From Branchiostoma floridae (taxonomy: Eukaryota > Chordata > Leptocardii > Amphioxiformes > Branchiostomatidae), in NCBI RefSeq assembly GCF_000003815.2, contig NC_049982.1, positions 5,485,105-5,549,104 on the forward strand: a stretch of 64,000 nt of DNA, read 5' to 3'. Positions 1 to 64,000 of this stretch are shown here, piece by piece. The notes below the pieces were generated by a model. The model worked only from the letters and a program-made list of their open reading frames with translations, was not told where the DNA came from and made no database searches. How positions within the stretch are numbered: the stretch's first letter is position 1; every line of letters starts with the position of its first letter. The translations under genes were made by a program, and so were the position numbers.

Positions 1-644
1 CTGGAGTGCCCCATCCCGTACCCCTTACTGGACATCCAGTCCAGCACGTCCTCCAGAACCTGGGGAAACTCCGGAGCCTTGTCCACCATCTTCTGCGTGA
101 TTCCTGTCAGTTTTGTGCAGAAGGGAGTCAGTTTGGGGTTGATGGTGGGTCTGCAGTAAGAGTGGAACTGGTCCTCGACTATGAGAGTCTCCGTGTTGAC
201 GAGCAGGATGGGGAACTCGATGATCTCGTGCTGGAAGTCCGGAGGGTTCTCCTCCATGCACGTCGCCTCGAAGTCGATGACAAGGAGGAAGTCGTAGTGT
301 TCGGACTTGATGCCGACAACTTCCGGGGTAAGCTTCTCCTTCTTGTAGTAAGACTTCAGCCGCTTCTTCAGGACTTCCTTCACGCCTCTCGTCTCCAGGT
401 GCAGCTCCTCTAGTTTCTGCCGCACCTCCTCCTTGTTCATCCGGTTGATCTGTCCGTTTGTGAGGGAAAGTTCCCTCAGAACCCCATCTCCACCTCCTCC
501 TCCGCCCCTCCCCTTGCCTGTTTTGGTGGAGTTCTCCTTCTCGTCTTCGTCGTTTCCGATCATCTTGGAAGGCAAAAGAAACGATAAGTACAGTAAGGTA
601 AACACAAAAATCAAACCGCCGACCAAAACGATCTCGTTCAGCAT
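1..644 (-). CDS. ERI1: ERI1-like 3'-5' exoribonuclease, first coding exon (partial, runs off the left edge)
   Basis: Reading the minus strand from the ATG at 644-642 gives an open frame of about 213 residues to the window edge. Residues 1-50 hold a strongly hydrophobic N-terminal stretch (about 5-24) and an acidic, glycine-rich spacer. Residues about 60-103 form a SAP-type domain (TNGQINRMNKEEVRQKLEEL, then LETRGVKEVLKKRLKSYYKK). The DEDDh exonuclease starts at about 118, with the exo I motif VIDFEATC (catalytic D123 and E125), then NPPDFQHEIIEFP and LTGITQKMVDKAPEFPQVL. This order matches ERI1 (3'hExo), which trims histone mRNA 3' ends and 5.8S rRNA and degrades small RNAs. The remaining exo motifs lie outside the window. 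The family assignment is strong; the hydrophobic N-terminus is not something I know from vertebrate ERI1. Confidence 0.9.
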   Translation of the reverse strand, partial: MLNEIVLVGGLIFVFTLLYLSFLLPSKMIGNDEDEKENSTKTGKGRGGGGGGDGVLRELSLTNGQINRMNKEEVRQKLEELHLETRGVKEVLKKRLKSYYKKEKLTPEVVGIKSEHYDFLLVIDFEATCMEENPPDFQHEIIEFPILLVNTETLIVEDQFHSYCRPTINPKLTPFCTKLTGITQKMVDKAPEFPQVLEDVLDWMSSKGYGMGHS

Positions 645-1131
645 TCGGACGGGATGAAATCGCGCCACAAACTGCGGGGAAAAACAAGATTTTCCTCCGA
701 TTTCTTTTCCGCCATTTGCTTTGAAATTTTATGCGAGCAGTCCATTCTAGTGGGATGATATGTAAGTAGTCGTTTTCATAAATAGTACATATGACAGAAA
801 AAATAGAATACAAGAAAGATTTTGACTTTAGAATTTTATACATATTTTGTTATCATCGCAAAAATATATCATATTGTGGTATCTAGTATGACAAAAAGGG
901 GTAGAAAGGTTTACTCTTTTTCGCAACTACCCTTCTGAATAGAATAGAACTGTCCAACGTAGCAAGTCTCGCGAGATTTCCAGATAACATTTATCGCGGG
1001 GGCTGCTGGGATCACTCGCCATTTCGCAACATAGAAGAAGCGTCAACGTTGCGGGAGGAGGCAAAAACTGTTAGAAATTTGGTATTTCCCCGCATAGTGT
1101 GGGCACCGACCAAGCTGGAGTAGATAGAAAG
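645..1131. promoter_or_regulatory. Head-to-head promoter region of ERI1-like gene and EIF4G2, with EIF4G2 non-coding exon 1
   Basis: The ERI1-like start codon (644, minus) and the first credible donor of the rightward gene (AGAAAG followed by GTAAGT, exon end 1131) lie within about 490 bases. The segment at about 960-1110 is richer in G+C than the surrounding sequence, and no coding exon is visible. A shared promoter with a short untranslated first exon for EIF4G2 is an inference; the transcription starts cannot be fixed from sequence. Confidence 0.5.
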
Positions 1132-4100
1132 GTAAGTCTCCAACGCCCTGCCGTTATCTATTCGTCCCAGGTCATTTTTATCGTCCCAGAAATCGCTGAA
1201 AGATGTTGGGCTTACTGGTCGAGAACAAAGCCGCTATGGCCGTTCTTGTTGCACGCGCGCGCTACACTCTGTGAAATTTTTACCAGTTTTGGGAAAGCTC
1301 TAGGAACATTGTGTGACATTTCTATCATCAAACACAACACTTGATATATGGTGGTAAGGCTCTGGACGCAATATTAGCAACGGAGAGAATATTCTTGGGG
1401 AAGAAAGAAGGGTTTCCATTAAACAAGAATTCCATTCAAAATGGCCGCTGACGCCGGTTCAACCGCAGCATGTCCGATTCCAAAATATGTTAATATTTCT
1501 CTGTTCTTCGTTCTTCAACGCAATGATGCTATGGTAGTACAGTGCAATATCACCATTTTATTTAGAAAAAATGTTGAACGTTTTCTTTTATTCAATGTTT
1601 CTGAAACCCACTAACCAATTTGACGTTACTAATTTTTGAGAGTGGGCAGACAGGAAATGACTGGATTGTTTGTTGTGTGTTGTTAATCGTCACAATCGTC
1701 ACCAACTCACGACGTCAGACAGTCCTTGTCAAACCAGCAATTTTGGCAAAAAGTTCTGCTTCTTTGGCAGACACGGACCACTTTGAAACCTCACAAATGG
1801 ATATAGTGAGGCGAAGGTTGTCATGTAAATTTAGAAGCCAACAACAAAAGGATTCTCCAGCTGAACCCTGTCAGTTTTATGCTTATTTCATGATTCTTTT
1901 CACAGTTTGGAAAGGAAAATAGACAATATACTTTAAATTGAAAGTCTAGAACAGTCTTTTTTTAATCAGGACATGTTCTTGATTTATGAATCACACTGCA
2001 TCATATTGCCTATTCATACTGTTGTCATTGATAATCAAGCACACACATGCAGGAAATATTATTAATAAGTATGAAGGAAGAAGTGAGTCATTGTGACATG
2101 AGAGCTATTGGTATAAGTGGATAAAATCACCATATTTTTCATACCATTTCCTTTGTCTATCCTTACACAATACACAGACTATCTGAAGTATCAGTGTTGA
2201 ACACAGGAAAGCTTTCCTTATTTGCATGAATAATTCAGCAGCACAGACCCTTTTAATTTCAAATTTTTCCTCCTTGTCTGATTTACAAAGTATGATTTGG
2301 ATTAAATGGCATTTTCTTCAATTGCATTGCCCTGTTAGTATCAGAGTTGTTTTATGATAGAGACAGTACATCAGAGTTCCACTGTCTTGCAAGGAGGAAA
2401 GGTCACAAACACACTCAAATATTGCATTTTTTGCTGCCTCTTTTGACAAGTAGGATGGGTACAGTCTGGTTCAAAAAAGAATGAAAGCAGTTGAACTTAA
2501 TTCTGGTTCTTTCACCGAGGATTAAACAGAAATTTGGCCAGAAGTTTTATTGTCTCGAATTTCCAGACACATCCATTCCACTATCTGTCTGAGTATCAAA
2601 TTATCAGGAACTAGATTGGTAACCTTGTTATCTTGCGAGTGATAATGTTACAAATGCCCTGTCACACATGCTAATAGAGGCTTAATCCATTTTCTCTCTG
2701 TCCTTCCATAAAAAGCTGAGAAAATGACGTCTTTTCATCCATTCATTGAGATTAATGGAAAACCCATATTTGTACATAAGACTATAAAGAAAACCATACA
2801 TGTATTTGCATATCTCTGTAGCTCTGATTTGTATGTGCACATGCAGCACTAATGTTACACATTGGAAGACCTTTGACTTTTAAAATATTTGCTTAAATGG
2901 TAGGTTGGGGGACTCCCTCCCAAGTGCAAGTACAGTTCACAGAAATTGCTTTTACAATTATTACAAAATAGCTGTTATATCTAAGTCTCAACACTCCACA
3001 ATGCAGCCATGAAGCAGGTGTTAGTGTAATTAGTATGTGTAGTCTAGTCCATAAAACCCCTGGTGTAGCACATCTGTTCACAGTAATCCAATAGTCCACC
3101 GTTTTTCACCAGCACCTTCATGTTTATATGGTTGTCAAAACAATGAAATCACAGCTAAAACCACCATGCATTTTCCCTCTTTCCATATTTGGTGCTTGTG
3201 TGGATGGCTGCTTTATAGTGTAGACTTCCAGTTCTGCGCACAGAAGATGATCAACTGGCTCAGAATTCTTTTTTTTTAGTATCTGTACAGGTGCAAGTGA
3301 CATTACACATTAGGATTTAGGTGTACAGGGAAAATGGCAACAGAATGTAAAATTTTAATTTTATTGTCGACTTCAAGTAATACAACAAATATCTAAGTAT
3401 CTTATAGTGATACACAAATATCACCCGTGCACCAGTGCGTCCTTAGTTAAAACTAGGGGGCTCCAGTTTTGGGTGCACAAAGAGTGCCCTTTTTGATCCC
3501 CGTTGGTCAGACTGCCAGATGCAGACATCTCTCCACACAGTGCAGACCTGATTAGGATCAGGCACACCCAAGTTAATGAGAAATGATAGATTTGTCCTCT
3601 GGGTTGCCATGGTGACCATCCTGAGGTTGAACCATGTGGTCCAGGAACTGGTCCATGGTGTACGTGATTGTCGGTTGATAGTGGTGCAGAGACTACTGGG
3701 CAAGGCTGAATCAATGGATGAATGGGTTAAGTCAAGGACAGACAGCCTCCTATGCAAGCCAGGTTCAACTTCCAATAAGAAATAACAAATTATTCACTTT
3801 GGTGTAGGTTATACTTAATGCTCTGTTTTACGTGCTAGAAGTACCTCCTCCAACACAGTAAATTTTCTTCTTTTTTTGTCCTTTACCATGGACATGGCAA
3901 GCTATTGGAATGATAATGAATGAGGTGCTGGTCCAAAAACCTGTTATTATAGCTGCGTATGATAGAAAAGTTAACAGACAATTCGGCCAACCAAATTAAA
4001 CATTGATGGAAATTTCAATTTTGACAGGGCAATGGGGAAGAGATTTTTCTGCCAGTTGTAGTTGGGGTGACAGAAAAAAAAACTTAGTCAAGGTGGTGCT

Positions 4101-6720
4101 CTTGTACATTCAATGATGCAGGTAGAAGAAGACTAGAAGAATGAAAAGCTTCCTGTTTCTCTCCAGCTTCCTGTTTAAGATGTTATCTGTTATCCCCCAA
4201 CTTGTTTGACCTTTGGGCAGATAAAGGAGAGGTCGTGCAACATTGGAAGATTTTGTGAAAAATGGTGGACAAAAACAATTGTAGTAATTTCTGCAAACCA
4301 TACAACAACTGTTATACAAGAGAGAAGTTCAGGAAAGATGAAATGGACCCAGAAGAGGATCCCATTTTATCCCCTTCCCTGTTGTTACTGAACGATCCCT
4401 GAGGCCTTACATATGTTTGGGTTGTAAGACTTCCCCAGTCAGCCAGCTAGGTAAACTTGCCTGCTGTGTGCATTCCTCAGGCAGCCCTGCTCAAATGTTT
4501 GGCATTTCCTGTGGTGTCTGGAATGTGGTCCCCACTTACACATTGTTGATATGATAACACATACTTAATAAAAGTCAGTCAAACAATATGCCATGCATAT
4601 AGTCAATGTAACACTGTAAACAGTGCATCATAAGTTCTTATATTACAAAAGTTGCATAATTAGTAAACAGTTGGGAGAAAGTAAACATTGTCTTGTTGAA
4701 GAGAAACAGCGTAGTGGAGATAGCTTCTGCAAACAATGACAGAGTTTGTGTACACTACTCAGTCATACTCATACCTGTGTCTTGTCTGTATTGCTAATAA
4801 GCATTTATACTGTACTTGTATGGCAGTATAATACATGTATGCCCATTAAAATCATGTGTACATTTTGGAAATTTTTACTATATGCTCATGCATTTGGATT
4901 GTAGCCTTGAATAATAATTTGATTCTCACGACAGAATGTATCCTATAACATAATCTCACTACATTGCCTTATTGCATTGCTGTAGTATGAATATTAGGCT
5001 TTCATGAATGACGAAGGAAATGGCTTTTAACTGGTCCCCCTTGGATGTGCTGGAAATAAATTCTCACATATTACATACATACATAGGCTTTCTGTTAAGA
5101 GGAAGTACACTATCAGTATGCATGTCACACCAGCTTCAGTAGCACCAGTACCACAGAATTGACTCCTGCTATCAGTTACAAATTAGATTATTGGGAAACA
5201 GAGTGGTTTTCTCTGAGTTCACCTCCAGGCGCCTCTAGTGTTACTGCAGTCAGGGCAAAGGGATGGATCATTTGATCAAAAATCAATTTCAGAGTTTTTG
5301 GGTTGTGCTTCCAAAGTAGCTGACTAATGGAAATTTCTGTTATTGGGTTGCAAGTAGCCTGGACACCAGACCAGTGCAGCCCGTTATCAAAAATATACTT
5401 TGAGATCGGGCTGGAGTCTGGTATCCAGGCTAGGTTGTAACTTGCAAGTTGTAGCATGATTGGCAACATTGTTGTTGACTGTAGAGAATGATTTTTTCAT
5501 ATGTGTAATGTGTAATGCTAATAGTGTTGTAGGATAATGTGGTATTGAAGTTGCCCATGTCTATCTAGCTAGAGCAGTCATTGTTAGGGGTACAGGTACT
5601 GATATAGAGCATTAGAGGTGTGGTCCCTATGCGTCACATTTGGTGTCCTCACGAGGTCAGGAGATGACAACTAAAAAGATTCAAATTTTAAAGCTGGCTC
5701 TGCTTTCAAGATTAAGCGCATTTTTTTAGTCCTTTCTAATTCCAGTGCTAAATTTGCGTCTTTGTGGTAGGATTTATGCATCTCTTCAGGAACAAATTCA
5801 TGATCTGGTATTTTGGGCTTGTAGTTGTACCAAATTGATTTTACTGAACAGTACCGGTACATGGGCAAAGATATGCAGCCCTAGTCATTGTGTTGCATGT
5901 AGTTTTCCACCTTGACGTGGACTTTATTCGAATTGCAATGGGAAATTGGAACAAATTCTAGGACAAATTTTTCCACCTTACTTCTTAAGTTTCCCCCTAT
6001 CCCTGCCAATAGAAAATCCAGACAGATTTGCATCAACAGATTTTGTGTAGTTAAAAAAAATCATTGCCACGCCTATCAAAGGGTTGATAGAGGTTACCAT
6101 GGTGAAAAATCATGGGAATCAGAATTTCCTGTCAGGACAGTAATAGTCAAGATGAAAGGTCAAGACATCTGATTATAATGTTCACAGAAAGAAGGTTATT
6201 ACATTTATTGATTAAATAATGCCCCAGGTCATGTTTGGTGCCACGTCATGAATATTTTGCCCAGCTGTTATTTTCCAGGTAACCTCCCCGCTCCCTTGTA
6301 CTTTTTTGATCATGCCATATTTTATGGATAGTTGCAAGAGATGGGCAAGCAAATTGTTGAAGAAAGGGTGCCTCTGACATCTGAGTTGTAGTGATTTTTC
6401 TTTCTCTTTTGCAGGTAACTCCTAATCCCCTTTTATTATACCATGCCCAATTTTTCTTTTGTTGGGGTCTTAAAAAGGACATGCAGCATTTCAAGCACAC
6501 TGATTAAGGTGCTCAGACTGTGTCATGTAACTGTACACCTAGACTAGGAAAACCTTGTAAAATGCCTAACAAATGTTTTTTCCTTCCTGTTTTGCAGGTA
6601 ACTCCCCCCTCCCCTTTCCTTTAATATTTTATATTTTTTGGCTTGTTGCGGAGGTGTAAAATGTTAGGAAAACCTATGACGACATCTAATGAATCTTCAT
6701 TCTTTTTTTCTGTTTTGCAG
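1132..6720 (+). other. EIF4G2 5' intron (no coding exon recognised)
   Basis: Between the putative untranslated exon 1 and the N-terminal exon I see no ORF with family-like sequence. The stretch is AT-rich. It contains a short fold-back near 5355-5434 and, towards the end, a run of pyrimidine-CAG-GTAAC sites. Open frames here (for example on the minus strand around 3443-3775 and 5188-5469) have no recognisable domain and were not called. Confidence 0.45.
5351..5436. repeat. Short fold-back element (imperfect inverted repeat)
   Basis: Left arm TAGCCTGGACACCAGACCAG pairs with right arm GTCTGGTATCCAGGCTA. The arms extend roughly 35 bases each with mismatches around a short loop. It lies within the first EIF4G2 intron. 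A miniature inverted-repeat element is the simplest explanation; no clean target duplication was found. Confidence 0.5.
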
Positions 6721-6730
6721 GTAACTCCCC
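6271..6730 (+). repeat. Four diverged tandem copies of a pyrimidine-CAG|GTAAC splice-site unit
   Basis: Pyrimidine tracts ending in CAG directly followed by GTAAC occur at 6276-6283, 6412-6419, 6595-6602 and 6718-6725. The last three share long downstream similarity (CTCCCCTTTCC and TTTTTTGGCTTGTTGCGGAG). Each has an acceptor fused to a donor, the layout of a zero-length recursive splice site. The fourth copy is also a possible acceptor for the N-terminal EIF4G2 exon. Confidence 0.55.
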
Positions 6731-6817
6731 CCTCCCCTTTCCTTTTATATCGTGCCCTATTTTTTGGCTTGTTGCGGAGGACAGGCGAGAAAACTGGACG
6801 GCCCGAGCGGAGCGGGT

Positions 6818-9800
6818 GTGGCCTCTCGTCGTTCTGCAGGAGGAGGGAGTGAGACACCCCGGCCGAGCGGGCCCGGCGGCTCTGGCAGCAAAAGTGGTGC
6901 TGCGACACCAACAGCCAGGTTTGTTTGTTTGTTTGTTTTTATTCTAACGGGGGAGGGAGTGAGACACCCCGGCAGAGCCGGCCTGGCGGCTCTGGCAGCA
7001 AAAGTGGTGCTGCGACACCAACAGCCAGGTACAGGCTCCTGTTAGCACTTAGAGTATCTTTGGTTCAAGCTTTTAAGCAAGGTTTTATTGCTAGGTTTGC
7101 TGACATTGTTGTGCACTAAATGTTAATGTCCGTATGCCTTGGTAACTTTGTAGATGTCAGTAAGTTGTAATTTCTAACACAAAAAAATGGACTTAGTCTT
7201 ACCTAAAGTTTTGACTGAACAACTCCAGTCATTGTCAAGGAATGGGCAAGTCACTGCTTCTGTTTTGTAGATAGCAAACGTTTGCAGTGGATCATAATTT
7301 GCTAAAGAAGAATTTTGAGCCGTAACCGTACATGAGCGAAGATTCAGAGAAACAAAATATACTTCTTTTCTTCTACAGATAAAAGCAAGGCAGAAAATAA
7401 GTGTTAAGTGTAATATTTGATTAATGTTTCAATATTTCCCCCCAGGAGCGGTGGTTCATCCCCAGCAATCCCAAGATGGATACCTCCAAGCAGTACTAAG
7501 CGAGACGTGCGCACCCAACAAGAGAAAAATGAAACCATCTTCAGGAGAGTTCGTGGGTACGTTCGTATGCAGCATGCATGTATGGACTCGGTTGGTCGAT
7601 ATTGACCATGGTAAATCTCAATTCAAATCAGCCCCAAAGCACTGGCAATGGCTCAACAGTCATTTTTGAGAACGAGAGTCTACCTTCCCCTGATATCAGC
7701 TGCCAGGACAGTGTACATCTCCAGCTGAATCTTTCATTCGCTCCCAGTTCTCTCAGTGCTACATATTAATATCCATAGCCTTTGAGTCCCCTTTAAAGAC
7801 ATCTTTTTATGCAGCAACAATCTGCCAACTAGCCTTAGAGGGATAGGATAGAGAAAATGATGTCCTCTAAGGTGTGACTGCCCTTTGAAATCTCATTACA
7901 CATGCTAGTGGCAGCCGCATTCCTTCAAGTTTCCCATAAATCACAACTAGACGCAGATTACCTCTCCGCCCTGCTCTGGGCTGCTTGACAGGAAGCGTGC
8001 TAGACCTACACCAAGGTCAAACCTTTCAAAGTACCCATAATTTTTCCAGGTAGAGGCCTTTTGTGGAAGCAGAGGAGCGTCATTCTGTAGTGATTTGCGT
8101 AGACAGTTAAATCTTTTCACCAATCTATTGTTTGTGGCAAGAAGATTTGCTTAAACAAAGATCCTGATCAAGAAGTAAAAAAAATTGTTTGATGGTTCAG
8201 GTATTCTTTTTCAATGAACGACGATAAGGGAAGCTGAAAAATGCAATGAAATAATAGGAGTGGTTTTTATCTTGTTAGTCTTATATACAGTGGCATGTTG
8301 CCAATACCTACTCAACAGCTATTTCACAGTGTTGTTGAATACCAGAGTCTGAGCACGTTTGACAGCACGCTTTATAGAGAATCTATCAAAAAGCAGGCTG
8401 CAATTCCTCATACTGCCGGCCCTCTGGGAGCAACCATACAATATCTGCAAGCCAGGGCCTGTCAATGAAAATGGAGATGAAGCACGTACATACTCTTATA
8501 ATGTGTTATCTAATTGGTACATATTGTTGGAGGAAAACCTTGTTACTGGTATAGCACCGCCATTTTTTGTGTGGTTGAATTGCAAATTTCTCCCTCTGTG
8601 CCAGAAGTGGTTTCTCCCTGCCCATTTGCAAGGGGCCTTTCACAGGCGGTAGGCAGGTAGTCATTTGTTTTTGTTGGATCAGCAAGTCAAGCATAATAGG
8701 GCAAGGCTTCAAGGTCATAGTAATTGCCACTAGGGTTGTCTGTGACTTATGTTCATGCTCGTGTGACCTTTAGGTTGCAGAGCTTGGAAGGAGGAACATA
8801 AGGGGGTTTAGGGAAATCTCTCTGTCTGTCAAGCAAAAAATCCCCCCAAACTGAGTCAAAGGATGTTTTACAAGGTCATAAGAAAGGTCCATCCATCTTT
8901 CAGTTCCATACCTTTTAGAAGTACAGAATATTTTTTTAGGCCTTAAAGATTCCAAGCTGCTGATAGACAATTATGTATGGCCACTGAATTTTACTTAAAC
9001 TTTTTTTATGGCTATATAGGGTGTGTTGAGAAAGTTACAAGCATTTTGATGGTGAGAGTAATAACAACAGTGGGAATATCATTTGTTAGACATTAGTATG
9101 CACACCCCCAAATTTGTCACTGAAATCAGTAGGGTTGAAGCTGCAGGGCTCGAAATACTGTGTGCATGTGCACCTTGGTGCACCCATCATTAGAGCTGTG
9201 CAGCACCCAATTGTTTTCTGTGGGTGCACCGGTGCGCCCAAATACTTTTGTAGGCTTACATATGTAAAGATATTAAAGCATGATAGTATGCACTGTGGTT
9301 CTTGACATCGAAATGTTGGAGAGAATGTCTGTCATAGTACTTGTTGAAGAATTTATAGTTGGAATTTGGGTTCATCAAAATTTTTACAACGCTCAAAAAC
9401 TATTTGGTGCACCCCAAAATTTTTTGGTGCACCCAATTTTTTTTAGGTTGGGTGAACCAGTGTACCTAATCCCCAAAATAAAATTCGAGCCATGAGCTGA
9501 TAGAATTGTGTTGAGTCCCTCTGGCAGAGGTCAAAGACATTATGGCTGCCGAACATCTGTCACCCTGCCAGCACTGGCAGGAATTAGGCTGGAATTACAT
9601 CAGAGTTTGTCCTTATCCAGTTTGGAACTCCCTGGAAAAGATTAGGAACGGAATGATGGACCTCGTCTGACCTTATTATGGACAGAAAAATTAAACATTC
9701 ATGACATTTTGAGTCTGAGAGGACATCACGTTCCAATGTATAAACCATTTACCTGCATAAAATGATAACTGTACATGGAGTGAATGACAGACGAAAAGTG

Positions 9801-12800
9801 TAGTTTGATTTTCTGAATAAATGTATAAAACAGTTCGCAAAGGTGTTTGTTTCAGGGGAACAGCTCGATACCCATATGGACTGAAGATATAATTTTGGCA
9901 CTATTATATTTGCTACTCGTATGCTAGGCAACATTAACTGCATCATAAAGTCCCATTTAGTACTGACTTCCAATAACCTTAGTTTCCATTTGGTATGGAT
10001 AAAAATCTTGGAGCTGGACTGGAAATATTGCTACATGAGGATTTGCTCAGATAAAAGCACACATCCTTACAAATGCCATCTGTTACAAATGCCAAATTGA
10101 TAAATATTACATGACTGTACGTTTGCAGATGTCCTCGGATTTCATACCCGGCTTCACAATGACACAGTTCACACAAAAATCTTTCATTGCGGCCTTGCTA
10201 GTATCTATTGACAGATACATATAGAGGTGATTTATGTGTTCATTTGGGAAGATGGACGGTCTTCTCAGAAAGAAAGAGTATGACCATCATGTTTCAAGTG
10301 CAAAGCAGTTAGTTACACCCACATTCAACCTTTCAGCTTTTCAAAATCTATAAAGGGAACTTTCATGCGACCATGTCTCATGTGTGACATCAGATAGAAA
10401 AATTTATTAGAACTTGAACAAAAGGCTATACATTTGAATAGGTCATCTGATTCTGAACAAAATATACTAACATCTGTAGGGAATTGTAGGAACATATTAG
10501 ATGTTGGTGCTGATTGATAACATAACAAATATTTTCCTGTTTGTCCACAGAATTCTCAACAAGCTCACCCCCGACAGGTTTGACAAGTTGTTTTTGGAAC
10601 TCCTGAACGTGGGGATAGAGAACAAGCTAATTCTTAAGGGTATAATACTTCTGGTAAGTCCTTTTTACCAATTTTGCCCTCCTTCTGTTATTAACCATTA
10701 TTTATGTGCACTTATTAAGTTATTGACTGCTCAAAGTTTGTTCCAGCTTGCTTTATAGGTTTACTTGTTGATGTTTGGCTACTAGAAATTGTCTTGTAAA
10801 GAAATAATTCTATCCTCCTTTTTTTGGTGAATTAAGCGATCAGTCTACGCTCTACATAAAATTAAAATGGCCGATTACGCTCTACTCAAAAGGGCATTAG
10901 GGCCCAAGTATTGTAGGAAAGTGATTATCACAAGCCTCGTAAACCCCATGCTTAACCTCTTCCCCATTGTGTTTGTCCTGCAGGTATTCGAAAAAGCCAT
11001 AGATGAGCCCAAGTACTGTTCTATGTATGCACAGCTCTGTCGTAGACTATGTGACGACGCGCCCAACTTTGACGACCCAAACAAGTCAGGAACTACAGTA
11101 AGTTCTTTTATCTACAACGGTAAACAAACATCTGTCTTCAGAATCCAGTACTGCAACCCAAGGTGGCTCTATGAGACTTGTGGTGAACTTCAAGTAAATT
11201 TAAAAAAAGAAAACTTGAAAAAGATGTGCTTTTCTCAAGTTGAAATAAAAGATTTTAGGGAGAAGCATCACTGTGCTCTTGATACTGGAAGAATTTTGTT
11301 TACCTGTAACTGTAAGATCTGTTGGTAATGTTATAGCAATGCTTTTCACAACAAGCAGTGACTCTTTCCGTTGAAAGGATGTCAAGAGAAATTGTTAGCT
11401 TGAGTATCAGGCTACAGCTGCTAAGGAGTTGTAGCTTTGTCCGGTTAATGCATTGGTACATTTGGTTCAGTGTATCTCATGTTTGAATTGCTTTGTTTCT
11501 AGACCTTTCGCCGGTTGCTACTGAATAAGTGCCAGGATGAGTTTGAGAACAGATCCAAGACTTTTGCTGGTAGGTGATTTAACTTGTTACTAGTCATGGT
11601 TGGACAAGTTTTCTAAAATTCACCAGTCCAACTTGCCCGAGCAAACTTTTCACTTGCCCTGAATTGAAACAACATTTTCTACATATTTCTACTTCCAGCT
11701 ATGGGATTCTTTTATTATTGACTCGTTTTTTTCTGTTGACCATACTTGATGCCATGATTGCAAAGAGTAACAACTATATCAAAATCTCCCTCATGGAAAA
11801 TCTTACATGCAATTGTCCGAAGAGCCCTTTTACTTGCCCTGGACAATTGGGCTATTGGACTTATCCAACCTTGACTTCTGCCTTCTTTATGAAATACTCG
11901 TATGACAATGACCTTTGTTATGTAAGATTTTTTAGAAGTTTATAACCATGTTTTGTTTGATTTGTCTCTTAGCTTTTGACAGGGACGATGGCCCTCTCAC
12001 CCCTGAACAGAATGAACAGAAGATGGTGGCCAAGCGCAAGATGCTTGGCAACATCCGGTTCATCGGTAAGTTTACTGTGACTGATATAATTATAACGGCT
12101 TTCCTCACTATACTCAGGTGAAAATGAGTACCTAGCTTCGGCTCACGGTGATTTACATCATTCATCCGGACGGGAGACCTGGCGCATATGAAAGGGCAGA
12201 TCCGTGTAATGAGTTGTATCATTGGCAAATAAATAAATGAATAAATAAACTGTCCTACAAAGCTTTATGCGTTGTACAAAGCTTTATCAATTGCGTCATA
12301 TTGTTGTCATTCAGTTTGCAGAACAAAAACTCAAAGGTTTCCAACAGAAATGTCTTCATCAGAAGTAATGTGATGTTGTTTTTTCTCCACAGGTGAACTG
12401 GGAAAGCTTGACATGCTTTCAGAGGCCATTCTACATAAATGCATTAAACAGGTACTGCTCCTTTTTTCACATTTTCAGTGTGTTAGTTATGTAAGGATCA
12501 AAAGGCAATAGAAGTTGACTGTTACATTCAGAATCACCACAATTCATCTTGGTCACACTCACTCACAAAATGTGGTCAGTCTAAAAATGTGGATATCATT
12601 CAGTGCAGGACAATTTGTTTTGTGAAAATAATGACTAGGTAAGAATGGAAGCTGAAACACATAGAGTAAAGCATAGAAGTGGCAGTAAGCCTTTCACAAT
12701 GTGGCTGTATTCCAACGCACGATCAAAGGAGCGATGTTTGACGATGTTGACAATGTACAAAAACTTCTCAATGCACGAAATCACTAGATGATCCTAGAAG

Positions 12801-15800
12801 TGAAAGTCTATCTTTCACGGCAGCTTCTGGAGAAGAAGAGGACCGAGTCTGTGGCTGACCGCGCCGAGGACCTCGAGTGCCTCTGTCAGATAATGCGCAC
12901 CTGTGGACGTCGCCTTGATCATGACAAAGCAAAGGTGAGAGGCTCGTTTAACAACTTGTAAGGGAGGGATTCTATAGAACAAGGGTTATCTGAGAAAACA
13001 ATAGCCTTCATCATGACAAAGAAAAGGGTGTGGAACTGTTAATTATGATGAACCAGTTGGAAGTGATTTTTCTGAGGAATGGATTGTATGATAAAAATGG
13101 GACAAAATTGTTGTTTTCTTCCCTCCCTGGGGCTCAGACAGCTATCATGGTAATTTCACGGAAATTTTATCTGTCAAAGCGACCATCCTCTGACCTGTTA
13201 TCCTGCACTAATTAGATACAGGTCCAGTACCAGTACATTAGGGATCCGGTATTTTGGACCTGTACCTAGTTGACTGTACCGGTACTGTACACTTGGTACA
13301 CTGCTCGAGTTTGAAGTAATCCTTGTTCCTCCCTCCTCCAGTCCCTGATGGACCAGTACTTTGACAGAATGCGGACGATGGCGGGCAGCACGGAGCTCCC
13401 GTCGCGGATCCGGTTCATGCTCGAGGACTGCATCGAACTGCGGGGCAACAATTGGGCCCCTCGCAAGATCGCCTTAGACCAGGGGCCACGGACCATTCAG
13501 CAGGTCCGGGAGGCCGCGGCGAAGGTATCGGGCAGGGTTGGTCTTCATTTAGTGTTACAAACGAGCACTTCCGTAATGTTACAAATGAGCACCTCTGTAA
13601 TGTTACAAACAAGCACCTCCGTAATGTTACAAACAAGCACCTCTGTAATGTTAAAAGCACTTCGGCACCGTTGAAGAATCTAGTGATCATTTAAACATTG
13701 GAGCAGATAATGTTGAATTTGAAGCACCTCTGTAATGTTAAAGCACCACGGCTAAGGTATCGGGCAGGGTTGGTCTTCATTTATTGTTACAAACGAGCAC
13801 CTTCTTAATGTTGAAGCACTTCACACTGTTGAATCTAGTGAGAAAAGGGGAGAATAAAACATCAATACTAGTATCAAGACTAAGCACTATGCTATTTTAT
13901 ATGAGTGGTTAGATCTATAATGTTTCCAAGATAATACACAGGATAGAAGGTGAACAGCAATTGCTTTTGTCAGAAATGATATCATTTCCTGATTTGAGTG
14001 TGTTCCTCTCATCCTGCAGGTGCATGGAGTGTACTACCCTCCCCCTGAGTACGGGCGTCGCCATCAGGGGAAGGACTTCTTCGGCGGCTCCATGAAGCAG
14101 ATCCGTGCCCAGCGGGACATGGTCGGGCTCGGGGATGTCTTCGGGGGTCCCCAGGGGATCATAGGTACGCAGGGTGTTGATAGTAGAAGAGTTAGCGGCA
14201 CACGACAAGAAAATAGTTTGCCCAATGATTCTGCAAGTCGCTTTTGGCAGTCATACGGGCTTAAATCACTGCTTCCTTTCAATCACCGCTTGACTGTTAG
14301 GGATTGGCCAATTTAGTATACCACCGAGCCCTGTCCAATTTAGTGAAAAAATGCACTTTACTCTGATGTTATTTCATGTATTTTGTATTTCTCTGCCAAG
14401 GTCAGCCCTTTGTAATAACCTTGGCTAGTTGGGTGACCTTGACTGCCTGTAATGCCAGCCGAACTAATAAATGAATACTTGTACTCTGAATCTGATACAA
14501 GACTCGCCATACCCCCAGTGATCAACAATTTCAATCAAAAGTCTTTGACAATGTGATGCTTGCTTTAAATTGTGACAAGACACCAAAACCTGAAGGTAAA
14601 AAGGCAGCCAAAAGTGTTAGTATCAGGTTGACAGTGTGATGGCCTTGATGACATTTCTAAGTATTGAGAAGTTGCTGACATGTTTTATCTTTCCCCAGGG
14701 GATGCTGGGATAGGGACTGGGCCCGGCGTCATCCAAGACAACCACGATGACTTCCCTGCCATCAACTGGCAGCGTAACGGCAACATGAGGAACCAGCAGA
14801 ACACAGGTACGCACAAACAAACAAACAAACAAACATGTAGGAATTAATGGGTTTCACAGACCTTCAGTGATAGACACAGCTTTACATACTGGCATCTATG
14901 AGACCGAATGACTTGAACAATGTCTTTCAAATGACTCACATTTGAACAAAAAACAATTCCCAGCTTCAGTACTGAAGTAAGATTGTCAATAAAAGAAGCT
15001 CCTGCATGTAACAATATGATTATTTTTTAAATTCCTTATAGGGAAGATTAAATTGTTTAACACCTCTGCTTTGGGTTGATAGCCTTAGAATGTGTTTTTA
15101 TGGCTGTTTCATAATGTTCATCTATTGTAATTTCCTGTACTTCTGACGTAGGGTTAAGCTTCAGGGAATGAATACAAATAGGCATCTTAAAGGGAAGATT
15201 GTTTTGTTTAACACCTCTGCTTTGGGTTGATGTCTTGTTATGTTTCTTAATGTCTATCTATTGTAATATCTTGTACTTCTGACTTATGATAAAGCTTCAG
15301 AGAAAGAGTACGATAGTAGTGAGGGTGAAGCGCTGGTTATGATGACTACCATGCTAATTCTGAGTGGCTGTGAACGTCACTTCAGGTTGTCATGTGGACG
15401 ACCTCCAGTGCGTGCGGCCCCCTTGAGAATGTTTCATTTGGTCTGATGCCAGCCATCTTCACTATCTCACAAAACTGGCTACATGGATGAACAGTTTATA
15501 GCTTGTCTATACTCTGGTGTACCCCTGAAAGTTTCTCTCCATTAGATGCGTATGTTTTCCCAAATTATCATGGAAGCTCATCATAGTACAATGCTTAACT
15601 TTCTTCCAACAGTGTTATGCATGGATTAAATTTTCAACGACCACGGTCGCCTTCTAAAAGATCATTACTGATGAAGGTGACAGTTGTCTTTGAAAATTTG
15701 ATCAGTGTATACCTTTGCGTTGGAAGAAAATTTAGTACTGTAACATTTGTATGAATCTGATTCCTTGTAACCAGAGGACAGAGTCCCTAGTGTCAGACTT

Positions 15801-18800
15801 GTCTGATGTCCGTGCTGTTCTGTTCTGTGTGTTGTATGTTAGCAGTGGCTGCTGCTGCTCCCCATTTTCATGACAACTGGTCATTCCCAGAACTGTCCCC
15901 ACCCCGGCCAGCTATCCCTCCTGTTCAGCAAGGTCTGGAGCATCAACTCTCTCCTCTTACAACTTTTCAGCAAGATTCTCTGTACTTTTTTCTCTGTTTA
16001 TTGTCTGTTTTGTGTCCTCTAGGGCTGGGTATTGGTACAGCGTACCGGTGCAAAACCGGTTTTTCTTATTGGACCGGTCCAGAAAAACCGGACCTAAAAA
16101 AATTAGGTGGACCGGATGTTGGACCGATTAGAAAATTAACAGATTATTCTATCAGCCATTCACTCGTTTTGGCGCTTGCAGGTGGAAGAAAATAACAAGA
16201 GTGAAGTAGAGTAGAGTTTATAGTAATTTCTACCAAGTTTTACAGCCAATCTTACAGGTGCAGTTAGCGTTGTAGGATTTTAAAACGTTAGTGTAAGCCT
16301 CATACTCCACCAAACAAATTTCTATGTAGTGAAATGGACCATTAGTATGAGTCATGCTGAATCAGGTCCAGGTTCAGGTCTGGACCTGGACCTGATCCTT
16401 TGGACCTGAACCGGACCTGGACCTGAATTTTCTGTACCGGTACCCAGCCCTAGTGTCCTCTTTATTTCCTGGATTATTTTTTTGCATTTTGATGTTTTTT
16501 TCTATGGTGTCATTGTGATCTTTTAAACAAGCTATTATGTCTTGTGTTTTTTCTTTCTACTTAATTCTGTACAGCATTGTCTATGTTATCTGATTGTGTT
16601 TTCCCATATCCACTTACCCCTGTATTTGTTCACCATTTTTGTTTTGGCTCCTCTTTTCTTTCATGCATCAGCACTTAGTTTATACAATGTTACATACATT
16701 TCCTATTTGATGTCGTTATCATCATGGCCACTTCAGTTAACGATGATACATTTTTCAACAAATGACTCTTGGTTTAAACCTGCCTTCTATCTCTCCCTGC
16801 CTGCCAGGTTATAACCAGTTTGGGGGCGGTGGGAACCAGAGACAGGAGGGCGGTTATAACCAGTACCAGCAGCGCAACACCAACCAGCAGCAGCAGAACA
16901 GCCTCCCACCTCGGTAAGTAACAACCCTGCTCCATGACTTTGTCTTGTTTCCTATAGGGCTGTCTAAAATTTGTCTTCATCTCTTTTGCAAATCAGTTCA
17001 TAGCATATAAACCCTGCACTTCAACAGATCACAACATTTGTTTTCCTAGGCCTTTCCAGGATGTCAAACCATCATCCATATACAGAGTAATATTGACCAA
17101 AATCACAGCATCACAAAGGACTCTTTTATGATAGTTGGTTGTCATTGCTTGCCTCTTCTGGGTCATTTTGTGTACAAGTTTAATATTAGTACGCTTGTAA
17201 CAATCTATGGATTATGCACTTGAGTAGCAAAATTCATTTTACACAATCATGACCTTACCAAAGGGATATGCTAAAGGTCATGGATAGTGTGTGGGGAGAT
17301 ATATGCTATTCATTGCTTCTTCTGAATGCATTGTGGCCTGTTTGTTTGAACCTTTATTTATTCATGTAAAAGTTTGAAGATGCCACCTGGAGTTTACATG
17401 CTGTATTCTTATTTTGCTGAATACTGAAGTTCAATGTTTTTTTCCCTCCCACAGTTTTATGAAGAAGAACCAGTTTAACTCGGGGGAGATCAGCCTTCGC
17501 CCCACCAAGGACTCCATGGTCTTCAAGCCCCAGGGGGGGTTCATGCCCCCCAGCAGCAAGCCCTCTCAGGGCACACCCCCCTCCGGCTCTCCAACCCCCA
17601 TCATGATGCAACCCCCCACCATACCCATCCAACAAGCCAAGTCCTCCGGAGACAGGGGCAAGAAGGACAAGAAACAGCCTCCACCTTCCAAGGAGGACCT
17701 CAAGAAGTTAACCGTGAGTTTGTTACCAAGAATGGAATCTTTTTATTTATTAGCAATTTGGCTACTAGTGGCATACAGCCAGGCCTGCCCAACTAGCCAG
17801 TGACTATTATGAAAAGCTAGCCATGTGAGCAGCATCAAAATATTACCAGCGCAAGGCTTTTCTTAAGGCTCTCATTTTATTGGAATTTTACATTTTTGTA
17901 ACTCCTGGCTCTATCATTACAGACATATGCATGGTTGCTTTAAAGGAAATTTTTGTGCAACTGCTGTCTGAAATCTCTCTACTAGTGTTTAGTTATTTTT
18001 CATTCTATAATGATACTAATAGTCCTTTTAACAGTACAGGTGTGGTACTTGGAGACGGTCTTTAGGCCTTAATTTTACAATTTTTTGCCCTTGCCAGTAA
18101 TAGTTTGTTTGTCCTTGGTGTCTCTGACAACTTGTGTACATATGAAAACCTTAGCGCACCTTTTTGACCAATATATTGTGCTTCAAAGACTTTCAGGGAT
18201 AAATAATTGTTCTGTTTTCCACAGGAGGAGATGCTCACGGAGTATCTGAACACCAAGACCGTAGACGAAGCCGTTCGGAGCGTGCGCGACATGCGCGCTC
18301 CAAAGAAGCACCTTCCGGAACTAACAAGTAACCTGATGACGTACGCGCTCAACAAGGAGGACAGCGACCGCGAGGCCATCAGCGACCTCATCGCTGCCCT
18401 CAAGAAGGAGGGCGTCATTTCTTCTGAACATTTCATCGAGGTAGGATCAGTGTGTAAATAGCTAGAATTTTTATGTCAAACTGAGAATATAGAGTATGTT
18501 ACCAGACAGAAGCCTTTGTACAGTATTTCTTGAGAAAGCAACGATTGATTCCTCAGCTTTGTTTTAAGAGAATTTTTGTGATTTTACATTTAACATTTAA
18601 CAACACAAATACTTTCATAGTCAGACCAGTCTTCATGTATAGACCTTGGAAGAAGATCTGAAAACAAGACCTCAGGGTTTGATTCAGGACTGTCCTTTTG
18701 TCTTGGGATGGAAATTTGCTTGTTGATTGCCCATCAAGAAATTGGACTTGAGTTATATGAAATTGATGAAAATTTGTGATGTCAGGGATTTGAGGATATC

Positions 18801-21800
18801 TTCCAGCAGTTTCTTACCTGCATTACTTGTGATTTCTGGTGTTTGAAGGTCTCACTCAGCAGTTTTTTTACCTGTACATTTTGGGGTGATTTCAGGGGTT
18901 TGAGGGTCTCCTGCAGCAGTTGTCTGACCTGGAGAATGACATCCCTCTGATCAAGTCCTACACCGCTGCCTACGCCGCACGCGCCGTGAAGGACGACCTC
19001 GTGCCACTCACCGATGTTGCACAGGTAACTTCTGTGTTCTTAGATCTCAGCTTTCACTCATCACTATTTCATTCCAATGGGAATTACTATTGTTTTGGGC
19101 TTGTATGTTTATGTTTCTGTGATTCCCAATATCAACTGTTTTGTGTGAAAGGTAATTTGTCAGTTAAATTTTATATACAAGCCACTTTAGAAATGGGGTG
19201 CTTTTAACTGTCCACTCTGGCATTTTTGGGACACATCAAAGGTTTGTCTAAATTCATGAGTAATATTTGATGTCCCCTTCACTCCCCCAGCCCATGGAGA
19301 ATGGAGCACACTACCCCCTGTTCCTGCAGCTCCTCAATATTTAATATCTCCTCTCCCCTCCCCAGCCCATGGAGAATGGAGCACACTACCCCCTGTTCCT
19401 GCAGCTCCTCAATATTTAATATCTCCTTTCCCCTCCCCAGCCCATGGAGAATGGAGCACACTACCCCCTGTTCCTGCAGCTGCACAATATTTAATATCTC
19501 CTCTCCCCTCCCCAGCCCATGGAGAATGGAGCACACTACCCCCTGTTCCTGCAGCTCCTCAATATTTAATATCTCCTTTCCCCTCCCCAGCCCATGGAGA
19601 ATGGAGCACACTACCCCCTGTTCCTGCAGCTCCTCAATATTTAATATCTCCTTTCCCCTCCCCAGCCCATAGAGAATGGAGCACACTACCCCCTGTTCCT
19701 GCAGCTCCTCAATATTTAATATCTCCTCTCCCCTCCCCAGCCCATGGAGAATGGAGCACACAATATTTAATATTTCCTCCCCCCTCCCCCCAGCCCATGG
19801 AGAATGGAGCACACTACCCCCTGTTCCTACAGCTCCACAATATTTAATAACTCCTCTTCCCCCTCCCCAGCCCATTGAGAATGGAGCACACTACCCCCTG
19901 TTCCTACAGCTCCACAATATTTAATAACTCCTCTTCCCCCTCCCCAGCCCATGGAGAATGGAGCACACTACCCCCTGTTCCTGCTGGTTCTGCAGCAGCT
20001 CCACAAACTGGCTGGCCGCGACCAGCTGGTCTCCGTCTTCACCGACAGCAAGATCAACATGGTCAAGATGCTGCCAGGTAGGGCTGGTTTACCTAAACTA
20101 GATCAACATGGTCAAGATGCTGCCAGGTAGGAACTGGTTTACCTTGCTAACTCCCAAACTAGGCACCAGAGTGTGCAAAGTTTTTGTTCAGGTCATTTTC
20201 TTTGTTTCCATGTCTTTACTTTTCCATGTAATCTTCACTGACAGCAAGATGAACGTGGTCAAGATGTTGCCAGGTAGGCAATGGTTTACCTTTGCAGCAC
20301 CCAAACTAGGCAGCGGAGTATGCAAAGTTTTAAGGCCATGTAGTTCCTTACCTTATGTTTACTTTTCCTTGTGATATTATGATGTAAGGACTCAAGGCTG
20401 AGAAGACTGGTGGAATAAGAGAACTTAAAGCTATCTAGAGAAGATGTCTTTACTGTTTTTGTTGTTGAGGGGTTTATCCTACAAGAATTTGAGGTGATAT
20501 CTTAATACTTATGTCCATTACAATTACAAAAGACTGAAATGTTTAATTGTCTTGCTCTTTTTTATTTTCCAGAAATTGACCAAAACAAGGAGAAGATGAT
20601 GGGTATCCTGGAGGGGAAGGGCCTGAGTTTCCTGTTCCCTCTGCTGCGCATGCAGGCTGAGCTGTGGAAGGCCCTGCAGGCCGACCCCACGCCGGCAGCC
20701 ATCTACAAGTGGATCAAGGACAACGTGGAGGCACGGCTGCACACAGACCCAGGCTTCGTCAATGTGCTCATGTCAAGGTGCGGGGAACTTCAGTAGTCTT
20801 TTGTTGAGAATGCAAGCTATGCAATTATTCTTTTTCGTTGTTATGTGCTTAGCTGTGGGCTCAATGTGCTCATGTCAAGGTGTGGGGACTGCTGAATCAG
20901 TAGTCTTTTGGTTGAGAATGCAAGCTCTGCAATCTTTCTTTTTCGTTGTTATGTGCTCAGCCTCACTAGTCTGTGGGCTCAACGTGCTCATGTCAAGGTG
21001 TGGGGACTACTGAATCAGTAGTCTTTTGTTGAGAATGCAAGCTCTTTGACCATTCTTCCTTGTTATTGCGTGCGTAATCTCACTAGTCTGTGAGCTTATG
21101 GTACGTATATGTAAGATGCACGCAAGACTTGCTCATGTCAAGGTGCGAGGCCTCTTGTTAAGAATGCAAGCTCTGCAATATCTTGTTATTGTGTGCTTAA
21201 TCTCATTAGGTGAGGGCTCATGGTAGGTATATGTATTATGTAGAATGCATACAAGACCATAACGTTTGATCCACGCACACACCAGGAAGTATTCTACAGT
21301 CTGTTTGATACGACCCTGTCCGAGGCACATTCTTAGGCAAAGCTAGGTACACATTTTCCTGTGAGGTGAGGAGTTCCACAAACCATCCGGAGTAAAGCAG
21401 CTAGAAGAGTATTTTCAGTCTGAGTTTATCTCCAAGTCAACAGATTGAATCCATGACCCCTCATTCTGGGCAAAACACTCGAATCATAATACCATTATAC
21501 TATAGCAAGAGTTGATTGCTAACGACTAAACCACTGATCTCCCCCTGCAGCATTCTTAAGTATGTGACGCAGGAGTCGACCCTGGGCGAGGACGTTGACC
21601 CCGCGGTGACCCCTGGGAAGGACCTGGTGGAGAAGGAGAAGGACCTGATCGACCGGCTAAAACCGGTTCTGCAGCGCTTCCTGCACGACCACGTGGGCCT
21701 GCAAGTCAGCGCGCTGTACGCGCTGCAGGTCCACTGCTTCAACAATGGCTTCCCTAAAGGTAGGGTGACTTGGAAGTATGACATAGAAAGGGTTTGTTTA

Positions 21801-22901
21801 GTTTGTCTAAAATTTAATAGTACTGATTTTCATTAGCCAAATTTCAAAAGGATGACCATTAGCCAGGTCCACTGCTTCAACAATAACATATCAATCAATC
21901 GCTCGCTTGCATAGGGAGACGGGAAATGTAGACTTTCAGTTTTAGTTGTTTAGCCTGAAAGTTGCAAAAGTGATAGGGTGGTGTCATTGAAAATTCAGCT
22001 ATGTTCCAAAGAAAAGACCAGACCTAAGACTCCTTGCTCCTTTTGGAGCAATTTTATTCTAACGATTCCCTTAGGATCCCAATGATAGCTTCTCCTAGGC
22101 TGTTGTGTAGGCCTTTTTATTTTGGTACCTACTTCAATGCAGTGAGTGAAAAAGTATCCGATTTATGCTAGCTTTACTACATGGTTCTAACATTATACTA
22201 CTTAGTACAGTGAGAGCAAAATTAGCCATCTCTACTACATCGTGGTTCTAACACTGCCCCCCTCCCCACACCAGGTATGCTGTTATACATGTTCATGATT
22301 GTTGTAACACTGCCCCCCTCCCCACGCCAGGTATGCTGTTGCGCATGTTCATGATGATGTACGACCTTGAGATCACGGAGGAGGACGCTTTCTTCCGCTG
22401 GAAGGAGGACATCAATGACGAGTTCCCTGGCAAGGGCAAGGCTCTCTTCCAGGTCAGTAGCAGGGCTCTTCTAGAAAAAATAGTTCATAGTACAGGAGGT
22501 AGTGTGGGATGATGTCGACTAACTCTTCCCTCTTCCATTACTATTGTTATTTTGCAACAAAAGGTTATTTAAGTTAAAATGGTAAAATACCAAATTTGGA
22601 AAACCGATTATACTTCAGTACTGTAGAAAATTTCAAATTTCTAACACAAGTAGACAAACCTTCCATCGTAAAACAAAACAAAGTTGAATTTGTCTAATGA
22701 TAGTAAGTTTTATTTTGTTTCAGTTAACTCATCTGTCCAACATGTTTTTTTGTGTGATCTATACCTAGTCCTGTGTGACAATAACAGTCTCCATCCATTC
22801 ATTCGTTCCTACATTCATTAATGTTACTGCAGGTCAACACCTGGCTTCAGTGGCTGGAGACTGCAGAAGAGGATGAGTCAGAAGAAGAAGACGACGACTA
22901 G
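6818..22901 (+). CDS. EIF4G2: Eukaryotic translation initiation factor 4 gamma 2 (DAP5/p97/NAT1), 20 coding exons
   Basis: Exons: 6818-6918, 7446-7556, 10551-10653, 10984-11097, 11503-11569, 11973-12065, 12393-12451, 12824-12934, 13342-13524, 14020-14164, 14699-14806, 16808-16913, 17455-17713, 18225-18440, 18896-19024, 19948-20077, 20573-20777, 21551-21759, 22331-22452, 22833-22901. All junctions are AG/GT and all phases agree, giving about 879 residues (vertebrate DAP5 is about 907). Domains: MIF4G from about residue 65 (ILNKLTPDRFDKLFLELLNV), a Gln/Gly/Pro-rich linker (about 365-510), MA3 from about 521 (EEMLTEYLNTKTVDEAVRSV), and a W2/AA-box domain (about 680-879) ending in an acidic tail. 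DAP5 lacks the eIF4E-binding region of eIF4G and drives cap-independent or alternative initiation through eIF4A and eIF3. The first exon is the uncertain part: no in-frame AUG exists, and the GTG at 6818 is my best start. Introns hold many duplicated splice junctions. Confidence 0.95.
6840..7030 (+). repeat. Duplicated N-terminal exon segment of EIF4G2 (110-bp period)
   Basis: The exon segment 6844-6918 is repeated at about 6951-7028 with few differences. Both copies end in ACAGCCAG followed by GT (GTTTGT in copy 1, GTACAG in copy 2). Both leave the same phase, so either can splice to 7446. Copy 1 is in frame with the upstream ASRRSAGGGS sequence. A (GTTT)n microsatellite lies between the copies. 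Confidence 0.7.
9144..9493. mobile_element. Candidate MITE, terminal inverted repeats CAGGGCTCGAA / TTCGAGCCATG
   Basis: The ends at 9144 (CAGGGCTCGAA) and about 9484-9493 (TTCGAGCCATG) are inverted relative to each other. The interior is rich in GGTGCACC palindromes. AGCTG flanks both ends, which may be a short target duplication. There is no transposase ORF. The ends resemble those of hAT-type non-autonomous elements, but this is a weak assignment. Confidence 0.45.
11594..11877. mobile_element. Candidate MITE, inverted ends GTCATGGTTGGACAAG / CTTATCCAACCTTGAC
   Basis: Two 16-base ends, inverted with two mismatches, bound about 280 bases inside an EIF4G2 intron. Inner similarity (ACTTGCCC and related words) repeats on both sides. 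No coding capacity and no clear target duplication were seen. Confidence 0.5.
12100..12252 (+). mobile_element. Possible retroposon 3' tail (LINE/SINE-like) ending in AATAAATGAATAAATAAA
   Basis: A unique-looking body of about 120 bases ends in short tandem AATA/AATGA repeats, as 3' tails of L2/CR1-like retroposons often do. A similar tail occurs at 14460-14476. Only the tail structure supports this. Confidence 0.3.
13553..13660 (+). repeat. 24-bp minisatellite next to an EIF4G2 donor site
   Basis: Four to five tandem copies of a unit close to GAGCACCTCTGTAATGTTAC plus AAAC lie just after the donor at 13525. The unit is 24 bases, so it reads through in other frames and creates false ORFs on both strands. 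Confidence 0.85.
13742..13811 (+). repeat. Intronic copy of an EIF4G2 exon end and donor
   Basis: CTAAGGTATCGGGCAGGGTT and the next 40 bases repeat the true junction at 13521-13570. The last exon bases, donor GTATCG and adjoining intron sequence are all copied. It is about 230 bases downstream of the genuine donor. Confidence 0.8.
15042..15320 (+). repeat. Diverged direct duplication, about 140-bp unit
   Basis: GGGAAGATT ... AACACCTCTGCTTTGGGTTG at about 15041 recurs at about 15192. Both copies continue similarly through TCTATTGTAAT and TTGTACTTCTGAC to AAGCTTCAG. It lies within an EIF4G2 intron with no coding sign. Confidence 0.7.
16020..16452. mobile_element. hAT-type MITE with 8-bp target duplication
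   Basis: The ends TAGGGCTGGGTA and TACCCAGCCCTA are perfect inverts. They are flanked by the direct repeat GTGTCCTC (16012-16019 and 16453-16460). The interior is full of ACCGGT/GGACCTGG palindromic words and has no transposase. The 8-bp duplication and end sequence fit a non-autonomous hAT element in an EIF4G2 intron. Confidence 0.85.
19291..19947 (+). repeat. Array of nine decoy splice acceptors copied from an EIF4G2 exon start (75-bp unit)
   Basis: Copies start at 19291, 19366, 19441, 19516, 19591, 19666, 19741 (internally deleted), 19794 and 19871; the real exon starts at 19948. Each unit is a C/T-rich tract plus CAG, then an exon-like CCCATGGAGAATGGAGCACA segment. In the real exon frame, most units read PMENGAHYPLFLQLL- or Q-LHNI and then hit TAA. 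Unit length is 75, so other frames stay open and give false ORFs of 80-200 residues. Confidence 0.95.
20051..20280 (+). repeat. Duplicated exon end and donor of EIF4G2 (three copies)
   Basis: The true exon end at 20077 (CAAGATGCTGCCAG then GTAGGG) is followed by copies with their own donors at about 20126 (GTAGGA) and 20272 (GTAGGC). Each copy also carries the following intron words TGGTTTACC. The third copy extends further into the exon (CTTCACTGACAGCAAGATGA). Confidence 0.9.
20757..21150 (+). repeat. Duplicated exon end and donor of EIF4G2 (four copies)
   Basis: The real junction at 20777 (AATGTGCTCATGTCAAG then GTGCGG) recurs with donors near 20880, 20998 and 21145. Each copy brings about 100 bases of intron (GTAGTCTTTTG, GAGAATGCAAGCTCTGCAAT). 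It is a tandem array that starts inside the exon. Confidence 0.9.
22252..22355 (+). repeat. Duplicated acceptor and exon start of EIF4G2
   Basis: AACACTGCCCCCCTCCCCAC-A/G-CCAG followed by GTATGCTGTT occurs twice. The decoy exon start is 22275 and the true one is 22331. The spacing of 56 bases is not a multiple of three, so using the decoy would shift the frame. Confidence 0.9.
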
Positions 22902-25150
22902 TCCGGCGCGGCCCCCCGTCGTCACCCACAGGCCCTGACGGCACATGCAATATAACCTACTGTGGACCTCCTGACTGAGAAAACACCGAGCAGCCCATAG
23001 AACAAGACACTTTGCAATGCCCCTCAGATGCTGTTCTTTTGGCTGGAACAATTTTTGGTTCACGCGTCGACAGCAAAAACCTGAGCTTCGTTCAAAGGAT
23101 TCGTTCATGGACGAAACATACAACATTCACTTGAAAAACACAACATGTTACATACAACACAGAAGAACAGTTGGGAGAGCAATCCTGAAACTTGTGGATC
23201 TATCATGTAATTTTGCTATATGCAAGATACAGCAGAAATGTTCTACTACAGGTTTTAGGTGTACAAAAAAGCTATGTTTTCTGGTTTCCTGCCATTTGCA
23301 GGGATATAGTTTATCTATGCTACTGTTAGTGTGCTCAGCAAAACCACAGAGAAAAGGATACATCAACTTAACCACTGTAATTGCCACATATCATGTTGAT
23401 TGTGACAAAAATGTTCCATATGATTACATGGGGAAACTTTTGGACGAATCGTGGCTGGGATTGTTTGGAGTCTGGCTGCTGTTGGCTCTTGCCGGAAGTA
23501 TGCAGATGTGTCGGGGATTGTGATTGGTCGATGTGATCATTCCAAGTTGTACGCCTTTTTATATGTACATCCATGTGGCAATACCTGTTGAGATGCATTT
23601 TACGCTGAGACCCTTGCTTTTGAAGGAAGGGCTTACTGTAATGATTTAGGCTTATACTAGTAACTGTTGCAAAGAAGGGAACATAGATGAACTTCGAGTA
23701 GAGGACAATAATTCTTCATTTATCTTGTACGTGTCTGTAGGTAGACAGCAATAGTCTGGTTTTTAAGCTTACAGCTAGTATTTAAGTCGCAACATTTTGT
23801 AACAAGTGTCAAAACACCTACCATCATACACACATATGCCATCCTTTTTGAGTAGGATAGTTGAATGATTGTGCCCATGGCACATAATTCTTTCACAAGC
23901 TAACAACAATCATGCATGGGTTGCAACTTCTGCAAATATTTTGTCATCAAAATTGCAAGAAGGACACTGCCGATTTGCTGAAAACAGTTCCTCCATGTGG
24001 CAATAGTACTAAGTGTTAATTCCTAAAGTTATATATATATATTAGGCATGTACAATTGATGAAGAGAGGCAAAGAGATGTTCGAACCCTATCTTGCAATA
24101 TTGTGAATTGTGATAGAATGCACCCGACTGTGAAGCGACCGGATTGTTCTAGTGCCTGAGGAAAAAAAGATGCGACTATCTGGAAATGACAGTACCATGC
24201 CTTACACATGTTAGGAAAATGCTCGCAATAAAGAAAAAAATGATATAAAAGAGACCCAAACATCAGAGAAGTCCAAGCAGCTAATAGTTTATTGCCTTCG
24301 ATGTTTGTGAATTAGAGAGGAACCTGGTTCAGATGAACTGTTTAGGTAAGAAAGAATACAGTAGTTTTCTGTTATGTTGTAGCAGCCAAAAAAAAAACAG
24401 CAAGTGTCCTAAAAATTTTCATTACATGTTATGTTGCATGTTGCATCACATGTTCTGTAGTTACTAGTCTATTTGGTGTCTGTAGGTTTGTTTAGCGATA
24501 TCCTTAACATATTGTAATGTAGCCTAGGGAAGACTTTGGTGGTGCTGTGCCAAAAAAGGCTGGATGTTTTTGTGTTGTCTCAATGACACAGTGACTGACC
24601 GTTTTGCAATATACCGTCATCTGATTCGCATTACAAACCACACAGATATGTATAGATACAAATACATTTCACCATGGGGTAATAGATTTTACGTGCTCAT
24701 CAAGATTCATAACATTGTGAGTAATTAATTATAGGTGCACTTCTCCCTTACATGTATGTATGCATATTGTATCCAAATGTTTTTAATGATCAGAAAATAC
24801 TTTGCTGCAGTTCTGTGGCCATAGACCAGTAAGTTTTACCCATTCCCATGGAATAGATGTTGCCTAGTGTTACTTCTGATTTGGTGAAAAGTGTGTTCTT
24901 GGTATTTGTACATTTTTTTCATCCCAATAGCTGTAAGAATAGGCAAAGAATCGTTGCGTCTGCCCCAAGTTGAAACCAAATGCAGTATTTCCATGGTTAG
25001 AAGATAGCGACACCACACGGCAAACAGACCAAACTGTGCTGCCTGGTGTAGAAGGTGGAAAGTACAGTAGTTTGGAGTATTTATGTATGTCCATGTCATG
25101 CCGACATTTTTATTTTGCTGATGTCAATAAAACTAGTCTAGTGTAATGTT
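22902..25150 (+). other. EIF4G2 3' untranslated region with two polyadenylation signals
   Basis: No coding signal follows the TAG at 22899-22901. AATAAA occurs at 24227-24232 and 25126-25131, the second followed by GT-rich sequence. Several open frames here are short and composition-driven. A long 3' UTR is also usual for vertebrate DAP5 mRNA. Confidence 0.6.
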
Positions 25151-25353
25151 ACAGCTGCTTATTTGGTCTTACTGATGGATGAATGGATGTAGAAATGTTG
25201 TCACATTTTGTACTTTTGGCAAGATTGTTATGTTTTGGTGTCTGTGTATGTGTATGTTTGTGATTAGCATAACCTGAGAATTGTGGATAGATCTGAGAAC
25301 TTGTGGATGGACATGATGGAAGTCACTGATGAATGAGAAGAATATGTCAAAAA

Positions 25354-25699
25354 GCAGTTACTGAAGCAACTGGATATGGTTNNNNNNNNNNNNNNNNNNN
25401 NNNNNNNNNNNNNNNNNNNNNNNNNNNNNNNNNNNNNNNNNNNNNNNNNNNNNNNNNNNNNNNNNNNNNNNNNNNNNNNNNGAACCATCTTGTTCAGCTG
25501 GGTCCGAAGTGTAATACTTAAATTAATTCCCACTTGGTTAATGGGGAACACTATATCAGGAATTTTGGTGGTTAGTATGTCAATTTTAAAGAGAGGGTTA
25601 TATAAATCGTATTTTGGTGGATCTATTAACTTGGGTAAGGGACCGAGTTTCAAAAGAGGAGGGTCTCCAAAACCATATCCAGTTGCTTGAGTAACTGCA
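25354..25699. repeat. Inverted repeat flanking the assembly gap
   Basis: GCAGTTACTGAAGCAACTGG... (25354-25381) is the near-perfect inverse of 25672-25699. Between them lie the gap and about 190 bases. A fold-back of this kind is a plausible cause of the gap, or the gap hides the middle of a mobile element. Confidence 0.6.
25382..25481. other. Assembly gap (100 N)
   Basis: Exactly one hundred undetermined bases, probably a placeholder of unknown real size. Confidence 0.99.
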
Positions 25700-25723
25700 T
25701 TTTGGTTTAAGAGTATATTATTA

Positions 25724-25931
25724 CTGTAAATGCATTTAAGTTCGCGGGGATTTAATTTCGCGGTAGCGGGAAAAAGGACTTTTCGCGGTGGATTTAAGTT
25801 CGCGGTAACATCATAGATTGCAGTCTAATACCATAATAGAAAAATGTTCGCGGTGGATTTAAGTTCGCGGTGAAGTGGTTACCGCGAAAACCGCGAACAT
25901 TAATCCACCGCGAACATTTATGCATTTACAG
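25724..25931. mobile_element. MITE with TA target duplication (copy 1)
   Basis: The ends CTGTAAATGCATTTA and TAAATGCATTTACAG (allowing one mismatch) are inverted and flanked by TA. The interior has repeated TTCGCGG words in both orientations and CATAATAGAAAAAT. A diverged second copy is at 36827-36981. A TA duplication suggests a Tc1/mariner-type mobilising enzyme; there is no ORF. Confidence 0.85.
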
Positions 25932-27295
25932 TACCTGTATGTCTAACCTACCTCAACGTATTGAGAATAATGATAAGATTTGCAGCTTTCCATTCTACTG
26001 CAGCACGAATTCCAGTTTTTATCTCGTTATTATATAGATGAAACAGTATGTGGGGTGGTATCTCCCTCCCCTCTGCCAAAGGGGTCATTCCTCTAATGCT
26101 GCAGTACCTGAAATTATTGCTAGGGGGCAAAATTGCCCCAATAGCTCCTCAGTCCCTACATACTACTCTCCAAGCAGAGGTTGAATCGCGCAGATATAGT
26201 AGTACTAGTCGAAAAAAATTACTCAGGAGTTTTTCTTAAGAAGAGACTATGATACTCAAATTCCAGCAAATCCATCGACATGATCTTGCAATGGAGTTAC
26301 AATGTTGGTGCGAACATACAGACTCAGCAATACACCCATTGGGAGTGAACCCTCTCTCCGGAGGTGTATGCATTGTCATGTTAGGATTTGTATAAACCTC
26401 TGGCGATCCCCACATGATAAGTCGGACCAAGGGGCTCTATATAACCTTGGTCGGACTTTCTGGTGATCCTTTTCAGGGGCTTAGACTGGCCTAGGGGGAA
26501 TGGGCCTGTCCATGGAGAAAATAGTGCAAGACATGAAAGTCCCACCTGTTACATTTAGGGACGTGAGCAGGGTAGGCTAGGTGCCATCCGATTTCTACCG
26601 GGGCTCTTTATACTCGCTAGTTTAAATAATCAGTTGGCTGTTTGTTTGTGGTATAAGTTAGCTTTTCTATACAGTAAATGCACAGAGAGATCTCTGTACA
26701 TTCTTTTCTGAATACTTTGTATTGTACTTTTGTGTGGTATGTGTCCTAATATGTATAGAATGACTGACAGTAGTAGTACTAGTAGTAGTATTTTATTCAC
26801 AATTAATGAGACAAGCACTGAGAATTACACAAATCTGTACAAAACTTTGCTTGCTATGAGCACTATGTCCTTCAAGCACTCGTACATAAAAAACACATTC
26901 GCAGCCAATACAATAATATATTACATAATGTCATATTGTTGAAATATTTCATGACTTATATTTTAAGGCAATATGACACTACAACTGGATAGAGTTAGGA
27001 GATGTACTTTTCGAGTGCCATCCATCACTCTACGTCTGCATCACTAGAATGAATTAAAAGAACAAATCACACATCTAATTGGAAAAATACAGTTGAACAT
27101 GTCAAAGTCACTAACTCGTGATCACGAGGATGGGTTCTCTAAATGACCTTAGCTTTGGTAAATTGGTTAAGTTGATGAAAAATTTTCCGTACTTCGAACT
27201 GTCTCTGCAACTCTACCAGTAGTCTTCATATATATAAATCATATTCTTGCCTGACCAAACGGTGCATTACATATTAAGCACTACATGTCAGACTA
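25932..27295. other. Intergenic stretch, no gene recognised; probable polyadenylation signal of gene A
   Basis: No family-like ORF is visible on either strand. On the minus strand AATAAA lies at 26797-26792, about 500 bases past the stop of the zinc-finger gene, and is a reasonable poly(A) signal for it. A short (AGT)n run at 26770-26790 sits beside it. Confidence 0.4.
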
Positions 27296-30119
27296 TCAAT
27301 GCTGTTCACTAGACATGGCATTGCAGGCTTTGCTGGACACAACTGCCCTTCCTCCCTCCTTGCTAATGATCCTGTGTTGTTTGCTGTAGGGCCCTCGCAC
27401 TAGGCTACCGTCAGGGACAATGCCGACTGTCGGGACTTTGACGGTGTTAGCCGTAGTGTACTGCTGGTAGTGCCTTACCACCATGTGCATTTCTGAGCCG
27501 TGCTTGGACTGGAAACGCTCCCCGCACACGTCGCACCGGAAGGGGTACCTCTTGGCGAAGCCCGACAGGGCCTCCTTCCGATTGTCCGCCAGCTGGTCCG
27601 CGCTCTCCGCCTTCAGCTTCTTCATCTCCCGCATGTGGATCCGGATGTGGCAGTTCAGGTGGTGCTGCGTGAGGAACGTGGCCTTGCAGACGTCGCACGC
27701 GTGTAGGTACCGCCGGCGCTTGGACTCGGGGGCAGCCGAACTACCCACGTGCACCTTCGACGGTGTCAGCCCCACTGACTGGTCAGTTCCCACTACGAGA
27801 GGCTTGTCCTCACATTTGGCGTTCCTTGCGTTTTGTTTAGTGCTCTTTTGTTCCCCTGTTGTTTCCTGTTGTTTGTAGAGGTGCATCACTTGGTGTCTTC
27901 TTGCCTCTTCCTCGGACATGATCTGTACCTTACAGGTCGCACAGTGTCGGGACTTGTGTGCGGTCATGAGATGACGAGCCAATCCTATCTTATTGTTGAA
28001 CTTCATGCTGCAGAAGTGACAGCGATAGTCACCTGCGTCTTCCTGACCAAACATTTGGGCCAGCGATTTCTCCACACAATCGTTATCACTACTCGTCACT
28101 GTGTCCCCTGCATCTTTTGATTTCGTGATTTCAATTTGTGAATTGCTGGAGACTGTTGGAACTTTTTTCGTCTTGGCTGTGGTGAAATTCAGATTGTGCT
28201 TGATACCCCGGTGTGTTCCGAGGCTGTGTACCGACTTGAAATGCTCTCCACACAGGTTGCACTGGAAGGGATACCTCTTGGCAAAGTCTGACAGTGCTTC
28301 CTTCCGTGTTTCTGCAAGTTGGTCCGCGCTTTCTGCTTTCAGCTTCTTCACCTCTCGCATGTGGATTTTCATGTGGCACTGTAAATTGTGCTGTGTGACG
28401 AACCAAGCCTTGCAAATGTCACACCTGCAAAAGTTTTTGGACATTTCAGGCAATGGTGCCTCCATCCTATCTTGAGCATCATTATTGCTAACTGTGTCAT
28501 CTCCATCTCCCGATGTCTTACTCTCGGAGGATGAAGGATTATCCTCCAGAGGAAGTATCTCCATCACTTGTAAACTACCCAGAGACACTTCTTTCACTGT
28601 GCACTTTTGAGCTGTGGGCAATGTGGTAGAGGTAGAGTTGTTCTTACTGGTCATGATCACTGTGTTCTTCTCTGCATGCCAAACATACTCAGGACTGTCG
28701 TCTGAGCTGGAAGTCTGAGGTAGATTCGAACCTGCAACAGTAGCTTCATGAGAAGCGGTAGGATCCCCTTGCAGTGTTTGTGACTCTTTTCCTACAGGTG
28801 TGACCTGTGAACTCTGTGGGCTAGGGTCACCTGCGTCTTGTTTGATAGAGGTGACCTGTGAGCTATGTGGGATGGGGTTACATGCCTCTTGTTTGATAGG
28901 TGTGACCTGTGAACCCTGCAGGATGGGGTCACATGCCTCTTGTTTGATAGAGGGGACCTGTGAACCCTGTAGCATGGGGTCACATGCCTCCTGTTTGATG
29001 GAGGTTACCTGTGAACCCAGCAGGATGGGGTCACAAGTTTCTTGTTTGGTACAGGTGACCTGTGAACCCTGTGGGATAGGGTCAAATGCCTCTTGTTTGA
29101 TAGAGGTGACCTGTGAACCCTGTGGGATGGGGTCACATGCCTCTTGTTTGATAGGGATGACCTGTGAACCCTGCAGGATAGGGTCACAAGTTTCTTGTTT
29201 GATAGAGGTAACCTGTGAACCCTGTGGGATAGGGTCACATGCCTCTTGTTTGATAAGTGTGACCTGTGAACCCTGTGGGTCACATGCCTCCTGTTTGATG
29301 GATGTGTTGGTATCACATGACCCTTGATTGACAGGTGTGACCTCAGTCCTGTCTACCAAACCATCTAAGGTAGGATCATGTGGCTCTTGTTTGATGTTGG
29401 TGAGAACATCCTCATCAGCAAATCCCACCTTCCTGTGGAAGATGTAGAAAACATCTTTCTTCATTCATTGTCAAAAAAAAAGCAGAACAGAAAAAAAAAG
29501 TGTTGACATGATTTGCACTGGGATAGGAGTGGCTTTACAACTATAACAGTAGCTGCAACATAAAAGTCACAACATTGCTTTGGCACACTAGGCTGGGTGA
29601 CCAAACTCCTTTGAGGCGGTGCACAGAAGACTTGCTACCAATCGGATATCTCCTGCTGCACGCGTATACTAACTTTACACCAGTCCGAGGTAAGCACATA
29701 GCGGGGGTCGGCTGGATAGTGGGGCGGGTGTAATGTTTGCGCATGTGTGTGGCAGGGGATCTGTAGCAAGTGCTCTGTGTCAGTGCGTGCTGCATCTCTA
29801 AAGAGTCTCTGGATGTCAGCTAGGGTTTAAATGAGTAGAGTAGAATGGCACACAGATAGAAATGACGTTTACACATACAAATATGGAGGCCTTGATTATG
29901 GGGAGTGTGATTTCCTGATAAACTAAAAAGCCAACAAAACAGAACATTGCAAGCAGTATTATCAAATGTCTGTTTTTTCGCGAATATAACGTTATCGTCA
30001 ATCAAGAGGTCATCACTTCCGATACTGCGGTTCGAGACCAGAAGCGTGTTTAATATTTCACAAACAGTATCAAGAAATGGAAAACCGTACCTTGGTGAAG
30101 TAGGCTTTCGTCTGGACAT
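27296..30119 (-). CDS. C2H2 zinc-finger protein with tandem SUMO-acceptor repeat (gene A)
   Basis: Two exons: 30119-30091 (29 nt: ATG, nine codons plus two bases, donor GTACGG) and 29432-27296 (acceptor TCTTCCACAG), 721 residues in phase. The alternative start inside the intron at 29464 is less likely. Residues about 22-215 are a 16-17-residue tandem repeat with core IKQEACDPIPQGSQVT; about ten units keep a psi-K-x-E/D SUMO consensus. Six C2H2 fingers follow in pairs, about 345-430, 480-535 and 588-665. The first and third pairs, with their long linker KKLKAESADQLA, are an internal duplication. Probably a nuclear DNA-binding regulator repressed or scaffolded through SUMO; the target is unknown. 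The N-terminal half is related to gene B next door. Confidence 0.85.
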
Positions 30120-31437
30120 TGAGATCTAATTTTGTTGACGAAGGTTTTCAAAATAACCAAACAAACGCGATTTCTTGTAGCTGTTATGATGACGGCCCCC
30201 GGTAGACGGCCCCTGCTTGTTTGGGGTCAGCACCGCATCCAAACAACTGTTCCATTGCACACGATTTAGCTAAAATTATGACTATTACCATCCAAAAATG
30301 CGATGGATGTAAAATTATGTGATTTTGTAGCATGATAGAAGTATCGTAACGCCACGTTAATTGTTTATCTTGAAATACAAGCCATTCGTTATGAATGTAT
30401 TTTCTTGGCGTTATGCTGCTGACGGGGAGGTCAAAGGTGAACTCCCGCGAGTGAATTTCGTGTTTTTTTCCCCCGCGATTTTCGTCAATGAACGTTGATA
30501 CGTTGTATTCGACGTTTTGTATCAAGTTTCTCAATAGAGAGTTGATATTTGGGCGGACTCAATGTGGTCACTGGTCCAAGGCAGTTTAGTCGATGGGTCC
30601 GACTATAAAGGAAGGACAATTTAATTTTTGGCAACGCCTAAAGAGTGGGACCGAAATTACGTATACATTGGAAATCTTTTGTTTTCTTACATGAAATGTT
30701 CTTTAGATCGACAGCTTGTGATTTTTTTTATTATCATAAGTACACCCGTCCTGTATATGACTTTATTTCAATCATTACTGGAAAAGATTTTTTTTTTTCA
30801 AAATTCTGGTGCAAACTTAAATTTGCATTTCCATTTTTATGCACCACAATATAAAAATGCATATTTCTAATGATGATATATTTATCTACTATGTATGGGG
30901 TATATGGATGTATTTGCAACAGCCATATGGGTGTTTGTCTATCATTTTGAAGACACCATTGAACACTTAATATCAAAGCTGAACTTTCATGTGAGGTGCC
31001 AATGTTAATGACACATTGTTGGTGGTTTTAACCTCCTTGGTGGGCCATATATAGCACAGCCACTGATCACCCTGACAATACAGTGGAATATGGTTACCAC
31101 TGAGGACCAATGATCAGACAGTGATGTAAGATTCCACTGAAAATATTTAATTATGGAATACCCATAGGTAACTGTAATATGTACTGAGAAGATACTTACT
31201 ATATTTATTTTATATGTACCTGACCTACCATATGGAATAACTGACAAATCAGACCAAAGATCATAAAACATCATGTTACAGTCAAGCCTGTAGAAGTGAC
31301 AAAAGGACCACCTGGCCAATGTTAACACCTTTTGGCAGTCCCTATAATTAATAGTAAATTGTTTTTCCCATTAACATTACTAGCATTTAGAATCCTGTCT
31401 ATGGTTCCCTGTCCACAAAGCAGAAGGTCAGAGTGGT
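30120..31437. other. Promoter side of gene A and AT-rich intergenic DNA
   Basis: About 30120-30600 is moderately G+C-rich upstream of the gene A start codon and is its likely promoter. Beyond that the DNA is AT-rich, with only short open frames lacking known motifs. AATAAA on the minus strand at 31209-31204 could end the gene B transcript. Confidence 0.35.
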
Positions 31438-31668
31438 TACCCTTGGAGCCAACCAGGACCAAGTAGCTAGCGAGTTTTGTTCGGAGAGCCAAGGCAGTCA
31501 GCCTGCAGATCTCACATAAGCGCTCCGGGGAGTTTAAGCCTGAAGGAGTTATTGCTACCCTTGATAAGGGCAGGTGGACCTCATCGGGCTTAAACTCCCC
31601 GGGCCTGCCTGTCTTGGGCCACCAAATAAACTGTCCTAGCTGCCCGATCCTGGCTGGCTCCCAGTTTA
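31438..31668. mobile_element. Fold-back MITE with 9-bp target duplication (copy 1)
   Basis: It is flanked by CAGAGTGGT at 31429-31437 and 31669-31677. The ends TACCCTTGGAGCCAACCAGG and CCTGGCTGGCTCCCAGTTTA are inverted. An inner inverted pair is GGGGAGTTTAAGCC / GGCTTAAACTCCCC. A second copy in opposite orientation is at 36549-36793. The 9-bp duplication suggests a Mutator-like family; there is no ORF. Confidence 0.85.
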
Positions 31669-31903
31669 CAGAGTGGTATTCTTGGACAGTTTTGACTGTA
31701 TCTTCATTTACTCAAATATAAGTTTGTGAACAGCATATAGTATATATGTTCAGTGCTTGATGAATGTCTGAATGTAGCATAAACTGTAACTTATGTAAGT
31801 GAACTCATACTATTGTTTGATAACAGGGTGGGTATTATAGGAAGACTTTTACCATACAAATCAGTGGGAATTGATTCATTTGGCATCTGCCTGGCAGTAA
31901 ACT

Positions 31904-34900
31904 TTATGCTTGGGACATCCATAAAGAGTCTGATAAAGTTGTATCTGCAGCTTTTGGCTTTTTACGTTGCTGAAACTTGTCAGTGTTCTTATTCTCTGCA
32001 CGCCTCTTTACCCCTTTAGTCCCTATACAACTGCCCTCATTATCATCACTTGGGGCACAGCTCACTTTGTGTACATGTGGAGTAGCGCTAAGGTGGTTAG
32101 CAGCCTCTGTTCCCTCAAGTTGATCAGCAGGTTGTCCCTGCCTACGGTGACTTCCTGAGGTGCAGGCCTTACTGTCATGAGCAGTACATTTTATTTGCAC
32201 TGCTTTATTCGACTTCCAACAGTTCAGCAGGTAGCGCATCTGCTCTAGTCGGCGCTTGAACTCTTCGTCCCCACAGAGACTCGTGACTTCAGCAATCTCT
32301 GTGGCTATCTCCAGCGCCTCTTTGTACTTTGTCTCCCTTGATTTTGGCGGTGAGGGAACCTTCTTTATCTCCTTGTTTATTTCATGGTTGTGGTTGTTGT
32401 TGAAGGCTTTGACGACGAGCTTTTGCTTGGCGCGGTCCGATGTCACATAGATACGAGCCGGACATTCCATTTTGATGCTCCTGAAACGTACAAAACACAG
32501 ATAATAAAATGCAATAATGAGTAAATGATTCTGTACATACATTCATTTTCTTTACTTTTTTTACTTAACCTTGATACATCTTCAGCCTAAGCCATTTTTC
32601 AAGATCCATAAGTTTAAAGCAAAAGAAGTTATGGATCGGGACCATGCAACATGGAGGAGTTAAAGAGAGGAGCAAGAGGTCAGTCCTTGACCTGGAAATT
32701 AGGCAGGCAAGTAGACATATGGCCAGAATTTATAATGTTTGAGTCAATGGGAAAACCAAGGTAATCAAAGAGGTTAAAAGGATATAAGGAAGCACTATGA
32801 AGTGGCCACAATAGCCAGCCAGGCCAATAGCCGTGTACTCACCACTGGTTGGCACGAATTCCGGTGCTTCGAGAGCGACGCTTCCCAGAATGTATACACC
32901 CAAACTGAATATTTGAGTAGACATGTGCACTGGGAAACTTCTGCACGAAGTCTGACAGTTTCTTGTTCTTTGCCTCCACCGTCGTGCAGAAGGTTTTGCT
33001 CAGCTTTACTTTGTTTAGTCTCTGGAACTCGTCCAGGACTGCTTGTAGCTCCTCCCATGTGGAGAAGGAGTCCCCCACCTGGAGATTGGCAGCTCTGTCC
33101 GCGATCGTTTGAGAGGGAACTTGCATGACGCTCATGTATGGGAATCCGTTGACTGCAGGCTCTCTCCCTGTCACTTGTGTGCCTTGCTCATCGGACTGGT
33201 GTATGCCAGTCTGTCCTTTCTGAATCCTTATTGCATTACCCTCATTTTCTGATGCCTGACTCTGAGAGGATGCAGGAGGAAGTATATTCACCCATGTGGA
33301 ACTGCCAGAGGCATTCTCTTGTACTGAGGGCCCATTAGTTGTGGCGGAACCATTCTTGCCTGTCTGGGTTGACATATTGTTCTCTGCTTGCCACACAAAG
33401 TTAGGATTGTGATCAGAGCTTGCAGGGTCAGACATACTTGAAGCAGACCCCATGACAGTATGATCCCCCTGTGGTGGTTGTGTCTCTTGTCCTACAGGTA
33501 TGACGTGTAGAGAGACATCCGGTGCCTCTGGGTTGATAGGAGTGATGTGCTCTGTTCTTGATACCTTTCCCTTCCTTCTACCTGTAGCTTTATTTGAGAG
33601 TCTAGCCGTAATAGAAAACAGGTCTCTTCTTTCTATCCTTTGGTTGATTACCTTACCACCTGGCATCTGTAGTCTACGGTTACTAGTATTTGTTTCCTGA
33701 TTGTGTGATGCAATCTCGTCTTTCACTCCCTCGAAGACAGGTTCTCTGGTTTCCTCAGTGACAGCTGTGGCTGTCCCTTCTCTGCTGTGATCACATGACT
33801 GTTGACTGACAGGTGTGACCTCACTGCTGACCTCTGAACTACCTAAACAGGAGTCGTATGGCTCTTGTTTGACAGAGGTGAGAATGACCTCCTCATGGTC
33901 CACCTCGTCGCCCACTGGTAGTGGTACCACACAATTGTTGACTCCAAACCCTTGGGCTTCGCCACCGTGTCTACCAAGTGCAGAAAAACCCTCCCACATT
34001 TTGGGGTTGTTTGTTTTCTTGTCCTTTAATACAACCTTGCAATTGGCCATCTCTACGACAGGTTCTGCCAGTTCTTTTCTGACAGGGGTGGCTTCCCTCA
34101 ATGTGCTTTGGGCAGGTGATTCCTGATTGATGGGTGTGACCTCAGTGCTGACGTCTCGTCGTCGTATCCATCTAATTTGGGAAGGACAACCCTACCAGTC
34201 CAGCCAAGGTCACTGTTGCAGAGAAAACAACATATTTAGTCATCATTGTTTAAAACATTGATTAATAAGGCGCCCAGAGCAGTTTTTAGAGCATAAAATT
34301 AAAAAATATTCTGGATGAGACAATTGGTGCGATAATCATATTGACATTTACTTCAACATACTAGCACATTTGTTTCGTTATTTCGTACTTTCAGCATTTA
34401 AAAGGACGCACAAACATGCCGCAAATGGACCCCTTTGATTTATTACATCCCTCAATAAATCAGCACAGGATCGAGCCACTACGGTTTCCCGTCTGTACTT
34501 TTCGGAGATTTTCGAACGCATGAGGTTAGAGTTAGGTGTGATGGGTCGATCAATGTAATATAACCAGCTGCTGCCGTGCAGCGTGCCTGCGAAGCTGGTG
34601 TGTTACGCCGAACGGCGGTTATACCGGCTATACAGATACAGATGAGGTCACCAAGCGAATTGAATCTGATTCGCCCGTTTGCAAATCAAAACCTTATTCG
34701 AACAAGTGATGAGATTTCCAGAAGTGTTCGGGATTCATTGGTCATGTTCGCGTGTGTTCCGCAAATTTGAAATAATGTCTCATGCAGCGCTCAGATTTGC
34801 AATGAGTTCTCACCACCCAACGACGTCTCATCTTTGCCCAATAAAGGTCGATATGCAATGAGATAGTGTTATCTAACCTTACTATGCGTAAAAATGACAT

Positions 34901-35515
34901 AAAAATTAAATTTGAAAAGACTAAAAAACTGCTCCGGGTGCCTTTAACTGAGTCTTATCTTACATGGCTATTGACTGGGCCATCCTGACAACGCGCTCAC
35001 GTTGCAAGGAGCGAGGCAGCCATAGATCCCTGCGTTTTTCTGCTGCAATTTACAAATCAGTGTAATTCTTTTTACTTCAAACGATAGAAAACATACTTAG
35101 ACATATAACTGGTAAGTTTCAAACTGTAGAACACCCCCATTTTTTTTCTAAAATTATTTTGGTAAGGTTGGTGTGGTGTTCGCTCGAAAATGGAGGGGGG
35201 GCCTGATCATGCTAAACTTACAACAATAATCTTTGTTCAATATGACTTTGAAGCCATCACAACAGCTATAAGCTACCATCTAGAAAATGCAGGCAAGGGA
35301 ACATTATAACCATAGTGTGCTGTTGTGTTTCTTGTCAGCCTCATTACTCACTTGGGTACCTGTCTATGGCATTGGCTGCAAATGCAGCAGATAACTGCGG
35401 TATGAGGCCCAAAAATGTGACAAAGAAAACTACTCGAAACCCGGGCCGTTTTTGCCGATAGTACACACATTATGAAAAGAGCATACCTTAGAATACTCGT
35501 GAAAAGTTCGGACAT
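31904..35515 (-). CDS. ZSWIM/FAR1-like DNA-binding-domain protein related to gene A (gene B)
   Basis: Proposed exons: 35515-35487 (29 nt, donor GTATGC), 34171-32843 (acceptor TTCCCAAATTAG, donor GTGAGT) and 32480-31904 (acceptor TACGTTTCAG), 644 residues, all in phase. The second junction is firm. The first rests on phase and on the matching 29-nt first exon of gene A, so the start could instead be the ATG at 34050. The N-terminal half shares motifs with gene A (VKQEPYD, EVTPINQ, FVWQAEN). Residues about 372-490 resemble the N-terminal FAR1-like domain of ZSWIM1/3: VGDSFSTWEELQAVLDEFQR ... MECPARIYVTSDRAK ... AFNNNHNHEI. A helical segment follows (EIATEIAEVTSLCGDEEFKR) that recalls the extreme C-terminus of ZSWIM proteins, but the transposase-like core and SWIM finger are absent. 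Likely a nuclear regulator. Confidence 0.75.
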
Positions 35516-36013
35516 TGAGATTAGTTCCAGTCGACAAAGGCAATAGACGACGAGTTAACTGTTTGGTCCCAGATCTTGTGAAAATGTTTTCCGATTTCCG
35601 CACCACTGCGGCTTCCGGTGATGTTCCGTCTCGTGTTTTGATCGGGATAGCATCTAACCAAATGTTTCCTTTCACGGAATAGAGTCGCCAATTCGCGAAT
35701 GCTATAATCATAGTAATATCAACTTCAGCATTAGGTACAATTGAAAATGAGATGATGTGATAAAATTGCAAGTTTAGCTGAATGATTTGCATTTTTAATG
35801 ATTACTTTCAGTTTCATTGCGTTATGTTGCCAACAAAAGGTCATAGTTGAACCATAGCCTGTCGGGGCGAGCCGAGCGCCCGCGCGGGTTTTTGTCACTT
35901 CCTTGTCGTGATTTTTGGTTGAGGAACATTCAATTTAGACGTTTCTACATCGTCTGAAAGCGCTACAAAGCTGGTAACCTGCAGCAGGGTATGCTTCTAA
36001 TCCAACGGGCTTG
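35516..36013. promoter_or_regulatory. Head-to-head promoter region of gene B and the multi-zinc-finger gene
   Basis: The gene B start codon (35515, minus) and a good rightward donor (GGGCTTG followed by GTAAGT, exon end 36013) lie 500 bases apart, with a G+C-rich core near 35850-35890. I infer a shared promoter and a non-coding first exon of the 38-46 kb gene. Confidence 0.4.
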
Positions 36014-36548
36014 GTAAGTACACACGGGCAGCATTGTTTTGCTTAGAATTTCTGTAAAAATACCGCGACTCCTCGTGGCGAGGTCGGCTGCAGGGGGTGT
36101 TGGGTTGCGCCTATGTCTGTGAAAACGTGGAACCGGATCTTAATTCCATTTACTCTCTGAGATTCAGGTTCTCAACCACGTCTCAGCTTTACATTCAAGT
36201 TTGATACTGTCTTACTGATTGCATAACTTCAAGGAGTAGCCTATCAGTAAGTGGTGAGAGAATTAAAAATATCATGCGGTAAACCAAAGGGCCGCGGCCC
36301 CGCTTGCAAGCTGTCCAACCGGGCCGTCAGGGCTGTGCCACCATGGCTTATCATCATGAAAACAGATCGTGGGGCGCGATACCGTGTCAGCTCTGACTTG
36401 GCCCAAGCTAGGGTGTAGCCACTGTAGCCCGCAAATTATGGCCAGATGCTGGGCCCAGTCAGGAACGGCCACGATTATACCCCCAACATGCCCTTGGATA
36501 AAGAACCAGGCATATACATGATATAGCATAACCAAGAATCCAGTCTCC

Positions 36549-36793
36549 TACCCTGGGGGCCATCCGGGGTCAGGCAGCTTGGACAGTTTATTCGGTAGCC
36601 CAAGACAGTTGTGCCCGTCGAGCTCCTATTAGCGCCCCGGGGAGTTTAAGCCCGATTAGGTGACGATAACTCCTTCGGGCTTAAACTCCCCCGGAGCGCT
36701 AATGTGAGGTCGGCGGGCTGGCTGCCTTGGCTCTCCGAACGAAACTCGCTAGCTATATCGCAAGCTACCTGGTCCTGTCTGGCTCCCAGGGTA
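36549..36793. mobile_element. Fold-back MITE with 9-bp target duplication (copy 2, inverted)
   Basis: It is flanked by CCAGTCTCC at 36540-36548 and 36794-36802. The ends TACCCTGGGGGCCATCC and CTGGCTCCCAGGGTA match the 31.4-kb copy in opposite orientation, as does the inner GGGGAGTTTAAGCCC / GGGCTTAAACTCCC pair. Confidence 0.85.
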
Positions 36794-36826
36794 CCAGTCT
36801 CCTTATGTCATGGCCTACCGTAGTTA

Positions 36827-36981
36827 CTATAAATGCATTTAAATTCAGGGGGATTTAATTTCGCGGTAGCGGGAAAAATGACATTTCGCGGTGGTTTCAA
36901 TTTCGTGGTAACACCATAGACTGTGCAGTCAAATACCATAATAGAAAAATTAATCCACTGCGAACATTTCTGCATTTACAG
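36827..36981. mobile_element. MITE with TA target duplication (copy 2, nested)
   Basis: CTATAAATGCATTT ... TGCATTTACAG is flanked by TA on both sides and matches 25724-25931 (TTTCGCGGTAGCGGGAAAAA, CATAATAGAAAAAT). It is inserted in the left arm of the outer element. Confidence 0.85.
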
Positions 36982-36996
36982 TAGTGTGGGCTCTCT

Positions 36997-37181
36997 ACAG
37001 TCTCCAAGCAGACCCTACGGTGCCTTCGAGATACAATGTAGTATCAAAGCTGGCCAAGTAGTGTAGCCGGCACCGGTGCCCGTTTGACTCCCTTTGGTCG
37101 GCTATACTCCTTGGCCAGCTTTGAATAAGTTTGATACTACATTGTATCTCGAAGGCACCTTAGGGTCTGCTTGGAGGCTAA
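36997..37181. mobile_element. Long-arm fold-back element with 7-bp target duplication (nested)
   Basis: GCTCTCT flanks it at 36990-36996 and 37182-37188. The arms pair for about 65 bases on each side (TCCAAGCAGACCCTA, GGTGCCTTCGAGATACAATG, TAGTATCAAA, GCTGGCCAAG), with one short indel. It is inserted in the outer element. Confidence 0.85.
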
Positions 37182-38237
37182 GCTCTCTTTGGGGCCAGTG
37201 CATCTCTCAGCCGCTGGGGTAATCGTTCACACCCAGTAGGATGATCACGCGGTGGGACTTTGCCCAGTGTGATTTAATTGCCATATAATTATCCCACTGC
37301 GTGAAAATCCTACCGGGTGTGGACAATTACCCTGGCGGCTGAGAGCTGCACTGGCGCCGTAGAGAGCTTACACTAACTACGGTAGACCGTCCCTCAACGA
37401 GACTTGATTCCAGGTTAGCCATAGCAGTGATGATACAACCGTTGATCTGGGTACCAGTGAGTAGTGAGTAGAGATCCAATAGGAATCGTTGCATAGGGAA
37501 AACAAACAGACCTTGTATAAAAGACCGATTATCAGCTTTCGTTTGACCTTCCTTCCTCGTTCCTTCATGACCTTGGAAATGCCTCTGAGAATATTCTGCT
37601 CCCGATATATGCTTTAGGTTTCCTCATGATCTCCTGAAAAATCCTCCTTATATCAGGACTGTGGGTTCCCCAGTCAACCAGGAAGCAGCCCGATAATTAG
37701 AAAGGAATTTTGCGATTAAAAACGAGGCTGATATACCCGACTGACAGGTTTAAAACTCTATTTTTACCCATGACGCCAACAACTATGAATGTCATACGAA
37801 TCCATGCCACTTTTGTGTTCATGATGACAATTTGCAATTCTGGATACCTATAAATTGTTTCAGATCCACCTCACGAGGAGGCGTTCTTGATTGATGACTA
37901 ATTTATCCTTTTCAGCGTGCCAAACAGAACTACTTCATTTTTTGCATCATGCATGGATTCTAGATTTGTGCTACCCAGGACAATTCCACCCTGGTTGCCT
38001 TTGTCATTGGGTGAGGTGGGATGGATATCACCTGGGGCCCCCAAGTTAGTTCCCCAAGGAGTGTCTGATCTGTTTGGTCCAAAGATTCACCATCACCTGT
38101 GCACTATTAGTCTATAACCCAGTGTAAGGCCCGCTTTAGACTGAAGACAGTTAAATAATCATGTGACTGCCTTTAACTTGATTGCAACTTTTGAAAGATC
38201 CACAAAAGAGGGCTTGCACATCCCTTTTCTGTAAGAC

Positions 38238-38271
38238 CAAGGAGGTTAAAGAACTTTCTTTAACCTCCTTG
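38238..38271. mobile_element. Micro-palindromic insertion, 34 bp, 7-bp target duplication
   Basis: A 16-base arm CAAGGAGGTTAAAGAA, two central bases and its exact inverse are flanked by GTAAGAC at 38231-38237 and 38272-38278. It has the same arms as the element at 46986. Confidence 0.8.
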
Positions 38272-38481
38272 GTAAGACTAAGAGGTAGGCAATGTTAATT
38301 TTTGTAGTTCATAGCTGGATAGCCACAAGGCACGATTTGCATATAAATTGACTTTATGTTCTATACTACAGTGTAATGCGTAGGCATTTTGACTGAATGT
38401 TTTCCCCTCATTTAGGCCCTAATCAAAAGATTGACCAAGGTATTGTTGTTGCTTACCAGTCCCTTCTGCTTGTTTCTGCAG

Positions 38482-38569
38482 AATTTAATGAAAGCAGAGA
38501 GACGCCAACACAGTTGCAGTTGGAAGCAGAGAGACCGCAGCACATCTGTAGTTCCCCTAACTCCAGAAG
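38482..38569 (+). other. Possible untranslated exon of the multi-zinc-finger gene
   Basis: TTGTTTCTGCAG precedes and GTAGTC follows an 88-base segment. The next acceptor, TCTTTGACAG at 38727, leads into the ATG exon. This is splice-site evidence only. Confidence 0.3.
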
Positions 38570-38757
38570 GTAGTCAAGTCCTTTTTCTCCATTTCTGCTA
38601 TACGATAGACAGAGAGCTTTGAGAAATTCTTAAACTGTTGTATTGTTGTGTTGTGTTATATGCTTTGCTTGTTGACTTTCAACTGAGTAATCAATATTGT
38701 AACAGCATTAGGTATTATCTTTGACAGGACAAAATTTGTGGCTTTGCCAACAGCAAC

Positions 38758-41700
38758 ATGGCGGAAGAGGGAGAGGAAGAGATCCACTCAGAGTCAGAGG
38801 AAGAAGATGGGGAAAATGGAGGAACACTGAAATGTACAGAATGTGACAAAACCTTCAACAGTGTCTCTAAGCTGAAGTCTCACACCAGAGTTCATGCTGG
38901 ACAAAACCTGTTTGGCTGTAAGCACTGTCCGGCTAAGTTTGTGTACGAAAATCAGCTAAAGCTTCACAGCAAAATCCACGAGGGGACCGGTGGCTACGCC
39001 TGTGCTAAGTGTCCAGCAAAGTTCACCTTGGCGTGGAGCCTCAAGCTGCACGAGAAAACCCATGTCACGAAGAAGGCCTTTCCATGTTCGGAGTGCTCAG
39101 CAAAGTTTGACAGCGCCGGCAGCCTGAAGGAACATGAACAATCTCACAGGTTGCCGTATGCCTGCATGCAGTGTACAGCAAAGTTCAGTACTGCGAGAGA
39201 TCTCTGGGAACATGAGAATGTCCACAACGATGAAGAATCAGGCAGCAATGTGAAGGAACCTGCAGAGGTCTCCATTTCAGTGGCAACTGAACAGGACAGT
39301 GGCAAAAGCGTTGGCAAGAAGACACTGCACGGCTGCACACAATGCAGCACATGGTTTGTCAGCAGAGATCATCTTCAGCAACATAAATGTACTAAGAGTA
39401 ACAGTAACACTCGCATCGAAGAAAAACAGTATCATTGCTCACAGTGTTCTGCAAAGTTTGCAAAGAAGAAAAACCTGAAGGAGCATGAAAGAAAGCATGC
39501 TAAGAAGACAAAATACACAGCTAAGGTTTCCCAGAAAACCCAAAACACAGCTGTGGCCAGTAGTGATGGTCTTTCAGAGATTATTGACCTGACTGATTCG
39601 ACAGACGAGCCTCAAAATACCACTGAATATGGCAGTCTTCAGCAAGATGGAGCTGGTAGTGAAGATCTCGAAGATGAGATTGTGGATGTGACCAGCATCG
39701 AACCGACAGATGAGCATCAAAATATTAGTGAATCTGACCGTTTAAGTGAAGGTCTTGAAGAGGTTGTGGATGTGACAAGCATTGAGCCAACAGATCAGGA
39801 TCAAAATACCAGTGAATCTGACCATTTTCAGAGAGATCAACGCAAGACAGTGGATGGGAAGCCACAGCACACCTGCCTACAGTGTAATGCTACGTTTCCC
39901 AGTAACTCAAAGCTGAATAGACACATGACGGTGCACACAGGCGAACTTAAGTACCACTGCTCCCAATGTTCTGCCGGTTTCTCCACAAAAAAAGGCCTGG
40001 AAAAGCACATGAAGAGACATGGCAGACAGCAAGGTAGTAGCGGTACCCAACGCCCTGCCAAGGTCACTTCTCGGAGTAAGTTCAAAAAGAATAGGAAGCC
40101 CCAAAAGGGTGCAAAACCGTTCAGTTGCCCCGAATGCCCAGCAAAATTCGTCAGCTACGTTGAGAAAAAGAGCCACATGAAAGTGCACGGCCAGGAGGAC
40201 AAGACTCACATCTGCTCTCAGTGCGGCGCAAAGTTTGCCCACTACAACAGCCTGGTGAGTCACCAGCGGTACCACCAGGGGGAGAAGAAGGTGGTGTACA
40301 GCTGCAGCGACTGTCCGGCCAAGTTCGCACAACAGCACAGCCTCTGGCTGCACAGGAGGATGCACGGGGAGGCGGTGCACAGCTGCCCGGAGTGTCCGGC
40401 CGTGTTCAAGAACCATGCTCACCTTGCCAGTCACGTGCTGGTCCACTCGGCTCAGGACAAGCCGTACAAGTGCAAGCACTGTTCAGCCCAGTACAATTGT
40501 TTAAGTCATCTCACATACCACGAAAAGCTCCACCAGAATGTGGCAGGCAGCACGCAGCCAACTGAAGCTTTATTGAGAAGCAATGAAGACAAGCAGGTTG
40601 TCGAAGAGACAGGAGAGAAGACGAAGCTGGTTGTCGAAGAGACAGGCAAGAAGAGGAAGCGGGCACCTCAGCAAGTGGTTGCGCCTTCCAAAAAGAGCTA
40701 CGACTGTAAGGAGTGTCCAGCAAAGTTCACTAATGCTAGTCACTTGTGGAGCCACATGCAGGTGCATTATGGTGGAGACAAGCCCCGCCACTGCCCCCAC
40801 TGCTCTGCCAAGTTTTCCTCGCCCTATCACCTCTCCAGGCATCTGAAGGTACACAACGAGACAGAAAAGGATGGCTCACCTCTTCAAGATGCTGAGGCTA
40901 CCCAAGAAGCACCCAGGAAAAAGCAGAAGAAACAGCAACCACCTGCAAGCAATGACTCGCCCTCTGTCTCTGATGCTGAAGCCAGGCCAAAAGCACCCAG
41001 GAAAAAGCAGAAGAAGCAGAAACCACCTGCAAGCAATGTGAGGTACAGCTGTTCGATTTGTTCTGAAGAGTTCCTTCATCCATATGACCTGAAAGTCCAC
41101 TGGGCAAGCCACACTATTGAAAAAATATACAGCTGTGACAAGTGCCCTGCCAGCTTCAAACGTGTTGGTCACCTCAGGCGACATCAAAAGGCCCACAGTA
41201 GAAATGGACATTACTGTTGCCCTTACTGCTCAGTCAAATATGACAGACTTGCGCATTTAAGAATGCACATGAGGGCCTACCATTCAGGTGTCAACAGGGC
41301 CAGGCCATTCGTCTGTCCAGAGTGTCCTGCTAATTACATCCGTGCTGATCACTTGAAAAGCCACTTGAAAGTGCACAGGGAAGGGTCAGTCCGTAAACCG
41401 TACAGGTGCCAACATTGCACAGCCAGCTTTCTGACACCCTCGCATCTTACAAATCACATGAAGCTCCACACTCAGGAAGATGAAGGCAATGAGGGGTTGA
41501 AGGAACACCTTTGTTCGCAATGTCCGGCTGGGTTCAAGGATGCCCGTGGTCTAAGCGAACATCTTAAGATTCACACGGAGAAGTCAAACGTATGCCCGGA
41601 GTGCCCAGCAAGGTTCAATCGTCCCGACCACCTGAGGAATCACATGTTGTTACACAAAGAAGTAGAACAAGACGAGAGACGCTACCACTGCAAGCATTGC

Positions 41701-44700
41701 AGTGCCAAGTTTAATGCCAAGCATCAGCTCACAAACCATGAAAAGCTTCACAGTGAGCCCAGTGCAGTGACAGCAACACCCAATGAGACATCTTCCAAGT
41801 GCCCACATTGTTTAAGACGATTTAAGACAGTTAAGACGATGAAGAAACACACGAGGCAGTGCCTCATGGCCATAGGAAACAGGCCCTACACCTGTCCACA
41901 CTGCCCAGCCAAATTTGCCCTCGCTTCAACCCTGGAGAGGCATGTTAAAACTCACAGTTGTGAGAGACCAGATGATCACCAACAGGAAGCTTCTGCATCA
42001 TCTTCTGCCACCTCCAGGCCACAATCAGCTGGTGATGAAGGGAGGGACTATCACTGTGGAGAATGTCCTGCCAAGTTTTCTAGTGAATATAAGCTGAATA
42101 GACACCAAGAAATACATGATGCCACTAAGCCGAAGCCATACAGCTGCTCCTATTGCAGTGCCAAGTTCTCTATTACTGGCCAACTTGCGCAGCACGTCAA
42201 AATTCACAAATTGGTTCAAGAAGTCTCGCCTCAGCCTGTCTCAGAGTCAGAGCAAGTTCTTCAAATTGCTGCAAAGAAAAGAGATGAGAGGGTGGCATTC
42301 CGTTGTAGCGTGTGCTCTGCAATATTTACGACACAAGCACACCTGAACGCACACAAAGAGGTGCACTTACGAGGTGATCTCTACACCTGCTCAAAGTGTC
42401 CAGCTAAGTTTGCCCTGCAAAGTGACCTGGAAGACCACAAGAAGACACACTCACACTCAGCAAGTGATCAAGAATCTGGAATAGCTGAGAAGTCGACTTC
42501 GGCAAAATCTGCAGAAAAGACATCTGCTGATAAGAGCGTGAAGTCTGGTGCCAAGAAGACCAAATGGTTCAGGTGCCGATACTGCAAGTCCAATTTTAGA
42601 GGGGAAACGCGACTGGCAGTGCATATCAATGTCCATCATTGGGAACTTCAGCAGAAAAGCAGCTCCGAGCCATCAAAGAAGGCAGTGTCTAATGATCAGG
42701 ACTGTTTCAATGGCCAGACTTACAAATGTCCACAGTGTCCTTCCGAATTCACCAATGCCCTGAACCTTAAGGTTCACCTGCAGACCCATCAGGGAAAGAG
42801 GCAACACAAGTGCCAGAAGTGCCCAGCTGTCTGCTCCAATCCCTCTAGTTTGAGAAGGCACATGGACACACACCATGGAAATGGGATCCAGAAGAGACAT
42901 TACGGTTGCCCGCATTGTCCTGCCAGGTTTATTCGCTTGGAACATTGCAAGGCCCATCTGATTGTCCACACCAGGGAGGGACCAGGGCTGTTTCGCTGCA
43001 CCCTCTGCACTGCAAAGTTCCTCCATACTAAACAGCTAAATATTCACATGGCATTACATAATGGCAAGAAGATATTTAAGTGTGATACGTGTTCGTTGGA
43101 GTTCTTAACTCTGGAATGTCTGAAAAGTCATCTAAAGATTCACCCTGAGAAACCTTCCTACTCAAAACAACCAAGCAATGCTGCCAATAGAAGTACGGTA
43201 CAGAATGATGATGCAGACAAGAGGATCTCTTCAGCCGACCGTCCGTACACTTGTCAGAAGTGTTCCCGTAAGTTCTTGAGCTCCCAGCAGCTGGAGTATC
43301 ACATGGTGTGGCACAGCGGGGACAGGCGACACGAATGCTCCCTTTGCTCCCAGAACTTCCCCACAGCCCAGAGCCTGAAGGAGCACAGGAAAACCCACGC
43401 TGGTGAGAGACCTTTCAGGTGTCCAATGTGCCCTGCCGACTTTGAATATAAGAGCAACCTGAAGAGGCACGTAGAAAGAAAGCATTTCAAAGAAAGTGAT
43501 GAAGGCAACACAAGTGGTACCCCAACAACTCAAGGGACAACACATAATGCCCAGAAAGGCAGCCCTGATGGGAGTAACGAAAATTCTACTGAGCAGCAGA
43601 AAACCAGCTCTGGCAGAGGGAAATCTTATGCTTGTTCAGCATGTTCAAAAGAGTTTGACAGGTTTAAAGATTTGAGAAAACACAGGAAAACCCATTCTGG
43701 AAAAAAGCGTGCAAAAGGTAACGGCAAAAGGCAAAGATGTGAAGAGTGTAACGCCACCTTCAGCGAATTACGTTGCCTTGAACGTCACCAACGAACCCAC
43801 AGTGGAGAGAGACCCTTTGCCTGTCCTGTGTGTTCGCTTCGGTTTGCGCGAAAGGATAATGTATTGAGGCATGTTGCTAGCGTGCACAAGGAAAACGAGG
43901 CAGCCGGCAACTCTAACTCTAACCAGGAGAAACACCCCAAACCTGACAAGAAGTTACACAACTGTCCTGAATGCCCAGCCAGGTTTAGCACTGTTGAACT
44001 GTTGGCGCATCACAAGAAAATCCATCGCATCTCTTCCAAGGGAAAAGCAACACTAAACAATGTGAGTGGTCTTTTTTCTCTTATCAGTCAGATAATAGAA
44101 AATTATGTATTACCCAGTAAGGGGCAGTTTTTTTTTTATACTAGTACACACGTCTGGAAGGAGAGTGTGGACTTGGTCCGGGCAAGCAGTCCGCGATGAT
44201 GATGATGAGTACAGAAGTAGAGAATACTGTATGAGATGTAAGGTTCCAATGGCCATTAGACAAATTTGTAAGCATTGTGTTGCCACTGGTACTTCTGGGA
44301 ATTTTATTGCACATGTGCTAATGCTCTCTGTTCAGAGAACAAAATGACATCATCTGATCATGTGTCAATAACTTGAATGAGTTGAAGAATCATGATTTTA
44401 TTGCTTGAATTCCCTACAGAATTCCTCGGTAGAGTCATCGAACCCGGCCACCCTGGAAGTGATGGAGACGCAGGTTGTCCACGAGCCCGGGGCGGCCTCA
44501 CATGTCGAAGCCGTCGTCGTGGCCAACCTTGAGCAACTTCCCATACAGGAGTCGGCAAGCGCCACAGTACAGAAGGTGTTACAAACAGATGACCAGCCTC
44601 CGTCGTCTGGAAGTGCCGAATCTCCTGAGCTCGCACAGCACCATCAACCAGGGAGTAGCTCCTCTTCAGGGCCTCCAGATAGCCACCCGGCACAAACAGC

Positions 44701-46516
44701 AACAGTGTCAAGACCAGCTGTTTCAACCCATATGAGGGCTTTAGCGGAAGAACGTACGTCCCTTCAAAAGACCAATGAACAAGTCCCTGCCCCCGGCAAT
44801 GTGCCACTTCTGAACGGACTGTGGCAGAGAGTCGAGACGACCAGCCCTCCCCAGGGACTTGTACCAGTGGCGTTGTCCTACAGTGAGGCATTACAGGCTG
44901 GGGAGACCATACTACAGGCGTCGATGGCAAACAGCTACATAGGAGGGAACACCATTCAACAACAGATAACAGAGACAAGCCCATCCCCGAATTCATCTGG
45001 ACCAGGTCGGTTGTCCCAATTGCCTCATGATGCCCAGCTGCTTAAACCGCATCAGGGCCATTCCTCCCTGCAGCAAAATGATGGAAGGAGGACAGAAGAT
45101 ACACAGAACAGTGATGAGAAAGATATACTTAACAGTGATGAGAGTAAGCTCAATGACATTAGATACTTCTGCATTGGGTGCAAGCAGGTCTTCCTCACAG
45201 AGAAAGATCTGAAGGCCCATCTGCAGGGAGATCATCAAGCACCAACTCCAAGCCAAGGGAACTCCTCTCATCATAGGATTGTCATGCTACAGAGGAAAAC
45301 TACTGACGCTGATCAGGGAAAGACGTCCGTGTGCAGTGAAGCAAACGTGCTGGCTGTTCCCAAGCAGAGCATGAACGGAGTCCTGAGAAACTGCAGCCAT
45401 GTTTTCTGCGTTCTCTGTGCCGGAAAGGTCAACATCAACGATATCTCCCACCACGTTAAGATTAAACACGGAATACTTTCGTTGGACGGGGATTATCCCT
45501 TTGGGCAAGCGACCAGCTGCATGACCTGCAGTCGAAGGCTGTATGGTGAAGAAGAGGTACAGCAACACACAAGGAAGAGGCACATAGTTCTGAGGGACAC
45601 GGCAGGGCCATTTCTTGCATACGACAACACCCAGAGTTTGAGCAATAGTGAGGACGACCCAAGACAAGATGACAGGCAACATGCTGCTGTTTTGGGATTG
45701 TCAACAAAGGAGGGAGACGTTTTGGCTGATAAGTCAAGTTTGTCTAAGAGTGATGGGTGTAGCAGGATGGCAAGTGAGAAGGAACAAATCCCCACTGTCG
45801 GTAATTCCTCATCAGAAAAAGCAAGTGTACACAGTTCTTCAATGACAGCCTCGGTGAAGGTTGAGAAAAACAACAGGGAGGCAGTTTTGTTGAAAGGAGC
45901 ATTTTCACTTAATGATGCCCAGAAGAAAAAGTTTCTGATGATTTCCAGGGCAGCTGATGCATGCATGAAGAAAAAGCGATATCTCGTCATCCGTGGAAGT
46001 GACGGCACTGATAGATCAGCCTGCTCCTCCCCCCAAACAGACTGCAGTAGCTCCCGCGATACTACTTCTTCCCCTCTGCTGAACTCCCCAGAGCAGCTGT
46101 GCCATATCAAGACTGAAGGAGGGGAGAAGCCAAGTGCTTCCAGCAGACTCCATGAACTGCCAAAATCGAACAACAATTCAACTGATGTGCCTGGTCTGCA
46201 AAAACAGTTGGCCTTGGTGGCCAGTATTCTATCATCAACCCTTAAAAAGAACTCATCCACTGAAAAGAACTCTAAGATGAGAGATCACAATGTCAATTCT
46301 CAGGGTACCAAACCCACTATTGAGAGGCAAACGGTAAAGGACTGTCTCAGGGGTGTAAGCGTAAAGTCAGAGCCAGTCACCTCTGATGTTGACAGTGCTG
46401 ATGCGGGTCTCTCTGCAGCTTCAGATGCGGAAGACATGAATGATCTTGGTGACGTCACTGCCATAAATGAACCTCTTCAGTCCATCAAGGAGGAAGCAAT
46501 AGTTGAGGAATTCTAG
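38758..46516 (+). CDS. Giant C2H2 protein with about 43 zinc fingers in one exon and a SUMO-motif tail
   Basis: Exon 38758-44061 (1768 codons) splices with GTGAGT to the acceptor TTCCCTACAG and exon 44420-46516, in phase, giving about 2466 residues. The ATG at 38758 follows an acidic start MAEEGEEEIHSESEEEDGE. About 43 fingers have the unusual core C-x2-C-(P/S)AKF rather than C-x2-C-GKAF, and only two classic (S/A)GERPF linkers are present. Two are degenerate (for example a C2HC at about 1020). Residues about 275-365 hold three acidic repeats with IIDLTD, IVDVTS and VVDVTS, which look like SUMO-interaction motifs. The second exon adds three more irregular fingers and acceptor-type VKVE, IKTE, VKSE and IKEE. 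Presumably a nuclear nucleic-acid-binding regulator; no orthologue is recognised. AATAAA at 46867-46872. Confidence 0.9.
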
Positions 46517-46866
46517 GAGAATATTACTTACACTAAAGAACATGCTCTTTTTTGTATCAAATTGTACATGTTATATGTATAAATTATATTGGTGCTATTT
46601 TTGTATGTATAAATTGCGAGCTAACATTTATATTTATACCAGACTGGAACTAGAATTCTGCCTTTTCTTTTCTGTACACATTTTTAGTTGGCATTTCAGA
46701 TAGATGAACGACAGCCAGGTACCCAGTTAGCTACCATGGTAAAAAAATTGTCTTAGTAGTGTCACAAACATATCCAAATTTTTCGAAAAAAAAATGAAAA
46801 TACAGCCTTAAAGTGCATGTATTGTTGAGGCATATTATTTACATATGTATATTGTTTTCTCGGACT

Positions 46867-46872
46867 AATAAA
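46867..46872 (+). terminator. Polyadenylation signal of the multi-zinc-finger gene
   Basis: AATAAA lies 350 bases after the TAG at 46514-46516, with nothing coding between. Confidence 0.6.
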
Positions 46873-48010
46873 AGCTCCTTGGTTATTTATGTATCATGAG
46901 AATTACCCAGAATTAACTAACAAACCAACCAATTAGCGAGTCAGGTTGGAACTGAGTAAGGATTTAAATCCTTTATTGAGGGTAGCAAGGAGGTTAAAGA
47001 AAGAGTCTTTCTTTAACCTCCTTGAGGGTAGCAACTGGTTGTTATTAAATAACAAACTGGTGAATACAGGTATCTCTTACCATGCCTACTTACGCCTTGA
47101 GTCGGTTATTGTCGTCAGGACAAAGAAACTAGCTTGTTTTGTATTTGTGGGCCAAATTATCGGACCAAAATGAAGCCCTGGCTTAGCGCCAAATTCCTGT
47201 TAATTTTTAAGATTCGTTTGGTTGATTTTCTTTGAGTGGTCAGGCAGCATTGTCTTTTTGTCTGTGCGTTTATTTGATCACGATAACCTCGACTTGACAT
47301 TCAAGGGCCGCTTTTCATGGCGGTACTTCACCAAAAGAATTCGACCAAAAAAGTTTACAAGGGCAGCCATTCCACCCAAGGAGATTGACAGTTCATTGGT
47401 CCACGCTAAGGTGAGCATTCTCCCTCCGAAATGGCAAATGCATCGCGGCCGGACAAACCCTCTGGTTACAAAATTCCCTTGGCAAATTACTCTCCCTATA
47501 CTAGTAATAGCTAGAGTTGGAGTGTTTACCACGGTTCTTAGACTGAGTCAACAATGAGCTTTTGATCTCTAGTCAAGTTGTCAACGTATTCAAATAAAAA
47601 CTATCAAAGGATTAATAAGTAACCCACATTGCTACCGAAGGATAGTTACCGCGTGACTTGTTATGACAATAACAAACTATGTACACGCCAGTGAAGCTCA
47701 TGGACAGTGCTACAGACTACTAGTAAAACAGCATGCGATGTATTGATATCGATGTCTCCACACAGTTTCTCATGAATCTCATGATACTTTTATTTGATGA
47801 GAGATTAAAACAACGCTACAAAGAATTCTTTACTTATACTTGCCAGACTCTTGATACAATGTCTCCGAGAAAATTGCCTATGGGGTCGACCTTTAGCCAA
47901 TTTGTCACTCGAGGTGTCCATAAATCCAATTAAAGGCGGACCAAGTCCAGAGTTCTTTATAGTTTCACGCTAGAACCCTGATGGACGGCGGTTGACTCTA
48001 CAGCTCTTCC
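46873..48010. other. Intergenic region between zinc-finger and otopetrin-like genes
   Basis: It contains the micro-palindrome at 46986. Open frames on both strands at about 47222-47557 carry no motif I know. The last 300 bases are presumably the promoter of the otopetrin-like gene. Confidence 0.4.
46986..47024. mobile_element. Micro-palindromic insertion, 39 bp, 7-bp target duplication
   Basis: A 19-base arm CAAGGAGGTTAAAGAAAGA, one central base and the exact inverse are flanked by AGGGTAG at 46979-46985 and 47025-47031. The arm shares its first 16 bases with the element at 38238. Confidence 0.85.
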
Positions 48011-49750
48011 ATGGCTTCCACCGCAGATCTCGTGCCGGTGCCGACGAGAAGGTGCCCCTCCTGCCGCCCATGTGGTCCCAACTGGGTGACCAAGTGGCTC
48101 GGAAGGCGCTTGGGGAAAACTCTCTCCCAGCAGGCCGTGGTCGCCATCGCTGTTTGCGTCACGGTCTGCGTCGCCGTCGGCTCGTTCCTGGCCTTCCAAG
48201 ACGCCATGTCAAGCTGCGAGGACAAATCGGAGTCCCTGCTGATCATTCTCACCGTCTGCGTCTACCTCGGGATCCCCTGTCTCGCTGCTATCGTCTTCGC
48301 CATCCGCCGGGATCCCTTCATGTCGGCAAACGGCAGCGACGGAGTGTTTGGGACCGAAGGCTTGGAACTGTCTCTGGTTTTCGCGTCAATCGTTCTGCCA
48401 GCGCCCGGCTGCGTTGCTCTGGACGTCGCCTTCTTCCTGCTCGTCGGTTCCTGCTTCCATCGCGATCGACACTTCACCTTGTCCCTGCCCGGCTATGGAA
48501 ACAGCCTGGCGTTCCACGTGGGCAGGTTGGTCTTCGTGGTTGCCCAGACGGCGATGTTCGGCTGGTGCTTCAGGACCAGGAGCTTCGCCAGGCAGAAAGT
48601 CTACACGGCTCTGCTCTTCACGGTCGTCGCCATGGCGAACTTGGCATCTTGGTTCTACGAAATCGTGGACAGGCCGTCCGTCCTGTGCACCAACGACAAC
48701 ACTTGCTGGGACGCCGCCGTCCCTAAAGTGAACGAATGCCCCGACGCAAACGACGTTTTGACTGTGGAACACTGTACCTTTGTGAAGTTTCAGCTGTACT
48801 GTCAGCCGCTTGTCGCGACGTTTGCCCTCCTCTCCCTTCCGACGATGTACCACATGTGGTGCAAAGCACGCGAGGGGGTGTTGGAGAACACCGCCGAGAC
48901 GCGCCCCGGACAGCCGAATGTCTCCGACCGGCGTCGAGGCGCCGGCGCGTCAGGGAAGTTGTTCTTGGTGACCGTTGCTGTTCTCTCCGTCACCTTGTGG
49001 GTCATCGCTCACCAGGCGACCACGGTGTCGGGCACGGCGGACTACTACAAGGTCGTTCTCTACTACTCCTTCAAGGTACTGTACTTCTCCTTGTTTATAA
49101 TGTCGACCCTAGCGGGATGCGCCCGCACCCGAGCCGTCGGTCAGCCCGAGTATCGGACCCGCGCCGCCGACGTCTTGGTGCTCCTCCTCAGCGCGGTGGG
49201 ACTGTTGGCGCTCGCTGGAAGGGTGTTGTGGGGAGTCGGCAGTCTGGCACCCAATAGTCATACGCTTATACAACAAGGCTGTACATATGACATAATGGAA
49301 GGCGACTTCCATAAACTAAAAGCCGTCCTCATCACAGACGTTGTGCTGACTTTGGCGCAACTCATTCTCCAGACGACGGTCCTGGTCTCAGCCACGACTC
49401 ACAAGCAACTGGAAGGCGGCGTGGAATCCCAGTACGGTCTCCTCTGCCTCTTCAACTTCTGCGTCTGGATCAACGGGAGTTTCTTCGAGGCGCAGTCCAC
49501 GCCCCTGACGACGTGCTACACCACACCTGTGCAGCGAGCGGCGTTCGGGTATGGCGACTGGAACGTGTTCTTACATCTGCTGCAGCCGCTCTGCGTGTTC
49601 TACTGGCTCTGGTCCTTCCTGCTCATGGTACGGCTGCTCTTACGGAGGGTGCGCCTGGGTTTGGTGACGGCCACCGAAACCGTGCACCGCCAGCGCAGGC
49701 CGGCTGTATCCGCGTCCTTGGACTCCCTCATCCGAGAAACGCTCACTTAA
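48011..49750 (+). CDS. Otopetrin-like 12-transmembrane protein, single exon
   Basis: This is a 579-residue frame from ATG 48011 to TAA 49748-49750, with no intron and G+C-rich codons unlike the AT-rich flanks. Hydrophobic segments lie at about 42-62, 75-98, 118-148 (possibly reentrant), 166-187, 196-219, 262-281, 316-335, 345-370, 385-408, 433-459, 475-493 and 518-545, the twelve expected of otopetrin proton channels. Family-like signatures are a QT-containing fourth helix, NLASWFYEIV in the fifth, and a C-terminal pair FNFCVWINGSFFE then LLQPLCVFYWLWS, recalling otopetrin NLxxWxxDSFxE and the closing PLCVFYRFHS. Cysteines in the loop at about 225-255 suggest an extracellular disulfide. It probably sits at the plasma membrane and conducts protons. 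The subfamily is not resolved, and a distant multi-pass family remains possible. Confidence 0.65.
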   Translation: MASTADLVPVPTRRCPSCRPCGPNWVTKWLGRRLGKTLSQQAVVAIAVCVTVCVAVGSFLAFQDAMSSCEDKSESLLIILTVCVYLGIPCLAAIVFAIRRDPFMSANGSDGVFGTEGLELSLVFASIVLPAPGCVALDVAFFLLVGSCFHRDRHFTLSLPGYGNSLAFHVGRLVFVVAQTAMFGWCFRTRSFARQKVYTALLFTVVAMANLASWFYEIVDRPSVLCTNDNTCWDAAVPKVNECPDANDVLTVEHCTFVKFQLYCQPLVATFALLSLPTMYHMWCKAREGVLENTAETRPGQPNVSDRRRGAGASGKLFLVTVAVLSVTLWVIAHQATTVSGTADYYKVVLYYSFKVLYFSLFIMSTLAGCARTRAVGQPEYRTRAADVLVLLLSAVGLLALAGRVLWGVGSLAPNSHTLIQQGCTYDIMEGDFHKLKAVLITDVVLTLAQLILQTTVLVSATTHKQLEGGVESQYGLLCLFNFCVWINGSFFEAQSTPLTTCYTTPVQRAAFGYGDWNVFLHLLQPLCVFYWLWSFLLMVRLLLRRVRLGLVTATETVHRQRRPAVSASLDSLIRETLT

Positions 49751-50081
49751 GCTAAGAGCACAACCTGCATGCCGTACGTACAAATACGTGCTGTCTACGT
49801 GCCAAAACGTGGGCACTCTTTTGGGATCCGTAAGTGTTTAAGTACCGCCTCCGTCGTCCATACGAACTCGTAGGGAATCTGACGGACTTTGGATCACGCA
49901 GACACGCCGTAGAACATAACGTACAAATCTTTGTGTGCCGTGCGTTAGCGTACTCCCTCCCTGCTCTTGCCAGTCGTTCCCACATTTTCAGAAATACATG
50001 GCGGACGTGGCCACCGCAAAAAAAAAAAAAAAAAAAAAACGTACGGACAAATTGCACGTACGGCGGGTTGTGCTCTTAGCT
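49750..50081. mobile_element. MITE with TTA target duplication, inserted at the otopetrin-like stop codon
   Basis: The ends AGCTAAGAGCACAACC and GGTTGTGCTCTTAGCT are perfect inverts, flanked by TTA at 49747-49749 and 50082-50084. The interior contains further inverted words (GTACG, CCGTAC) and an A21 run near 50019-50039. A 3-bp TTA duplication is typical of PIF/Harbinger-type elements. There is no transposase. Confidence 0.85.
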
Positions 50082-53000
50082 TTACACCCATAACAGAAAG
50101 GACGCACGATGTTTGATATTATAATACATGTACATTGTACTATTACCACAAAGGGGAATTCTATCCGTACGGCGCTTATTTTGCCTGTGAAGCGTCTCTT
50201 AAATGCCATGATGTGTACCGATGACCTTCCAGTTGAGCGTCTACAAAAGGTTCCACCCAAAGAAAAGGAATACTATGTGCATTTTTTGGTTTAACAGATT
50301 TAAGTGTTACGAAACCTTGCTTTGCTAAACTTTCTGAGTGATTTTGCAGACAAAGTACAAGACTTGGAAGACAATTTAATGGTTTTACTCATGGGTGTAT
50401 ATTTCTAATACAACTGTTCATATCAAACATAGGTATCATAATCTAATCAATATAAATATACAGTATTATAATTGTTACAAGTGCAGATACATACAGGCGA
50501 GATGTGCCATACATCTTACAAGAGCTTGGTTGTGTGAGTTTGTGATATTTATCTATCCGTTTCATTATCAAATCTAGATATACACAGACTGAACATTCGG
50601 ACTGTTCCATTAAAAATAGAGGTGGCTGGTTGGAAAAAAATCGTCTAATTCGATTCTACTCTGATTGTTCCATCCAGTAAATCACACGTCTTTCATTCCT
50701 CAAATCAGCAGCACCCCTCTGATACCGAAATGGAATAGTCCATACATCAATACTGTGTCTTTCATGTAAGTTACAATCCATACAATTATTATGGCCACTT
50801 CTGTTTATATTACAGAAGTAAGAGCTCGTTCAATGCTTACAACAATGGCAGACAGTTGGCATACATTTATCTTGCTCTGATTTTCAAACTGTGGGATGTA
50901 CTTTTATTTACATCATCCGAAGAGAAAGGAGTGTACTAAATACATGAGCTACCCCTTTTCACTAGCCTAGAATTGTGAATTGTAAAACTTAATGAACAAA
51001 AGCAGCTATTGAGGCAATTTTAAAATGCCTTTAAGTTTACAGTTGGTCCCTTCAAACTTCTAATACCCTGATTACCCATTTTGATGACACTCTATTAATC
51101 GTTCAATTTGTCAACCTTGATTGCCATAATACGTTAAACCTTTCACCACCAAACGTCTTCTTCCAAGGTTACATCATTGTAACAATGACATAAATTTGTC
51201 TAGATCTCATTTATTGACAATTTATTAGGGGCATTCAAACCAACTGACTGAAGGTTAACCTGACTAGTGACTCATTTGCAATGATGTCCTATTTTACCCT
51301 AATAAATAACTTTCTTCATATCAGGCATATTACATTCACTTCACATTTCCAAAATTTTAAGATACTTATAGTTATACATAAGTGTATCGAGAATAACTAC
51401 TATGAAGGACAAAACTTTTTAATCCAGGTTTATACAATGCATTGTGGAACTGGCATCAGAAATGTTTTCACAGTCAAAATATGACCTATGTCTTCTTTCA
51501 TGTCTGTCTGTTGCTATGACAATTTGGCTGGTGCTGCACTGATTGGCTAAAGACCATGTGACTTCTTTGTTGGCTCAAAGTGTAGTGATTTTGGCATAAC
51601 AGTGATTTTGAAATAGTTACGATACATGTTAGAATATCATAAAGCTATCCCTTCTATTGGCAAGTGCACAAGCATAGTATATATTACATCATCATATTAT
51701 AGACTAAGAGATACTTAACTTACTTGGAAGACTGTGCATTGTAGACAAGACTGGCACTACACCTAATGGTATTACATGATTCATCACAATTTAAAATGTA
51801 CTATGAATGAACATCATATGTTACCTAGCAAATAAAGCCAGAACATGTATGTTTTCACAAAGTATCATCATCTATATATCATAAAATGGTGTAAAAAATT
51901 CATGACTGTTATGCAATGTTTCCAGATGATTTGTTTTATATAAATCAAAGCTTCTTTTCATTGGTATCATAAAAGCTACTTTAATTTTTCTGGGTGACCA
52001 ATAGAGCATTCATTGACGAGAACCAGTCAACATATGAGCAGAGCAATGCTGTAACTGTGCGCTATGCATTCCTACTGCTTTACTGTGTTACCTTTGAAAG
52101 TTTTAGTATATCAACCTTCATTTTTGCAGAGATCCATATGGCTGGACCTGTTGTTAATGTGATAAACATAGGAGCATGTAGGGTAAAGACAGGGAAAGAC
52201 CACTAATTCTTTTCCTGTAAATATCCCCATCTCTCAATTTTAAATTTTATTTTCCTGAAGGCAGTTAGGAAGTTCTATTTTCTTGCCCTGACATCCCTGA
52301 TGATCCTTCATAGTCCATATTGACAGTCCATTCGTAGGTGGCAACTAACAGATTGAACAGCCAACTAAAATGATACTGTTGCCACCAAAAATACACTTTT
52401 AAAATACTTTGTATTATCTACATGGTTATCACTTTCTGTACATCTTTCTTTCACAGATGCCCTGCATCATATTATCACTTTCTGTGTCAACTAAAATTAA
52501 AGTCTGGGGCTTTCAACAGAATTCTGGCAAGTACAACATATTGACTACAATATTTGATTTCAAGATTAAAATACCAACAAGGAATCTTAAAACATTTCTT
52601 TAACCTCAAGCAAACTGAAGTAGCTGTATGGCTACAATTTCTATTTGTTAGCATTAGGTAGCAGGGAGAAGGCTGACATAATCTTTGTTACAGGCGAGTT
52701 GTTTTGAGAAGTGCATGAACCGGGGGTCTCTCCATGCAGACCGTGGTTCAGATGATTGTCACCTGGATGTCGTCTTTCAGAATCCACGTCGGGTGCTCAG
52801 AAATAGGTTCTATGGAGGAAATCAAAATATAATATCAGATCTAGATTGCACACTAGATAATTTATACAGCATTGGTAGGCAACTTGGCATTGGTTTGCCA
52901 GATATGGAAAATTGAATAAACCTGTCAAAAAGGGTCAATCAATCATTCAATAACAAAAAAAATATATGGTGTTTCAGGCATTTAGAATACCACAACGATA

Positions 53001-54715
53001 TATGAAAACATTTTGAAAAGTCGAAATGAGTACAGCAAAGAATTATTCCTAAAAGTAGTATCCGCCAGCAAAAAAGCCATCAGCAAATAAGACATTGTGC
53101 TGTGTAAAGGGAAGGGCTGTCAACAAGATGGGAATGGAGGGATGGGAGTAGGGGAACCAGGTACTAGCATAAGATTGGAGAAATTGGATCGGAGAATGGG
53201 CCACAAGTTAAGGCACAATGGGTATTTCTTCAGGTTAATTGAGGACAGACAATGGATTTCAAAGACTTCTTAAAGTGGGTGGGGTGTGTGTATGTGTGTA
53301 AACAGTTTGCATGACTGAACGAACTCAAACAGGCTTCTAAGATTATTTTTCTTTCATTTGTCATTTTCAACTTACCTGTGCCATTATATAAAAGAGATAA
53401 TCCCTGCCTGTATTTATTGTACTTCACATTCCCAATATGTTTATTTTGAATTTCCCAATTCACATACTAATCACCATGGGACTCTGGTCCATCCTGAAAA
53501 TTTCTAAAATGCTGTAGATGTTTTAAAGAAGTCCTGTAGACACATTTGGTACGTTTTTGGTTCTCCTCCATACCACCTCTCCATCTCCGCATGCAGCCCT
53601 TCCCCTTACACAGTCCAAGTGTACACATGCTCATACTTGCATAGGAGCGGGGCTACCAGTCCAACTACTTAGTAGCACTATGGGTAGTGGTGTTTCTATG
53701 CAAGTGTGGGACACATGTACAAGAAAGCAGAGGCAAAGAGATGTGGGAAAAACTCAACCCAAAGGTCAATAAATTCTCCATTGAGAAATTTGGACTGACT
53801 TTGCAAATAAACTCACTCTAAATGAAGAAAAAAATGTGCAGCAATGCACCTCCTTGACCAAGGAAGACTAATTTTGTAGTTCTATGAATGAAGATGTTAC
53901 AAGGTTTTCCCATCTCTGCAAAAAATACACTAAACACCACACCAAGCTACACCACAAACTAGCTCTAAAGCACAGCAAACCAGCCTTTTACAGTGCAAGC
54001 TACGCAGCATAACAGAGTCACCCTATAATGTGATCATTGTATTGTAGCCACAAGCAAAACAGTCATGTTAGAATGTTGTGCAGATGTGCAAGCCAGAGCA
54101 GTGCGTTCTTACCCTCTTGAATGTCTCCCGTGGCGAGAGTGTGGGTTAGTTTCTTCCTACAACAACAGTCACAACTTTGAGTGCAGCAAACACAAAGGAG
54201 TTATAAAGACAGACTGTGCAAAAGGTGTATAACGTAGGACTGTTCCATTCAAAAACAACTGGGAGGGGTGGGATGGATGGATAGGAAATCTTTTAAAAGA
54301 CTGAAGGATAAAAGTAAAGAAAACATAGAAGTTGTAGTGTATATTAAGGAAAATGTATTGTAAAGAAGGATCAACATTGGGGATTGGGGAAGAAAGTAGA
54401 TGTGAGATCCTGAAATGGAGTGATGTATTTTCCTTTCCTGCACCCCTCCTAGTGTGTAATGGAAGAGCCCACAGTATACTACACTACAAACTACTGCATG
54501 AGCATGTGTACACAAAACCATGGTTAAATGTTAGTGGTTCAGTAAACAAAAGAACACAAAAGATTGTTGAATGTGCAGTTTGTGGATTATGTCATGACAG
54601 CATGATGTTGAAACAAGTGTCATCAAGTGACAGCAAATAAAGGACACAACAAGCTCCTCGCCTGTAGAGTTGCCAAAAAAGTAATGACACTGACGAGGAG
54701 TCACTGTCACACCAC
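50082..54715. other. AT-rich intergenic DNA, includes putative harmonin 3' UTR
   Basis: I see no conserved protein here apart from one weak candidate exon at 52694. The stretch just below 54716 must contain the 3' UTR of the leftward harmonin transcript. On that strand an AATAAA occurs at 53417-53412, about 1.3 kb past the stop. Confidence 0.4.
52694..52915 (+). CDS. Candidate terminal exon of an unknown rightward gene
   Basis: An acceptor-like TTTGTTACAG opens a 73-codon frame ending in TGA, which overlaps an AATAAA signal at 52915-52920. The peptide is polar (NPRRVLRNRFYGGNQNIISD ... YSIGRQLGIGLPDMEN), not low-complexity, and unlike any family I recognise. No convincing upstream exon was found, so it may be spurious. 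Confidence 0.2.
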   Translation, partial: ASCFEKCMNRGSLHADRGSDDCHLDVVFQNPRRVLRNRFYGGNQNIISDLDCTLDNLYSIGRQLGIGLPDMEN

Positions 54716-57700
54716 TTACACTTCGTCCTCGTATGCTTTAGGTGGGGCAACAGCGATCACAAGTGTCACGGAATCCTGTAAAAAACAAGGCACATCCAAT
54801 TAGAACTCTTCGAGCATCTTACCTAATAGTTGATAATGCATACGTGTCTATGCAGTTACTCTACTTGATGCCTTTTACAGGCTTAGTCTTATAAGTGCAC
54901 ATCGGACCATACATCTACAACTCCTGGACCAGTATCATTATCAAAGCTTTGAGAATGCATTATCATGATATTCAGTTGCACATCATGATATGCAGAAGCA
55001 CATGAATGTGCAGTACTGTTGCACATCTAAACTGGAACACAATTTTTACAGGCTTTGAGAGGCATAATAACATGATATGCAAGACCTTCATCTGGATGAG
55101 CAGTGTAGCACATCAGGAAATGCAGTGGCACAGGTAGGGTATAAATGATCCGGAAAAAGGTTTATAGATCTGCCCCTTACCCCTGTAGCCTTCATCTCCT
55201 CCCTTAAGATCTCCTGAGCTCGGGCAAGTTTGATATCCAGCATGGTGCGGCCATTACAGTTCATGATCTGGTCTCCCTTGTACAGGCCACCTGTCAAACA
55301 TCATACATACACACCGTTAGGATCATAAGGTTAGGGGTTTGAATCCTGGGTTTGTTAGCTTGATGTCCAGCATGTGGTGCAGCTGTTACAGTTCATAATC
55401 TCCCTTGTACAATTCCCACAAAAAATATCACTGGGGTTGTATAGTTGTGGGTTCAAATCCAAGCGTAACTGAAAAAATTATCCCTGCAATCTAGTCTAAA
55501 TGTAGGGATTATTCGAAAGACTTTAGTTTAAAAAATAATCCAAATCCTTTTTAAAATAAAATGACATAAATTGCACACCAAACGAGTGTTACAACAACCT
55601 CCTAAAGACAAACCATGCAATGCAATATGGTACAGGTAACAGTGGCAATCCTTAAGATGATGATTGTGTAGCTATAAGGACAGAGCGTGCTCCCCACATC
55701 ATCCTCACCATGTTTGTGTGCCAGACCTCCCTCCCACACCTCTGTAATGATGACCTTTCCCCCCAGCACAGAGTCGATCCCTCCTTCCACCGTCACACCC
55801 AGGTCTGTGTCCTGGAAACAAACAAAAGACTTAAAGGACTCGCATGTCTATCAAAGAAAACTTGCTCAAAAATTGTCTATCAAAGAAATCTTATCAAGCA
55901 TCAATCTTACAATATTAAAGATGTATAGACTGTGTGTCAAGCACTGGCGCATATTCAATCAACCACCATTGAGATGTAGAATTATTAACTTAAACTCAAA
56001 GCAATTGTGCGTGTGAAATTTCTACAGAATCTGTCCTAACTATTTCATAGATACCAAAACTTTTTTTCCAAACTATTTGCAATGAATAAAGTAATTGGTA
56101 TGACATTCAAAATATTGAATAATTCCTCATGCAGTCCTCACCTTCTCCTTTTTGATCTTGATCATCCTGATCTCCCTCCCTGCAATCTGAGGTTTGGTGA
56201 ACTGTGAAGGAGACAAACCATTGGAAATGTGTATGCACATTTTCAGATTTCCTCACGTTATCAAGTATACATGTGTACCTACAAGTCAAGCAAATAAACT
56301 GATCTATAAATATTCGTATGAAACATATCTTTGCTAAATACACCACATCAAGTACCAAGGATTTTGATAAATAAATTCATTAATTGTGATCATGGTAAAC
56401 AAGAGTTACTAGTAAACATCTACGAGTTTGTTGAAGTACATGTACTAAGCATTTTGCACATTACTTTCTCTACTCTTAAACACTATGGTTAAGTCCAACT
56501 TTTAACAGTAAGCATAAAAAAGAGGGACTGACCAGACTTGCAGGATCAAACTTCTCTGGCGACAGTTTGTCCTGGCCGATTCTGGAGGGCGTTCTTCTTA
56601 CCTAGAAACACACGGAATCTTACAACTTTTTTAGACATGGCAGATGGGGCAAATTCTTTTGGAGATGTTTTGATCGAATTTGTATGAATGTGATCATAAG
56701 AAATTTCACTTCTTTCAAGAGGGCTTTCACAATGTACACCTGTGTAATACATACGGTTTCTAGACGAAATACTGATTCAGAAATAGATTATACAACCTAC
56801 AATCTTGTGTCATCAACTCATTTGTCAGTTTGTTTATGCTCTAATTATAAAACTTCTTAAATGCGCATGGAGGCAGAGGACAGAAAAGCTGACAGTGCAA
56901 GAAGACAGAAACGTAAAAAGATTACTACTACCAGTTACAGTAACAAACAGTTATGATCATAACTCTGACTCTTTCACAGACCTTACACTCAAGTACAGGT
57001 TTTGGAGGAGATGGAACAGAAAAAAAATCATGTAAGATTAAACTTATGGTGTTGTTAACAGATAAATCTTAGAATCTTCCTTCAGATTAAAAAAAATCCT
57101 GCTAGATTATCTAGTATGATTACATGTATATGTATTCTTAAACTAGTGTCAAATGTTCTGTCCTTCATCGAAAACGAAAGAGACAGATTTTGTTGTGCCA
57201 TCCTGGACTAAAATATGTTTTATTCAGACATGTTAAAAATCTGGTGACTCTAAAACACAGGGTGAACACCTGGAATCAGCCGCACATACTGCTCATGATA
57301 AATCTTTTATTCTACCTGATACAAGTATAATCTCATCTTTGGCAGGATACCGAGTAAAACAATTTCACATATGGCATCTACTGACTGTGCTTCATTAATT
57401 ACATGTCATAGGTTTAAAACATCTTGAATTCGCACCACCGGGAAAAGATACATCCGTCAGTCAGGCAAATTTCAACCTTTTAGACCCTAGATCTCTACAT
57501 CATTCTGAAGATTGAAATATGGATTTATCTATAAATGTAATTGTAAGTTGGATCCATGGCTTTCATTGTTGTTTTACTTCATTTTTTTTACAAGTGACTT
57601 TGAGCTGAACTCCACATCAACTACTAATAGAAAATATTAACATCCACAATCATATATAAAATCTTACTCAGCTCTATAGTGGCACAAGTTCACATGGACT

Positions 57701-60700
57701 AGCTTAAAATGGCATCTTTTCTTTCTATAGACTACTTCTATGGGTGACACCTTTTTTTGGAAGACACTAAGACCTGAACTTCCATCCCATATTCATTTCC
57801 ATACTTGCATTGCAGTATCATGATATAATCTCATGTCATTTTTGTTAAAAAGAATTTTTCCTGCTAGAGTATATGTGCAACAACTGCATATGATGAAATA
57901 TAATAAAATTAGCAGTCGCAGTATTTCTCCGTAGTACTACATACAATATGCTGTGTTATAATGCAGTTTTAATTCAAACGAGGGTTTGAGTATGCTTTGG
58001 TCTTAATTTAGCAACAGTTACAGGACTCTAAAAGAACGTGTTGACTTCTCAGAGGCTATAAAATTTATGTGAAGACATCTAGCCGCTTTCTATGGCCACC
58101 ACCTACTTACAATAAAACCAGAAATCATCTTAAAACATCTTCATGTGTAGATCTAAGCTTAAGGATATTTGCCATATCTACAAAAGCCACCAGATACCTT
58201 AAAAGACACCCTTCATTAACTATAATTAGCATGATTGATGCATGCCAATCAACTGTACTTAACTTCAGCTGGGTTGGAGGGAGGCAGACTTATAAAGGGG
58301 AGGCTAGAGTCGAGTCATTCCCTCTCCTAGCACGTAAGTCTCACCCTGAAAACAGGAACCAGGTTGGACTGCAATTCTTTCTCTACAAACACTAGGAATA
58401 ACACTGAATCTTGAACAACAAAACATTGAAAAAAAGATCTGCAAACAAGTGTGGATTTGAGGGGATTGTTACTGGTTTAAAAGACAATTGTAAAAGATGC
58501 TGTAAGGGTTTTGTATTTTTTCTTTGAATGGTATATGCATGGTTAGAGCTGGGTTAAGTTAAACGGCAAACTTATAGGTGGGATGACTTGAAGCTTAAGG
58601 TTTAATGAGGTCAATGGTTAGTTTTCAGAACTGCCAGATATTGTCAACAAACTTACTTACACAGGATCAAGACCTGGTACATAACAAGTGGTTGCAAATT
58701 AAAACAATCTCAACTATCATGATGATAGCTTTTTTCTCTCTTGGACTGACAAAACCTGATGCAAATAAATATCATATATATGGAACCACTTTATCAAAAG
58801 AGAAGAGTAAAGTACAGTTTGAAAGAAAAGCAACAAAAAAAATCTGACTTAATACTATTGACAATACAGGGCAGTCAGTGAAGACATGGAGGGTACGAAT
58901 GGAAGGGTTGAAGCAAATAAAATTAGGTGCCAAAATGAAGACAGATAGAGTTAGACATGTTAGACGAGACAAGTGCAGAGTTTCGAATGCATCCTAACCA
59001 CCTCATTTGTGCAGTACAACTGCTCCCCCTAGCATGAGAGCTCTATAGTGCACCATACGTTTCCAGGATACATTTTTCCTCATATTCATAGTATTCCACA
59101 ATCAAGAAACATTCAATGTTTGTATCAATGAGATGGCTAGGGTGCATCACGTGATACAGGTTAACTTAACAATACAAATAAAATCATACACATTTTACTT
59201 TTTCATACATTCAAGTGATTCTTGCAAAGTGTGTTTACTATCGTATACGAACTACAAATAAATATGAACAACAGATGGAGTTAAAGATTTTCCAGCATAG
59301 AAGTACGTAGAACAACCACATCAATCAAATTAAGATAGAGTAAAGAAGTCATCAATCATAGTTCACATCACACAACTTTGAGAAACTAAACAATCAAAAG
59401 TCATTCAAATGCATAATTATGGTATTAAACCTTTCCCAATAGTACCTAATATTTTTGACAGGCACAGCCAGTGAACTCCCATATTAAGTCATTTCCAGAA
59501 ATTTGGGTATTTATCATTTAGTCAGAAGATACCTACTATTGTTGATCAATATGTTTCACTTCTATCATAATGTAAAAGACTCGATAGGGAGTCATTGATA
59601 AAAACCCCTGTGCAGCGCTGGAGCTCATGTAAGTTTTAGGAGGGCTGGGGATGAGGTTGGGTTTTCTCAGGTCCTTCTCTGCCACACATACATGATTATT
59701 GATTATATTGATAATTGATGATCATTCCTTACCCCCTGAGCAGCGCTGGGACTCATGTAAGTTTTAGGAGGACTGGGGATGAGGTTGGGTTTCTCAGGTC
59801 CTTCTCAGCTACACATACATGATTATTGATTATTACTTATTGATGAGTATAGACTTGTTCCTTACCCCCTGTGCAGCACTGGGACTCATGTAAGTTTTGG
59901 GAGGACTGGGGATGAGGTTGTTTTTCCTCATTATTGATTATTGCTTATTGATGAGTATAGTAAGACTTGTTCCTTACCCCCTGTGCTGTTTCATGTAAGT
60001 TTTGGGAGGGCTGGGGATGAGGTTAGGTTTCATCATTATTGATTACATTAATTATAGATAGATTATAGACTTGTTCCTTACCCCCTGTGCTGCGCTGGGA
60101 CTCATGTAAGTCTTAGGAGGGCTGGGGATGAGGTTGGGTTTTCTCAGGTCCTTCTCTGCCTCCTGACTGAGCCACTGCTGTTCCCGCTGGATCTCCCGCT
60201 CAGACTCCTTAGCCTCCTGCTGCAGACGGTGGATCCGCATGCGCTCCTCCTTCTCCTAAAGTAAGCATGTCTCACACTGTTAGTAAATCATTTAGATATT
60301 GCAGTCAGAGACTGCAGAGATCTTAATGGTGGGAACAAACATCACTGTCTCATATAATGTTAGTATCAAATACAGTACAAGCCAGTTAATTGCACAATGG
60401 ATTACTGCACACTTCTATTCATTGCACGGAATCTTTAAATTCTGAACTGGTGCAGTCCAGCTGGATTACTTAGCATTATCATACCACCCGGGAATTGCAC
60501 GAAATATGCTGGCAAATGGAGTGTGCAATCAAACAGCTTCTACTGTATTTGCAAACATGATGAAATTTTAGTGGTTGGCTGTGAAAGTCACTAAGTCATC
60601 AAGAATCACTGACAGTAATTATCATCAGTTCTTTTCCACCAAAACAGACATAAAACCACTGCACATTACTATTTACAAATTAAAGAAAGACTTGCATTCC

Positions 60701-63700
60701 TTCTTTTGCCACTGTCAATTAACTTAAGTCAGCTCAGTTGAATTCAACTACGTTGTATGTAATACATTAATTGGAGCATGCAAATTGACTGCACTTTACT
60801 ATGTCAGATATGTCTTCCCAGCCAAACTGTTGGGCGTCTACACAACCAACATCAGCCAGGCCAATTTAGAAATCAAATGGGCTTCAAGTTCAAGTATTTG
60901 ACTATTGAAGTCAATCATATTAAAGCTTATCACAAATTATAGCACATTGAAACCGCACACTGTTATCATTAACAAGTGTCAATCAAAATCAGTAGGAGCA
61001 AACAGAACGACAGAGCCAGTAGTTGACAGAAGAGATTATCTCCAAGTAAAAAGGCAAAATCATCACGTTTACCATGGTTACATGGCACTGGGCCAATGGA
61101 TACCATCTCGCCTTTGACTTGACTTTGATGCCCTATGGATCAGGGTTGACTCTAGCTTTAATTTTTTCTGTCCTATATTAGTTCTTGTTTTAGAGCCCAT
61201 GTTCTTAATGTTCTTTCTTTAATTTAAGTCTAACATCTTGACATTCAAGCGATCGCTTGTGAGAGCCACGTTTGTGAGATTTGACACCCAGTTCAATATC
61301 GACGTCCCCTGCTCTTGGTCCACATCTTGTGGGTGTGCCTCTTGCACTGCTTTAAGGCTACAAAATTAGCTTTTTACTCTGTATATAATGATATTTGATA
61401 ATTTTGTATATAATCAATTCTGTGTATAATTGTCACCGAATTGTATATTCATGTCTACTGACTTTTGATGTCTAATGTTTATTGTTTGATTTTGGTTTCG
61501 TATTGTTTTCTATTATCATTTCAGGTTTGGGAGGACAACTTGTAAAGGTGTTGATACACCTGTTTTGTCCTCCCTTCCACTTGTTTTTGCATGTGGTAAA
61601 TTCAAATAAAGAAATAAAGAAATTTGTAATTCTAAGCTTCAAAGTACATTAATTTTCTATTAGTCCCTTGTCATGAAATTGGATGGATGGTAGGAAATTT
61701 TTGTCTGTCCAAACAAGTAAATTTCTGTCCAGTGACAGAGGTATGGGTGACTGGAGACAGCCATCCAAGCATCTCTATCAACATAGATACTGTCTTTGCC
61801 AACATGACGATTTTGCCTTTAGAGGATCTGCTTGGAGTTTACGGAAGAGGCAAACCCCACACCGGAGGGTGTATACCTGCTGCGCTCGCTTCTGCTCCTC
61901 CAGTTTTTGTTGGAGTTCGAGCTCCTTCCTGCGCTTCTTGTCGTGCTCCGAGAGCCGGTCCTACGATAGCGACAGACGTGCAGCGTAAAAGCGTACAGTA
62001 ATGCATGCAGAGGACACCGTGCAGGAAGATCACAAGCAAGCCATGCCACACTAGCACCATTACTATTATGTGGTTTGTACACATCTGAATGATGAAGACT
62101 TTGATTTTCTTCATTGGGCACTAACAAAGTTACATATTGTCAACTCTCTTAATCTGTCATGTACCCATGAATGCCACATTGAAAGATACAGTCAGAATTA
62201 GACCTTCTCAAGACTGTCTTGAACATCTTGATATCTGAAGTGTGCATACCTTGGAAATTTTTTTCTAATATGACTGTTTTAGGGTACCCGCAGAACAACG
62301 AGAATTATCTCAGACTTCAACCCGGGCATACACATTTTGCTGAAAGCTTAAATACATGCATCAAATTTTGTACAAAACAGTGTGTTTGTCAAGAAGAATG
62401 CCTTTTGTGTAGCACTCAGCAAATAACACTGTCCGCAATATGCTAATTTGATCGAAAAGTTTCCAGCGTTGCAGGACTTTCCAAGATGTGTACAAACCAT
62501 TCCTACCATGCCTATGCTACTCCTACTACTGATAAAAGCATTCTAGATACATGTATATAGCCTCCCCACAGCCTACAGGCAAAACATTGGGACAAGGTGG
62601 CTCATATATAGTGTTAAGCAGAAGACATGCAAGTGATCATAAAACTGATTGATCATGATTCATGATGATTGGATGCAAACTCACATGCAGTCTGACATGC
62701 TGTGTTAATGAGTAGAATCTGATAGATAAAGACTATATTAAAGGATGGTGAAATAGTGCTGTTTGAATGACCATTTTCAATCCTCTCAAACAATGCTGGC
62801 TGTTCTGTTACTTACATGTAGATTAGGAATGATGAAAGTCAATGTGGACAATTAGTGAGAATGGAAAACAGTAATGGTGAACTTTAGTGATAGGAATGGT
62901 GGGAAGTTAGAAACATGTTGAAATGCTGAGGTGATGGAGATAGTGAATGTATGGCAATAGGTGAAGAGTTTTAAAAAGCAGTTCTTTTTAGCACTGCAAA
63001 TGACTAAAAATCTGAAACTTCCTTGAGTATGAAAATAAACTATAAACTAAATCTGTATCTTCTGAATATCAAGAAAATGAAGAAACTAGTTAAAATACTT
63101 GGGCAAAATCAAATGATACACAACAGTTACTGCTACACTTACAAAATGATTATCATTTGAAAATTAACACACAGTAAAAAAATACAAAATTAACTGTCAG
63201 CCACAGTTTTTTGACCACATGTTGGCAACCCTCTTGCCTTGATCCCACCGTACAGCCATGGGTTACAAAGAAGAAATAAACCCTTAAATGACATACAAAT
63301 TTGATGAAGCTATTTGGAGAAAGTTGTAATGAGTTTCAAGCCTCACCAGCTCCTGCTGCGTTTGTTTCTCCATCCTCTCACTCTCCCTCCGCTGGGCCTG
63401 GGTCCGGCTCTCCTTACGCTTACGGCTCTCTTCTGACAAAAGGTGGTCAAAACAAACTTGTCATGAAAGGCTCAAATCTAATAAATGGTTCTTGGTACAA
63501 ATCTATGTTCTTGGTAACTGCTACATTTAATTTCTTGCAGACTAAGGAAACATGCTGTAGACTAGTGAACATTTACAATTTCTGTTAAAAGTAATTGTTG
63601 ACGCTTGCTTCATCTCAACAGAATATTAGGTTAATACAACAACCAGTAGTGTAAATAATATGTTAAGCTCAACATGAAGATTTAAAAAAATGTAGGTCAG

Positions 63701-63954
63701 TTAATTCATTTGCATCCTCTTATATAGTTGAAAAGGTCTTTGAAAGTCATGCTTTTCTTGTGACGACTGTTGCATCTTATAACTATTTGAACATTTGTGA
63801 AAATGAATTCAGCAACTTTCAGTGCTGCACAAAAACAAAATGAAATTTCTGAAAATACCTTGCTTCTTCTCGTCATCTATTTTCTGCTGGGTGAGGCTGA
63901 GGTTGAGCAGCTCCTGCTCCAGCTGACGACTGATCTCCTCATCATCCTCTTCAG
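54716..63954 (-). CDS. USH1C: Harmonin (USH1C), C-terminal nine coding exons; 5' part beyond the right edge
   Basis: Exons in transcript order: 63954-63859, 63432-63347, 61960-61877, 60255-60082, 56601-56533, 56201-56142, 55811-55709, 55290-55181, 54775-54716 (TAA at 54718-54716). All have AG/GT borders and matching phases, about 280 residues. The first exons encode a charged coiled coil (SRKRKESRTQAQRRESERME, KKRRKELELQQKLEEQKRAQ), then a proline-containing linker (KPNLIPSPPKTYM), IGQDKLSPEKFDP and FTKPQIAGREIRMIKIKKEK. The last PDZ domain follows: GVTVEGGIDSVLGGKVIITE, HGGLYKGDQIMNCNGRTMLD, then DSVTLVIAVAPPKAYEDEV. Harmonin closely matches this layout (EGGVDSPIGKVVVS, KGDEIMAINGK, LVVAVCPPKEYDDE). 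It is a PDZ scaffold of hair-cell tip links and brush-border microvilli. N-terminal PDZ exons lie outside the window. Confidence 0.93.
59605..60160 (-). repeat. Array of copies of a harmonin exon end with donor site
   Basis: The true exon end (60082, GCACAGGGG then GTAAGG) is followed downstream on the minus strand by about four copies, centred near 60010, 59900, 59780 and 59645, spaced about 110-135 bases. They keep the KPNLIPSPPKTYM coding stretch and, in several, the donor GTAAGG. One copy has lost an A in AGAAAACCC, which shifts its frame. Confidence 0.85.
61180..61625 (+). mobile_element. Probable 5'-truncated non-LTR retrotransposon 3' end
   Basis: A stem-loop, GGAGGACAA ... TTGTCCTCC with inner AGGTGT/ACACCT, lies at about 61529-61575. 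It precedes a tail of short AATAAAGA repeats at 61605-61622. This hairpin-plus-microsatellite ending is typical of L2/CR1-like LINEs. It lies in a harmonin intron, and no reverse-transcriptase sequence is present. Confidence 0.45.
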
Positions 63955-64000
63955 CTGTCAATAAAAAAACAACTCAGCTGTCAATCAAAATCATCTCAGC

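Follow-up and report, generated by a model that had tools for sequence, protein, structure and literature searches.

Two short palindromes with 7-bp target duplications in Branchiostoma floridae: probable excision footprints of a P-superfamily transposon

Described P-superfamily elements and their excision junctions

The transposase of the Drosophila P element makes its 5' cut 17 bp within the terminal repeat, producing 17-nt 3' extensions, and the target duplications of the element are 8 bp long (PMC7776569). In the full-length element the ends measure 31 bp and the transposase also has internal sites of 10 bp, and the non-autonomous elements reported by this source measure 0.5-2.8 kb (PMC7776569). 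The chromosome ends left by P excision carry 17-nt 3' overhangs (PMC2895639). Table 1 of the latter study lists 66 end-joining junctions from Rad51-deficient flies, and in 33/66 each of the two 17-nt tails is preserved over 12 nt or more and both duplications are present, the spans being 25-44 bp. By our own count of these 33 both-tails junctions, 19 were joined at 2-nt microhomologies, 1 was blunt, 8 contained fillers of 2-6 nt and 5 contained 10-14 nt (PMC2895639). The other 33 junctions were not of the both-tails type, and in 18 of them joining at long microhomologies had left no more than 5-8 bp (PMC2895639).

Galileo, a member of the same superfamily, typically has 7-bp duplications with the target consensus GTANTAC, and transposon target motifs, those of P included, are described as palindromic (PMC4168063). 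The zebrafish Pdre2 (THAP9) element is a chordate P-like transposon with 13-bp terminal repeats starting with CA, of which multiple internally deleted copies are reported (PMC10983969). In Anopheles gambiae, P-derived MITEs form established families of non-coding units with P-like terminal repeats (PMC1562414).

The window analysed here is a single 64-kb stretch of Branchiostoma floridae DNA, in which two palindromes of 34 bp and 39 bp (elements 1 and 2) are found. Both spans fall inside the 25-44 bp range of the Drosophila both-tails junctions, and the palindromes resemble that class in their intact duplications and inverted tails, which in the flies have 0-14 nt between them (PMC2895639). 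Drosophila P differs in its 8-bp duplication and in its end sequence, CATGATGAAATAACATA; its end CATGATG also starts with CA (PMC2895639). Furthermore, the fly scars were recovered from Rad51 mutants, whereas the present palindromes come from a genome assembly (PMC2895639).

Galileo is alike in its 7-bp target duplications and in the superfamily membership proposed here, but it has long terminal repeats and another end, and no coding part is seen at the present palindromes (PMC4168063). By our own count, one of the two duplications, GTAAGAC, agrees with the Galileo consensus at 5/6 specified bases and the other, AGGGTAG, at only 2/6 (PMC4168063). Pdre2 shares the CA start but has an 8-bp duplication and the end CATACCTGTCAAC, which starts CATACC (PMC10983969). 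The Anopheles MITEs likewise have 8-bp duplications, whereas the present palindromes have no sequence between their ends (PMC1562414).

Anatomy and rarity of the two palindromes

The features are listed in Table 1. An earlier note on this DNA had described two tiny palindromes with exact and differing 7-bp repeats, and both were confirmed. The two duplications lie at unrelated sites. When the five central bases AGAGT are removed from element 2, the remainder is exactly element 1; the centres of the elements differ, yet one is nested in the other, an observation made on two copies only. The arm symmetry of element 2 extends to 19 nt, and the right side of element 1 agrees with element 2 to 18 nt. 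The 15-bp target motifs have 6/15 palindromic positions at each of the two sites.

Table 1. Positions within the 64-kb window of the two palindromes, their flanking duplications and the lone arm.
Feature	Position	Length	Strand	Description
Element 1, left target-site duplication	38231-38237	7 bp	.	GTAAGAC
Element 1 palindrome, putative excision footprint	38238-38271	34 bp	.	16-bp symmetric arms, 2 bases between
Element 1, right target-site duplication	38272-38278	7 bp	.	GTAAGAC
Element 2, left target-site duplication	46979-46985	7 bp	.	AGGGTAG
Element 2 palindrome, putative excision footprint	46986-47024	39 bp	.	19-bp symmetric arms, 1 base between
Element 2, right target-site duplication	47025-47031	7 bp	.	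AGGGTAG
Lone match to putative transposon end CAAGGAGGTTAAA	31027-31039	13 bp	-	exact match, no partner identified within 15 kb

A scan of the window for exact arms of at least 10 bases, with at most 40 bases between them and an exact 7-bp flanking repeat, identified elements 1 and 2 only. The same scan identified no structures in 60 Markov-1 simulated windows. A looser scan (12-base arms with up to 2 mismatches, at most 40 bases between, flanking repeats of 6-10 bp) returned both elements, a one-base-shifted version of element 2 and one case with 6-bp flanks at 37057, which sits within a larger inverted repeat. A search of the window with the joined flanks for an empty site gave self-matches alone.

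An origin by chance, contamination or a cloning artefact has a negligible probability given the absence of comparable structures in the simulations, and no observation spoke for it. Paired arms with 0-12 bases between them had no exact match in viral contigs or prokaryote genome contigs, element 2 with its duplications was unmatched in plasmids, and the 839-bp neighbourhood of element 2 was unmatched in E. coli genomes. Single unpaired matches to the 16-mer end string were present in 19 viral-contig stretches, one in each; the string includes AAGGAGG, which we take to be a ribosome-binding-like motif.

Entry of DNA as a folded single strand had also been suggested, and a hairpin-forming mechanism unconnected with transposon ends was considered with it. 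Predicted single-strand folding is strong for both palindromes (z of -7.6 and -8.8), but such folding is a property of any palindrome. The fixed 7-bp duplication and the common 16-nt end at two unrelated sites suggest instead a sequence-specific recombinase; the folded-strand route is not needed to account for them, and we regard it as very improbable.

The lone arm is an exact minus-strand match, as had been noted, and about 0.004 exact copies of CAAGGAGGTTAAA would be expected by chance per window on both strands. It is weaker than was then implied because it agrees over 13 bases only and then has A in place of G. A search reaching 15 kb from it, which allowed up to 3 mismatches in the 13-mer and 2 in the 7-bp flank, gave no inverted partner. 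The seven adjoining bases, GTGGGCC, occur three further times in the window; the occurrence at 21693 (+ strand, upstream) was discarded as a partner flank, there being no CAAGG after it. The lone arm may be a surviving end of an element that has decayed, or a chance match.

Excision and end joining as the probable origin

It is probable, at roughly 0.65, that both palindromes are repaired excision scars of a DNA transposon of the P superfamily (P element or THAP9 type). In this proposal, a transposon with ends CAAGGAGGTTAAAGAAA... would have inserted with duplication of 7 bp of target, and its transposase would later have excised it by cutting with a long stagger, about 17 nt in from either terminus. 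The broken chromosome would then carry 3' single-stranded tails comprising about 17 nt of each end, which would be end-joined after slight trimming, with a few filler bases added as the break was sealed. The predicted scar consists of duplication, end, filler, inverted end and duplication, which is the arrangement observed. The parent transposon and its class, the stagger and the repair step are all what we infer from this arrangement.

An intact target duplication, in the range of 7-8 bp that such a scar should retain, flanks both sides at both sites. Read as a footprint, element 1 would divide into 16 nt of the left end and 18 nt of the right, or into 16 nt, 1 filler base and 17 nt. Element 2 would divide into 17 nt, the 5-nt filler GAGTC and 17 nt, or into 19, 1 and 19. 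These lengths are consistent with about 17 nt or less per end and little or no filler, the 19 + 1 + 19 split being slightly over. The ends start with CA (here CAAGG), as do those of Drosophila P and zebrafish Pdre2. A CA start is a weak marker, unrelated elements beginning with CA too; the fuller terminal motif of the superfamily is CANRG. A literature search on the CANRG motif gave nothing relevant among the matches listed, and a search for the end sequence gave no match.

If internal deletions fell at random, the computed share of events that retain 12-20 nt at either end would be 1.6% when the element is 100 bp long, 0.4% at 200 bp and 0.016% at 1 kb. The rarity of such deletions was counted in favour of footprints.

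The palindromes could also be ultra-short MITEs, in which a 39-bp unit of abutting ends was moved in trans by a P, Mutator-like or hAT-like transposase and the 34-bp copy later lost five central bases; we consider this rather unlikely. The exact 7-bp duplications at both unrelated sites, the identical arms, the relation of element 1 to element 2 and the presence of two copies within 64 kb are all consistent with it. The sizes, however, are far under those of known elements, including the non-autonomous P elements of Drosophila (PMC7776569), and no mobile element of 34-39 bp was found among the matches listed in the open-access literature. At 34 and 39 bp there is no space inside the ends for transposase binding sites, as a P-type MITE should have. 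On geometric grounds, P-like 17-nt cuts would split a 34-bp element into two non-overlapping single strands, leaving it without duplex and therefore immobile.

It is unlikely that the two palindromes are themselves active transposons, 34-39 bp long and made of abutting ends only, which a transposase supplied in trans continues to move with 7-bp duplications; we know of no mobile DNA as small. If they were, the transposase would need neither an internal binding site nor a long stagger. The earlier proposal of deletion products mobilised by a transposase finds support in the anatomy as far as its link to a 7-bp-duplicating transposase is concerned, while continuing mobilisation is judged less likely than excision of a longer element.

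Points against the proposal and its significance

Several observations count against excision footprints. No longer element with matching ends was identified within the 64 kb, and two such sites within 9 kb would then be a high density for scars. The Rad51-mutant origin of the fly table, the half of its junctions outside the both-tails type and the 2/6 agreement of AGGGTAG with the Galileo consensus count against footprints too. The equality of element 1 with element 2 minus AGAGT is a pattern also expected of copies of one 39-bp element. The target motifs are palindromic at the 6/15 positions given above, although transposon target motifs are described as palindromic. Of the reading frames in the window, 26 were scanned, and none gave a catalytic domain of a transposase. 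The domain scan returned two transposon-derived-looking matches, FAR1 (under its cut-off) and ZSWIM3_N, which suggest Mutator-like elements and not P.

The arm agreement past base 17 would be a coincidence of about 1 in 64 were the filler random, and it points either to a stagger of 19-20 nt or to a few template-copied bases. The latter would correspond to aborted gap repair after excision, in which synthesis-dependent copying stops after a few bases and is followed by end joining. This close relative of simple end joining would yield the smallest possible internal-deletion derivative. It would account for the agreement at bases 18-19, but copying usually extends much further than a few bases, and we think it quite unlikely. 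Incomplete copying followed by end joining is the main outcome class in wild-type flies, where it makes up most of the recovered P-excision products (PMC2895639), a point in favour of the copying route. Without the parent sequence, it is inseparable from simple end joining.

If the two palindromes are indeed excision footprints, tiny palindromes with short duplications would form a genome-wide fossil record of P-type transposition. Even for an element that has vanished, such scars would show how its ends read, how long its target duplication was, roughly how far its cuts were staggered and how the break was repaired. To annotate palindromes of this kind as miniature transposons would in that case be wrong.

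Palindromes and their genomic neighbourhood

The window was scanned for exact inverted arms of at least 10 nt, at most 40 nt apart and flanked by an exact 7-bp repeat; only two structures, designated element 1 and element 2, were retrieved (table). An identical scan of 60 simulated windows (Markov-1) retrieved none. The two short palindromes with exact, differing 7-bp flanking repeats described in the earlier note were thus confirmed, and are not due to chance. Both elements start with CAAGGAGGTTAAAGAA, and removal of AGAGT from element 2 gives element 1 exactly. An imperfect hairpin lies at 47032-47062 (z of -4.1 for 47025-47065), immediately next to the right-hand copy of AGGGTAG at element 2.

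Palindromes, lone arm and coding matches in the window
Feature	Position	Strand	Length	Arms	Bases between	Flanking repeat
Element 1	38238-38271		34 bp	16 nt + 16 nt, inverted	2	GTAAGAC, either side
Element 2	46986-47024		39 bp	19 nt + 19 nt, inverted	1	AGGGTAG, either side
Lone arm	31027-31039	minus	13 bp			
FAR1 match (below curated cut-off) and ZSWIM3_N match, neighbouring reading frames	31904-34101	minus				
C2H2 zinc-finger reading frame, uninterrupted, packed with fingers	38758-44199		1,813 aa			
Otopetrin match	48011-49750					

The lone arm, already noticed before, is an exact 13-mer of the palindrome end sequence (0.004 expected); however, the match breaks off at base 14, and no partner arm with a similar flank was found within 15 kb.

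The coding matches in the table are suggestive of an animal nuclear genome. The zinc-finger reading frame begins ~490 bp downstream of element 1, and a reading frame ending at 46516 precedes element 2 by ~470 bp. A 51-bp unit is present in ~9 copies (28800-29279) within a minus-strand zinc-finger reading frame. Pfam matches to a transposase catalytic domain were absent from 26 reading frames of the window: six searched at E ≤ 0.001, and 20 taken from the 75 stop-to-stop frames ≥ 100 aa long, searched at E ≤ 0.01.

Other repeats were also identified. Two copies of a ~260-bp element (31430-31685 and 36532-36800) lie in opposite orientation and are 74% identical, and the latter has inverted ends (36542-36581 and 36761-36800) and a self-complementary centre (36613-36718); the element looks like a MITE family. 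The repeats at 25721-25845 and 36824-36950 (88% identical) are likely another such family; the former belongs to a region, 25722-25933, in which several inverted repeats and TTCGCGG-type motifs occur. Two inverted-repeat hairpins (36999-37370; arms of 50 and 79 nt) abut at 37179 and are enclosed by a stretch, 36796-37404, whose own ends are inverted (76%); the whole is a nested or composite element. An assembly gap of 100 N was placed at 25382-25481 by a self-alignment break.

Comparison with P-type excision

The best-supported reading, to which we give roughly two chances in three, is that the palindromes are excision footprints of an inferred P-superfamily transposon. The transposase would have cut ~17 nt inside each end of this parent, leaving 17-nt 3' overhangs of transposon end on both broken chromosome sides; once joined, these would yield a target duplication on either side and, between them, the two ends in inverted order, each retained over at most 17 nt, with or without filler bases. 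Footprints left by other superfamilies are generally much shorter, so that retained ends of this length would suggest a P-type parent. Element 1 parses as 16+18 (or 16+1+17) and element 2 as 17+5+17 (or 19+1+19). In element 2 the symmetry extends to base 19, and element 1 agrees with it up to base 18 on the right; this would imply a stagger of more than 17 nt, or a few bases template-copied before joining.

An unusual trait of P transposase is the position of its cut on the non-transferred strand, 17 bp within each terminal repeat, which produces 17-nt single-stranded extensions (PMC7776569; PMC10983969), and after excision the chromosome carries a 17-nt 3' overhang, or tail, on each side (PMC2895639). 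Sixty-six such junctions from Rad51-mutant flies have been tabulated (PMC2895639, Table 1). By our own count from that table, 33/66 kept at least 12 nt of both tails and span 25-44 bp, a range that includes the 34 and 39 bp of the present elements, whose duplications are intact. The remaining 33 had lost more from at least one tail, and 18 had shrunk at long microhomologies to 5-8 bp. In wild-type flies, unlike these mutants, copying plus end joining predominates (PMC2895639).

Galileo, a P-superfamily member whose target consensus is GTANTAC, usually has a 7-bp duplication (PMC4168063), as do both elements; GTAAGAC matches 5/6 of the specified bases, AGGGTAG just 2/6. The duplications of P (PMC7776569) and Pdre2 (PMC10983969) are 8 bp rather than 7 bp; the ends of P (PMC2895639) and Pdre2 (PMC10983969) start with CA, as here. 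Duplication length and CA ends are consistent with the P superfamily, but are not proof of it.

Several observations count against footprints, among them the symmetry beyond base 17, the nesting of element 1 in element 2 and the mutant origin of the fly junctions used for comparison. No longer copy with these ends was found in the 64-kb window, and two scars in 9 kb would then represent a high density. The extended target sites show little symmetry (6/15 palindromic positions each). The FAR1 and ZSWIM3_N matches near the palindromes, which look transposon-derived and may represent a host gene of such origin, are generally linked with Mutator-like elements, not P.

Alternative readings: small mobile elements and artefacts

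The earlier note had offered, as one of two options, that the palindromes are themselves tiny mobile elements, deletion products still mobilised. This is possible and second best, ranking below excision footprints. The nesting of element 1 in element 2 fits two copies of one 39-bp element, and also footprints of one end sequence. However, the ends of full-length P measure 31 bp and its internal transposase sites 10 bp, too much for a unit of 34-39 bp, and non-autonomous Drosophila P elements measure 0.5-2.8 kb (PMC7776569). Furthermore, 17-nt staggered cuts from both sides would leave a 34-bp element without duplex. Random internal deletion keeping 12-20 nt at both ends is also improbable (computed odds per event of 1.6%, 0.4% and 0.016% for parents of 100 bp, 200 bp and 1 kb, respectively), but selection for small copies could alter these odds.

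A cloning or host artefact is unlikely, as the paired arms (exact, 0-12 bases between) had no match in viral contigs or prokaryote genome contigs, element 2 with its duplications had none in plasmids, and the 839-bp neighbourhood of element 2 had none in E. coli genomes.

The palindrome end sequence did not occur in the open-access literature searched, and a limited look at that literature revealed no description of natural P-type footprints like these. Such footprints are already known from laboratory flies; the natural examples here, if true, would be new cases of this known kind.
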